This document shows, piece after piece, positions 1-64,000 of a stretch of 64,000 nucleotides of DNA (position 1 is its first letter; the number at the start of each line of letters is the position of its first letter). Source of the DNA: Malus domestica. Its lineage: Eukaryota; Streptophyta; Magnoliopsida; Rosales; Rosaceae. Location: assembly GCF_042453785.1 (NCBI RefSeq), contig NC_091663.1, positions 37,221,001 through 37,285,000 on the forward strand, written 5' to 3'. The notes beneath the pieces were generated by a model. It saw only the letters and a list, made by a program, of their open reading frames with translations, did no database searches and was not told the origin of the DNA. Position numbers and translations under genes: made by a program.

Positions 1-119
1 TTGTGGGAGGTAAGGTTTTGTTATTGCCCAAATATGCATCAACGAAAATAATAGTTATTATCATACAAACAGGGAAATTTAATGTTTAAATTACGTTGTC
101 TGTAATCTGATTGTTGCAG

Positions 120-3100
120 GATCTTAAGCCGTCTATCTCATACCTCTCACCCAAAGAACTGGAACTTGTCCATAATGCTCTTAAGGTTAGATATAACCCT
201 AACAACAAAGTTTAGTTCTTGTCTTCAAAATCCTTTGTATCGAATTGGTGAACATATATAACACTAGTTTTTGGTTATATAGCTGGCTTTTGACGCACAT
301 GATGGTCAGAAAAGGCGCAGTGGAGAGCCTTTCATCATTCATCCAGTTGAAGTTGCACGAATTTTAGGAGAACTCGTGAGTCTTGCAACATTAAAAATAG
401 CCTGTATTTTAATTTTAATCACAACATTGAATTGATGTGACATTATCCGTTGTTCTAGGAGTTGGATTGGGAATCCATTGCTTCTGGATTACTACATGAT
501 ACAGTCGAGGATACCAATGTTGTTACTTTCGAAAGGATAGAGGAGGAGTTTGGCGCTACTGTTCGCCATATTGTAGAAGGAGAAACTAAGGTTCTGTTCC
601 TTTATGTGTCTAGTAATAATAACAATTGTGTTTTTTTTTATGTTTTAAATAGCTTCTGTAATGTTTCACAAACCTCCTAAGTAATTGGGCATGCACTATT
701 TCAATGTATCCTTGTGTTTAGGTGTCAAAGCTGGGAAAATTGAAGTGCAAGAGTGAAGAGGATTCTGTACAAGATGTAAAAGCAGATGACCTTCGCCAGA
801 TGCTTCTAGCCATGACAGAGGAGGTAGATCTATTTCTTATCGTTCTTTCAAATTTTATGTGTTATAATTGAAACCATTTAGAAACTAAAATACTTGTTGC
901 CCCAGGTCCGAGTTATCATCGTCAAATTAGCTGACAGACTCCATAACATGCGTACCCTTTCACACATGCCACCGCATAAGCAGGTGTTGTGTTGTCTTTT
1001 TAAAGTATATTGATATTTGTATTTAGCTGGTGCCTGATATGGTTTGATATTTTGTTGTGTCCAGTCAAGCATTGCACAGGAGACATTGCAGGTCTTTGCT
1101 CCTCTAGCAAAGTTGCTTGGGATGTACCAAATCAAGGTATACCATTTTTTTTACTTTCGTTTACAATTTTATTCCCCGTTTATGCTTTTCTATTATCAAT
1201 ATTCCAGTTCTGCAACTGCCAACTGCTGATTTCACCATTGGAACCTAGATTATCATCTCGTGTAGCATAAACCTGTGGACCTGGTTTGTGATCGCTTGTA
1301 GCTTAAATAAGTAGTTATTGATAACTAGTCATCAAACTCTAAAGTTTGAATATTTAGAGTTGTGACTTAAAGTTCTGTCCTTAAAATATAGTTTATGCAA
1401 TACAAGTTTCTTGTCTTGAAGTGAGGTGAGGGTTTCACAACTGAATTTCAAGTTTATGAGTACTGATATGATTATAATGATAAAGTGTTCTATCTTATTT
1501 CATTTTCATATATGATGCTTCTGTTAATTTGTATTCTGAATGCCCGCATATTCCATCTTGCAGTCGGAACTTGAAAACCTTTCCTTCATGTACACAAATG
1601 CTGAAGATTATGCTAAGATCAAGAGAAGAGTTGCAGGCCTCTACAAAGAGCATGAGAAAGAACTTGTGGAGGTAATGCATTAATTTGTTGAACAACAGGG
1701 TCTACGTAATGCTCAGGGGACATTGTTGATTATATGGTTATTGTTTTGGCATGCAAATATAGTAGAGGCTCTCAGTTTTAATTTCTCAACACTGTGTTAT
1801 TGGTGATGTTTGCTCATCAAACCTTAGTTATTTGTGCTAGGCAAACAAAATTTTGTTGAAGAGGATTCAGGATGATGAGTTCTTAGAACTTATGGAGGTG
1901 AAAACTGAAGTTCGTGCCGTGTGTAAGGAACCATACAGGTCAGATCATAAGTCCTACCACCATTTTCTCCTTCTTTTTTTGTGGCCTGTTTTGTATTTTC
2001 TAAACTCATTACAAGCATGATTCTCTTTGACTTTATTATATGATTTAAGTACTGCTGTGTTATCTGGTACATGAAATACAAGGACATTGTCCAAAGAGAT
2101 CTTAAAGTGGCATGGAACATGACCTATCACTCTTGTAATCCTTGTAATGAGATGTTACATTCAAGCTTAGAGTGTCATTCTTTGTCGGAGAATTTATCAT
2201 TCTGCTTCATATTTCAGCAGCCAGTTTCTTGAGGACTATTTTTGGGTCTAAAATAGACTGTTCTTGATTTTTGCTTGCAGTATCTACAAGGCCGCGCTCA
2301 AATGTAAAAGTTCAATTAACGAGATCAATCAAATTGCACAGGTTTGTTCTGATATTTCCTTCAGCTAACTTGAAACTTTTGTTGAGGACATTTCAGGATA
2401 ATTATTCATATTTCTTCATTGAGTTATAGCTTATGTTCGTTATTACCAGCTTCGAATTATAATCAAACCAAAGCCATCCCTTGGAGCTGGACCTTTGTGC
2501 ACCCCACAACAGGTATATCCTTGCTCATGCCAAGATAGGGAATTCTTTACTTACTTTGTAGTCTGTACTTAGTATGTCGTTGAGCTTTCCTTCTATTGTT
2601 ATCTCATCAGATCTGCTACCATGTTCTTGGGCTGGTTCATGGAATCTGGACCCCTATTCCTCGGATGGTGAGTATGTCTTCAATTACTCTTACAAGATTC
2701 AATTTAAGCAGTATAAGTTATTTGTGAATTTAAAAATTCGTGTTTATCTGTTCTGACAGATGAAAGACTATATTGCCACCCCAAAACCTAATGGCTATCA
2801 GAGTCTCCATACAACTGTAATTCCTTTCTTGTATGAAAGCATGTTGCGGCTAGAAGTGCAGGTACAATCACATCATTTTTTAGCATGCTCATATTTTCTC
2901 AAAGTTTATAATAAGGTTTTTACAGAGTTGAATTCTCTCCTGCATGATTGTTAGGTTTTTAGGAGGTATTCATTACATCACTTGCTTTCTGTTTTGGCAG
3001 ATAAGAACAGAAGAGATGGATCTGATAGCTCAGAGAGGAATTGCTTCTCATTATAGTGGGAGAGGATTTGTTACTGTTTTAATTGGGCGTAGTCTCCCTA

Positions 3101-5623
3101 ATGGTAGAAGTTCAAGAGGGAAGACTGTTTGCCTTAACAATGCAAACATTGCGCTCAGGGTATTGTACCTGTGTGCATTTGTGATTTATGATTTGTTATA
3201 AGTCCTCTTTGTCGGGATTTCATGGTAAACTCCTTTCATGTCTACTAATCTCATGAATGAAGTCTCTTGTTTCTTCCAGATTGGCTGGCTCAATGCAATT
3301 AGAGAATGGCAAGAAGAATTTGTTGGCAACATGAGCTCTAGAGAATTTGTTGAAACTATCACTAGAGATCTATTAGGTAGTCGTGTGTTTGTGTTTACTC
3401 CCAGGGGAGAGGTAAGAAATTGGATTGCTTCATGACTGAGATTGTTAACATAAATTTTCACACACCAATAATTTTGCTTCATTGTATTGATAGATATCGT
3501 TACAATATGCAGATAAAAAATCTTCCTAAAGGAGCAACTGTTATTGACTATGCATACATGATACACACTGAAATTGGCAACAAAATGGTAGCAGCAAAGG
3601 TAATTTGCTTACATTTGACCGATTTTATATTATTTTTTTATTTTACATTTGTGGCTTCATGTATGGAATTAAAACTAGGATGACTTTTTTTTGGTGCAGG
3701 TCAATGGAAATCTTGTTTCTCCTATGCATGTACTTGTAAATGCAGAAGTTGTGGAGATAATCACTTATAACGTCAGTATTTGTCCACCATCATCTTGTAT
3801 TTCCTTTCTTTAAATGTGTACAATAAAATGTACAAAATCTTAACAAACACACCAGCACACGCATTACATAGTAAAATTCTAATAGCTTGCTCATTTATAT
3901 GGACATGTAGAGGAGTTTATATGACATGTTCAGCATTCTGTTATCTTATGCTTGTACATTTAGGGATCATAATTTTCTTTTTCTTGTTTCTCCAGTCACT
4001 TACCGGAAAATCAGCTTTTCAGAGGCACAAACAGTGGTTGCAACATGCAAAAACACGTAGTGCCAGGCACAAAATTATGAAAGTATGTTTTGTCGGTTGG
4101 ATGATGATTTATTTTTGTTTGTCCTATTACTTCTGCCTTGCTCTAATGATAAACATTTCATTGTGATTGTAGTTCTTAAGGGAGCAAGCAGCCCTGTCTG
4201 TTGCTGAAATAACAGCCGATAAAGTAAATGACTTCATTGCTGATTCTGAAGAAGAGATTGAAGCAGAAGAGCTCCCAAGTACCTTCAAAGGATACAAACC
4301 TATATGGGAAAAAATGATGGGGAATGTTGTAGAAGTTTCATTGCCAGAACGAAGTTCTATAGATCCGTTTCAAATCACAAATGGAAGCGCCTTGGCTCCC
4401 AAGGTGAATGGGAAGCACAACAAGAATGTTCAGCATGTAAGTTTAAAGGCTGCGGGGGAGTCCTTGTCGCAAGGGAATGGCATTGCCAAAATGTTGCAAG
4501 CTAACATTCCAATGTGCAAGGAAGCCTTGCCCAGTTTAGAAAGTTGGCAGGCCAGCAAGGTTGCATCGTGGCATAGTATTGAAGGGCACTCCATACAATG
4601 GTTCTGTGTGGTTTGTGTTGATCGAAAAGGTTAGCTTTTTTTACTAAACCATTGATAGATTCCCTTTAGAGGTCGCACTTGGTGCGTTGGCAAGTGCCTT
4701 CGCCCATAAGCGGTAGGTCTCGGGTTCGAGACTTGGGAGCAGCCTCTCCATAAATGGGGGTAAGGCTAGCCGACATTCACCTCTCCCAGACCCTGCGTAA
4801 AGCGGGAGCCTTGTGCACTGGGTGCGACCTTTTTTTTATTGATAGATTCCCTTTGTTCTACCTTCAAGGTTAAAAACAGTAGTGACGCATTTGCTGCTAG
4901 TTGAGATCCAACTTGTGCAAGTCAGCACTCAGTGGGCACTTCTGATTATTTTTCTTTCTTGAGAAGATCAGTGGAGATATCTTGTTTACTACCCTAAACT
5001 CTTTTCAACCTACTTGATTTACTTTAGTAATGATTTACAAGGATTCCCGGGACAAATTTTTTTCTTCTAATTTACCTTCATAGATTGAGTCAATCAGTAC
5101 CATGTGGTCTTATTAGTTTCAGTTGATGGATGTAGACGTCGTCTGCATATCACTCTAGACCTGTTTTAACTTTAAAACAATAATTTCAGGTATGATGGCT
5201 GAGGTTACTACAGCATTGGCAGCTGCAGGCATTACAATTTGTTCTTGTGTGGTGAGTGGTTGGAGCTGGCAGTTATTTGCTTTTTATGTTGATGCACTCT
5301 CTTTTATTTCTGTAACACCTCTACCATCAATGACCAGGCTGAGATTGACGGGGAAAGGGGAATGGCGGTCATGTTATTTCACGTCGAAGGAAATGTGGAA
5401 AGTTTGGTAATATCTCTGACGTCCATCTCTGAACCCTGTATTTTTATCCCATGGTGATTCTTTTTGTGCTAACATGAGAATTTTTCTCCCCTCTCCCTTC
5501 GCCCCTCGCCCCTCTCAGGTTATTGCATGCTCAAGCATCGATATAATTCTAGGCGTATTGGGATGGTCTACGGGTTGCAGCGTACCTAGCTCAATGGATA
5601 ATCTGCAATATCTTGAATGCTGA
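120..5623 (+). CDS. RSH1: RSH1-type RelA/SpoT homologue, chloroplast (5' end outside window)
   Basis: This gene belongs to the enzymes that make or hydrolyse the alarmone (p)ppGpp, which in plants act in the plastid. Coding exons read as 120-185, 283-375, 459-590, 722-823, 906-983, 1065-1136, 1564-1671, 1841-1938, 2281-2341, 2450-2512, 2611-2667, 2760-2861, 3001-3159, 3280-3411, 3513-3599, 3700-3771, 3996-4082, 4173-4629, 5190-5251, 5338-5406 and 5519-5623. They join without a frame break into 753 residues, and roughly the first 130 residues of the family lie upstream. Visible in order are an HD hydrolase domain (HDTVED), a synthetase-like domain (YQSLHT), a TGS domain ([19 protein letters not shown]) and a C-terminal ACT domain ending in LQYLEC. 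The ACT domain separates RSH1 from RSH2/3 and CRSH. The synthetase region lacks the usual bacterial DLIAIR signature (QIAQLRI instead), which fits the family view that plant RSH1 is mainly a hydrolase. I recognise it strongly from the recalled Arabidopsis RSH1 sequence. Confidence 0.95.
4668..4837 (+). mobile_element. Au-type SINE in an RSH1 intron
   Basis: This is a tRNA-derived SINE of about 170 bp. It has an internal pol III A-box-like stretch at its start, a B-box (GGTTCGAGAC), a body reading GGGGGTAAGGCTAGCCGAC, and a short T-run at its 3' end. The direct repeats ATTGATAGATTCCCTTT at 4651-4667 and 4838-4854 are identical 17-bp target-site duplications, so the insertion is fairly recent. 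The body matches the Au SINE family of flowering plants as I remember it. It sits in the intron between coding exons 4173-4629 and 5190-5251 and does not disturb the coding frame. Confidence 0.88.
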
Positions 5624-6132
5624 GCCATTCATGGAGCCACCAACGCTCAATCCGCTCAGCCGTTGCTGGCGTGGTTATCAAGTTTTGCCTAAAGAAATCT
5701 GAAATTCCGTCATGTTTTAGAGTTTTGTTGGAGACTCTTGGCCAAATAAGCCGGCAACATAAGAACGAGGGAGGTCTAAATTCAGGGCGGTGTATATAGG
5801 AAAGGGTGTGAATACGTAGGCTTAGTGTAATACACTTTGTAAAGAAAATTGTGAGGAGAGAGGACAATGAGAAAAGCTATACACAGCGACAGAGGGTTGT
5901 ACCAAATTTGCTATTCATATTCTTTTGTATAATTTGTAGTTGAAAGGGAACTACTCCTCCGGCTCTCTCATAAAACTCACGGGAGAAATTTTACTCTCAA
6001 GCAGTGTACGACGACATTTTAGGAGTGTCAATAATAGCTTCGACAATATGCTGGATTAATTTAGGATTGCTTGAATGGTAGAGTACAAATTAAGCTTGTC
6101 ACATTTGTTTATGAAATGCTAATTAACTCTAG
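5624..6132. other. RSH1 3' UTR and flank
   Basis: This stretch follows the RSH1 stop codon. It should contain the 3' UTR, but no clear polyadenylation signal stood out. I see no other gene or repeat. Confidence 0.4.
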
Positions 6133-6490
6133 GCTTTTTAGGTAAAATAATCTCTAAGATTGGTAAAACTTCTCACTTTGGTCTCTGACAATAAAAGTTG
6201 ATAAAGGTGATCCTTGAGTTTATCGAGCGTAAATAATTTTGGTCCTTTTGTAAAAAATTTATCAATATTCTCATTAAATTGTCATGTGTACGACCACATG
6301 ACTAACATTTTAAGGTTATTTTAGTCAAACCAACCCCTCCACTTGACGAGGATTTGATAGATTTTTTACGGAATGACCAAACTAATTTACGGTGGACAAA
6401 CTTAAGGATCACTTCTATTGATTTTCAATGTCAACAACCAAAGTGAGAGTTATGCCACTGTTATGGACCATTGTGACTAAAAACTCTTAA
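6133..6490. mobile_element. MULE-type MITE, diverged
   Basis: The two ends are long imperfect inverted repeats of about 120 bp. They share stretches such as CTCACTTTGGT and GTGATCCTT in opposite orientations. The flanks carry the direct repeat AACTCTAG at 6125-6132 and 6491-6498, which suits the 8-9 bp duplications made by Mutator-like elements. No transposase is present. A related but shorter element lies at 16615-16900. Confidence 0.6.
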
Positions 6491-6686
6491 AACTCTAGCA
6501 ACCAGAAAAATTAAAACTGATCAATTACAAAGTAAATCATTTGCCTCCCCACATCTTCTCACATCATTTTTCTCTCTTTGCACGCCTCTGATTATTCTGA
6601 TCTTTGAATTGAATAAACTAAAAAATAATCGACGGACAAAATTCATTTCTCATTATTATCACTCAAATCGTCGAAAGTAGTCTTAT

Positions 6687-7359
6687 TTAGTAGCCATTAT
6701 TAGGGACTGAGCTCTGGGTTTGTGGTGATGATGTGAAAGTAAAAGGCCCAACAGTATATAGCTTGATGTTCTTGTCATGGAGGAGGCGATATGAAGCTAG
6801 CACAGCACCACTGATTCCGCTGTTCGAGTCCGTCGGAATGTTGCAAGTCTCCGACGAAGAGAGTTCAAGAAAGGCTTTGCACTTAGTGAGCTGCTTCTTG
6901 TTTTCAATCTCAGAAGGACTTATTGTTGCAAAGAAATAACCCTTTGCGTCAGTTGCATCACCTAAGATGGTGACTGGTGAAGTTTCCAACCCATATTGGT
7001 CTACAGCCTCGCACGTTATCCTGGCTGCCGCTCCTGAAATATTAATTGAATGATATTAAGGTTAGAAACTAAGACCGAGCACAAAACTATATTATAAACT
7101 ACTCTAATTTACAGAGAGAACCAAACTTGCCTTCGAGTGGAAGGACTTCATGGCCGGATTTGCAATAAACAAGGCCTTGAATGCCCAAAATGGCATTGGT
7201 TGATAGTAGGTTGTTCTGTTTTTCTGGTTTGGGCTTCTCATACTGATCAGGATTTGTGTTGCCGTAGCCGCCCGCACCAGCCGCGGAAGCCGTCACTGCC
7301 ACCAGTACCAAGACTAGCAAAAAGGTTGCATGCAAGAAATGGTGATAAAAAACCGCCAT
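6687..7359 (-). CDS. Ole e 1-domain proline-rich cell-wall protein, copy A
   Basis: Two exons, 7359-7131 and 7033-6687, give 191 residues. The protein starts with a clear signal peptide (hydrophobic LLVLVLVAVTASAAGAGG), followed by a short Lys/Pro-rich stretch and then a Pollen Ole e 1/extensin-type domain with IQGLVYCKSG, RITCEAV and CKAFLE. Such proteins are secreted to the cell wall and are often root-hair or pollen specific; no enzyme activity is known. The intron has a GC donor (GAAG|GCAAGT) and an AG acceptor, and this choice reproduces the junction of paralogue B. A TATA-like CTATAAAAAG lies at 7461-7470, about 105 bp upstream of the start. A weaker reading would be a generic non-classical arabinogalactan-like protein. 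Confidence 0.85.
7034..7130 (-). other. GC-AG intron of PRP copy A
   Basis: On the minus strand the donor reads GAAG|GCAAGT, a good match to the consensus of the rare GC-AG class, and the acceptor reads TTTCAG|GAG. Splicing here joins PLEG to AAARITC in frame. The paralogue at 9266-10159 has the homologous junction, PIKG to AVVRITC, with an ordinary GT donor at the same place and phase. Confidence 0.8.
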
Positions 7360-7470
7360 TGCGAAGCTTATTTTTTTCCTTCTCGTTTTGGCAAAATTGT
7401 AAAGAAATTATATTGAAGTATGCTTAAATTAGAGAGATGGATGGAAAATGAAACCATGTTCTTTTTATAG

Positions 7471-9265
7471 AGAGGGATAAATCTGTTATTTTTTGTGACA
7501 TAAAATATATGAATTACAGGAACCAACTTGGTTGCACGACATATAGATATGAGCAACGTGACTGCCAAACTGCAAATTCTTTCTCCACGTCCTTAATTTT
7601 TTTATGCAATGTCTCTTGAGGTTATTTTTTATAGTTATTTGGCATCGAAATCAGATTTTGTTTAGATAATGTCTCAAATGATTAGGATTTGGGATATAAA
7701 AAAAATCAGACCAACCAGTTGACCTGTCTGCATGCAATCACGAACCTCCCATCGATTGTAGAAAACATTTATGATTCTAAACGCTAGTTTGGAATTAGTT
7801 TTAACTAAAAACTTTTTTTTTTAATTTTTTTTAGGTTTCAAAAACACTTGAAACGTTTTTTTTAAGATTTACTTATATTTTTATTAAGAATTGGTTCAAA
7901 AAACGTTTTCAAATATTTTAAAAACACTTTCAATTTTCAAGCGAGCCCTGAATGCATAACTAAAAATAGTACCTAGTTGAAAGCAAACAAAACACAAAAA
8001 ACTAATCATCGTCAAGATTGCAGAGATACAAATTAACGGCTCATTATTTATCACATTTACATTATCTCAAACTTGCATTTTATTACTTGGACAGCGTGAC
8101 AAGTATTGGTGTTTTATCAGAAAAAGTAATTGTGCAAATTCTTATTATCGAATTCTTATATTCTTTAACAATCAAGATTCAAATATTGTCCATAAATTTG
8201 ACGTACAAAATTCGAAGGTTTATTAGTTATATATCGAAGAAGGATCGAAAAGTAGAGGTGCAACTCGATTCGGGTTAAAACAGATACCCCAAATCTAACT
8301 CAGTTTTAAGCTCTAATGGTAGGGTTAGAAAGGAAGCTATAAACCTGGCCGAACTTGAACAACCCAACCATTTTTGGAATAGGGTTGGGTTGAGTTGAGT
8401 CATTGTCCGCTCGAAGCAACTCGAATATGAATTTCACTATATGTGAAGTAGACTATTTACATTCGTTCTTTGTAAAGGACCAATTAGTATCAAGAATGTT
8501 AGATATTTATATTAAGAACGTGTTGGAGAATAGAGTCACATCGGACAGATAACAAAATATAATTAATACAACTTATATATATATGAGATATCTCACCTTT
8601 AACATCACCGATGCATTTTATGATAAAACTCACACCTAGCGATAAGTGGTTAAGTAGAGACAATATCAGTTATATTAGTGGTGGACTTGCATAGATCTAC
8701 AATGTTTATTAGAATGTATGTTGATTTGTATTAATAATTGATAACACGTCGTTAAATTTTACCCTTGACATGTTATCTAGCTACCAATGTTGTCGCTAAA
8801 TTTTGTTGTTGACATGTTATCTAGCTACAAATGTTATTGACACCATATCGACATTCTGTTTTTGAATAAACACGGACATCTGTAAAGAGAAGAAGTGGCA
8901 TATACATCACACATGCGTTTTAAAACAACTCTATATATTCTTCAACAACATTCCTCTAGTTAGAAATCTGGAAACTCAAAAGTAGTAGATCTTATGAAAT
9001 AATAAAGATATTATTGCAATAGCAAAACAAATGGAAAAACATTGCATATGGTCCTCTAATAGAGCAAAGCGCAGCTAATTACAAATAATCCCAAATGGTA
9101 GAGCACAAAACCTCTTGACATTAATAATGAAATTAATCAAGCAAAACCAACAACAATGAAGAATCAAAATTCCAGCTCCAAATTAGTAAATGGAGAAAAT
9201 AAATAAAATCAGGCATAACTATAGCGTGATGGCTGACTGGTCAGGACCCGAGTATTATCCTTTAA
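7471..9265. other. Intergenic, degraded repeats
   Basis: This AT-rich spacer separates the two proline-rich protein genes. Positions 7783-7950 resemble the end-repeat element at 28793-29026. A local direct repeat with the shared core GACATGTTATCTAGCTAC lies near 8767-8827. Around 8500-8700 the sequence looks like an old LTR remnant, but I cannot assign it. I see no gene. Confidence 0.45.
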
Positions 9266-10159
9266 TTAATAGCCACCATTAGGAACTGGTTTAGGTTTTG
9301 AGCTGCAGAAGAAAGGCCCAACAGAGTACAGCTTGATGTTCTTGGCACTGAGGGTACGATAAGAAGAAAGCAGATAACCAGTAATTCCTTGGTTAACGTC
9401 AGTAGGGACTTTGCAGGTCTCCAATGGAGAATAATCGAGAAACGCCTTGCACTCTGTGAGCTTCCACTTGTCTCCAAGCTGCGACGGCGACAACGTTGAG
9501 ATGAAGTAACCCTTTGCATCAGTTGCACCACTCAATATGGAGAAAGGAGCAGTCTCGTAACCTTGTTCATCCTCAGCCAAACATGTAATCCTTACCACAG
9601 CTCCTACGTTCCAACCCAATAAAACATTGATTAATTAAAAAAATTTATAAACTAGTTGTAAGCCTGTAAATATGTTCAAACTCATGATATTACGCTAGGT
9701 CGTGACATATCAACCATGTCCTCCACCTATACTATAACACATGGATTACACGTGAGAGTGCAAACATACCACAATGTAAACCCTAAATTTTGAAAGTTAC
9801 GTTAAGAGATTCTTCATGATACATAATGTGCCCTTGATTGTCTAAGAACGTAAGATGCATGAAGATGATTTAACATTGAATTAGAGACTACCTTTAATTG
9901 GGAAGCTTTGAAGGCCTGATCTGCACAAAACCAGCCCCTGAATATCAATGGTCTGAGGTTTTAGCTTTGTATATACTTCTGGTTTTGGTTTTCCGACATT
10001 CGGTAATTTTGGCATATCAACCTTTGGAAGTTTTGGATGCTCATCAACCTTTGGCTTAGGCGCACCGGAGCTATAATCTGTAGCAGAGGCAATGGCTAGC
10101 AATGAGAAGAGAAGCATGGAGGAGGAGGTGGCAAAGAGGAAACGGGAGGTGAGAGCCAT
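9266..10159 (-). CDS. Ole e 1-domain proline-rich cell-wall protein, copy B
   Basis: Exons 10159-9892 and 9603-9266 encode 201 residues. There is a signal peptide (MALTSRFLFATSSSMLLFSL onwards), then a Lys/Pro-rich spacer with repeated PKLPKV/KPKP units, then the same Ole e 1-type domain as copy A (IQGLVLCRSG, VVRITCLAED, TECKAFLDYSP, ending in PNGGY). The protein is predicted to be secreted to the cell wall. A TATA-like CTATATAAGG lies at 10244-10253, about 85 bp upstream of the ATG. The two copies share strand, intron position and phase, so they are a tandem duplication. The spacer of B is longer and more repetitive than that of A, and B uses an ordinary GT-AG intron. Function beyond a wall-protein role cannot be read from the sequence. 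Confidence 0.87.
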
Positions 10160-11495
10160 TGTTTGTCACTCTTGTTGTAAACAATGTATGCACAAGGTGA
10201 ACTAAAATTGGATGCTTTGTGAGTTGAAGAGTCACTACCGTATCCTTATATAGCAATGGCTTCAAGTGTTTTATTTTTCTTTACTATTTTTAGAATTGTT
10301 GGCAGATCAGAATGGTTCAAGTTTTTGATATCCAGAGTCTGATTAATTAATATTGTGTTCGAGAGAGTTTACATGGAAGCACGTTGGTAAAGATAAATAT
10401 CATAGGTTTGGGGTCAAACACTTCAATTTTTCTTCAAATAATCCGAACTACTCAATATAATCCAAACTACTCAGTAGCACAGAAAATTAACAATCAAGAT
10501 TAAATTGTGAAAATAATATTTTTGTTTACTTGTCAATCTAATTGATTTAAAGTCCAAATTTTTGGTGAAAAATGTGCTTACTTAGTACTACGGTCTAGTG
10601 ATATTCCTCTTCAATTGTAAGTGAGAGGCCTTAGGTTCGATTCTCGTCAAAAACGAATTTGAACCATATTATTGCTAGCCCATCGTGAGACTTATGCTAC
10701 TCCCCTACCCCCTTAATATAAATAATATTGTTTGTTCCAAAAAAAAAAAAAAAGTCCGAATTTTTTATGACTTACTCCAAACACTTATGTTCAATCGATC
10801 ATATCGTATATAATTAAGCATATTGTAGGCCTAGCACTGCTGCTTTGTAAACACATATCTCCGAAGTGTTTTGCATGAATTAAAAATGCTTTAGGCGTTA
10901 CAAAAATGTTTTAGGATGGATTTCGTAGAAATTCATAGAAACTATTAAAAATCGTGAGTACTAGCTCACAATTTTTGGTGAAAAATGTGACTATTAGTTT
11001 TGCGAAATTTTTTCTGTATGTCACTAAGAATACTTGTGTTCCTGTTTTGGAAAATAAGTTCATTTTTCCACTTGCAAATAATGTATCTTCATCATAGAAA
11101 TTTCATGATTGAAACCACTCAATTTTCTTAGTCTTCATTTGAAGATCAACCTTACAAAAAGTCATTCAAACCGGAGTTCGTTTAATCATCTAAATATATC
11201 AAATAAATAGACAATTCATCATGAATATATTATTTGGCACCTACATCATTGATTTATTCAATACATTTAGATGACTGACCGAACTCTTATTCGAATTATT
11301 TTCCATAAAGATGATCTTCACACAATTAAATTTCCTCGACATTAAGAAATATGGTGCAAGTCATTTGAAAGCGCTTATCATTATTGAGTCATATAATTAG
11401 GTATTTTTTTATTGAAACTTAAGCCGAAAAATAAAAAAAAGCTAAAAAAATGTACTGGTGAGTCTCACTGAGATGTCTCCAAAATGATCTGAAAG
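10160..11495. other. Intergenic upstream of PRP copy B
   Basis: Apart from the promoter of PRP copy B and the SINE at 10581-10754, this stretch is AT-rich. I see no gene or further structure in it. Confidence 0.5.
10581..10754 (+). mobile_element. tRNA-derived SINE, family 2, copy 1
   Basis: A B-box-like motif (GGTTCGATT) and a terminal poly-A run mark a SINE beginning CTTAGTACTAC and ending in GTTTGTTCC plus As. A second copy of the same family lies at 34057-34205. The near-identical strings AAAGTCCAAATTTTT (10549-10563) and AAAGTCCGAATTTTT after the poly-A look like a target-site duplication, although the left one lies a few bases outside the start I chose. Confidence 0.6.
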
Positions 11496-11504
11496 TAAAT
11501 TTTA

Positions 11505-12248
11505 GGGTAAAAGACTGTTTACTACCGTCATGTTTCGTGGTTTTCAACATTTAGTACATCATGTTTTTTTCGTCTCAGAGTCATACCTTCTTCTTCTTCC
11601 TCCGAATCTGCCCAGATTCAGTTTTTTTTTTTTTTTTTTTCTTCCTCCTTCTTCTCCTTCTTCCTTCCCCTTCTTCGTTCTTCTTCTTCTTCCTCCGAAT
11701 TTGGGGGAAGATGAAAGTGTTTTTTTTTTTTTTTTTTTTTGAGGAAGAAGAAGAAGAAGAAGGAGGAAGAAGGGGAAGGAAGAGGAGAAGGAGGAAGAAA
11801 AAATTGCAGTCGGAGGAAGAAGAAGAAGAAGAAGGAAGAAGGAGGAAGAAGAAGAAAGAAAGAAAAAAAAACAAACTTCCTCAGATTTCGGAGGAAGAAG
11901 AAGGAGAATGAGAAGGAAGAAGAAGGAAGAAGGGGAAGAAAGGGAAAGGAATGAGGAAGGAAGGAAGAAGGAGAAGGAAGAAGAAAAAAAAAAAAAAGAA
12001 AGTTGCAGTCGGAGGAAGAAGAAGAAGAAGAAGAAAGAAGAAAAGAAAAGAAAAAAAAAACGTGGATGACACATGGCGCCCAGTCAGTGCGCCACGTCAC
12101 TGTTAACGAAAAACTTAACAGTTTGATTAACGGATGTATGAGACTGTCCCAAAATTTACACTTTAGGTATGACTCTGAGACGAAAAAAACTTGATGTACT
12201 AAATGTTGAAAACTACGAAACATTAGGGTAGTAAACAGTCTTTTATCC
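11505..12248. mobile_element. MULE-type MITE with a long homopurine core
   Basis: This is a 744-bp non-autonomous DNA element. It is bounded by a perfect 9-bp target-site duplication, TAAATTTTA, at 11496-11504 and 12249-12257, the size expected of Mutator-like elements. The terminal inverted repeats run about 85 bp, from GGGTAAAAGACTGTTTACTA on the left to its near-exact complement on the right. The core is a pyrimidine-rich arm (about 11590-11740) facing a purine-rich arm (about 11741-12062). The arms share the module TCGGAGGAAGAAGAA in opposite orientations. No protein is encoded: the long open frames through it are products of GAA/CTT repeats. Confidence 0.85.
11741..12062. repeat. About 320-nt homopurine tract
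   Basis: This GAA/GGAA-rich purine run is broken only by a few short islands containing TTGCAGTC or TTCCTCAGATTTC. It faces a complementary pyrimidine arm at 11590-11740. Tracts of this sort can form triplex or slipped structures, which is general knowledge and has not been shown here. Confidence 0.8.
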
Positions 12249-12257
12249 TAAATTTTA

Positions 12258-13066
12258 TGACAACTTCAATAGAAAATTCCTCGTTGTTTCACTTCGCATT
12301 GTCGACAATAAGCAAACATAAAATATAAAATACAATCCACTTGTACCAGAAGTGACAAAAAGTTACATTAAATTAATGTAAATTTGTAACGTCAAATGAG
12401 ACTCGACGAACACGAAGTGGTGGGGATCAGGATATTTCAAATTTGGCAGTCAATGACTCAGTCGGTTCAAACACAACAACAACAACAGCAAACAAAAATA
12501 GCTTTGAAGTCTTCCCTAGTTAGCTGGCTGTTGTTACTTATCCAAGTCAACATGGATGATGGATGCTGGATTATGCCCACCACTTTGAAATTAGAATACA
12601 CATACGATGTGCTCAGCGGTTTCTAAACATGCTTTGCTTGCATCCACTCTCTCGAGTCTCTCCTTTCATGTTTAATTATATATATTTACGTACCAACTTG
12701 ATCAACAACTTGAGTTAAAGCGAATGAGGATCCTCTTTATAAGAATTCCGAAGATCCTCTAATTACATTCGTTCATCATATGTAGTGCGTAATTTTCATC
12801 AGGTACTGTTTGTATTTAATTTTAAATAAAAAAATTTACAATGATTTCTAATTGCACGATATATGATGAACAAATGTAATTGAAGGATCCTTGAGATCCT
12901 CACAAAGAAAATCCAAACAGGATGCTCATTCAGTTACAGCTACTCCACTTCTTTCACGGTAGAACCTTCAACATACCCATTCAAACTTTTACCAACAATC
13001 ACTATTTTATTTTGGTTATTTGCCCCACCCGATTGCTTTTTAACTGAGAAACTTCCTACAACTAGG
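12258..13066. other. Intergenic
   Basis: Apart from the MITE at 12720-12945 there is only AT-rich sequence with a short CAA run near 12473-12490. No gene is seen. Confidence 0.5.
12720..12945. mobile_element. Short MITE with inverted ends
   Basis: The ends carry inverted copies that include GAGGATC and AATTACATTCGTTCATCATAT (left), the latter matched on the right as ATATGATGAACAAATGTAATT. The element is about 220 bp and non-coding. The exact borders and target duplication are unclear. Confidence 0.55.
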
Positions 13067-13067
13067 A

Positions 13068-13894
13068 TGTCAAATTAGTTGTATCCCAAGACGCTTATGT
13101 AATATCGTATCAAGAAGGAAAAAGGTGGGAATTGTCCCATAAAGAACAAAGAAATGAATAGGGCGGAACTTTGGTCCCTCAGCAACTTGGAAAAATCAAG
13201 GCACCTTCTTCAGTAATCCTAGCTCCTCGCTCGGAGACTTGGGAATCTCCTCTTATATGCTATTACATTTCGGCACTCGGAAGATTCGTGATTATTAAGT
13301 GAGTTGAATTTTTCAAGTCCACAACCGAGAAGCATTATTCACTTGGGAATTTGGGGGAGCATTGTTTGTACCATACTTCACCAATCCTGAAACTACCAAG
13401 TACTTGTCAACTTTATACCTTTGAAGACCTACTGAAGGGTTCATGATGAGGCATCCCTGTCAAAGCACATAAGTTCCTCTCCAATTAAGAGACCAAACAT
13501 AATGTGACACGTGTCAACATTAGAATAAAACTCCTAGGGTTTCATATTGACCACAAACGAAAACATGGGACTATCCTCAACTATAAAAGGAGATCAATTA
13601 ATCCCTAATGCTATTATTCTACTTAATTCATTAGTAGTGATATTAGAACTCACTAATAATGATTATGCTTAAACCTTTGTATCATGTAAAATCCACATTA
13701 TTAATGAGAACTCCTCTACTCTTGTGGACTTAGCCCCAACTTAAGGTGAACCACGTACGTCTTGTGTTTGTGTCCTTATCTCTATCTCTATCTCTTTGCA
13801 TATTACTTACACTTGGTAACCAAAGCAACCTTGCGAAAGTCACACTTTGATATTTTACGTTGTTTCAAAATCAACCCGATTTTGTTCATCAACA
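13068..13894. mobile_element. Probable solo LTR or LTR fragment, family unassigned
   Basis: The layout resembles a plant LTR. A TATA-like ACTATAAAAGGAG lies at about 13580, followed by a transcribed-leader-like region and an end in CATCAACA near 13894. No matching second LTR or coding domain is present, and I found no target-site duplication. It appears broken and old. The left border is a guess. Confidence 0.4.
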
Positions 13895-14796
13895 AAATGT
13901 ATCACGCATATAACTTTCTTTCCACCACTGTAAAATTACTAAAATAGTCATAATTGAACTCACCCATAATAAATTAGAAAATAATTGTATAGGGTATACC
14001 ACCACCAAGAAGGAAAAAAATCGTATGAATTTCAAGTCAATATTTGCAAAGTCGAGTGAGAAAGCTAAAACAAATACCAGAGTGTAATAGATTTAAATTA
14101 GGGTTTTTATCACAAATGGTCCCTGAAATTGACCTACTTCATCAAGATGGTCCCTTAAATTGAAAAGCAATCAATGTAATCCCTGAAAACGGATAGCGCA
14201 AATCAATGTGTTCCTTCCGTTAGAATTCCATCAATATTTCTGCTATGTGCTGACGTGGCACATAAATAGGTCCCACAAGTCTAATTAAATTTTACCATGT
14301 GGATTAAAAATGTTTAAATAATAATTTTTTAAGTTTTATATAATTAAAAATGAAAAAAAAAACAAGAAGATGAAAAGTTCGTCTTCTTCTTCGCCTCCCA
14401 CTGGAGCAACCACCCCAATCCTCACCCCACCCCGTCGCACATGTAATCGCAACCAAACAAATGGCCCAATGCCTCAAAGAAACCTCCCTCTTCCAACTCT
14501 CTAACATCCCCACCCCCATTTCATGCGTCCAAAACTACCAGTCCAAGCTTTCCTCCCTCTCACTCGTTCCTAATATTGTTAACTACTGCTTTGACCCTCT
14601 CCAATTTGTCATCACTACAGTTTCATGTGCGACTGGGTGGGGCGAGCGGTTGAGGTTGCTTGAATGGGAGGGGAAGAAGAAGATGAACAGTTCATCTTCT
14701 TCTTATTTTTTTTCCTTTTTTATTTTTAAGACTTGAAAATAAAATAAAATTTAAAAAAAGAAGAAGAAGAATAAGATGCTTCCTTTATATGCCTTG

Positions 14797-14990
14797 CAAT
14801 CCCACACTGAGTGACAACAAGACGTCGGTCTTGACCCGCAACATCTCCTCTGGCAACGCGTCGTCGAACATCAAAACCAGGTAGGAGTAGAAGCCACTGA
14901 TGATTTTGGAATTGTTGTCAGTCGCAAATCTCATCTTGCCCTCCTCATCCATCTCAACCTACAGCCATACCCGGGGCGTGCAACCCATGA
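14797..14990 (-). pseudogene. Captured SufE-domain fragment, 3' part
   Basis: The minus strand encodes VEMDEEGKMRF, then a stretch ending LPEEMLRVKTDVLLSLSVGL. This matches the SufE domain found in plant SufE-like proteins and in the N-terminal part of plant quinolinate synthase, as I remember those sequences. It begins with MGCTPRVWL directly at the Cassandra border, where the parent has the cysteine-containing GCT motif. A stop codon follows that string, so the copy is not functional. Confidence 0.75.
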
Positions 14991-15622
14991 TGTGACATCA
15001 CATATCGTCCAGGGGAGTGGATCCTCTAAGCCTTATATGTATATTTCATCTCTACCTAACACGAGGCCTTTTGGGAGTTCACTGGCTTCAGGTTCCATCG
15101 GAACTCCGAAGTTAAGCGAGTTCGCGCGAGAGCATTCCCAAGATGGTGATCCACTGGGAGGTTCTCGTGTGAGTTCCCAGAAACAAAACCGTGAGGGCGT
15201 GGTCGGGGTCCAAACCGAACAATATCATGCTACGATGGAGTCGAGCTTGGGATGTGACAATTTGGTATCAGAGCCAATCCCTGGCTGGAAGTGTGCTAAC
15301 AAGAACGTCAGGCCCCTAAGGGGGGTGGATTGTGACATCCCACATCGCCCAGGGGAGTGGATCATCTAAGCCTTATATGTATATCCCATCTCTACCTAGT
15401 ATGAGGCCTTTTGGGAGTTCACTAGTTTCGGGTTCCATTGGAACTCCGAAGTTAAGCGAGTTTGCACGAGAGCATTCCCAAGATGGGTGATCTACTGGGA
15501 AGTTCTCGTGTAAGTTCCCAGAAACAAAACCGTGAGGGCATGGTCGATGCCCAAAGCGGACAATATCGTGTTACGATAGAGTCCAACCCAGGATGTGGTA
15601 GGGCCTGGGCCGGGATGTGACA
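14991..15622 (+). mobile_element. Cassandra TRIM (LTR element), complete structure
   Basis: This is a terminal-repeat retrotransposon in miniature of the Cassandra family. The left LTR is 14991-15259 and the right LTR 15331-15622. Both begin TGTGACAT and end TGTGACA. A tiny internal part holds a primer-binding site complementary to initiator tRNA-Met (TGGTATCAGAGCC) and a purine-rich tract before the right LTR. Each LTR holds the family hallmark, a 5S rRNA-like stretch (about 15091-15180 and 15431-15520). The 5-bp duplication CATGA flanks the element. It codes for no protein, as is normal for the family. It looks structurally whole. The LTRs differ visibly, by very roughly a tenth over the parts I compared, so the insertion is old, probably millions of years. 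Confidence 0.92.
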
Positions 15623-15740
15623 CATGACCTGCTTCAAATCAACCAGACTCGAATCATCAAACGGCAGAAGAAGAGTTGCATAGTGCAACAGGCGTTTAAC
15701 CCTGTTGATTGGCTCGGGGAGTTTAACGCAGCCGCTCGAG
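15623..15740 (-). pseudogene. Captured SufE-domain fragment, 5' part
   Basis: The minus strand reads KLPEPINRVKRLLHYATLL followed by PFDDSSLVDLKQVM, the start of a SufE domain. Plant quinolinate synthase and SufE proteins have the equivalent PEPIDR..LLHYA..LPP motif. This piece stops exactly at the Cassandra target site and is continued by the fragment at 14797-14990 on the far side. Upstream sequence to about 15870 may belong to the same parent, but I cannot place it. Confidence 0.75.
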
Positions 15741-16614
15741 CCTTTCTTGCACTCGTCGTCACCGTCGTAAATGTAATCACAGCCAAACACAACCCCACCA
15801 GGAAGTGCTGAACTTGAAAGAAGCGGAAGGGGAGGAGGAGAAGACTCTAAGCGCCCTGGTTGTTGCAAAGCAAGCATTTTTTATTTTTTATTTTAGTTTT
15901 TTATTCAAAAAATAATATTTTATTAAATTTGTGGGATCCATTTAAGTGCCACAACATCAAACAAAGTTTTTGACGGAATGGTAATGGAAGGACCACATTG
16001 ATTTGTGACATCCATTTTCAGGGACTACATTGATCGATTTTCAATTTTAGGGACCATCTTGATGAGATGGTCAATTTTAAGGACCATTTGTGATAAAAAC
16101 CCTTTAAAATATTATACAACAACTTCTACATGTACTGTACATGTAATTTTCTTTCCACCGCCGAACTAATAAAAGTAGATTTTCACATAATAAATTAATG
16201 GGGTCTTTTGATATGGGTCCAAAGTAACTAAAAATTAGACCTATTTCAAAAATCAAAAGTCACTAAAAATTAGACCTATTTTAAAAGTAGGCTTATAAAA
16301 TTGGACCTATTTCAAATTTTCCCTAAATTAATTAGAATAACAATAGATAGTACATCACCGAGATGAACATAATGTCATGATGATCGTATCCCAAGCCGGT
16401 TTTACAAAGTTACGTTAAAAAGCTAAAACAAATCTTATAGCATGATAGAGTGTATATACAACTAGTGTAAAAGTTTAGATGTACCATGTAATAAACTCTT
16501 TAATACAATATGTTTCACTAACTTCACCACCTATTGCAAGGTGTAGAAATTTTCTCAATAAAAACCCTTGGTAAGGTAATATTAAGGATGAAAACTCGCA
16601 TATTATAAATTTTA

Positions 16615-16900
16615 GGTATTTCAGCCAAAATGGACCTTGAGATTGGCATATTACTCACTTTGGTCGCTGAGATTTGTAGTCGATGATAGTGGTCTTTGAG
16701 TTTGTTCACCATCAATCATTTTGGTCATTTAGTAAAAAATCTCAACTAAATAAAAATAGAATGACAAAAATACTCTCAATTATAGACAAATCATTCTAGA
16801 CCATTGTTTATTAAATTAATATTATGATTGATGGTAGACAAATTCAATGACTAAAGTGAGAAGTAATCTCAATCTCAGAAACCATTTTAACTAAAAAACC
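16615..16900. mobile_element. MULE-type MITE
   Basis: This 286-bp element has imperfect inverted ends of about 60 bp that share TGAGATT and CTCACTTT in opposite orientations. The flanking 9-mers TAAATTTTA (16606-16614) and TGAATTTTA (16901-16909) differ at one base. It is related by its TIR words to the element at 6133-6490. It has no coding capacity. Confidence 0.6.
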
Positions 16901-16909
16901 TGAATTTTA

Positions 16910-17452
16910 TAGTATTTTGTTATATTTTCACTGGAAAAGGAAAACTCCAATCTCTAGAATCATGCAGGTGAATTTCTTTCCGCCGCCAAATAATGTCATA
17001 ATCTCAGCTTACAAAAGCAGATTTTCAACCTTGTTTTACCAGCGTCACGTTGATCGTCACCACGTCCAAATTGGACGTACGCGACTACGCGTATACGAAT
17101 ATCCATTGCTCCGTCATTAAGTCGAGCTGGCCTACTAGAGACTCGAAAGAAAGTCCGATAAGCTTGCCAGCCACGAAAGGCCCAATAAGATTTTAAGGTA
17201 GCAAAATTTAATTAAAAGGTAGGTAAATCCGACGAAAGTTCCACAAAAGGACATGTAATTAATGCTAAATCCCAAATAGTGTGGCTTTCTCCTCGTACAA
17301 AAGCCCCCTCCTCCCCTCCTCATTTCTCACTCATCCCTTAAACACTTCTCTCTCCTCTCTCTCTTTCTCTCTCTCTTCACATCTTTCTCCTTCAATTTTC
17401 AGTTCATCAAATCTCTGAGAGTTATTTAACACAAGTTTGTTCGACTTCGAGA
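16910..17452 (+). promoter_or_regulatory. Upstream region and 5' UTR of the ERF-VII gene
   Basis: A CT-rich microsatellite at about 17348-17380 (CTCTCTCTCTTTCTCTCTCT) lies in the likely 5' UTR just before the start codon at 17453. Pyrimidine-rich leaders of this kind are common in plants. I see no convincing TATA box or known hypoxia element. Confidence 0.45.
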
Positions 17453-18483
17453 ATGTGCGGTGGTGCTATAATCTCCGATTTCATTCCTCGCGACCGTCGC
17501 CGTGGTGTCACCGCTTCTGACATATGGCCGGACTCTCCCTTCGCTAAGTCCAATCCCGACACTTTCTTCGGCTGCAATCCCACCCCAACTACTCACACCG
17601 ACTCAATTCCGCGTAAAAAATCCCAACCCATTTCAGGTACGCTCTTTCTTCATCCGTATGTTGTTTTCTGCGAGTTTAAAAGATGAGAATTTTCGTTCGG
17701 ATTGTGACTGGGGATTTTTCACAAATAGGTAATGTGCAAGAAGAGAAGCCGGCTAAGAGGCAGAGGAAGAACGTGTACCGAGGCACCAGGCAGCGTCCGT
17801 GGGGCAAATGGGCCGCCGAGATTCGTGATCCCAGAAAAGGGGTTCGAGTTTGGCTTGGTACCTTCAACACCGCCGAAGAGGCCGCCCGAGCTTACGACAG
17901 GGAGGCTCGCAAAATCCGCGGCAATAAAGCCAAGGTCAATTTCCCAAACGAAGACGACGACCTCTCCGCCCAGACCTATCTGAAAAAACCAAATCCTCCT
18001 CTGTTTCAACCCAAAAGCTTTGAATTGGGATTTGGGTATGATCTGAACCAGTTTGCGGCATTTCCCTCCAATTCCAATTCAGATGGGTTTAACTCCATGG
18101 CCATTGCGAACACCGACCCAATTGTTATTTCCGGGGAAGAAAACTCTTGGTCTGGTTCAGATGGCGCTTTCTCCTCGAAGGGGTTGCTGGGTTGCAATCA
18201 GAACGGGATGGGCGGTTGTCAAGGCGGATCTGAGCTGACAGAAGTGGAGGAAACACAAGAAGGGGAATTGAGCTTGGAGGCGATTGCAAGAATGGAAGAT
18301 GACGAAGTGCAGAAGCTTTCTGAGGAGCTAATGGCGTACGAGAACATGATGAAATTCTATCAGATTCCTTATCTGGACGGGCAGTTCACGGCGACTCCCC
18401 AGAATCCTCCGCCTCAAGAAAGCACCGTCAGTGATGACCTTTGGAGCTTCGTTGACGACGAGAGCGTTCCTGCTTCCGTGTGA
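17453..18483 (+). CDS. Group VII ERF transcription factor (RAP2.3/RAP2.12-like)
   Basis: Exons 17453-17636 and 17729-18483 give 312 residues. The protein begins [11 protein letters not shown], the N-terminal signature of group VII ERFs. In this family Cys2 is exposed, oxidised by plant cysteine oxidases and used as an oxygen- and NO-dependent N-degron, so the protein is stable only under hypoxia. A basic stretch (KPAKRQRKN, about 67-75) precedes a single AP2/ERF DNA-binding domain (about 76-133; [24 protein letters not shown]). The C-terminus carries an acidic segment and the group VII activation motif DDLWSFVDD. The intron falls just before the AP2 domain, as is usual for the group. It is predicted to act in the nucleus on hypoxia-response genes. 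The exact orthologue cannot be fixed from sequence alone. Confidence 0.95.
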
Positions 18484-20338
18484 TTAATGTTGTCTGCTTT
18501 TATTAGTTTGTTTTAATTTAAGCGATCGTAAATTGAGTCAGTCGGGCAAAATTGATGATTTTGATCATTAGTTTCTTCCTGATTAATCTGTATTGGAGGC
18601 GTTTAATCTTTGATTAGATTGTTAATTACCCACAATTGCACCCGTGTTTAAATTTTTCTTCAGTTTGGCTTGAGTTATAGCAATCATAATCCTAACAAAT
18701 CTTCTTTATAATTGAAAAAGAAAAAAAAAACAAAATACAAAAAGAAAGTGCATGTAAATTCCAATTTCAATCACGACAATCACGCAGAATAACTTTGGAG
18801 ACTTAAAAATGCTTTGCGCATTGTGTTGAGACACGAACATGCAACACGTTAAAACGCATACCAGTACATAGTTGGTCGGTTTAGTTTTCGGTGCAAGTAA
18901 GTTTCTCGTGTTTAGTTAGATGAGTGCTGAGTCCGTGAGTGTAATTGTTGAGAATCCCATTCCATTTCTCCCAGTTTCCAATTTCGTTCTCTCCTGAGAA
19001 TTATTATTAAGTTTTGGGTCAAAATTTCAAAGAATTAATAAGAACCGGTAATGTTAATTGAAACGTGATTTATTTTCAATTAGAAGAAATTTTTTATTGT
19101 GATCTGAATACGGATAGTATACTGTAGTAAAAAATTTATTTTTTAAGTTATTAATTTTTTAACACACATATCTCACTATTTATATGATGGTAAATAATCT
19201 ACCATCACGTATTCCGGTAACACTTTAGGTGTGAGCGGTTTTCCAATTCCCAGTGCGCGCCCACAGTTGCCGCCTTTTGCAAACTTGTACGTTCCTATCT
19301 CGTACTTGTCGTTTTCTCTCTTGTACAAGTTGTACTACACAACTAAACACCCGATGGCTTGACAAGTTGCGCCCTTTCCTCTAACCGTTGGGCCTGATAT
19401 CGGATTGAACTGGGCTGGGCTATCGGAGTTTTATTCAGACTGGGGTATAGGCCCGTTGATTTTTTATTTCTTTTTCACCGAAAACTGTTTCATTTTAAAA
19501 TTAAACAGCAAAAAAATGCTTAGTAAAAATAAAACTCTCACTACAACCACTAATCTTACATCACCGTTGCCATTACTACCCTCGCCACCTTTGCTATTAC
19601 AACCACCATCACCACAAAAACCACAACCAAAGGTGCCACCACCATCGAGGTCGCTACCATACAACCGTTGTTACCAATGCACCTCAACCACCACATCGCA
19701 CTATTGGGCCCACCACCATACTCCCAACATTGCTGCTGCCATCCCCATCACCTCCCCCACCACCACTATCGTCATTGTCACCACCCACGACGCAACCACT
19801 AGCCTTATACCACCACCACCACCAGCATAATTCCCACAACTACTACCTCTACACCTTAACCACCACACTCTGTCCTAGCCTCACCCACTTGAGACTAGTT
19901 CCACTCTGTGTATTCGATGGGATGGTTATGTAAGTCCACTTGTCTGCACCCTATGCCCTTTGTACCTGAGCTCGAACAATCAAGTATGTGTTTTGGGCAT
20001 GAAAATTGTTATTTGGAATTCGAGGGAGTAATTATTGTCGAATACTATATTACAATCTCATGATATAATTAGTTTACGTGTTACAATAAACACTTACTGA
20101 TATAACTATACTTTAAATGTCAAAATTATCTATATCATCCATTCATATTTTAACACTCTACTCTTTTATATAATATTAATAATGCAATGTGTTCAAATAG
20201 ACACAGTAATCTCTCCATGGTAAGATTTTGCCAATTAGCTTAGGCACACAACATGTATATGTTAGATTTTTGTCCCTCCAGTCAAGAAAGAATTTAACAT
20301 ATTACAAAACAAAACCTGTGCTATGCAACATGAGATTT
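18484..20338. other. Intergenic, contains a CCA/ACC-rich low-complexity block
   Basis: The ERF 3' flank is followed by AT-rich sequence. At about 19540-19870 there is a run rich in CCA, ACC and CAC triplets that opens long spurious frames of Pro, Thr and His on one strand and Gly on the other. No gene, RNA or mobile element is recognised. Confidence 0.55.
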
Positions 20339-20916
20339 TCATCCCAGAACAGTCTGAGACTGATTGGGAAATCTAAGCTGCAACTTCACATGATAAGTGG
20401 CATAATCCACTACATTCCCCGACGACGATTGCTGATCGACGTGACCGTCCTCATCAGTCGTCTTAGCAAAAACAGAAACTCCTCTCGCAAAAGCAAACGA
20501 CCCCGTTCCCCCCATCACCGTAAGCTCCTCCGTGTCTTGGCGGGAAACATGCTTGGCCTCCACGCTAAGGCTGCCCGAAAACTGAGGCGTGTAGAAGGTC
20601 AGATAGATTATATTGAATCCCGATTTTGCAAAGTGCTCCGCGGGGATTATGAAGCTCTGCGCTTTTCCCACCACCCGTGAAGTGTTCTCGGTCCCTCGGT
20701 GAGCATCCGGTGGAAGATGAAAGCTCCTCCGCCGCCATCGGGTTGTGGTTGTGCTACCGCGTTATTGGAGCCTGCAATGTTGTTGTTGTTGTTTGGTTGC
20801 TGGATGTACAATGAAAGGTCGAGCCCCGGCGGTGACGGCGAGAACAAGGCCAAGAGGATTACTGCCAGCGTCGCCAACAGGACTGCCGTGCAGAAAATGG
20901 TCCTGGACAGCATCAT
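20339..20916 (-). pseudogene. Dirigent protein gene with one frameshift
   Basis: A single-exon gene of the dirigent family, about 192 residues if read across both frames. Dirigent proteins are secreted and steer phenoxy-radical coupling in lignan and lignin-like synthesis. The first frame has a hydrophobic signal segment (TAVLLATLAVILLALFS), a low-complexity Asn/Gly stretch, and AFIFHRMLTEGP. The second, from about 20689 down, carries VVGKAQSFIIPAEHF, SLSVEAKHVSRQD and GGTGSFAFARGV, which are core dirigent motifs. The frames differ by one missing base near 20690, where family members read TEGPENTSRVVG. No other damage is seen, so this may be a very young pseudogene, a null allele or an assembly error. 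Confidence 0.85.
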
Positions 20917-22285
20917 TTCTCATGCATGTGAAATTTTTGTTGGCTACTTTTTACTTGGGCAGTTGAGGTCGGATATGTTGAGTTACGAGGCCGGGTTTAA
21001 TAATATTGTAGACATTGTATGTTTAGGCCAACTAATCCACATTTCGAGCTCCTTAACTAGGCAAACCAATATCAAACACAAGGGGTTTTATGTAATAAGG
21101 CAACCTAGCTAAAACACGTAAGTGATTTTCACACACGTTTTTTCTTCTTCTACCCACCTTATGTAATTCTAACAATTAGGTAGAGCGTTGAATTAAAACA
21201 GATATATGTGTTTTTCTCAAATTGATCCTTAAGATGAGGCTTGGACCCAAACAACTTAAACAAGATAAGATTAGTTTTGGATATCTCAAATCAATCTTTC
21301 AGAACTCAAATTGTCACAACAAGGAAAAGAGCAATTAAAACACAATTTGTATGGATGTATGCCAAACTATCGGTCACAAAATTCTTTCGTACCTAAACAT
21401 TTCGTATTTAAAACTATAAATAAAGTTCTTGAAAACAAATTTCGACAGACCGAAACAAGAGAACCCAATGGTTGATTATCCACGACCATACTAAAGAAAC
21501 AATGAGGGCAGAATCCTGTTCTACTAGTAACTTATTAATTTGTAATCTCCTTACTAGTTGCAAGTTCGAAAAAGTTACGTAATCTCCAAGCTAGTTGCAA
21601 GTTCGAAAAAGTTCTCCAAGCCAACCATGACCATACTAAAGAAACAACGAGAATGTCTGTTTATTTCTAAATTGGCATTGTTGATGCACAAAATTAGATT
21701 AACTTTGGAACAACGTAAAGTGTCAAGATATGAGATTCGCAAGATATGCCCTTAGAATCTTTTAAATTTAAAAAGAAAGGAAATATTAGAGACATTGTTA
21801 GAGAGATACATATATAGAGAAAGAGAGAAACATGAGAGAAACGAGAAATAAATTGGGAAGATAAATCAGAGTCATTTTTTCTCATTAGAGTGCCAATTTC
21901 TAAGCTTAGAATTTACATAGAAAAATATCCTAACTAACAACACATTATATAGTAACCCAGAAGTGAACAATCACATAATAAATATAATTTGCAGCAGAAA
22001 TCAATTTTTGTACACCATCCATTCCCAAATTTGAATTATAGGTTTTTAGATAAGACAATGAAAATTAAACCAGTCAAACATATTTAAGCCTAGTCCAATA
22101 TATTACTTGCTAAGAAATAACCGAATTTATTATTGGACTTGTGAGCAAGGCCCGGGAACGAATTCGCCGCTGTATAACTGAGCGACAATTACTAGCGATT
22201 CCAGCTTCATGTAAGGGAGTTGCAGCCTACAATCCAAACAAGCTGGTCCACCCAACTAAAGAACCCACATAAAACAAATATAGAA
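20917..22285. other. Intergenic with interleaved short duplications
   Basis: Two motifs, GACCATACTAAAGAAACAA and CTAGTTGCAAGTTCGAAAAA, each occur twice in alternating order between about 21484 and 21650. The rest is AT-rich. No gene is seen. Confidence 0.5.
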
Positions 22286-22290
22286 GAAAC

Positions 22291-22332
22291 AGGCCCATGA
22301 AATTATAAGGCCCAGTCGTATGGTGAAACCCT
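22291..22332 (+). promoter_or_regulatory. Site II elements and telo-box of the eL19 promoter
   Basis: Two site II-type motifs (AGGCCCAT at 22291 and GGCCCAG near 22309) are followed by a telo-box (AAACCCTA at 22326). This pairing is characteristic of plant ribosomal-protein promoters and is bound by TCP and telo-box factors. The start codon lies about 115 bp downstream. Confidence 0.75.
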
Positions 22333-22446
22333 AGGTCGAAACTCCAAAACCGCAAAAGCGAGCGATATATAAAAGCTTGTCATCCACAGAAGCTCAGCCT
22401 CTCTGCCCACAGCAGTTGCCGAAAGGAAGGAGGTAAGACACGGACG

Positions 22447-24007
22447 ATGGTTTCGCTCAAGCTCCAGAAGAGGCTCGCCTCCAGCGTCCTCAAGTGCGGT
22501 CGCGGCAAGGTCTGGCTCGACCCCAATGAAGTCAGCGAGATCTCCATGGCCAATTCTCGTACGTTCTTCTTCTCCTTTCCGTTCATTTTCCTCCTTGTTT
22601 CCTTCTTTTGATCTGCATATCCTGCGCTGTTTTCTCCACTTAATTAATTTTCAATCCATTTCTTTAATCCCGCGTTAATCCGCTGTTTGGCTATCGTGAA
22701 AACTTAAACATGTAATTACTCTGTGTTGTACGGAAGGGATTTGTGTACGGTTGCTGAAGTTTTGAGATGTCTGTTAACTGTTTTGAACTGGGTTTATTGA
22801 AAGATTATATATTTGTGTTAGATTTAATCTACGATTTGTTTGAAGTATGTGAGCTGTGGTTAATTGATATCGAATTTTGAGTTGAGTGGTAGCTTTTTAT
22901 TATCTGCAAATCAGTATCAAGTAATTAACGTTGGTTTAATTGTTATAATCTGGATTATGTTTTAATTGAAGTCATTTTGTAGCTGTAGAGCGAAATGTGA
23001 TGAGATGTTTTCGTGTTGCGATAATGTATGTTTTACTTGTGTTATATTTGAAATTTCCCCGTATTTTCTACCTGTGAAGTTTCGCCAATAATTTGCAATT
23101 GTATAAGTAGATGTTTAGACTGACGGTATTCGGATGCCAATTTTTTTGAGCATTTCTGTCTTTTCGTGTATTGTTTGTTCACGTGTTTGATTCTGAATTG
23201 CAGGCCAAAACATAAGGAAGTTGGTCAAGGATGGTTTCATCATCAGGAAGCCGACCAAGATTCACTCTCGCTCTCGTGCACGTCGTATGAAGGAGGCTAA
23301 GAGAAAGGGACGTCACTCTGGATATGGTATGTTATTGTATGTGTTATCTCGGCTAGTGTTTGCATTTATTCGGACCAGGAGCAAGTCACATTTTAATGAG
23401 TGGTTTCTTAAATTTTTAGGTAAGCGCAAGGGTACCAGGGAGGCAAGGCTTCCTACCAAGATCCTATGGATGAGGAGGATGCGGGTGCTCAGGCGGTTGC
23501 TTCGCAAGTACCGTGAATCAAAGAAGATTGATAAGCACATGTACCATGACATGTACATGAAGGTTAAGGGTAATGTTTTCAAGAATAAGAGAGTGCTGAT
23601 GGAGAGCATTCACAAGTCAAAGGCTGAGAAGGCAAGAGAGAAGACTCTGTCTGATCAGTTCGAGGCTAAGCGGGCAAAGAACAAGGCTAGCAGGGAGAGG
23701 AAGCATGCCAGGAGAGAGGAACGCTTGGCTCAGGTATTGTCACCGTAATCTGTTTACTGATTATTATGTAATTCATATGAGATTCTCACGTTGCTGATTA
23801 TTCTCTGCGTTCAGGGACCTCAAGAGAAAGCACCAGCACCAGCACCCGCTGCCCCAGCTGCAGCTCAACCAACACAGTTAGTACCCTGCCTTGAAACCCT
23901 ATATATATATATATATATATATATTATCTGCTGACCTTGTTGGTGTTGTTTTTTGCTCATTACTTGTCTCTTTTACTTGCAGGGTATCCAAGAAATCAAA
24001 GAAGTGA
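22447..24007 (+). CDS. RPL19: 60S ribosomal protein eL19
   Basis: Five coding exons, 22447-22558, 23204-23326, 23420-23733, 23815-23876 and 23983-24007, join in frame to 211 residues. The protein is a structural component of the cytosolic large ribosomal subunit and forms an intersubunit bridge. It starts [18 protein letters not shown] and contains the highly conserved basic segments [33 protein letters not shown] and [18 protein letters not shown] long basic C-terminal helix is followed by an Ala/Pro tail ([14 protein letters not shown]) and the ending VSKKSKK. Length and tail are typical of plants. The first intron is long (645 bp), as is common for a leader-proximal intron in highly expressed plant genes. 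An (AT)n microsatellite lies in the last intron near 23900-23924. Confidence 0.96.
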
Positions 24008-24669
24008 GTGCTCTACGAGAACTGATGGATTGATGACTACTTGTGGTGGTCCATTTATTTCGACTTACTTTGTTAGATTAGTTTTAACGAGCAAGTTTGT
24101 TCGTTTATTTTTGGACGTCAGTACTTTATTTTTTAGTTGAAAGAGATTTCAAAATCGGCATACCTTGTATGAAGTTTAGTTTCTTTTATTCTCGATTAAC
24201 AATTTCTGTGTTCTCCGATGCATTAAAAGTGAACATTATCGGAAATGTTTCGTTAAAATTCTGTTTTTTGATGATTGAAAGTTGTCTACGATATAGGTTT
24301 CTTTCAATCCAGTATTCGAATGATTGAAGATAATGGAGTATCGACGGTATAACATGTTTAATTACCTGATTGGCCTCATCTGGACGAGGATTTAACACTT
24401 TCTAATTAAAGAAACAAGGGAGTTTTAACAAAAAAACACACTTCTGATACTGTTTATTTCTAATTAAGAAACAATTGCCATAATAAAGATGATGATTAAC
24501 AGTTATAAACGGCATCGTTCAGTGTTACATTCCAAGTATGTGATTGTGCTAATTGCTAAACTTTGAAACTTACAGATTTCTTCCAACCTTAACAAGCTAA
24601 ATCAAAATTCCCAGGTTGAGCTAATGTCTCTGTCAAGCAGCAAACATGGATGACTCTGACCACTGGCAT
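24008..24669. other. Convergent 3' flanks of eL19 and ERS1
   Basis: The eL19 gene on the plus strand and ERS1 on the minus strand end towards each other across this 660-bp gap. It should hold both 3' UTRs. Nothing else is recognised. Confidence 0.5.
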
Positions 24670-27182
24670 TCAAAGACTTCTTTGATAACGTGCGTTCGAT
24701 GAACTTGAGCCAAATCGATCCCTAAAGGATGGTTTGCATCCAACGAGATCTCCGCTTCCATAATTTGCTTGTCCTTTAGGTGGCATCTGGACCTGGTGCG
24801 TTGTTGTATCACTATGATTGTCGCATATCCCCAGTTTGACGATGAATGCAACGATACTCCCTTTGTCGATACCCTCGCTTTCAATCCAAATATGACCTCC
24901 CATGGTGTTTACAAACCTAATCCAAGTCATTTTGGAAAATGTGGTGACCAAGTTGGATGAACAGGCAATAAAAAAAAAGCAGGATGCAAATTTTTCAATG
25001 CCCTATGGAACTGGTAAAAAATCAGAAAATATTCAAGTCTACCGTTTGCAAATGGCAAGTCCAAGTCCTGCACCCTCGTTTGTTCGATTGGATCCATTTC
25101 GGGGCTGAGAAAACTTGGTGAAAACATGAGGAATATCTTCTGGGAGAACACCACAGCCGGAATCCTTAACCTGCAACATCAGGAGTGCCATTAGATCACG
25201 TTGCATCGATGTCAGAGTTACCAAGAGATGTCTCAACCTCAGCATACAAAGAAAAACTAATCAAAGATAAATCGCACAAGACCTGAACTCGTAGGTAGAA
25301 GTGGCCCTCAGTTGACGCTGGATAAAACTCCGGTGGTTGCCAGTCTCTTGAAGATTCTGGTTTCGCAAGAGACACTATAATTGAAATATAGCCCTGCTTT
25401 GTGAACTTCACTGCATTACTGGCAACATTGAGAATGGTTTGCATAAGCCGGTTCTCATCTCCAACAGCGCACACAGGTAAATCTGGGGCTAGAATCAAAG
25501 TCATAGACAACTTCTTCACAGATGCGATGGGCTGTACCAAATTCATTACCTACAGTTTGGAAAAGGCTTGCACGTAAGTTTGCCAAAACCAAATTATTCG
25601 AAAGTACACATTCAGGCCCCGGGTCTGGAAAATTTACCTCTCTGAAAACTCCATGGAGGTTAAATATTTCATTGTCTAATTCTAGACTGCCATCATCTAG
25701 TCTAGAAAGATCTAAAACATCATTAATAAGTGTTTCCAAAAGGTTACTACTCTTTAGAACTGTCTCTAGCATAAGCCTTTGTTCCGGAGTCAGTTCCGTC
25801 TCTAACAGAAGAGAAGACAATGCAATGATTGCCTGCATTGGTGTCCTCATTTCATGGTTCATGACAGCAAGGAAATCATTGCGAGCATGGATTGCCATCT
25901 CTGCTTCTCTCCGAGCTAAATCTAAAGCGTTGTTCTGCTCCACGAGCTGAGCACGGGCTCGCATAGACTCTTCCATAATAGCAGCATGTGAAAGAGCAAC
26001 AGCTACCTGAGCACAGCTACACTTGTTATAACCTTTAGTAAGTATATAGGAATCATAAGGAAGGCAAGTGATATATCAGTTGTTTCGGCAAGATCAGGAA
26101 ACAAATGTGCATAAGAGCTCCCAATAAATACATTACTCTTTCAATTCATGAACTTAAGATGCAAGCAGTAGTTAAACAGTAAGCAAATAAGCATTGTGAA
26201 AACAGAAGAAAACGAGTAATGCATCAGGACAGTGAGTCATGCTGTGAAAAGGAAGCAAGTGAACGTGAAAACAGACCTGATCTGCGACAACATCAACGAG
26301 CTCCAATTCATGGTCTCGCCATTTTCTGGTGCTATCAGTGGGTAGAATCAATACCATGATTGCGTAGCTTTTGGCAGAGAAATCCGGCCAGTCATTGATT
26401 TCAAAATTCGAAAGATTCAATAAGGGTACCCGTAGAGCAACAACCTCAGGCGGCACATATCTTCCCACAAGCGGTCTGATCCTGGCCAGTGGGCAGGTGT
26501 ATGGTATACGAATTGCTCGAGAACTATTGAAGACTTCATTGACCACAGGAAGGTTTATTGACACAGTAGACCCAACTTGTATCTGGTAGTTCAGAGTGTG
26601 ATGAAGCTGTAGGTTCATACCAGTTCTGGACGGCATCCATAACGCGCATTCCTCGAGGCCTAAAGTTCTACCCAACTCAACAAGGGTAGTTTTCAATATA
26701 GTGTCCCTATCCAATGTGCTTCGAATTTCATGAGTCAGCATTCTAACATGCCTTCCTGTTTCTTCCTGAGTGAGCATGAGCCCCATCTCCCTGTCAAGCT
26801 CTTCAGCTCTGTTCTTCAGACGCAGCTCCCGGCTCTTAACGCTTAGCAAATCAGGGATAATGTGAACGAGCATTAGAGCGGTAGCACACGATACAACGGC
26901 ACACGAAACCTTGGCAACAGTCATAACTATAGCAACGGTCTTGGTGTGCATAGAGAAAGTCCAGACATTTATGAAATGGGTTGCTCCGCAAAGAATAATG
27001 AAAGCACCGAATTGCATAAGCACCCATCTGTACGGAAAGAAAGCGGATTTCTGCACAAAATATACGAGCTCCAAGGGAATGGAGAAATAGGCAAGGGCAA
27101 TGAACACATCAGATATGTACTGATATTTCACCAGCAACTCATCCGGGGGCCATTGTGCATCTACGCAATCACAGGACTCCAT
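24670..27182 (-). CDS. ERS1: Ethylene receptor ERS1 (no receiver domain)
   Basis: Coding exons 27182-26277, 26006-25638, 25549-25283, 25170-25043 and 24916-24670 give 638 residues. The product is an ER-membrane ethylene receptor that works with CTR1 and represses the response until ethylene binds. Three transmembrane helices fill about residues 20-115. Cys4 and Cys6 (dimer disulfides) and the copper ligands Cys65 and His69 ([10 protein letters not shown]) are all present. A GAF domain follows, then a histidine-kinase domain with the phospho-accepting His353 in [10 protein letters not shown], an N-box (NAVKFT), DSGCG, and [11 protein letters not shown]. The protein ends RYQRSL with no receiver domain, which separates ERS1 from ETR1. 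The start at 27182 is chosen because MESCDC is the family start; an in-frame ATG at 27224 lies inside the likely 5' UTR intron. Confidence 0.96.
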
Positions 27183-27208
27183 TTTTCCAACTGAAGCTTT
27201 CAATGAAT

Positions 27209-27439
27209 CTGTGAAAAAAATCATAAAAAAACAATAAAAAATAGAAAAAAGATTGAAGCTTTGGAACTAATCTTTGTTTTCTGGTGATGATCTTGGCAAT
27301 GCTTAAAGGGTTCAATGAGATTTTCGCTCCAGTATCCAGATATGCTCAAAAACAAGGCTAATCATAAAATAATAATCTCTAATCAACTGATAAACAAAAC
27401 AAATATGATATTATAAATTTAGTCAAATTTTAGTATTAC
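27209..27439 (-). other. 5' UTR intron of ERS1
   Basis: On the minus strand the donor CCTG|GTAATA at 27439 and the acceptor TTTCACAG|ATTC at 27209 bound a 231-bp intron. It would end 26 bp upstream of the start codon. Ethylene receptor genes often have an intron in the leader. Confidence 0.6.
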
Positions 27440-27748
27440 CAGGCTTGATGCTCGAACTGAGGGTGAGAGATCAACTGGGGAGCTCAGAAGGAGTGATCTG
27501 ACTCGTCCATTTTGCAGGGGCTGATCCTCTGAAAGTGTGAAGCGTTTTTTTCACGTGGAGGAAGGAGGATTAAAGATAGTAAAGTGGAGGGCGAAAGACA
27601 GAGACTCGGAGGGAGGAGGAGGAGAGCCAAAAAGCATCACGGACAAACGAACAACGCCACGGACGAACGAATCCAAGACAAAGGAATAGGAGGGTCTTGC
27701 TCGTGCGGAGAGAAGACCCATCTAGAATTTATATATATTTTTTGGGAT

Positions 27749-27905
27749 CTTTACCGAAAAGCACCCGGTACTGTTTATTTTAACGAAAAATCACATTTTT
27801 ACACTAAAAAGTCAATCCTATTACTATTCATTTTACCCTTTATTTTGTCCTTATCATTAAAACTCAAAGTTTTCAAGCCATTTTCATTAGTTTTTTTTTT
27901 TCCTC
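27749..27905 (+). repeat. Dispersed short repeat, copy 1
   Basis: The stretch contains AAAAGCACCCGGTACTG, AACGAAAAATCACATTTTTA, and AAAACTCAAAGTTTTCAAG. The same blocks occur in reverse orientation at 29131-29290. I recognise this as a repeat common in apple and pear genomes but cannot name the family. Confidence 0.6.
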
Positions 27906-28427
27906 AGTGAAATTAGAGAAAAGAAAACAAACTACATGTATGTTAGCTGCGTCCCTAGAATTCGATTTTGATTTTATTTTATTTTTAAAATAAGTCGTCA
28001 TTTTAATCTTTAAAATACAAAATTAGTTTTACATTGTTTTGTTTTTGTTAAACTCGTTACACATCTGTTAAATTTGCTTATGTGGATTAAAAGATGTGCA
28101 TACGGCAACATGTGTGAATTCGCCACCGCATAAAACTATGCCACACGTTCAGAACAATTAATTATCAATTATCGATTTTTATTTCTTTTTTACTTGAATC
28201 GTTGACTTGTTATACGTGCGAGAGGCTCTTGAATAAGACAACCGTATAACTTATAAGACAACTCTCTCACAAGACAAGACCAATCTGAAGTCGAGTGAAA
28301 AAGAGTTTTTATTCTTTTTAAAAATTGGTTAAACATAATATGTCATGAGGTGATTCGATAGAAGATTTTCGATCAAAATTTCTTATTAAAAGCCACATTT
28401 GAAATGGATAAATTAAATATGATAAAT

Positions 28428-28558
28428 GGAACCAGATTCCCTTCGGAGCAATATAATCTGAGCCTGCTGAGCAGGACATGCAGCCCGTTGAAATTTGATC
28501 AAACAGTTATAAACAGAAAATTACTCAGATTATATTACTCTGGAGGGGATCCGGTTCC
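28428..28558. mobile_element. 131-bp palindromic MITE with 9-bp target duplication
   Basis: Inverted repeats of about 36 bp start GGAACCAGATTCCCTTC on the left and match GGAACCGGATCCCCTCC read from the right end. Both continue into AATATAATCTGAG. The repeat ATGATAAAT flanks it at 28419-28427 and 28559-28567. The size and 9-bp duplication suggest a Mutator-like MITE. Confidence 0.8.
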
Positions 28559-28605
28559 ATGATAAATGTTTATTGGTTCCTTAAAGACAAGTAGCGATAG
28601 ATTTA

Positions 28606-28636
28606 GTAGGCCCATGTCCATGTCCATGTCCATGTC
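28606..28636. repeat. CATGTC minisatellite
   Basis: About four tandem copies of the hexamer CCATGT/CATGTC lie here. A similar short tandem of the 8-mer CCATGACC lies near 36706-36731. Confidence 0.7.
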
Positions 28637-28792
28637 AAGGCCCTTTTTTTTATAAAATGGATAGAATTGAAGGTGCATTGTATCTGAACGACTTTAGAGA
28701 GAGACGATGCATTGTATTTGGAAGATGGCGATGTTGCAACTATTAAATGAATCTCGAATAATTCGAAAAGTGATTTTCACGTGTTGTATTTT

Positions 28793-29026
28793 AGGGTTCG
28801 TTTAGATATGTCTTTGAAATGATTAAAAGTACTTTTAAAAAAAATGTTTTTCGATTTCAAAAGCACTTAAGGTGTCTTCTGCAAGAAGCACAAATTATAT
28901 GTTTATTGCAGGAAACATTTAAGTGTTTTTTGAAGATTTGCTTGCATTTTTACTAAGGATTGATTCTAAAAATATTTTTACCAAAAACACTTTTATTCAT
29001 TTTAAAAACACATCCAAACAAGCTAT
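28793..29026. mobile_element. MITE-like repeat with inverted ends
   Basis: The left end GGGTTCGTTTAGATATG and the right end CATCCAAACAAGCTA are imperfect inverted repeats. The middle carries AAAAGCACTT-like words in both orientations. The element at 7783-7950 is a shorter, diverged relative. Confidence 0.5.
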
Positions 29027-29130
29027 TAATCTCTTACACACTCGTGTTTAATCCTGATCGTTGGTTCTATTTGATCTATTAAACTTGAGTACCCCGCGCT
29101 TGCTTAATTGCTGCTTAGTTAGGTTTATTT

Positions 29131-29290
29131 ATAAGAAAAATTAATGAAAATTGTTTGAAAACTTTGAGTTTTAACAATAAAGACAAAATAAAAGGTAAAG
29201 TGAATAGTACAAGGATTAATTTTTTAGTGTAAAAATATGATTTTTCATTAAAGTGAACAATATTGAGAGCTTTTCGTTAAAGTTCTATTT
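29131..29290 (-). repeat. Dispersed short repeat, copy 2
   Basis: This is the inverted counterpart of 27749-27905, with AAAACTTTGAGTTTTAACA and TGTAAAAATATGATTTTTC. Its family is unnamed here. Confidence 0.6.
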
Positions 29291-29628
29291 TTTAAGCAAT
29301 TTGGCCTTGGCTTGTTTGCTTACTGTCATGGAACCTGCAGAACCAAGTAACTTTCTACATTTTATTCTGCTGGGTGGGCGAGTTTCTGTAAGGCTTGTAT
29401 TCTTACAAACGTTTGGGAGGTTTTCCCCTCAGCGGCCTAATTGACCCAAAGAACAAGGCCTGCCAGCCAGCCATGGAGAAAACCTCGAGAATATTGTTCC
29501 TAAACACATTACATATTGCATACTTATCGCTTCTAATTCTCATTTCACCCGTAGGATTTATGCAGAAACACAACGGCAATTGATTCGGCTGAGACCGGGA
29601 AATCAATTTTCAACAGCTTCAAAATCTG

Positions 29629-32600
29629 TCAGTCAGTTGGGCCAATCATCTTCTCTGGCACCACAATAGTATCAAATTCTTCGCTTGATAGCATTCGAAG
29701 TTTCAATGCAGCTTCCTGCAGAATGGTTGCATCTTTGTTAGATTCAAATACTTGAGCCTGTGCTCAAACATAATTTGATAATGCCATGTGTCTAACAAGA
29801 ACGGAAACAGAATTTTCCACTACTCGAATTTAAGCTGAATTAGACATCTAACGGAATAAATTATCTCGAAAGGAATTAATACCTTCAAAGTGGATCCCTC
29901 CTTGTGGGCTGTCTTTGCAACTGCTGCGGCATTATCATAACCAATTTTCTGAAATAGAAGCAGAAATATAAGTCTGACAGACCGAAAGTACACAAGAAAA
30001 ATATATACATGAATGGGTGGAAACTTACACGATTCAAGGATGTGACCAACATAAGTGACTGCAATACAGAAACAACGTAAAATCAATTAGCTCTTAAATC
30101 TAAGATATGGAATGCTTAAAAGGTGTACATTCTTCACCAAGAAATAAACAGACCTCATGAAGAAACTTTGAAATTCTTTCCCTATTAGCTTGAATTCCTC
30201 TCACGCAGTTCTTTTCAAAGGAAGCAGATGCATCCCCAAGCAATCTCAGAGACTGTCAGTAAAGAATAAAAAATACCAGCTCCGTGAACAATTGCATGTA
30301 TGTGGCGCTGCAGCACAACAATAGACTCCAAACACAAATCGAGTACATACAGTAATAAAAGGGCATCTCCTTAGGAAGTTCCATCATATGGAGAACTCAA
30401 AATATCATAATGCATCCAAGTATGTGAAAATGCTCTATGACATTATTGTACCCACAACTACATTCAAGAAATGAGGGTACTTGATTTCTACAAGTTTTAG
30501 GTCTGAAATTTCACTACATACAACATTTTGATTTTGAACTACAAATCATAACAATACTACAACAGAACTTACTTGTAGGAGACCACTAGCAATCATTGGC
30601 TTGAACACATTAAGTTCAAAGTGACCATTTGATCCACCTACTGTAATGGCAACATTGTTACCCATAACCTGCACAATATAAAAATACAAATTGGTTACAA
30701 GAAAAACTATATAAAAAAGATCACAGTATCCTAATATTAAACCAACATCTAAATAATGACTTCCCAAATGTTTGTATATCTTAATGAAACAAAAAAGGAG
30801 ACACCTTACTCGAGCACAGACCATTGTGAGAGCCTCACACTGGGTAGGGTTTACCTTCCCCTGAAACACAAATGAAGTCGATCAAAATGACAAGTTTGGT
30901 GGGATTAAAATTTTGCACGGAAAGCTAGTTACAGGTATTGGGCCATTTCTTCATAAACATATGTAGGAAATATATGAGAGTTTACAGGCATAATGCTGCT
31001 ACCAGGCTCGTTTTCAGGGAGAATGAGTTCACCAAGGCCACAACGTGGACCACTGTACATGAAATTCATAATTACAGAAAGGGCACATGGAAAGGGGATG
31101 AAGAAAAGACAAAATGATCCAAATAGTACACAAACCTTCCTAAGAAACGTATGTCATTTGCAATCTTCATCAAAGAGGTAGCAACTGTGTTTAGGGCTCC
31201 GCTAGTTTCAACAGCAGCATCATGTGCAGCCTGGAATAAAACAATAATGTATAGTATGCAATATAAGTTTGTTGTATACAACGCAAGAATGTTTACCAAC
31301 TGTTCGATCAAGTTAAATCTTTCATCCATCAAAAGAAGAAGATGGGCATTTAGTGTAGTGACTCACCAAAGCTTCAAACTTGTTTTCTGCAGTGACAAAT
31401 GGTAACTTTGTTTCCTCAGCTACTGCTGCAGCTATCTTTACATCAAACCTGGACGGAAGACACGAAATAAATGAAAATCCAAAAGGCATAAGAAATTCAC
31501 TATGAAAGTTATAATATTTAAAAGTTTAGTAAATGTACAAAACATGCATCTCTATATATAAAACCAAGTGAAGTCTACGAAGTACTAAAATAAATGGTGA
31601 ATAAATTACTTTTCTTAGAAAAATCTTGAGATTCTTGAAATATAAGGGCAGGAAAAAGAAAAAAATAAGAGTTGAAATGAAACCATGACTCCCCCAATTG
31701 AAAATACATCAGGATACCAAGGCAGGCAAATGTAGAGAGAGAAAATCAAGGAAAAAGAACACAAAAATATTCTTCAACCCTAAAAGCTATTCATACCCCT
31801 TCTTTGTGTTCAATCCAGTCCCAACAGCAGTACCACCCTGTGCAAGCTGCTCAAACAAATTATCAATCAATCAGAAGGTTTAAAAGAAAAAATAAAAGGG
31901 GAGGGAAAGCAACTGACAATCATATGAGTTGCCTACCTGATACATACGAGGTAGAGTATGCAAAACTCGTTCAATTCCATACTTAACCTGCAGCCAAAGA
32001 AAGAGGCTTTTGATAAGTAGCTCCTCGAACAAGGTACCAATCTTGTCCAAGAGTCAAAGATGTAAAAAGAATAGTATGGCCCAATGATGAACCAAGCTAG
32101 GCAAGAGGAACGTAAGCTCACTTGTGTTGAATAGCCGCTGAACTCTTGCCCAAGGGTCAAAGGTGTCGCATCTTGCGTGTGGGTTCGTCCAATTTTAACA
32201 ATGTCTTTGAATTCTTCAGACTGGTAACATTAAAACATATGGAATCAAGAACAAGTTTCACTGTAGGAGAAAATAATTTTGATTCATAAAATATTCATCT
32301 GCTTTCGAATGAAAATAACCAAACCTTTGAATGTAGGGCAGCATGCAAAGTTTGCAAATTTGGTATCAGTCTTGAGTTAATTTCCTTTGCAGATGCAATG
32401 TGCATGACCTGGAAATACCACACAACAGTTCAACAAACAGCAACAAAGCAAAAACCAACCTCACTAAAACAAAGGAAAAGGACTTACAGTTGGGAATGTG
32501 TCATTGGAAGATTGTGATCTATTAACATGGTCATTCGGGTGCACAAACTTCTCGCCGCGCTGATGGCCAAGTATCTCAGCTGCCCTGTTCGCAATGACCT

Positions 32601-33296
32601 GGGCACAGTCCAATATTTTGCCCCATTAATTAACAATTTAACATACACAAGAAGCATGACCCAAGAGCATAACTTTCATGGATCAGTGCTAACTAGCTGC
32701 TAAGAGCTCACCTCATTGACATTCATGTTGCTTTGGGTTCCACTGCCAGTTTGCCAGATAACAAGAGGAAAGTGTTGGTTGAGCTTTCCCTCGGCGACTT
32801 CTTGGGCAGCTTGCATTATTGCTTTCCCAATAGTTGGATCAAGCCCATACTCCATGTTCACCTGCAGTTACTCACCACAAAACTCAGCCAGGCAATACAT
32901 CAAACACCTTACAGTAACAAATAAAAAGCACAAACCTTTGCAGCGCATTTTTTAAGCACCCCAAAAGCACGAACAATGGGTTCGGGCATTCGCTCCCGCT
33001 CGCCGCCGATGTCGAAATTCTGCAGCGATCTCTGAGTCTGCGCCCCCCACAGCCTGAAAATTCACGTTTTGGATAAATAAAATCACTTCAAATGTAGAGA
33101 CATGAAAAGTGAAGAAGCAGCTTCGAATGGAGAGAAAGACGAACTTGTCTGAGGGAACGTTGATGGGTCCAAAAGTGTCCCTTTCCTCTCTAAACGACGT
33201 CGAATAGGCTCTCGAAGATGTAGCGTAGCGGAACGCCGCCAACGGCGTCAACTCTCCGGCTGCCCGCCGTGATACGATGTACATGGCCATTTGCAT
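29629..33296 (-). CDS. FUM1: Fumarate hydratase class II, mitochondrial
   Basis: Seventeen coding exons join in frame to 495 residues: 33296-33145, 33053-32936, 32861-32712, 32598-32488, 32408-32325, 32220-32122, 31987-31937, 31846-31797, 31448-31367, 31230-31136, 31052-30986, 30860-30810, 30668-30573, 30252-30154, 30058-30029, 29948-29883 and 29715-29629. The enzyme interconverts fumarate and malate in the TCA cycle as a homotetramer. The first 40 or so residues are Arg/Ser-rich and lack acids until a later cluster ([20 protein letters not shown]), as expected of a mitochondrial presequence. Class II fumarase signatures are intact: [38 protein letters not shown], and GSSIMPGKVNPTQ, which holds the catalytic serine loop. 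The end is EKMIGPTD. The ATG at 33290 is an alternative start two codons in. Confidence 0.96.
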
Positions 33297-34984
33297 GAAG
33301 AGAAGTATGGAACGGAAGCTGAGTGATTGGGGGAGTCCAAAGAGTCCAATTTATTGGGCGGCGCGCCAGAACGGGGGAAGCTTTTGGACTAAACGCAAAC
33401 CGATTCGTCGTTTTGAGTTCAGATTTGGGTCGGATGATAGGGCTCATGGGCTGGTGAGTTGGTCTATATGAGTCCACATTAGGCAGTCCAAGATTCATGT
33501 TACCCGGTTTAGGCCCACTGCGCAGTAGAATAAATAAAATTAATCAAAGGGAAGAAAAATAAAAAAGAAGAGTAATAGGGAAAGTTTATGCAAGTAGTGA
33601 ATTGTCCTAGTGTAAATTGTATTTCTCTTCATTTTATTGTGCTCTGGTTCAAATATTTTGTCTTTTCTCAGTTTAATTTAGAGTAGTAACATCGCATGTA
33701 ATAAAAACAAAAAACACTTTATTTACACTTGTGTGTTGTATTTTTACCCCAATCTTACTCTTCAAATTCATATTTTGAACAACGGCATATTTATTATGGG
33801 GATAGAGGAATAAATTAGTCGTAAACTTGTCATTCATAATATATTTACACGGGTTACGTAATGGATTAGCCATGCAATTTCTCAGTTATAATAGATAATA
33901 TCAAACTTGTCATCAACAAGATTTAAACCTAAAACCTTCCGCTTACATGTGCAGAGAAATACCACTTGCTGTAGTATTACGTGGCACCCAATGCACTTAA
34001 ACTTCTCTTTACACTAAACTAAATTAATTCATTATTTAAATATTAAAAACAAGCGACTTAGTACTACCTTCTAGTGGTATGCATCTTCACTTGTAAGTGA
34101 AAGGTCTTAGGTTCGATTTGAACCACAATATTGCTAGCTCATTGTGAGGCTAAGTCCATCTCTTCCCTCCTTAGTGTAGATAATATCATTTGTTAAAAAA
34201 AAAAACAAAATCCTTTGAAGAAATTTTGGAGAAATTTTTTTGGGTGACGACTACATTGTGATAGTGTTGTTAATCTATGTGTTATATTGTGAATAAACAA
34301 TATGATTAACATACATCATGGATCTAGAATATATTATCATTAACAAATTCATGTGTTATAAGATCGCATACTTGTTAATAATAAGGGGAGAGGGAAGGGT
34401 TCGAAACTATTCCAATAATTTTAGGGAGGGGGGATTTTTGAACTCGGGACGCATGGGTAGAAACCCAACACTCTATCCATTGAATATTGTACCACATGCT
34501 ACTATTGGAGGGTTAGATTTGTTACAGTTTGATACATTAGTCTTAAGCTGATGACATAGCTAGATTAGGATAGCTTATCACTAATATTGTTAAGATGTCC
34601 AACTACTGCAGTTCTCCATTGTTAATTAATGGAATTATTTTAAGATTTTTTTTTAAAATGTGACAGGCAGATTGAAAAACTTATGAACTTAAAAAAAAAA
34701 TTGTCTAGGTTAATAAAATCAAATACAATGATCACCATGTTAAATCTTATTGCAAGTTGCATCGCCTGAAGATAAAATGCTAAAAAAGTTTTTATCATTA
34801 TGATTTTATGCACGCCTATATAAATGTATGTGTTGCATATGCCTTTCATGCACCCTTAAATGCCTTTCGTTTCTGGCGTGCATGCCGCTCCTGCATGCAT
34901 GATGCATGCATGATATATATAATATATAACAAAGTGCAGAAACAGTATTGCTCAATCTTTTTCTGACATGTAATACTTAAGGAA
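33297..34984. other. Intergenic upstream of fumarase
   Basis: The region holds the fumarase promoter side, one SINE at 34057-34205, and a segment near 34388-34500 resembling the GGGTTCGAA...GAACTCGGGA type remnants of old repeats. No gene is seen. Confidence 0.5.
34057..34205 (+). mobile_element. tRNA-derived SINE, family 2, copy 2
   Basis: This copy shares CTTAGTACTAC, the B-box GGTTCGATT, TATTGCTAGC and the final TTTGTT plus poly-A with the SINE at 10581-10754. A clear target-site duplication was not found, so its age is uncertain. Confidence 0.6.
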
Positions 34985-35390
34985 TTGTTCTCAGATTCAA
35001 ACCTTAAACAGCATTCGAAGATGGTAGACTTTGCATTGCCTGAAGAAATTAAAAGCTACATTAGCAAGCTGGGAAATGATGTTCCGAAACCGCAGCCCCT
35101 CGGTCGATTGTTGTTGTCTCAAAACGCAATAAAAACAAACTTTTTACCGCTACATTTGGATCCAAATATATTCAACGAAATCGAGCACAATGTGTTGAAT
35201 GGGAGACAAAATTATAGTGTTAAGTTGTAAAAGATAAACCCCCAGCAGATCCATCGGCCTCGGGGGCCTCGGTGCCCACAAGATCCGAGGTTGTTGCGTC
35301 TCCTATGGATCTGGTTAAGAACGAAAATTACTATGGTTTAACCAAGAACTGGAGTACTGGTGTTGTCAAAGGGCAAAAGTTTGCTGTCTG
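34985..35390 (+). pseudogene. Unrecognised small coding remnant
   Basis: An open frame of 81 residues (34985-35230; MVDFALPEEIKSYISKLG begins at codon 13) looks like real coding sequence by its composition. A second frame continues immediately downstream with DKPPADPSASGASVPTRSE and NENYYGLTKNWSTGVVKG until about 35390. The frames are offset by one base near 35225-35232. I do not recognise the family. It could be a broken fragment of a host gene or a spurious frame. An Au SINE lies 70 bp beyond it. Confidence 0.35.
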
Positions 35391-35463
35391 ACAGGAGAGA
35401 TTTTTCAGTGTGACCGGCAAATAGGATGGTATACCACGTGTCATTATATAAATGGTAGGATAT

Positions 35464-35626
35464 AAGGTCGTACCCAGTGCACAAGGCTCCCGCTTTACGC
35501 AGGGTATGGGAGAGGTGAATGTCGGCTAGCCTTACCCCCATTTATGGAGAGGCTGCTCCCAAGTCTCGAACCCGAGACCTACCGCTCATGGGCGAAGGCA
35601 CTTGCCATCGCACCAAGTGCGACCTC
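35464..35626 (-). mobile_element. Au-type SINE, second copy
   Basis: This minus-strand copy matches the SINE at 4668-4837 over its whole length, including GTCTCGGGTTCGAGACTT and GGGGGTAAGGCTAGCCGAC. It is flanked by the perfect 13-bp duplication AATGGTAGGATAT at 35451-35463 and 35627-35639. Confidence 0.9.
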
Positions 35627-35639
35627 AATGGTAGGATAT

Positions 35640-38428
35640 GTGTGTTAAAAATTTAATAACTTAAAAAATAAAATTTCTCACCACTTACATAAAAACACGT
35701 GGTGTACCGCTCGTGTTTCCGTCGCAATTAAAAATTTCTCGTCTGATAGTTTGTATAATGGAATGGACAACTAGGACATGTGTCATTAGATTAGTGAAGA
35801 GATGTCTTAAGATTGTTATAATGGAATGGACAACTGGGATTATGACCTGAGTGTAATTATTACAATTACAGTTAATGAATTAATCAAGCATATATACTTT
35901 GAATTAATTTGTAAATGCAATAGTATATATGTTTTTGTTGGTTTGTGCGCAAACTTACAAGTTTAAATTTCTTACTCATGTATTTTGTGTTTTTCATAAG
36001 ATACGCATATGACAATCCAATCGAGGTGATAATCGGCAATACATTACAAACTCTTCTTCATTTATGTTACAATACGTAGTTATTCCAGTATGATACAGAT
36101 GTTTCTAATTATTGTGTTAGTCTCCTCTAGTCCTATATATAAAATCAATCTAAAAGACTCTTCTTGATCTTTAATGATGATTTTGATCAATGATAGAACA
36201 CGATCTTGGATCCTATCATGTCTCGAACTTTGCCCGATTAATTTTGCGCAAAGAAGATTTCATTGCCCAAAATTTTTTACCGACGAATTTATACTTTGTG
36301 CGACGTATCATTTTTTGTTGGGCAAACACTTTTATGTAGTTGTGTATGCACCTACTATAATGTCTAATGCGGTAGAGAAAACTTAACTATCTTTAAAAGA
36401 TACACGACGATGGTATCTCAAGTCACTCACTCATTGTCCCATGTTTAACCGTACATTAGTGACTTCAAATATCGTCATCGTAGCATTCCAGACACATTAA
36501 AAGTTATTCTCGTAACAGGGGACCCCTCGACCCCTCTCCTGCAGTTATGATGCCTACTACTGCTGCCCAGTAACACTCATAGTGTTCTACAAGAATTGAG
36601 AGACACAAAACTACTACGCTGGGCTCCAATTCACTAATAAAACATAAAAAAAGCAAAGTTACGGTCTTTGAAAATTAACTGTACAAATTATGAAACCAAC
36701 CAACCCCATGACCCCATGACCCCATGACCCCTCACAGCCTTCACAAACAAAAAAATCCACAAAAACATGAAAAAAGAAGAGGAGAAGAGAAAGAGCTTTA
36801 ATTAATTGAAATTAGTGTGGAAAATACTAAAGCTTGTTGCTTTATGATACATCTGGCCGTTAGCAGCCAAATGATTGAGATTCTAGGTGGCGGTTGCTAG
36901 CTGGTTTTCTTTGTTCCCCTCCTCCACTGCCACCGCCGCGGGTTCTCCAAGTGATTCTCTCCTTTATCCGAGGGTTTTTTTGTCAATATACTCAAAAGCA
37001 TATGGTTGTCGTCGGCCTTTTTCTAGAACCAGAAGCACTTATCAGCTTCGTTTCTGATAAATAAGCTCTGGCAATTTCATGCCAATCCCTTCTTCTATGG
37101 TTTTTGACAAGGTTTGGATATTTATATATAATTTTACAACGCGGTAATACGCCAAATACTTATCATTAGGTATCAAACTTATTTTACACACATATAATTA
37201 TTGAAGCTATGTGAGTCGAACATGAGACAATATAAAACATCGATTACAACCAAGTATTAAACTCATCATTGATATATTGTATAGGTGAGTCGAACATAAA
37301 ATAATCGAACCGAAAACCAATACTTTGTAGGCAACGTGGCATGTGATGATGTAACAAAGTAAGTAAATAGTAGGCATTATATGTTGACTAACATATGGCG
37401 CAGATTTTGGCAAAACAAGTAACAACGGTAAGTCTTTTGGGAGGAAACAAAGACGCGTTCGTCAGTAGAAGTGTTTGATTTGATGTGAATCCCAGAATTC
37501 GAAGTGCGACCGTACGAGGGGGAGGAGGAGTGAGGGGATAAATAGCACTCTGATAAGTAGCAGCACAAGGGCCAGACAATCACTCATAGAGGAGCAGACG
37601 AGGGCGGCCCCACACATGACGGCACGAGTGGTTGCAACCTGGCGCTTTGGCAACTTGGGCTGACGCCAGCCTCGCAATATCGACACATCACTGACATTAC
37701 GGTCCCTCCGCCCCACCCCCGTGCGCAGCACCCAACAGGCAAGTCGAAACGTCACTGAAACGATATCTCGAACCGATTATGCATTGTGAATCCTTGTTAC
37801 ACGTTTCTGTTATTTGAAAATTTTAAAACAGTAAATAATTAATTTGAGATACCTCGCAATATCGATCAAATCCTCGAATTAGTTACAAAGATTTTGACTG
37901 TGTTTTTGTGTTTGTGCAGGAGGGTTTTGGGGGCCAAGATTGTGTCGGAAAGACATGATTTGTGTTGGGAATCGTGGAGGTTTAATTCAATTTCTATATT
38001 TGGTAAGGAACAAGATTAACTTAATTTCTGAACTTGATTAAGGAACAAGATTACTTTTTTATTGTCGAAGATTTTGTAAAAGATAAAAAAAAACATTATT
38101 ATTCAGATTTGAACTTTCCAACTTTGATGCGTGGAAAATGCTTTTTATTGTTGTGCAAATTGCAAATTTCAGCTGGCTTTGTCCTTCCTTTTTAGCTGTC
38201 GTTTTCTCTCACCACCCGTTTGTTTTTGTTTGGTTTTTTTTGTTTTCATGTACATCATTGGCATTTCATACCCCAAACCCTCCTCTTACTTGTTCCCTTT
38301 TTCCTTGTCCTTCTTCTTCTTCCCTTTGTTTCATATTTTTACTGGGTTTTTGCAGAGTTTTTAGACTCTGCTGCTCTCTCAGTTTGGTAATTTGCTAATT
38401 TGCTGTTAAGTGGAAGAGCAAACGACTA
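35640..38428. other. Intergenic upstream of the GH28 gene
   Basis: AT-rich spacer with a CCATGACC tandem near 36706-36731 and a GC-richer patch near 37500-37740 that opens short frames of low quality. The last 500 bp probably contain the GH28 promoter and leader. No other gene is seen. Confidence 0.5.
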
Positions 38429-38476
38429 ATGAAGAGCCTAGTAAGTACGTTGATTTTGATTTCTAGTGTTTGATTC

Positions 38477-38510
<34 letters not shown>

Positions 38511-40772
38511 ATGTTGGTTTTGAATTTTCATCATCTGGGAATCTGCAAAAGATGATCTTTCTGATCCAATGGTTGTTGGTTTTTACATTGTATATCGGAT
38601 TTGCGTACGATATTTGTGAAAGCCATCCACAAAAAATGGAAGATTAGTTTTATTTAATGATTCATGATTCTCAGATTAGATTGCTTCTTTGTTTTGCCTA
38701 CATTGTCGAGATCTTCGGACATTGAATGCTGTATACTTTAGTCTGTTTTACTCTCAATATTTTGCGTTCGCACTTTCTGTATCGTTGATTAAGGTTTCGA
38801 TTTTAGTGTGTTTTTCTTGGTGTTCTACCAAGTTAGGATTTCTGTAGGCATATCTCTAACTTCCCTTCAACGTTAATTTTCTTTTATTTCGCATTTTTCA
38901 GCTGGCCCTGGTTTTGATTCTGGCATTTACTAGTGCCGAGTATGATGGAGAAGGAAAGGACAGAGAATGCGAAGGGAAGAAGCTTTTCGATCCCAGACCT
39001 CACAGTGTGTCACTCTTGGAGTTTGGTGCAGTTGGAGACGGGAAAACATTGAACACAGTCGCCTTCCAAAACGCTATCTTCTATGTCAAGTCATTTGCTG
39101 ACAAGGGTGGTGCTCAGCTGTATGTTCCACCCGGCAGGTGGCTCACCGGGAGTTTTAACCTCACCAGCCACCTCACGCTCTTTTTGGAAGCCGGTGCCAT
39201 CATTCTTGGATCCCAGGTTCACATATAACACAAGTGAAAATTATTTCTCTACATCGTTCTCTTTCTGCACACTGTTGTTTATTTATGTCTCGATCTTCCT
39301 TTGATTTATTCAATCTAAAGGTCGGAAATAAACAGGGGTGTCCGGAAATCACTTTGCTGACAGAAATTTAACTCTGCCTTGTACCAAAAAAAAACTTTCC
39401 CACTTCTGTAAAAATTGCTCATTTTTGGCAATGCTTATGCAGGATTATGCTCACTGGGAAATTGTGGAACCCCTGCCTTCTTATGGTCGAGGGATTGACT
39501 TTCCGGGTTGGAGATATCGTAGCTTGATCAACGGAGACAATCTAACCGATGTGATGATAACAGGTGAGGATATTCATCCGTAAAATGGTTGTGTGCTGAG
39601 ATATATCCGAGTTCTGCCTTTCTTATGTAACTAATTCCACATTCAATAAATTTTACCAGGTGATAATGGAACCATTGATGGGCAGGGTTTCGTCTGGTGG
39701 GAGCAATTCAGCTATCATGCATTGAATTACAGCCGACCACATCTAGTCGAATTCACCAGATGCGAAAATGTCACTGTATCGAATTTAACCCTCTTGAACT
39801 CCCCTGCTTGGCACATTCATCCGACATACTGCAGGTACTGCTCGTAGCTTATGAGGTCAAATGTCACTTTTCTTGTATGCTCAACTCTACCAGATGCATT
39901 TCAAGAACTAATATGATGTTAAACTATATGTGTCGAAATAATGCAGGAATGTGCAAGTTCTGAACATAACTCTCCATGCTTCTCCTGCATCTCCATATAC
40001 TAGCGGTGTAGTCCCAGGTGCGTCAAAAATTCTGTTCACGCTGTTTATCTATCACTGCATCTCCATATACAAAGCCTAAATATATTTCGTTACGTGTAAC
40101 TCAGATTCTTCCGAACATGTTTGCATTGAGAACTGTAACATTAGTATGGGGCATGACGCAATTGTTCTCAAGAGCGGTTGGGATGAGTATGGAATTGCCT
40201 TTGGAAAACCAACCAAAAATGTGCACATCCGTGGCGTTAACCTTCAGTCTTCTTTAGGCTCCGGCCTGGCATTTGGCAGCGAGATGTCTGGAGGCATATC
40301 AAATGTTCGTGTAGAGCAGCTTCGTCTACATGACTCATTCATCGGCATTGCACTCAAGACAGCTATGGGAAGAGGAGGTTATATGAAAGACATAGTTATA
40401 TCCAATGTCGAATTGGAGAACATTCACTTGGCAATTGAGGCTACTGGTCAGATCGGTTTGCATCCTGATGAAAAATATGATCCCGATGAACTACCAGTTG
40501 TTAAAGGTATCACCTTTGAGAATATGGTTGGCACTAATGTTACATTAGCTGGAAACTTTTCTGGACTCGAAAAATCGCCTTTCACTTCCATCTGTCTCTC
40601 AAATATCTCATTCGCCCTCACTTGGAATTCTTCTACCTCGTGGTTCTGTTCCAATGTGATCGGTTTTTCACAGGAAGTTTCTCCCAAACCGTGTTCAAAC
40701 CTCCGGGACTCGGCTTTTAACTCTTCCTCAGATTGCTTCTTTCCGTTATATAATTATGCTTCAGTTTTGTGA
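38429..40772 (+). CDS. GH28 polygalacturonase-like protein with altered active site
   Basis: Exons 38429-38440, 38902-39216, 39443-39563, 39660-39834, 39947-40017 and 40105-40772 give 453 residues. A 12-nt first exon encodes MKSL; joined to exon 2 it yields a clean signal peptide (MKSLLALVLILAFTSA). The rest is the parallel beta-helix fold of glycoside hydrolase family 28 (LLEFGAVGDGKTLNT, YVPPGRWLTGSFNLTSHLTLF, DGQGFVWWE). GH28 enzymes cut pectin in the cell wall. At the active site the usual NTD motif is replaced by YTSG (SPASPYTSGVVPDSSEHV) and the usual DD by HDA in SMGHDAIVLKSGWDEYG. The clan I remember around Arabidopsis At4g23500 has similar changes, so this may be a subfamily trait. 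A secreted wall protein with doubtful hydrolase activity is the best call. Confidence 0.92.
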
Positions 40773-41635
40773 GATCAACGTCGAAAAGACAAAATCACCG
40801 GTTCCTTGCAGTCTGTACATTAGATACCGTTTATACAGGAGAATTTTCCAATAAAGCTCCATCTTCGAATCTTCCATCTCTTTGAATACAAACAGGCATT
40901 CTCTGCCTTGCTACGAGATCTTCCCAATCATTGGGGCGTCCTGATAGGCTCACGTAGAGCCTCGTTTCTTCGTGTACAAGGAAATTTTGGTAGTGCAGTA
41001 CAACTCAGATAGTCATTTGCTTCCATTGTATTTTTAGTTTTTCTTTGAATTTCTTTATATACGATGTAAATTTCGCTTAATGTGGACTGATACCAGTTTA
41101 ATCACTCATCATGGTCTGGCACCGAGAGGGTTAAGTGACTGATGTGATTGAAATTATGAGTAATTCGAGTTTAATGTACTGGTTAAGTCAAGTTTGGTAA
41201 TGAATGGACTTGTGCACCCTGCGCTATAGTTGGTTCTGTCGTTGTCCGCATTGTTGGAGGGAAACTTATCTGCACAGATGGTACAGTAATGGTATTTCAA
41301 GCCAATCACGCGTTGTCACATATTTAGATGTTTACCGAACTTCATTTCTTACTTTCCCACATGATAATGTTGCAGATGAAAATAACCATCCACTTTTCTA
41401 AGCTTCACTGCTAGTTCATATATTTCTCATGTCCAACAAAGACTACAAACCAAAAACCGGATGAAAAGAAATATGCACACCGTGAAGTTGACCGGAAAAG
41501 AAGAACGACGGAGAATAAAAAGGGTTTTTCACATATAATCCCGTGACAGAATGACGGAAATTAGAAAGAGGTTTTCACATATAAGCCCGCCCCGCGCGAC
41601 AACTTTACACGAAAATGCAGCCGAGGCTGCTGCAA
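40773..41635. other. Intergenic between GH28 and PR-10
   Basis: The GH28 3' UTR and the PR-10 3' flank meet here. No further gene, repeat or RNA is recognised. Confidence 0.5.
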
Positions 41636-43434
41636 CTATTCGTAAGCACCGGGACTTTCGAAGAGGTAAGCTTCAACGACTTTGTACATGCCCATTGCTC
41701 TTTCTTTGCCACCCCTGATTTCTTCCTCATTGATCTCCAAGTCACCGGCGGCGTGGTACTCACTCATCATCTTACAAGTACATCCGCCGTTAGGGGAAGC
41801 TTGAAAGCTTACCTCATAAGAAATGGACTTAATCTTGTCCGCCAGCACATCCCCTTCAATCAGAGTGTACTTGCACACCAAATTCTCCACGTCCAATGCG
41901 TCTATTCTGTTCTTCATGTACTTATAACGCGTACCTGCACATCGTTGATCACAAAACACGTGCGAAATTAGACATGAAACAGAGAAATGTGACGCGACAA
42001 AGATGATGATTTTTACTTGGGAGTGACCTCCACACTCTCTTTTGGTCCGCTTTCACTCTAGCAATGGAGAGAAACAAAGGGAGGGTACAGATGGAGAAAA
42101 CGAGAGTGTGAAAATCACTATCCTTTTACTCAATTGACCAAAAGAAAAATCCTTTACTCAGGGTCATCAATCACAAAATACGTGGTTGAAATTAGACATG
42201 AAGTAGGAAAATGTGACGTGATGAATATTTAATGGGAAGTTTCCGCACTTCGTGCTTGCACTCTTCCCTTTTATTTTAGCAATGGACATAAATAAAGGAG
42301 GAATAGAGATGGCAATGGTTCGATTTTGGGACAGAAATTGCATATCATTCCCATAACTATGAAAATTAATCATATTCATAACCGAAGTTAACTATAGGGT
42401 GTTATTTATAACCATATCCATGGGTAACAGATTCCTCATCAGTTAACAGTTATATCCATTTTCGTCCATGCAAAAAAACTATTCATTTAACTGACAATAT
42501 AATTTAATAGATACTAATTCTGTCATTGAATATCCACATCCAAATCATAAAAAACAATACAATACTTTCTGGAGGTATTCATGATAAGTCAAATGCGATA
42601 GCAAACATGAAAAAAAGGAAAAGGATGACAAAACAAATAAAACAACCACTACAGAAAAAGACGGAACAAATTATCAAATAATTTCAGTACTTATGAATGT
42701 ACATATATATTCATATTATTATAGACGAAATAAATTATCAAATAATTTCAATGCTTGTAAATATACATATATATTCATACGTATTATATCATAATATATG
42801 ATTTATTAATAGTGGTGGATTTGGGAATGGATATGGACCTCTATAACCATATCCAAACCGTAATTGAATAATATTCACGGTTTTCCCCAATCTCCAAAAC
42901 ATACCCAAATTTTCATCCCCAAATCCACCATCTTCGGACGGTTATCCACAGTTATCGGGTTTAACGGGTTGGATTGTCATGTCCAAGAAAGATGCAGCAG
43001 TGGAGAAAACATAAGTGTGAAAACCACTATTTTTAGGATTAGGGTCTTCGAACACAAGATTTGACGTGACGAAGATGATGATTTTAATAGAGAGTGATTT
43101 ATGCACTCCCTTTTTCTCTGCCTACCCTTTTCCCTTTTGCTTTAGCAACGGACATAAACAAAAGGAGGACGCACAAGTGGAGAAAACAGAAGTGCGAAAA
43201 TCACTATCCTTGTGATTAGGGTCATCGACACATGGTTTATTTATGATTACCCTCAGCAAAGTTGATCTGCTTGATGCTTCCTGCGCCGCCATCGCCGTGG
43301 ATGATTTCGATGCTCTTGATGGCCTGAGGCATGAGCTTGGGGATGAGATTGTGGGAGTCTATGATCAAGGCCTTGAACAACCTGTCTGCTGCAACTGGAC
43401 TTGTAAATTCCTGGCTCAAACTTATGGAACTCAT
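41636..43434 (-). CDS. PR-10/Bet v 1 family protein (Mal d 1-like)
   Basis: Exons 43434-43251 and 41934-41636 give 160 residues, the normal PR-10 length, with the intron splitting a glycine codon at position 62 as in almost all PR-10 genes. These small cytosolic proteins have a ligand-binding cavity and are induced by pathogens and stress; several are food or pollen allergens. The P-loop-like [16 protein letters not shown] is present, followed by [38 protein letters not shown] and the final helix. The N-terminus [12 protein letters not shown] differs from the usual MGVFTYE start, so this is a diverged branch and not a close Mal d 1 copy. The intron is large (1316 bp) and packed with repeats. 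A TATA box lies about 75 bp upstream of the start. Confidence 0.93.
41942..43230. repeat. Repeat-expanded PR-10 intron
   Basis: A unit of about 180-190 bp with shared words (ATTAGACATGAA, GTGGAGAAAAC, GAAAATCACTATCC) occurs about three times: 41942-42125, 42164-42305 continued at 42990-43030, and 43038-43210. The middle unit is split by about 680 bp of AT-rich sequence (about 42306-42989). That insert begins ATGGCAATGGTTCGATTTTG and ends GGGTTGGATTGTCATG, weakly inverted ends like those of hAT-type non-autonomous elements. Confidence 0.65.
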
Positions 43435-43510
43435 CGTAATTAGCTAACTAATTAGCCTTGCAAATATGAAAAATGATTAGAGTTGAGGGTTGAGAACTGA
43501 ATTGGCTCAA

Positions 43511-43519
43511 TATTTATAG
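43511..43519 (-). promoter_or_regulatory. TATA box of PR-10
   Basis: On the minus strand CTATAAATA lies about 75 bp upstream of the PR-10 start codon, a good distance for a short plant leader. Confidence 0.7.
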
Positions 43520-45004
43520 ATTCGAATTTCTAAATTTTATGTAGTTGGCTTTGTTGGACCATATACTACCTGCTATAAATGTAAGCCGTGGAACACAAGA
43601 TTTGACCTGCAAAAATATTTTGTTGGCTAATACCGTTGTAAGATTATTAATTAATTATGATTAATTGTTTTATTTGCATGTGATGGATATGAAATTTTGT
43701 CTAATCAACTAACTTTTCTTGTCCTTAGTAGATTGTTAGAAGCATCTAAATCATTTTTAAGAAAATATAATGCACTAACTTGTTTGGATAACCACCCTTT
43801 GGTTGGTGATTAAAAATTTGGACTAATTTTTTTATTGTTGCGTGTCATTCATTTAAATATAAAATAATTAGATGATATTTTTATGTTAAAAATGTAGAGT
43901 ACATGTATCTCTTAAGGTTGTTAAAGGTTCAAAAACTAAAAAATGACCCAATTGAAGCCCCTCTCCTAGCCTAAACTAATTCAAATTTGACAATTCAAAT
44001 TTTGGGACCCAGCTCCTCTGCTCCATAAATTGATTCAAATTTGACGATTGGATTTGAAAATTTTCAATGGCCAAGAAGGCAACTGCTAGTTTATGTCAAT
44101 CAGTCAATCATTAAATTTTTTTTTTTTAAGGAGGACTTTAAAAAAAATTCAAAAAATATATAGTTTTTTCTATAAACATCTATCCCATTTCTCACATCCT
44201 CTTCACCGTACCTCATTTTAATTCAATTTTTTACATTCTATTCATCTCAAATATTTTTTTCATGCACACACCTCTCTTACCTCTTCTAATAATCCAAATT
44301 TACATTATTTTTTTTCAAATGGCCACTCTTCAACCAAAGGAAAGGTTGAGATTATATAAAGAGAAGAATTTTGGAAGCTTATTCATTTAGCAACACGTGA
44401 TACACAAAAATCATGTCTAGATAACCTTATTTTATTATGGTAGTTTAATTAAATTAAGCAATAAATTTAAAGAACAAACTTAAAACTAATAAATAATTGA
44501 GGGGCTTAAGATGGTATGTGAACATGACATGACACTGTTCATTTAACAATAATGTTTTGCAGGGCTATAAATCTGAACGTGGCTATGTCTAGCCCCTTAG
44601 TTTCGAGGTGGCCTTAGAGCCAACCAGCCAACCTAAGAAAGGCTAAGCATATTAACAAATGGAGATACGAACTCAAGACTTCTGGTATATAGAAACACTT
44701 GCAACCGCTTAAAAATTGAGCATATCAATTACAAGAAAGTGGAAAAATAGAATTTATAAACAGTATTTGCCATCCACACCAAAGTATGGCAGGATTTGTG
44801 TACATAACTCACTCTTAAACATATACAAGCAACTGGATTTATTATTGCTGCACTTGAACTGTATTTATATGAAATTACAAGATTTTTTTTTTTTTTTAAA
44901 CAAGAAGAATGTAGTAACACCTCTCTCAGTAACAAATAAAAAAAATCATTGAAAAATAAAAGAAGAAACCTCAATCATTCCCTCAACGTATCTAGTTAAC
45001 ACCT
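43520..45004. other. Intergenic between PR-10 and the kinesin
   Basis: The PR-10 promoter side is followed by AT-rich sequence. Near 44580-44700 there is an old-repeat remnant of the ...GAACTCAAGACTTC... type. No gene is seen. Confidence 0.5.
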
Positions 45005-48000
45005 CTACTTTCTACTCCCAGCTTTTCGTTTCATCTCAGCTGGAACTGGCTGCCTTGCAGCCCGATGTGGTACCCCGTTCAAAGATTTTCGTGAAGGGCC
45101 TAGAGAAGGATTAAAACTTTTCCTGCAAAACCATTAGTAACTTCTTTAGCAAGCAGATTGTATAAAACTCACTAAACTAAATGTACATGCAAACAGAATG
45201 CCAAGTTCCAATTACCTTGGTTCTAGGCTTTTCATTGGCTTTCCGTTAGGTTTCTTGGTTTTCGATGCAATGCCATTGCCTATGCTAGTAAGTTTAGTCT
45301 GATTGAATTGCCAGAGAAAATCTGGCTCTGAAGAGTCGCTCGTGGCAGCATCAAGATCATCCATTTCATCGGTGCTAGCAACATTGAACTTGTTGCTTCC
45401 CACGAACATATTGTAGGATTGGTCTGGATAAACCTTGGAAGAATCCTGGAGATATTTCTGGTAGAAACCATCAGATAAATTCCCATTGTCTGCTCCCCAG
45501 GATCCTAAAGGATTTCCAAGCCTCCTTGCTTCTTGCTTGTTCACCATAACCTTATCAACCCACTCGCCCGAGCTCACGTCTCTATCATTCTCCTCATAGT
45601 TCTGGATAGGACTATCAACTGGGGGCCAGGGTGATGAATTCCCTAGTAGCTCATCAAGATCAAAGCTTTGTCTTTTTGTCCTCGAAGCAGAATTGTCGTC
45701 AAGCTACAAAAGGAAGACATCAAACAAGAGCACTAAGTTCACAATGATTCGAGCATACGAACTGAATACTGTTCAGGCCAGAAACTACAAGGCATGCCAG
45801 AAGAATGAGGCATAAAAAATTTGGCGTGACATCCACTGACAGTACTAAAATGACGGTTTCCTTCAGAATCACCATCAAAAGCTTAGACTTACCTCGATTT
45901 TGCCTACCATTGGTGTCCTGCAACCATTCAGATCGCCCATCATGTCTGTACCCTGACGGTTAGAATGAAATGGTGACAGCTCGCTAGCTTTCGTCCTGGA
46001 TTTATCAGAGCTGCCACAGACTTGGCGTTGATTGCGTTCAGCTTCCTCCTCCTTCCTGGCTAGTGATGCCCTAAGACCAGCAATCTGATAACAAAGAAAA
46101 TTTCAGTATAAGATTGGAACGATACAAGTCAGAGTGTGACAGAGAATGTAAAAACCTGTTCTTTGAGAGCTTTGACATCTGTGCTATCTTTGTTTACTTG
46201 GGCTGCACCAAGTTCAACTGTGGCTACTCGCTCTGCAAATTTGAGCGTGCTTATTGTTTCACCAACAGCATCTGGCTCAGGGCTTATGTGAACAAACATA
46301 AGTGTCTTGGCCTGTCCACCTGAAATATGATTACAAATAGAGAACCATTAACAAAAGTTTCTTGACAATCTGGGCTAAAATCTCTCGAGAAGGCATGAGT
46401 TAGTTAACCGTACCAAGTGAATCTTGGAGCAGCTGTGTTAGTTTACTATTTCTATATGGAACATGTGGATTCTTTTGGGCAAGGGAAGCGATCACATCTC
46501 CTAAAGCTGAGAGGGATTTGTTAATATGTTGAGCTTCTTTTAGTCTATCTCCGGTCACCTCAGATTTGTCCACCCTCTCACTTCCCGCAAGATCAACCAG
46601 ATGCATACAGCCACGAAGAATAGCTCCTGATGTCAAATCCCTTCCTTGAACATGAACAGTCAAGCAACTGCAGATTGATAAAAGTTAGAATTGGCGAATT
46701 GCAGCTTATGTATTTACACCCATTCAACCCTCTCCCTCTCCCTCCCGCTCACACACACACACACACACAAAGAGAAGTTTAGATTCTCACCTGTGAGAAC
46801 GACTACTACGGTCATTCAGGGCAGTTGCACCCACAACACGATTCCTATGTCCAAGGTTCATCAGATCAATAACAGCAGATGTTGATGACACAGGAACAAG
46901 ATTTGCATCTGGCACATTCAGACCTGTCTGAGAACTATTACGAATTTCTAATGTACGAATAGTTAAGGAAAGCCTGGAATATGTGAAAGACAACATAAGT
47001 TTTTGGATTATCACAAGTGTTTGACAAGTAGCTTGACTAAAGCCAAATTTCATGAACTATTGGAGAAAAAAAAGTATAAAAGCAGTAAACTAGTAAAGGA
47101 TATCTTTTGTTACTCCCGTCAGTAACAAGGAGATCTCGTACTTGCTCGTTATAGATCTCAATCATTTGAACAGAAACATCATAAAAGAAAGTGTCCTTTC
47201 TTTGATCTGCTATAACAAACAAATCTCCCAATGCCCTAAAATTTACACCTTGGCTTTTCTCCGTAAGCTCTCTGGGTCCACTCTAATCAATTAAACAACA
47301 AAAGTTAGTGATAGTATGTTAATCAATCAAGCAATCTACAGTTCACATAAAATAACATGTGTACAGTGATAGACAGCTTATGTTACCATAGTGTAAGTTT
47401 TGCCCGATCCAGTTTGGCCGTATGCAAATATGCAAACATTGTAACCATCAAGGACCGACCGAATCAATGGGTGCATGTCAGAGAAAACATCAGCTGCGAT
47501 GCAGTAGAAAATAACATTGTGACAAATATAATCAAATGTGTAGATTATTTAAACTCCGAAGACTATTTCCATCTTAGTAAACCTTCTTAAGAGAAGCTTA
47601 CCAACCTTGGGTTGCAGATGGCCCGAATACTTTGTTGAAACTGAAGGACTTGCGTCCGTTCCCATGCCTTGCTGGGGTGTTAATAGTGATATTTCCATCT
47701 TCTATATGATCCACAGTACTTAAGCAGTTTGATACTCCAGATAAGAAGGGTCTCACTCGACAATAAACCCTGATACTTCCTAATCAACACACCATACAAC
47801 TAATTAGACATTTTGAGGACTAGCATTATGAAGGCAGACACAAAACTTAGAGATTAGGCAGCCACCAATTATTCTATTACCTTTGAGGTCTTGGACTTGA
47901 TTGTAAAGCTTTCGATTTTCTTCAAGAACTCTGTGATATCCACTCGCTGCATGAGCTAGGCCGTGAATGTGCAAACCTATGGAAGCAGAAAATTGAATGA

Positions 48001-50404
48001 GTATAAAGATTTCTACTCACCACCCTCAAAAGGATAAATGTCAACAAAAAACACCAAATGTATTTCTTTCATAATTTATACCAATATTGTGGAACTCCTC
48101 ATGGAACTTCATTTTCATAAACTGAATACCAGATTTGGTAGTGTGAAGAGTTTGCTTTAGTTCCTGCAAATTTGATATACGGCATAAGTATGCTAACCAA
48201 AAACACAAAATGTAATAATAAATAATAGATCACGGCTGAGACCTACCTGAACATCTCTTTGTTGTTGATTAAAGATCATTTGCTGTTTAAGGAGCCGACT
48301 TTTTGATTCCTCGTCAGATATGTAATTTTTATTGACAAGTGTTTTGTCTTCCATCTAATTATTATCACAAAAGGCAAAGATATTTGAGTTTCAATCAGTT
48401 ATAGACTTCGACATTAAAATATGAATTTCACTAGCTGATCAGAAACTAAAGCACAACAATACCTTTTTATCACCAGAAGCGAATTTCATCGGAAATTTGT
48501 TTCCGTGTGAAACAGCCACATCTTTTTGACTTGGTTTTGTCTGTAAGATTAATTTGTAAGTACGTGAATGTATGAAAAAGAAACAAAGAGATAACTCTAA
48601 TCATGTTGAATAGGTGAAAGCAGTTATCCCTGCCACAAATTTTCCTGATAATGTTTGAGGGCTAAGAATTTTGAAGGTGAAAAACAAACATACCAATTCA
48701 TATTGGCTGGACATACGTTGCTCAAATTCCTCCACGAGCTTGCTTAGCACAGACTCTACCAACTGTTGCACATTCGAATAAAATAATCCAATTACGCAGC
48801 AGCAGCAATGTCACAATATATCACCGAGAGTGAATCAATAGTACTTTATAGGTAGTTGTATCAAAAAATCAAACAATGCCTTTTTTCTCACAAGTTAAAA
48901 ACACAATTCGCTTGGTTAAATGCAGACCAGTTAGACAATATTAAGTAGCAGATATAGGTCGTACAAAATGAGAGAATGTTTCCGCCACTAAATCAGAAAT
49001 AGGTCAGAGACTGCATTAAAACTTACCATCGGAACTTCTTCAGGCTTCTTATCTAATAAAACTGCGCGAACAAGCATACTCAAGGACTGAGAATTAGGCT
49101 GCAATAACGCAAAACAAGAAAGGAGAACTTATAGTTACTACTCAAGAATGCAACAATACACAAAACAAAATTGATAATATAAGGTTAGGTTACCAACCAT
49201 CTTGTTAGAATTAAGATCAGAGGACAGAGCACTCAAAGATTTGTCATTCATTGAGGAAGTCCTTGACAGCGAATTCGTGAATGGCTCCGAATTTTTTCTT
49301 ACAAAAGGCTTGGCAGAAGTAGTAGGTTTTATGTTTGCACCAAATTTCGAGCCATTTGGCCCATTTCCCCCGGTTTGTTTCCCCTCACTGTAAGATTTAA
49401 GCGCCAGAACCGTATTCACAACCCTTGCAGATTTCCCTCCCTGAAGGATAAGAAAATAAAATGTATAGATGTTAAAGAAGTACTCATCTTAGAAAATCTA
49501 ATTCTGAAAACTATAGTTGCCGGTTACAAGTGCCAGTATTTCAGCGCGCATAGAAACCTATCCAAAATAAATTTCTATGCAAAAAATGAAGAATACCCTT
49601 TTGTGTAAAAATACGTACTTGTTCCAAATCAGATGCCTCAAACGTGGGAAGTCCCATCCCCTGAATAGCAACAAGGAAGTTCCTCACATTCTCGAAGTAC
49701 TGAAATGCAGACAAAGCCGCCCCATCGGGAATCAATGCTGAATCACATGGACTTTCTACCACCTGAGAAAATTAAACAATGTAAACAACTGCCCAATATT
49801 TACAAATTGAAATTGAAATCGAAAAGAAAGCCGGAAATTAGGATAGGATTATAGGATCAGGGTCACCTTGGGCACAACTCCAGCTTGAACTTTATTGATA
49901 GCATTGCAGAGGATAATCCCACTTCTCAATGCAAGCCTGAACTCTTCCTCCGAAGGCTCTGCCGGCATATCTTTAGCCGCAACAACGCCGATCATCTTTC
50001 GAAGCCACCCGGCCGCCTCATTTCTCCTCGATGCTACAGAACAAAGGTTAGCTCAATGAGCTCAAAGAATGAAACGAAACCCAATTTTCAAGTATTCAAT
50101 TATTTCAAACTTAATAATTAAAGTAGATTAAAATGTTTTTGAAGTATCAATTGGTAAAGTTAAACAAAACAAAGGAAAGATAGCTACTTTCTGTTTGGTT
50201 GCTGAGAAAAAATTCAATCTTGAATACAATCGAGAGATTTTGGATGGAAAAAAAAAAAAAAAAAAAGAATTGAGTACCTGCTTCCTCAGCTTTTCGAGAC
50301 TCCAACTTAAGATCGCCGAGGCGAGTGCCGTGCTGTTGAAGCACGTCCTCCACCACGGACGCAACCGAAAACGACAATGCCGTTCCCCCTCCTGCCACCG
50401 CCAT
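45005..50404 (-). CDS. Kinesin-14 with calponin-homology domain (KIN-14I-like)
   Basis: Nineteen coding exons give 1007 residues in one frame: 50404-50278, 50033-49867, 49762-49619, 49440-49198, 49098-49027, 48762-48694, 48540-48463, 48354-48247, 48163-48082, 47976-47881, 47779-47606, 47493-47387, 47282-47104, 46952-46791, 46667-46414, 46319-46156, 46084-45893, 45703-45216, 45122-45005. An N-terminal calponin-homology domain (about 43-165; [21 protein letters not shown]) that binds actin is followed by a coiled region and a minus-end kinesin motor from about 396. Motor motifs are intact: P-loop GQTGSGKT at 479-486, switch I NDRSSRSH, switch [10 protein letters not shown], and [18 protein letters not shown]. 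The C-terminus has [20 protein letters not shown], as in Arabidopsis At2g47500 (KIN-14I). The class links microtubules and actin. The start MAVAGGG at 50404 is preferred over an in-frame ATG at 50461. Confidence 0.95.
46953..47103 (-). other. U12-type AT-AC intron in the kinesin motor
   Basis: On the minus strand the intron begins ATATCCTT, the exact consensus of the minor-spliceosome AT-AC donor. It ends with the branch-site string TTCCTTAAC followed about 10 nt later by the acceptor GTAC. Removing it joins ...GSNK|R|LEIRNSS in frame, the expected kinesin sequence. No GT donor that preserves the frame exists at that place. The intron is 151 bp. Confidence 0.93.
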
Positions 50405-50596
50405 TTTTTGCTCCTTCTTTCTTGCTTGCTTCTCCACCACTAACCAAGCAACCACTAACAATTTATCACTCCGACCCGAAACTCGAAACCAAACACTCTC
50501 ACAATGCAGCCATCAATCAATCAAATCCCTCTCAACTTCTCAAAAAGAATCCACACGAAATCAATGCAATTTCAGCTATGCTTCTGTGTTGGCGCC

Positions 50597-50598
<2 letters not shown>

Positions 50599-50641
<43 letters not shown>
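50599..50641. repeat. (GA)n microsatellite in the kinesin leader
   Basis: About 21 GA repeats lie about 200 bp upstream of the kinesin start, followed by a CT-rich run near 50750-50790. GA/CT tracts of this sort are common in plant 5' UTRs and are highly variable. Confidence 0.9.
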
Positions 50642-50644
<3 letters not shown>

Positions 50645-50879
50645 CTGTGCCGTTGTTTTGAGGTGGTGTTTGAATTGATGTAAAGGTTTCTTTGTTTTCC
50701 AATTTAGACTTTCTCTTTCTCTTCAACAGTTGGTGAGAACTTTTGCTTTTCTCTCTCTTTTCATTTCTCTCTCTCTCTCTCTCTCTCTCTGACTCCCCTT
50801 TTTCTCCGAGCCTACTCTCCCCCTCCCAAACCTGTCTGCGAGCCTTCCCGTGTTTATCCCAAATTACCAAACTACCCTC

Positions 50880-53186
50880 TTTTCTTTTGAAAAAAAATAA
50901 TTAATATTGATGTTATACATGGACTCTGACTCTCAGGTCCCAACTATTAAAAAATGGCAATATCTTCCGCCAACAATTCTTAGGTCTTCCACATTAGTTT
51001 GAGTGAATATGAAACTTTATATAAGAATCATGCAGCTTGAATTTGATACATTTTCATACCACGACTACATTAGTGTGGTTCAATAACTATATGAGTCATA
51101 TTTTCTTATATACTGTAGAAGTGTGATTCTTATACGAGTTCAATATATTAGATGACATATATTCTGTCATTTTAAGTTAATCCTTTATATGAAAAACTAT
51201 TTAAGATGAGAAACACAATAAATATCCACCGGGGGTGTCGGTTACAACGCTATATTTGTGAATAGTTGGAAAACAATGAATAATATTAATAAATCAATAA
51301 CTTATTATGACATAAGTAATTTAATAATAATATTAATACGTGAAATTTTGATAAACTATTTTGCGTGTATGGAACACAATTCATTTGTCACAATAACCAT
51401 TTTTGTGTTCGAGGTATGATTGTAGGTATGAAAATCTTTGCCCGACGATTTGGACAGTGAATGGCGGTCCAAATTAGTTTAAGGTTTTAAAACTAATTAA
51501 GATTCATGAAACCTACCATGCACTATATGCTTCAAATCCAAAATCTCTTTTAATCCTTGATCATCACGCGTGTTTTTTTTTTTTTTTAATCAAAGTCGTG
51601 TTTGCTAATTTGATAATGATGGCTAGTGTTTGTTTGTGCCACTATTGCCTTAATTAAACGACAAAACTCCTCCATTTATGGATTCAAAAAATATTAAAAG
51701 CTATATATATGTCATTCAAATATTATCAGAAGTCGGTATGTTTGTCCATTTCGTTATATTTTTTTTATAAACGATAACGTTGGTAAGTTACACATTGTTG
51801 GGGGAAGAAGGGAATTCGAACCGCACTAGAGTCACACTTTTGGTCACAATTTGTTATTCAACTAGTTTCTAGCTACCAGCTTGACTATTTTTCTTGATTC
51901 AAATGTTCAACCACCTTTCTGACGAAACTAGGAGGGAGCGAATTTTAAAATTTTCTAGTGCATGTCAGTGTATATATATATTTGTCGTTTTCAATCCATT
52001 TGACAAACCTCTAGCTCTGAAGCCATATATACAATTTGTTTAAGAGTTTGAAATTCAAATATCATATATGGGATTGTGGTTAAGTTGTTTCAAATCAACG
52101 GAAACATGTGGAAAGTTAGAAGACCTTGACACAAACTTGGGCAAGTGAAAACTTTGAAAGCAAGATGAAAGAAATCGACATTATCCAATTATCCAATCAT
52201 CCAATACATCCAAGATACTATATGTAATGAAGGGTAGTGGGCGACTAACTGGTTGGTCGTGTGTTTCTATCAGGTAGCAGAAACGGTTGCTGAAAACAGT
52301 AGTAACCAACCGCTAACGGGGGTAGGTTGAGTTAGTAAGGCGTAAGGATTCTTCTTTTTGCTAAATTGAGGCATATAGGTTTGAGTTTTGATGCCGATAA
52401 TCTCTTTTGGTAGGCGATCTGTAAAAACTAAGAAAGAGCTAAGATCCCTTTGTAAGTTCTCAAAGAAACTTATGGTATGTTGACTTGGAGGTGGGGTACC
52501 CTCTCCTCCCATTAAACTTCTAAAAAAACAATAGTAACCGACGGACCTTTGAGTTATCTTATTAGGTCGTGTGATCATGGGATTAACCACTATTCAATAA
52601 CCGTACGTACCCCAAGTATCTAGAGACTATTGCCTTGATCTCTAATTAGGTCATGTGATCATGGGATTAACCACTAATTAGCTTGGAACTGTTTAGGTCA
52701 AAATATTGGAACGAACCCTAATATGCTAAGAGATCAACTTAAATGGCAATGGTACACCATCTATATGGCATCTCGTGTCAATCACACAACGTTATGTACG
52801 TGGAAGAAAAGTTAAATATAACGTTGTATTATTGACACTATGATTGGTAGTTGGGTTCCTATAAGTACTCTTGTATTAAAGCATAAAAACTTTCTTTCTG
52901 TGATACTATATGATAACATGGGCAAATGTGCTATAATATCATTAACAAAATTAAGGTTTCACTCTAAAAGTCATGTGTAATGCTATTTAGACACACAAAG
53001 TTGATCACATTACTGATACATACTCTAATATGTCATGCACGCAATGTGATCAATTTTACGAGTTTAAATACCATAACAATGGAGGAATAACTCAACTCTT
53101 TATAAGCTTTTGAAAAAGTTTGTTTTTAAATACAAGACAACTCCTCACGTTCTTGATTACAATCATTACTTGACACAACCTCTCAA

Positions 53187-53224
<38 letters not shown>

Positions 53225-56200
53225 ATATATATATGATGAAATGGCATTCAATTACTTGACCTCTCATACGTAGGGTTTCGCTTTATTTATTACGAATCTC
53301 TGGCAAGATTTTGTGACAATGTGACTAGGAAGAGAACAAACTATTCGAGCAAGGTAAGAGTAATAGTATGCGTTTTGGCCAGAAAATGTTATGTGATGTG
53401 ACTAGGAAGAGAACAAACTATTCGAGCAAGGTAAGAGTAATAGTATGCGTTTTGGCCAGAAAATGTTATGCGCACATGATTTGAAAAAAAAACAAGTATT
53501 CTGCCTAACAACCAATGGAAGCAAACAAACAAATGGGACATGATGGGAAGCATGGGGCATGCATCCGCATTGCAGATCGATGGCTTCAACGTTCGAAAAA
53601 ATTCAAATCGTAGCTTCGGTGCCGAACCTCCAGCTGTGGATAAAGTTGAGGCCCCACTTAGAGCTTCTTGACCGGTCCTACTCGCGACCGCTCGGCGGGA
53701 ATCTAATGTATGAAAATCCTTCTAAATTTGAGTACTTCTTTAAAAATAAAAAGAAATTAACATAATTAGTGAGATTCATCAAAACATAGAATTCCAAGTT
53801 AATAGTAAAAGTATTATTCCAAAAGCAATCCAATTAAAAGGCACCAGAGAGTTGCTAATCATTATTAATTTTTTTTAAATAAAAAAATGGACCTGTTGGT
53901 GGTTTCATCATTGCAGACCATCATTCCGAGGGTTGAGAAGACTCACAGAAACATGTCAGTCTCCCTTGGCACCATCATATGATTCACCAACACTAAGAAT
54001 CGAATTCAGTACGTGTTGTTTAAAATACGGATATAAAATTCGTATCCAACCACTAGATCATCCCATAGTGGTACTAATTATTATTAATTGTACAGTCCGT
54101 TTTTCTCACCCCCTAATCCAAGATAATCGTTACTTTTCTTATGGATTTGCGCCACGTATTCTGGAAGGGATGTAACAATTACCTTGGGTTAGGAAAGTGA
54201 GCAAATGCGGACTCATTAGTTATAATAAAAGGTTGTCAATAGTTGGATTATAATTGCAATTACCAATTTCAGAAAGATTATATGTCATAATAGCCACATG
54301 GTCATCATGCCATATGGGTGAAAAACAGAAATTGATCGCGATCACATGTTGAGAGGTGGCCAGCTAAGGTGATACTTCCCATGAATGCCTTTGTAGGTTC
54401 TCCATCCCTTTTTGCAACGGCATTGCGCGGGTTTATGCACACAAGATGGAGAGCATGTGGCATGTGGCACGTGGCACGACGAGAAAATAGTCGGATAATC
54501 TCTTCCATCATCGATAAAAGCATATATCTATTTCGTAATGTGACATAGTGACGTCTTATACCATGATGGCGTCGTATGTCAATGAAATAAATATGAGTGT
54601 GAGTTTTTGTGCAATGTATTAATTGTTATATTGATATAAGACATCAAGTGATAATGTACTCGTGCCATGTAAGTTGTCCTATATACTAAATTATATTGTT
54701 ATATAATGAAAACATTACACTACATCATACATGGGGGGTTTTTTTTTCTCTTACGAAAAAGAAAGTTGGTCCTCAATTGAAGCAAAAGTATCATATAAGC
54801 AAGCATATTAGTAGGCGATAAAAAGAGACCAAAACATACTTTATAAACAGAAACCTCGTCCACATAGATGCAGTTTTTTATTAAGTTAGTTTAGGAAAAG
54901 TGAAAGTAGTTCACAAGTTTTAGAAATAGACTTTTTAACAACTTTGGATCATACAATCTAATCAACCTCTACTGTACTCATGATTTTCGCATCTAATTAA
55001 TCTTTGCTCTTTCCGTTTCCCAATTTGGGCAGAGTCCAAAGAAATTTTACAAAGTCAAGAAACCCCTAAACCGTAATCCCTCAATTACAGGTATTATGTT
55101 GTGTTTAAATTTTCCTACATAACCATATTTGACTAACTTAAAGTCGTTGTGACATCACATACAAGTGTAGGTAAGTTCCTTTCGTCTTTTAGCAATGACC
55201 CGGAAAATGCATAAAAAGATAGCCACTTCCCACTAGCTTGATGCCTTTATATAATTACAAAGACTTTTTTTGGTTCCAATGAATAATTACAACGACTCTT
55301 TAGCGATATATGCTACATAGAGAAGGAATATATATATATATTGCCATGTCACATTACAAGGCTAAGCACTCATCCTCATCGTCATCATTATCATGACCAT
55401 AATTAATTATGATTATAGTTTTTGATTGGCCAGAGTGTAAAAAGGAGTCTTTGGTGGCAAATATATGGATCATAGGCGGTCCCCCATGGAAAGCCAACAC
55501 CAGCCGCTTCCACCCAGAAATGCATGCAGTTATGAATTTCAGAACAAATCTATGAACCAAGTGGTATATGTTATATTTTCATATATATATATATATATAT
55601 ATTATATAAACGATGAAAAAGTCAAGCCTTTTCTTTGAAGACACCAATTTGTTAAACTTGCCAGTGGGTGGTTCATAGTTCCTTGTGAGGTTGTAAATGC
55701 TTCTTGTTATAACTAATTAGAAGGTTGGGTTTAATACATAAATAAATATGCATGTAGCTGATAATTGTGAGGATGTGAAGAAACTGTCTTCCGCTAAAAA
55801 TTTAGTAAACTTTGCATGTTTTTATGAAGAATTAACTACTTCTCATATTGTCAATTGGTTTTATAGTGTAATCTTAACTTTTTTTCATGGTATCATAGTA
55901 GCTTGGCCCGCGTGTAAAGCTCAACAGTCACACGTGCTTTGCGTCACGCAATTTGTTTTGTTTATGTGTTAGACTTAAAAGCCCTTCACACGTGAGGAGT
56001 ATGTGAGGATGTGAAGAAATGTGTCAAATCGAAAGTTTATCAAACTTTGCTTGTGTTTATAAAGAATTGAATTGCTCTTTAAAATTGCTTTTTGATTTTA
56101 CGGTGTAACCTCAACTTTATTTCATAATAGGAAAAGGAATATGGATATAATAAAAGTGATGATAAAGTTTTGTTGTGTTTTAGTATTATGTAGGTGGGAC

Positions 56201-58125
56201 AACATGCATCATATGTATTCCCTGTAAATCATGAAAGCATTGCACTCCTGCATCTTTTGGTGTATTTTTTGAGCCGACCAGCTGGCTATGATGAGGGCTC
56301 AGACCCTCAGAGAGATCAAGGGCATTACACCAGTCCTTTTTCTCCTCACATTCCCCTTAATCATCCTATGTACTTGCATTGATGGCTAGCTGTTGCACCA
56401 TTTTGTTTCTAATAATATTCCAACTCATGTACTAAACCCATGTACCAAAAAAGAAGAACAATTTAAGGATAAAGATTTAAAGACATATTTCCTTTTCGTT
56501 GTCGATCGAGCAAGGATATATAGATATTGGTTTGTGCTGTGAGTCTGGACACTCGTGTGAAATAGCTAAGTGTTGTCCTTGATTTCCACGACTATGTCTT
56601 TATGCGAAACGTTATTAAATGTTTTCCGTGACGTTTTTCAAATCTCAAAAATTTACTTTGTGGTGTAGTGCCTTGCAAATGCAATTTATACACCGTTAGA
56701 AATAATTTGTTTGATGGCTTGCAGATAGAGTTCAATGCGGTTGTTTGAGGTTTTGCTTAGGCAAGGGGATTAATATGCCTCCATGGATGGCTTTGCAATC
56801 ACGTTCGATTAGGTTGGTTGGTTCCAATTTATAAATACGAAACTAAACCTAAGCATACGTACGTAGCAAGATCAATGAGATTGAGATTTCTTCAACCGAA
56901 GCTTTGGTTTATGGGCCTTAAGTCTTGATCGACTGGAAACAAATAACAAGTTATCAACATGATAATTTGGATATTGATGGGATTTCTTCAGGTCAATGGG
57001 TTGAAAGGGCTTTAAATTTTGTATGCTTTTGTCCCAAAACTTACATAGGAGGATAAGATGATATTGAGAGGTGCTTTATTTCAAAAAACAAAAAACAAGA
57101 GAGGACAAGATGATAAGATGGTATTTTTTTTTTTTTGGTAATCAAAAGTTTAGAGGGAAGGGGAGACTACCCTATCTTGAGCCATGACATACCACAAACG
57201 TTTTTTAGGACTTAGAGAGGAAGTCTTATCCTTCTTTTGGTTTTTATATATATACCGCTCACCAAAATGAATTGTCGGCAACAGAACTTGAACATATACC
57301 TTAATCTAACAAAGAAAACGATTATTACTAATTCAACCTTACGGACAATAAGATATAGCTTACCCTTTTATTTTAGGTCCACTTGACAAAAAAACAGCCA
57401 ACAAGAAGAAGGTAGATGAGGAACGGAAAGGCCATCCCCGGCCCAAACGGGTGCATGGCGACGTGGAGTATTTACTTTCCTGTTTCCTTCTTCTAGTTGC
57501 AGATGGTAATTAATTAATTAAAGCGATCAGCAGGCTAAGGCATCCGCATATATATACGTGAAATACTTTGGATGGAGTTCTTAGTCTCTAACATTCTTTG
57601 ATTAAAACTTTAATGGTATTCAAAGTTTGATCAAAATCTTTTGTCATTGTACACCTCATTAATTATATTACTATTAATATTTATATTTATATTTTTTTAT
57701 ATAGTTTTGACATTAATTGTTTGATATTTTATGAGATTTATAATCCTATGAATTTAAAATCCCTCATTATAATACTATTAGAAACCGTTATAATAAAAAA
57801 ATTCAAACATTTTAATTGAATGAATGAATAAAACTATGTAACAATAAGAAATAATAAATGGCAAAAGAATGTATCCATAATGTTAAAAAAATTGGTACAT
57901 TTCACATATAACAAAGTGGTACATTAATAAAGAAGAATGAGTACAGTATAAATAAATTAGGGTACAAATAAAAGATTAAAAAATTATGAGTACAAATGAA
58001 ATTTTAAAAAATATGGGCGCAAAAAGAAATTAATACATGAGTACAAATTAAAACTAAAAATAAAATACAAACAAATTTAAAAAAAAGGTTGCAAATTAAA
58101 AGTGGGTACAAACTAAAAATATAAA
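50880..58125. other. Gene-poor interval of about 7 kb
   Basis: I see no protein gene here. Notable pieces are an (AT)n(GT)n microsatellite near 53190-53235, a perfect 77-bp tandem duplication at 53321-53470, an (AT)n run near 55581-55602, and a diverged pair of about 130-bp direct repeats near 55770-55890 and 56000-56130 (shared words GAGGATGTGAAGAAA and AAACTTTGC). The stretch near 55890-55990 resembles LTR debris. From 57840 the text GGTACAAA recurs many times in an AT-rich block that resumes beyond the solo LTR. Confidence 0.5.
53321..53470. repeat. Perfect 77-bp tandem duplication
   Basis: A 77-bp unit beginning GTGACTAGGAAGAGAACAAA starts at 53321 and again at 53398. The second copy is identical for about 72 bases and then diverges. 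Identity means a recent duplication or an assembly artefact. Confidence 0.9.
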
Positions 58126-58396
58126 TGTACCATCCCACAACACCTAGGGGAGTGGATCCTCTAAGCCTTATATGTATATTTTCATCTCTACCTAGCACGA
58201 GGTCTTTTGGGAGCTCACTGGCTTCGGGTTCCATCTTAACTCCGAAGTTAAGCGAGTTCGCGCGAGAGCAATTCCATGATGGGTGACCCACTGGGAAGTT
58301 CTCGTGTGAGTTCCCAGAAACAAAATTGTGAGGGCTTGATCGGAACCCAAAGCGGACAATATCGTGTTACGTTGGAGTCGAGCCGGGGATGTGACA
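58126..58396 (+). mobile_element. Cassandra TRIM solo LTR
   Basis: A single LTR of 271 bp, closely like those at 14991-15622, begins TGTACCATCCC and ends GGGATGTGACA. It contains the 5S rRNA-like block at about 58226-58316. It is flanked by the 5-bp duplication ATAAA (58121-58125 and 58397-58401). Solo LTRs arise by recombination between the two LTRs of one element, so this one is a fossil remnant. Confidence 0.9.
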
Positions 58397-58925
58397 ATAA
58401 ATATATGATACAAAGTTTAGCCATAAAACATAAATATACCATATGTAATTTTTCTATTATTGATTAATTATACAATGTCACGTGACGGTAAACACATAGG
58501 CACAAATACAAATAAAACTTTAAAAAATATGGGCACAAAAATAAATTAATATATGGGTACAAAATAAAACTGTAGACATCGAAATTTCGGTAAATAAATG
58601 TTGACCGATAAATCAAAGTGTCAACGCTCATGTATTACATAAATTTTACACGTAGCGTGTGACTCAACGAAAATTGAAATGAGTTGGAAAAGTCATCAAA
58701 TAGGACACGTGTCAACACCTGGCAGAAACGACTTATTTCATCTGGAATATTATATTCAAAATTAGGCCTTGGAAAATTCTATAAATACAAGCCCAATTTC
58801 ATTCATTTGAGGAGGGAACCAATTGATATTACACCTTGAAGCTCTGAAGCTCTGAAACTCCGAAGCTCTCAAGCATCCAGGTTCCCGAAGAATCAAGAAA
58901 GTGTTCTTCGTTCTTTGTTCATCAC

Positions 58926-59315
58926 TCTTTCAAGATCAAGCCCCGACGGCCCTTGAAGAAAGCACCATCGTTCATCATCCGTTCATCCAAGATCAAGCCC
59001 CAACGGCCTTTTGGATCAACAAACGTCGACAAATCCACACATCCAACCGTTCTTCAAGATCAAGCCCAAAAGCCCTTGAAGATCCGTTCATCACTGTTCT
59101 TCAAAGATCAAGCCCAAACGCCCTTGAAGATCCGCTCATCACCGTTATTCAAGATCAAGCCTCAAACAGCCCTTGAAGAAACATTCATCCTCAAGATCAA
59201 GCCCCAACGACTCCTTGAAGATCCGCTCAAATCCAACTTCAAAGATCAAGCCCACGGCCCTTTGAAGAAACTTCCAACTGTTCATCCAAGATCAAGCCTT
59301 GACGGCCCTTGGATC
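58926..59315 (+). repeat. Tandem quasi-palindromic repeats inside the LTR
   Basis: A unit of about 30-45 bp built on CAAGATCAAGCCC...GGCCCTTGAAGA recurs about eight times with variation. Each unit starts TTCAAGATC and ends CTTGAAGA, so it can fold on itself. Confidence 0.8.
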
Positions 59316-59543
59316 AACAAAATACCCATAAATCAACACCTTACGGAGATCGAATCAGAGGATCAAATTTGAGAGAGATTGTAACCCAAAATCATCAAAT
59401 ACTTAATATTTGTTTGTGCGCGTTTGTTCTTGTCTCTTTCGTTTCGGGAATTTTCCGTGTTTACAAATTGGCACGCCCGGTGGGACCATCTCTACCTCTC
59501 ATCTCTTTCTCCGTTCAAGGAATCCAAGCACACCTCAAAGTCA

Positions 59544-62138
59544 ATGGCATCAAGCAAAGGACAAGCCATTCTCGCAACCACTGAGGGAAGGATCCTAAGC
59601 ACTTCTGCCGCAAACAGACAATCCATTGGCGCCACAACCGTTCCTCAACATGCTACTTCAAAATTGGTGCCGCTAAAAGAGCAAGGGGAGCATCCAAGGT
59701 GCGAGTCTGTCATCAACCTGACCTCGCTGGGGGCACCGAAGCATGATGCTGAGGCACATAAGATGACATCCCAAAGCAGCCAACGACGTTCTTCATCAGC
59801 ATCCTGGATGTATAAAGGAAAGTCACGTCTATTGGTCGCACAAGTCATGACTATCGGCGTTACCTCCGTTGAAGAACAACTGGCTCAGATGAATGAAGCA
59901 ATCGCAAGGCTAACCCGAACTGTGGAAGAAAAAGACTTGCAAATCGCTGCACTCGTCAGCCGACTGGAGCCACAGGACGACGAGAACCCTAACCTAGAAG
60001 ATGAGCCTCAGGTGGAGAAAAACGATGCGAAGCCCGAGCCAGACCAAGCAGCGGCACTCATGGGATCTCTTTCTATCCAGCAGCTGCAAGAGATGATCAC
60101 CAACACCATCAAGGCACAGTACGAAGGGAGCTCAAATACCTCCGGGTTGTACTCAAAGCCGTATTCAAAGAAGATCGACACCTTAAGGATGCTGAGGGGT
60201 TATCAACCACCAAAGTTCATGCAATTTGATGGAAAGGGAAACTCGAAACAACACGTTGCCCACTTCGTTGAAACTTGCAACAACGCAGGAACCAAAGGGG
60301 ATTACCTCGCCAAGCAGTTTGTGCGCTCGCTGAAAGGAAACGCCTTTGAGTGGTACACGGATCTAGAGCCTGAGTCCATCAACAGTTGGGAGCAATTAGA
60401 GCGGGAATTCCTCAACCACTTCTATAGTACCCGCCGCACTGTGAGTATGCTAGAGCTAACGAGCACAAAACAGTGGAAGGACGAACCAGTCATTGACTAC
60501 ATCAACAGATGGCGCACTCTAAGCCTCGACTGTAAAGACAGGCTCTCGGAAACCTCTTCAATCGAGATGTGCATCCAAGGCATGCAATGGGGTTTGCAAT
60601 ACATCCTTCAAGGCATTAAACCGCGGACCTTTGAGGAATTGGCCACTCGCGCCCATGACATGGAGTTGAGCATCGCCCATCATGGGAAGAAAGAACTGAT
60701 CGCCGACTACAAGAACGACAAAGTTCTTGGGACAAAGGTGGAAAAGGCTGCATGGAAACCCACCAAGGAAGCGATGACGGTCAACACATCTCCCGTCAAA
60801 ATATCCACACGAGGCAAGGCGATTCAAACCGAAGCTTTTCGTGATCAAGAGATGCGTAGACGCACTTTGAAGGAGCTTGAGGAGAAGACTTATCCATTCC
60901 CCGACTCTGATGTGGTTGCCATGCTAGATGACCTGTTGGACAAGAAGGTGATCAGTTTGCCTGAGTGCAGACGGCCGGAAGAGATGAATTGTACCGACAG
61001 TCCAAGATACTATAAATTCCACCGCTTCATCAGTCATCCAACGGAAAAGTGCTTCGTACTGAAAGATCTCATCCTGAAGCTAGCACAGCAAGGGGAAATC
61101 GAGCTTGACCTCGAAGACACGGTGGCGGCACACACTACTACTATCGTGTTTGAATCACTCGATCCTGTGCATCTCCGAAGCATGCATGATCATTCCCGTC
61201 AATGTTCAAGTCATATGGCACCGGGGGCAAGCAACCAAGATGCATCTACTGGTGATAAGAAATGGCGGACATCGGTGACCTACAAAAAAACGAGGAAGCC
61301 AAGACCACAAGCCACAAGGCCAAAAGAGGAGCCTAAACCCGCCCCTCGAACTTCAGTCTTCGAAAGACTGAATTATTCAAAACCTAGAATTGCAGCACTT
61401 GATCGCGTCAGTGGTCGAGACCAAACTTCTGTCTTCAAAAGGCTTGAGACGCCAACACCGCAAAGATCAGTCTTTGAAAGGTTATCAAAACCCAAGAAAC
61501 AAAGCGGCACAGCTAGATCTCTTCCGCAACGGTCGGCTTTGGACAGACTTGAAGAAACTAAGAAGCCTTCTAGAAACAGGAAGACAACGCCAAAGGGAGA
61601 GAAGCTCGACAGTCTAGCAGGAAAAGACGATGTTCAAAGCTTGATTCCTTCAAGGATGAAACGCCAAGCAACTTTGGAAGTCGACACAAAAGGACCATTG
61701 AAGGTAAGGAGGCGCACCATCATCTACACCGGCCAATCTTCACGGCAACAAACCCAAGAGGACCGCACTGAAGAGAAGGCCCAAGAAGACAAAGAAGACG
61801 AAATCCTGGAAAAAGACGTCACTTCCGGCTCTGTCAACTCAAAATTTTCACCTCAATCGCTGGGGGCATGCTCCAAAAACATGCCAGTCAAGCCGAGTGA
61901 AGTCGAAGGATGGACTCATGTCACTCCGAAGAAATTGCACAAGAAGCATATGTCTTCTCCACAAGCTCACCAATGGGAAAGGGGGCAAAACAACTCCTGT
62001 TCACCTCTAGAACAATGTGAAAGTGTTGGAGATAATGAAACTTTGACACGAAGATCATCCATCCCCATCACGATGCGTGACATCTTCCCAGAAGACTTCT
62101 TCAACTACTCAGTCAAGGCTCCTTGCTATGAAGATTGA
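59544..62138 (+). CDS. Gag-type polyprotein of the LTR element
   Basis: This is one long open frame of about 864 residues if started at the ATG at 59544, which follows the LTR and primer-binding site; an upstream in-frame ATG at 59424 lies within the LTR. The middle has a retrotransposon gag domain ([50 protein letters not shown]), followed by a [18 protein letters not shown] motif of the zinc-finger-like type seen in TAT-group gags. The second half is Lys/Arg/Pro-rich with repeats of the form SVFERL. No enzyme domain is present. It is treated here as part of a fossil element. Confidence 0.8.
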
Positions 62139-62646
62139 GAGGAACGACTCTCTCATATCGCTTGACGAACCAAGCTCCTCGTCTGTAAGAGCCTAAACTG
62201 CAAGACACAACGCTCCTGGCCCGCAAGAGCATAAACTGCATACGGCACCAAAAAAAAAAAAAAATGTGTATTTTGAACTACGTTTTGACTTGATCTCTTT
62301 CTTTGAAAGGGTACGTAGGCAGCTGAAATATTTAATTTCGAGTTCAGTCATATCAAAATAAAAAATAAAAAAATGTTTTATTAAAGAAAAAAAAATATAC
62401 ATATGTTTTATGTATTTACAAAAAAATATATTTATTTACATCTTCAAAAAATAAAAAAATAATAAAAAAATAATAAAAAATAAAAAATGTCAGCAAAAGA
62501 CCCCAAATGCTAGGCCTATCCCTTCGCCAAAATGTCTGCTTCTTCTTCTTCCAGGCCCAGGCCTCCCTCCATTTCACAGGCCCGGATGCCAAGAGCCCAA
62601 CTCTCGTGGCCCGCCCGAGCAGCAGCTAAAAGAGCACCAACCGACA

Positions 62647-62838
62647 ATGGCATCGCACGACGTCCCATACACTGGCGGTGATGTGAAGAAATCTGGAGGG
62701 CACATGCTTACCCTGACCGGAAAAGATACCAAGCCCTCAGGCTCGCACCCTTACATCTCCCAGAGAAATCAAAGAAAAGAAAAGCCAGCTAGTTTCGCAG
62801 AGAGAAACCCAAAGGGCAAGGATTTGAGCGATGACTAA
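62647..62838 (+). CDS. Small unrecognised frame
   Basis: A 63-residue frame (MASHDVPYTGGDVKKSGGH onwards, ending GKDLSDD) is hydrophilic and rich in Lys, Ser and Gly. I do not recognise it. It lies directly downstream of the gag-only element and directly upstream of an aspartic protease fragment, in a region made of gene pieces. It may be a fragment of a host gene or a chance frame. Confidence 0.25.
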   Translation: MASHDVPYTGGDVKKSGGHMLTLTGKDTKPSGSHPYISQRNQRKEKPASFAERNPKGKDLSDD

Positions 62839-62844
62839 GTATCG

Positions 62845-63180
62845 TTGACGGAGCAGAAGTTCACGCTCTTCGACATTGACAACGGCTCGTGGAGCATTTT
62901 CCGGGTCGATTTCCATTTTCCCAAGGGTCTGGAGTCATCTTCTGAGTTCCCGATCACTCCCACTCGAGTCACTCCATCGGGGCTCCACCGGCGACCCTTC
63001 GACGGCCGGCGGCTCCAGAGATCGGTGCCCAACGCCCACATGAGGCTCTATGACGATCTCCTCGCCAACGGGTACTACACGACGCGGCTGTGGATTGGGA
63101 CGCCACCGCAGCAATTCGCGCTGATTGTGGATACGGGAAGTACGGTGACTTATGTGCCTTGCTTTGACTGTGAGCAGTGA
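62845..63180 (+). pseudogene. Aspartic protease (A1, nepenthesin-type) first-exon fragment
   Basis: The frame carries SGLHRRPFDGRRLQRS, MRLYDDLLANGYYTTRLWIG and IVDTGSTVTYVPC, the N-terminal part of plant A1 aspartic proteases with the first catalytic DTG motif. The upstream part (TEQKFTLFDIDNGSWS) does not look like the expected signal peptide. After CFDCEQ the frame ends, but GTGAAC immediately before the stop could be the original first-intron donor. The second DTG/DSG half of the enzyme is absent and a helicase piece follows, so this is a stranded fragment. Confidence 0.8.
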
Positions 63181-63421
63181 ACTTTTCATCTGTGTTTTTT
63201 TCCAATTTGTCTAATTTCTGAGATCTGCTGGAGAATTGGATCGATTTGGGTTTATTTTCAATTGGGTTTCCTGGATTTGAAGAATTGGCGATAAAGATCG
63301 GTTCTTTTGATCTTAAGATCTTGGGATTTTGGAGTGGAAAAAGTTACTGCGATCTTAGACATGCATAGATCTTGTTGAGATTGAACAAGAATTTTGAGCC
63401 ATTGTACACATCTGAGCAAAG

Positions 63422-64000
63422 GAGAAGGTTCCTGAGAGTGAGAAGACTGATCAGCTATTGGCTTTGCTCGTAGCAGAGGCATCTCGGGTTGAAGGAACTG
63501 GCCATCCCTTTCCCTTAAACGATTGTGTTTGTTGAAAGGAAGACGAGATGTGACGAAGTTGCTGAAGCTTTGGTAACACAAGGGTTGCATGCAGTTGCTC
63601 TTCATGGTGGTCGTACACAAACTGAAAGAGAGGCTGCTCTACGTGATTTTAGAAAAGGCACTACCAGTATTTTGGTTGCCACTGATGTTGCGTCTCGCGG
63701 TTTGGATGTCTCAGGAGTTGCACATGTTATCAATTTGGATCTTCCAAAGAGCATGGAAGATTATGTACACCGGATTGGAAGGACGGGAAGAGCAGGATCA
63801 ATGGGACAATCTACGTCCTTTTACACAGATCGTGATATGTTCCTCGTGGCAAATATAAAGAAAGCGATATCAGATGCTGGATCTGGGAATGCTGTGGCTT
63901 TCGCAACTGGGAAGACTGCAAGAAGGAAAGAAAAAGAAGCAGCAGCTACTGAAAAGCAAGCCAGGGTTGCTTCCAGAAGCTCAATAGCAGGACCAACATC
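63422..64000 (+). pseudogene. DEAD-box RNA helicase C-terminal fragment, runs off the window
   Basis: The sequence encodes the second RecA-like half of a DEAD-box helicase: ESEKTDQLLALLVAEASRVE, IVFVERK (motif IV), ALHGGRTQTEREAALRDF, ILVATDVASRGLD (motif V) and YVHRIGRTGRAG (motif VI). A Lys/Ala-rich tail continues to the window edge. One extra base near 63516-63519 separates HPFPL from IVFVERK. The first helicase half, with the Walker A and DEAD motifs, is not upstream. It therefore looks like a fragment or retrocopy; a real gene with an assembly error and missing upstream part is less likely. Confidence 0.75.

Follow-up and report, generated by a model that had tools for sequence, protein, structure and literature searches.

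A composite Pack-MULE in apple, probably formed by fusion of two gene-carrying Mutator-like elements

How does a single mobile element come to hold fragments of more than one host gene? This question is raised by a locus on contig 3 (C3; other contigs are abbreviated likewise) of the apple genome, within the window C3:37221001-37285000, by which we mean the whole analysed stretch of 64,000 nucleotides; bare coordinates below are positions in it. Positions 14101-16102 are a Mutator-like element, a Pack-MULE with host-gene fragments inside. Its terminal inverted repeats (left, 14101-14310, plus strand; right, 15885-16102, minus strand) align at 80% identity over 206-210 bp (14101-14310 against 15897-16102, E 2.7e-44), and their outermost 35 bp (14100-14134 against 16069-16103) are 94% complementary. 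A preliminary description of this DNA had recognized inverted ends of about 190 bp; the ends are there and are somewhat longer, about 210 bp. The near-perfect 9-bp target duplication that it reported was confirmed, with TTTAAATTA at 14092-14100 and TTTAAAATA at 16103-16111 agreeing at 8 of 9 positions, a degree of identity reached in 6 of 20,000 draws of random 9-mer pairs from the window.

Searching the assembly (651,096,769 bases, 19 contigs) with the whole element, and scoring the best 40 of 5766 candidates so that copy numbers are lower bounds, we found at least two full sisters, at C7:24320223-24321626 and C4:26748608-26750019. Both have their own perfect 9-bp target duplications (9/9), TTTGCTTTT and TTCTTTTTA. 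The inverted ends, which the preliminary description had read as a pair, thus recur as a pair at other sites around the same interior. A partial copy at C4:26692421-26693083 was dropped as an additional insertion: it has its left flank in common with the C4:26748608 copy, the two forming one alignment of 1169 columns at 93.6% that starts about 580 bp outside the element, and is a duplicated locus. At the homoeologous site on C11, which lacks the element, the flanks align in order at 70-88% apart from two short matches that break the order. We rejected this locus as an exact empty site because the missing stretch, 13008-16619, exceeds the element. The duplicated region pairs encountered in this work were C3 with C11, C6 with C14, and C8 with C15. 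The longest frames of the element reach 141 aa (ATG/GTG/TTG-started) and 184 aa (stop-to-stop), and none of the four element frames scanned against Pfam matched a transposase.

The element ends about 1.35 kb upstream of the ATG at 17453 of a gene spanning 17453-18483. The first frame of this gene begins with a stretch of 16 residues (not shown) like that of group VII ERF oxygen-sensing factors, and the following frame carries an AP2 domain. Domain matches elsewhere in the window mark frames for ribosomal L19e (23197-23745, plus strand), an ethylene receptor (26172-27266, minus), glycosyl hydrolase 28 (40080-40769, plus), Bet v 1 (41636-42049, minus) and a retrotransposon gag (59385-62135, plus). 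Two stretches within 6123-6492, one per strand, are 64-67% identical to the left end of the MULE and are possibly a small old relative of it. A perfect tandem duplication of a 77-bp unit, in two copies, occupies 53319-53470.

One captured gene fragment lies in the right half of the element. On the minus strand, 14783-14990 and 15628-15713 are the distal and proximal pieces of the SufE part of quinolinate synthase exon 1, and 15801-15870 is the start region of the same exon, the last two assigned by alignment to the parent and the proximal piece by DNA search as well. The distal piece, taken alone over 14785-14952, matches Pfam PF02657 (SufE) at E 7.8e-5 and 22.9 bits, below the cut-off of 27; the other SufE piece, beyond the intervening TRIM, gave no Pfam match on its own. 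The minus-strand frame continues from one side of the TRIM to the other and is SufE-like; it contains an in-frame TAG in the distal piece and a further stop codon, TAA, close to where the parent-aligned part ends. In the C4 sister (L010, minus strand, TRIM-free) the corresponding reading is open over 171 aa and matches SufE in Pfam at E 1e-18, and in the C7 copy it also contains a stop. A PDB sequence search with the 15623-15877 reading returned four matches at chance level (E 1.4-1.6).

Candidate parents were located by DNA search with 15623-15880 (10 of 10 candidates scored) and translation, at C6:29311575-29312200 and from C14:25648707 onwards. Each has an open first exon followed by a NadA-type exon, and the C6 gene matches SufE (E 1.7e-29) and NadA (E 1.1e-7) in Pfam. 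In Arabidopsis this architecture is that of SufE3/quinolinate synthase, the loss of which is embryo lethal according to the part of PMC5890173 that we draw on. The minus-strand SufE piece of quinolinate synthase type named in the preliminary description is therefore traced to a parent gene by DNA search, translation and Pfam alike. The C6 gene is closer to the captured copies than the C14 gene (0.162-0.214 vs 0.208-0.256), and some diagnostic columns of the fragment side with C14. A third quinolinate-synthase-like locus, C13:10488921 (L020), has broken frames and was left out of the comparisons.

The captured stretch opens at about the start codon and extends as far as the codons for GLPGAQR, with roughly 207 bp of the C6 candidate parent's exon 1 swapped for an unrelated piece of 76-87 bp (15714-15800, minus strand, by alignment and DNA search). 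A DNA search placed this piece at seven sites, all within elements of the clan (the three copies and B elements, defined below, on C13, C12 and C10), and returned no parent gene. The B element on C13 has the same exon stretch replaced as the three copies, and shares with them 12 of 275 columns against both candidate parent genes; five more columns are common to the three copies alone. In the elements on C12, C10 and C2, the start piece adjoins the unrelated piece. This suggests that the quinolinate synthase capture in the copies and in the B elements had one origin. In the C10 and C2 elements (L018, L021), the captured start piece lies in both arms and is now part of extended inverted repeats.

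The element has no intact SufE plus NadA coding sequence (SUFE3): it contains a portion of exon 1 that has stops in it and is interrupted by the TRIM. The captured sequence is not a working gene, as the preliminary description had concluded from an internal stop codon. Estimates of dN/dS, at few sites, are 0.19 for the C6 gene against the C14 gene, 0.36-0.69 for the genes against the three copies and 0.65-0.97 for the copies against one another, as expected if the captured sequence evolves as relaxed.

The left half of the element holds a second captured gene fragment, which the preliminary description had overlooked. Its plus-strand frame 14461-14736 matches the Pfam SPARK domain (E 1e-8), a domain known, in the text available from PMC11287157, from receptor-like kinases related to ARK. 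The captured fragment itself is 150 bp long (14464-14613, plus strand) and is 87.3% identical to a gene on C15 without gaps and to one on C8 with a single 9-bp gap. The C15 locus, an open gene with SPARK and kinase domains by Pfam, and its paralogue on C8 are the candidate parents; the window copy is equidistant from the two, at 0.139 each. The fragment is framed by two inner arms, at 14361-14463 on the left and, inverted relative to it, at 14614-14704 on the right. The innermost 28 bp of the left arm resemble part of the unrelated piece at 15714-15800, and this 28-bp motif is common to the elements of both subfamilies described below. All six candidates of the SPARK DNA search were scored; four lay in copies of this element and two in genes, and no element with SPARK alone was found among them.

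Relatives of the element fall into two sets. Eight elements that were examined after a search with the left arm, and that have these arms around different interiors, form set A (C4:5441824, C13:6885259 and C6:4598249 were left out), and four from the quinolinate synthase search form set B; the B element on C12 had one end located, and those on C2 and C10 hold only parts of the piece. In a module matrix of these and the three full copies (15 elements), all eight A elements have arm cores and lack a SPARK or quinolinate synthase match, all four B elements have quinolinate synthase pieces and lack an arm-core or SPARK match, and the three full copies carry every module. Each set was collected by a search with its own module, so the evidence lies solely in the lack of the other set's module.

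The ends of the element tell the same two sets apart. BLAST had first suggested the A/B grouping of ends, before a tree was built from 48 ends of 26 elements (22 with both ends, four with one; 27 loci were tried and o_71 gave none). The ends of two A elements, A_C1a and A_C1b, are identical, and the pair may go back to a single insertion that was duplicated. In the tree, the three copies have left ends that cluster with A_C13_R, A_C2_R and o_65_R (support 100/95) and right ends that cluster with five B ends (99/93). AU tests rejected a grouping of the six ends with one another (p 1.8e-7) and also a grouping of the six with most A ends (p 0.0069). On this phylogenetic evidence, we assign the two ends of the element to different MULE subfamilies, the left to A and the right to B.

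Between the two halves lies a junction zone (14756-14782, plus strand) that is common to the three full copies. Because the three share it, the join is older than the three insertions. Just to its left, an AT-rich stretch (14705-14755, plus strand) is 74% like the innermost 45-50 bp of a subfamily A right terminal repeat; the resemblance is weak and the sequence AT-rich, and the stretch is a possible remnant of such a repeat. We consider it probable that this composite Pack-MULE arose by fusion of two Pack-MULEs, followed by at least three insertions. By this account, a subfamily A element would have acquired the SPARK-kinase fragment between its inner arms, and a subfamily B element exon 1 of quinolinate synthase. 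The two would then have been joined, with A's left end and B's right end kept and the internal ends lost save for the possible short remnant. The join may have come about as neighboring elements were co-mobilized with loss of internal ends, the model given for fusion of neighboring Pack-TYPE elements in section 9 of PMC8903248, or by template switching in repair, as covered in part of PMC8277862; the data fit both routes. The hybrid, non-autonomous, would have moved to at least three sites by a transposase assumed to act in trans. A Cassandra TRIM retrotransposed into the lineage of the C3 copy.

Fusion has to be weighed against serial capture, in which one MULE took up both fragments by gap filling and its ends drifted or were partly converted, with no second element. 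Gap filling with template switching is a standing proposal for Pack-MULE capture in the portion of PMC8277862 consulted, and two observations that count against fusion fit it: unlike ends also occur in other elements of the clan, and the SPARK search yielded no element with SPARK alone. The path between the two ends is 0.24-0.29 in the studied element, compared with 0.318 in A_C2, 0.298 in o_65, 0.451 in B_C13 and 0.907 in B_C2. Three further points count against fusion: two B right ends, those of C13 and C2, fall outside the B group on long branches; the junction remnant is weak; and A and B have the 28-bp motif in common. Against serial capture stand the grouping of the right end with quinolinate-synthase elements that lack the A arm cores, and of the left end with arm-bearing elements, and the position of the A arms, which frame SPARK alone and leave the quinolinate synthase piece outside. 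We regard serial capture as unlikely and fusion as the better account.

Retention of the element for regulation, through end-driven transcripts that would act antisense to quinolinate synthase or the kinase, strikes us as very doubtful. The two fragments face each other, so that a transcript reading in from the left end would contain SPARK in sense and quinolinate synthase in antisense orientation; 12 of 130 21-mers of the SPARK piece exactly match a candidate parent, and small RNAs from Pack-MULEs have been proposed (PMC8277862, in the same portion). Yet of the 447 21-mers in the quinolinate synthase stretch, only 1 has an exact match in a candidate parent, which leaves the antisense potential that the preliminary description saw against the parent weak. 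The stops in the window and C7 copies, and dN/dS values among the copies that resemble those of relaxed sequence when set beside the value between the C6 and C14 genes, also argue against such a role. As for chance inverted repeats around a degenerate pseudogene, with no transposon at all, the AT-rich context is the sole point in their favor; the interior and ends common to three sites, each of which has a different 9-bp duplication, refute this reading, to which we give practically no credence. Fusion of two Pack-MULEs is the reading that we carry forward.

The innermost layer is a Cassandra TRIM (14991-15622, plus strand) that splits the minus-strand quinolinate synthase fragment and is flanked by CATGA at 14986-14990 and 15623-15627, so that the complete Cassandra with its duplication inside the captured piece is as first described. 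It comprises a 5' LTR (14991-15259), a primer-binding site (15263-15274) and a 3' LTR (15331-15622). Rfam RF00001, a 5S rRNA-like family, matches both LTRs (15074-15178, E 7.3e-3; 15408-15515, E 8.1e-5), in each case below the gathering score. A motif scan located a pol III box A in both LTRs and the primer-binding site TGGTATCAGAGC at 15263. These features, which we compared with the Cassandra motifs (primer-binding site, box A and box C) as set out in the available sections of PMC7215508, are those of Cassandra; the studied TRIM differs in box C, for which RRRATRGGTRACY had no exact match within it, the best sites having one mismatch in the 3' LTR and three in the 5' LTR. The sole other Cassandra LTR-like sequence seen in the window, at 58125-58398, is 87% identical to the 5' LTR.

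At the position of the TRIM, the C7 and C4 sisters carry a single CATGA and no TRIM. The TRIM is therefore later than the quinolinate synthase capture and later than the split from the sisters. The preliminary description had proposed the order capture, transposition, TRIM; the sisters bear out the placement of the TRIM after capture and are compatible with either order of the TRIM and this copy's last move to C3. The LTRs differ at 35 of 270 aligned sites (87.0% identity, K2P 0.147), a larger distance than that between the sister MULE copies (0.122-0.128), so that a simple clock would make the TRIM older than the divergence of these copies. As this contradicts the TRIM-free sister sites, we dropped the divergence clock as a guide to the order of events. 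The excess LTR divergence may stem from methylation decay or from LTRs that were unequal at insertion. The layering in the preliminary description accordingly stands; the SPARK fragment, the unrelated piece within the captured exon and the make-up from two subfamilies are additions to it.

A second composite occurs in the same clan. Five of the eight A elements (L043, L045, L046, L057 and L058, on C9, C10, C7, C1 and C1) combine an RPL37 fragment with a carrier fragment in the layout end, arm, RPL37 fragment, inner terminal repeat of about 60 bp, arm, carrier fragment, arm, end. L057 and L058 lack the arm at the carrier's outer end, and the carrier match in L046 is only 37 bp long. Two further A elements (L041, L042) hold the carrier fragment alone between two arms, and L044 holds neither cargo. 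Pfam identifies RPL37 at E 4e-17 and a mitochondrial carrier weakly, at E 0.011, below the cut-off; by this match, the carrier fragment is probably of mitochondrial carrier origin. The five elements probably share one fusion. The arrangement parallels the one proposed for the studied element, and the set includes the simpler form, carrier alone, that is missing on the SPARK side of the studied element.

The RPL37 fragment itself is unbroken in the elements (L045:923-1140), and its best matches, on C8 (10247991-10248300) and C15, are interrupted by 91 and 99 bp of what is likely an intron. Because the fragment is continuous in the elements and split at C8 and C15, a processed copy may be its source. 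A match without the split, at 76% identity, lies at C7:17184145.

The studied element resembles known Pack-MULEs in its long inverted ends, 9-bp target duplications, captured exon fragments with identifiable parents and presence in several copies, and differs in having ends from two subfamilies and cargo in two modules. It is also like the fused Pack-TYPE elements of the AB group of Os-Pack-Mariner cluster 217, in which two smaller, separately known elements are joined in one mobile element; section 9 of PMC8903248, our source for that group, takes its examples from PIF and Mariner and also names CACTA and hAT. In contrast to the AB group, our element belongs to the Mutator superfamily, has long ends and gene fragments in both halves, has nearly lost its internal ends, and has a SPARK-only half without a separate example. 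MULEs with multiple TIRs, as the accessible part of PMC3310237 presents them, offer a further parallel in their internal terminal-repeat sequence and in acquired sequence that joins extended ends, which the C10 and C2 relatives also show; here, however, only a short possible remnant is internal, and no full extra TIR. In the literature searched, mainly non-subscription, we found no paper joining a Pack-MULE with quinolinate synthase, and among the matches listed none, by title, concerned Pack-MULEs in apple or such a fusion. In the part of the Rosaceae transposon paper PMC11197308 at hand, the term Pack-MULE appears a single time, in the reference list. The kind of event, a composite Pack-MULE, is already known, and this example of it is well resolved and unusually complete.

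Neither of the frames 15452-15877 and 14461-14736 should be annotated as a gene. The TRIM-free sisters provide a relative date for a Cassandra insertion that needs no clock. More broadly, the origin of multi-gene Pack-MULE cargo is unsettled, and here a single genome supplies, within one clan, candidate parents, simpler relatives and two fused products, from which the order of events can largely be read instead of assumed. We lean, on balance, towards the view that Pack-MULE fusion would be a recurrent route to multi-gene elements in this genome: at least two independent fusions (SPARK with quinolinate synthase, RPL37 with a mitochondrial carrier) would have taken place in the clan, inner terminal-repeat sequence would have been left at each join, and a two-subfamily hybrid would have stayed mobile for at least three insertions.
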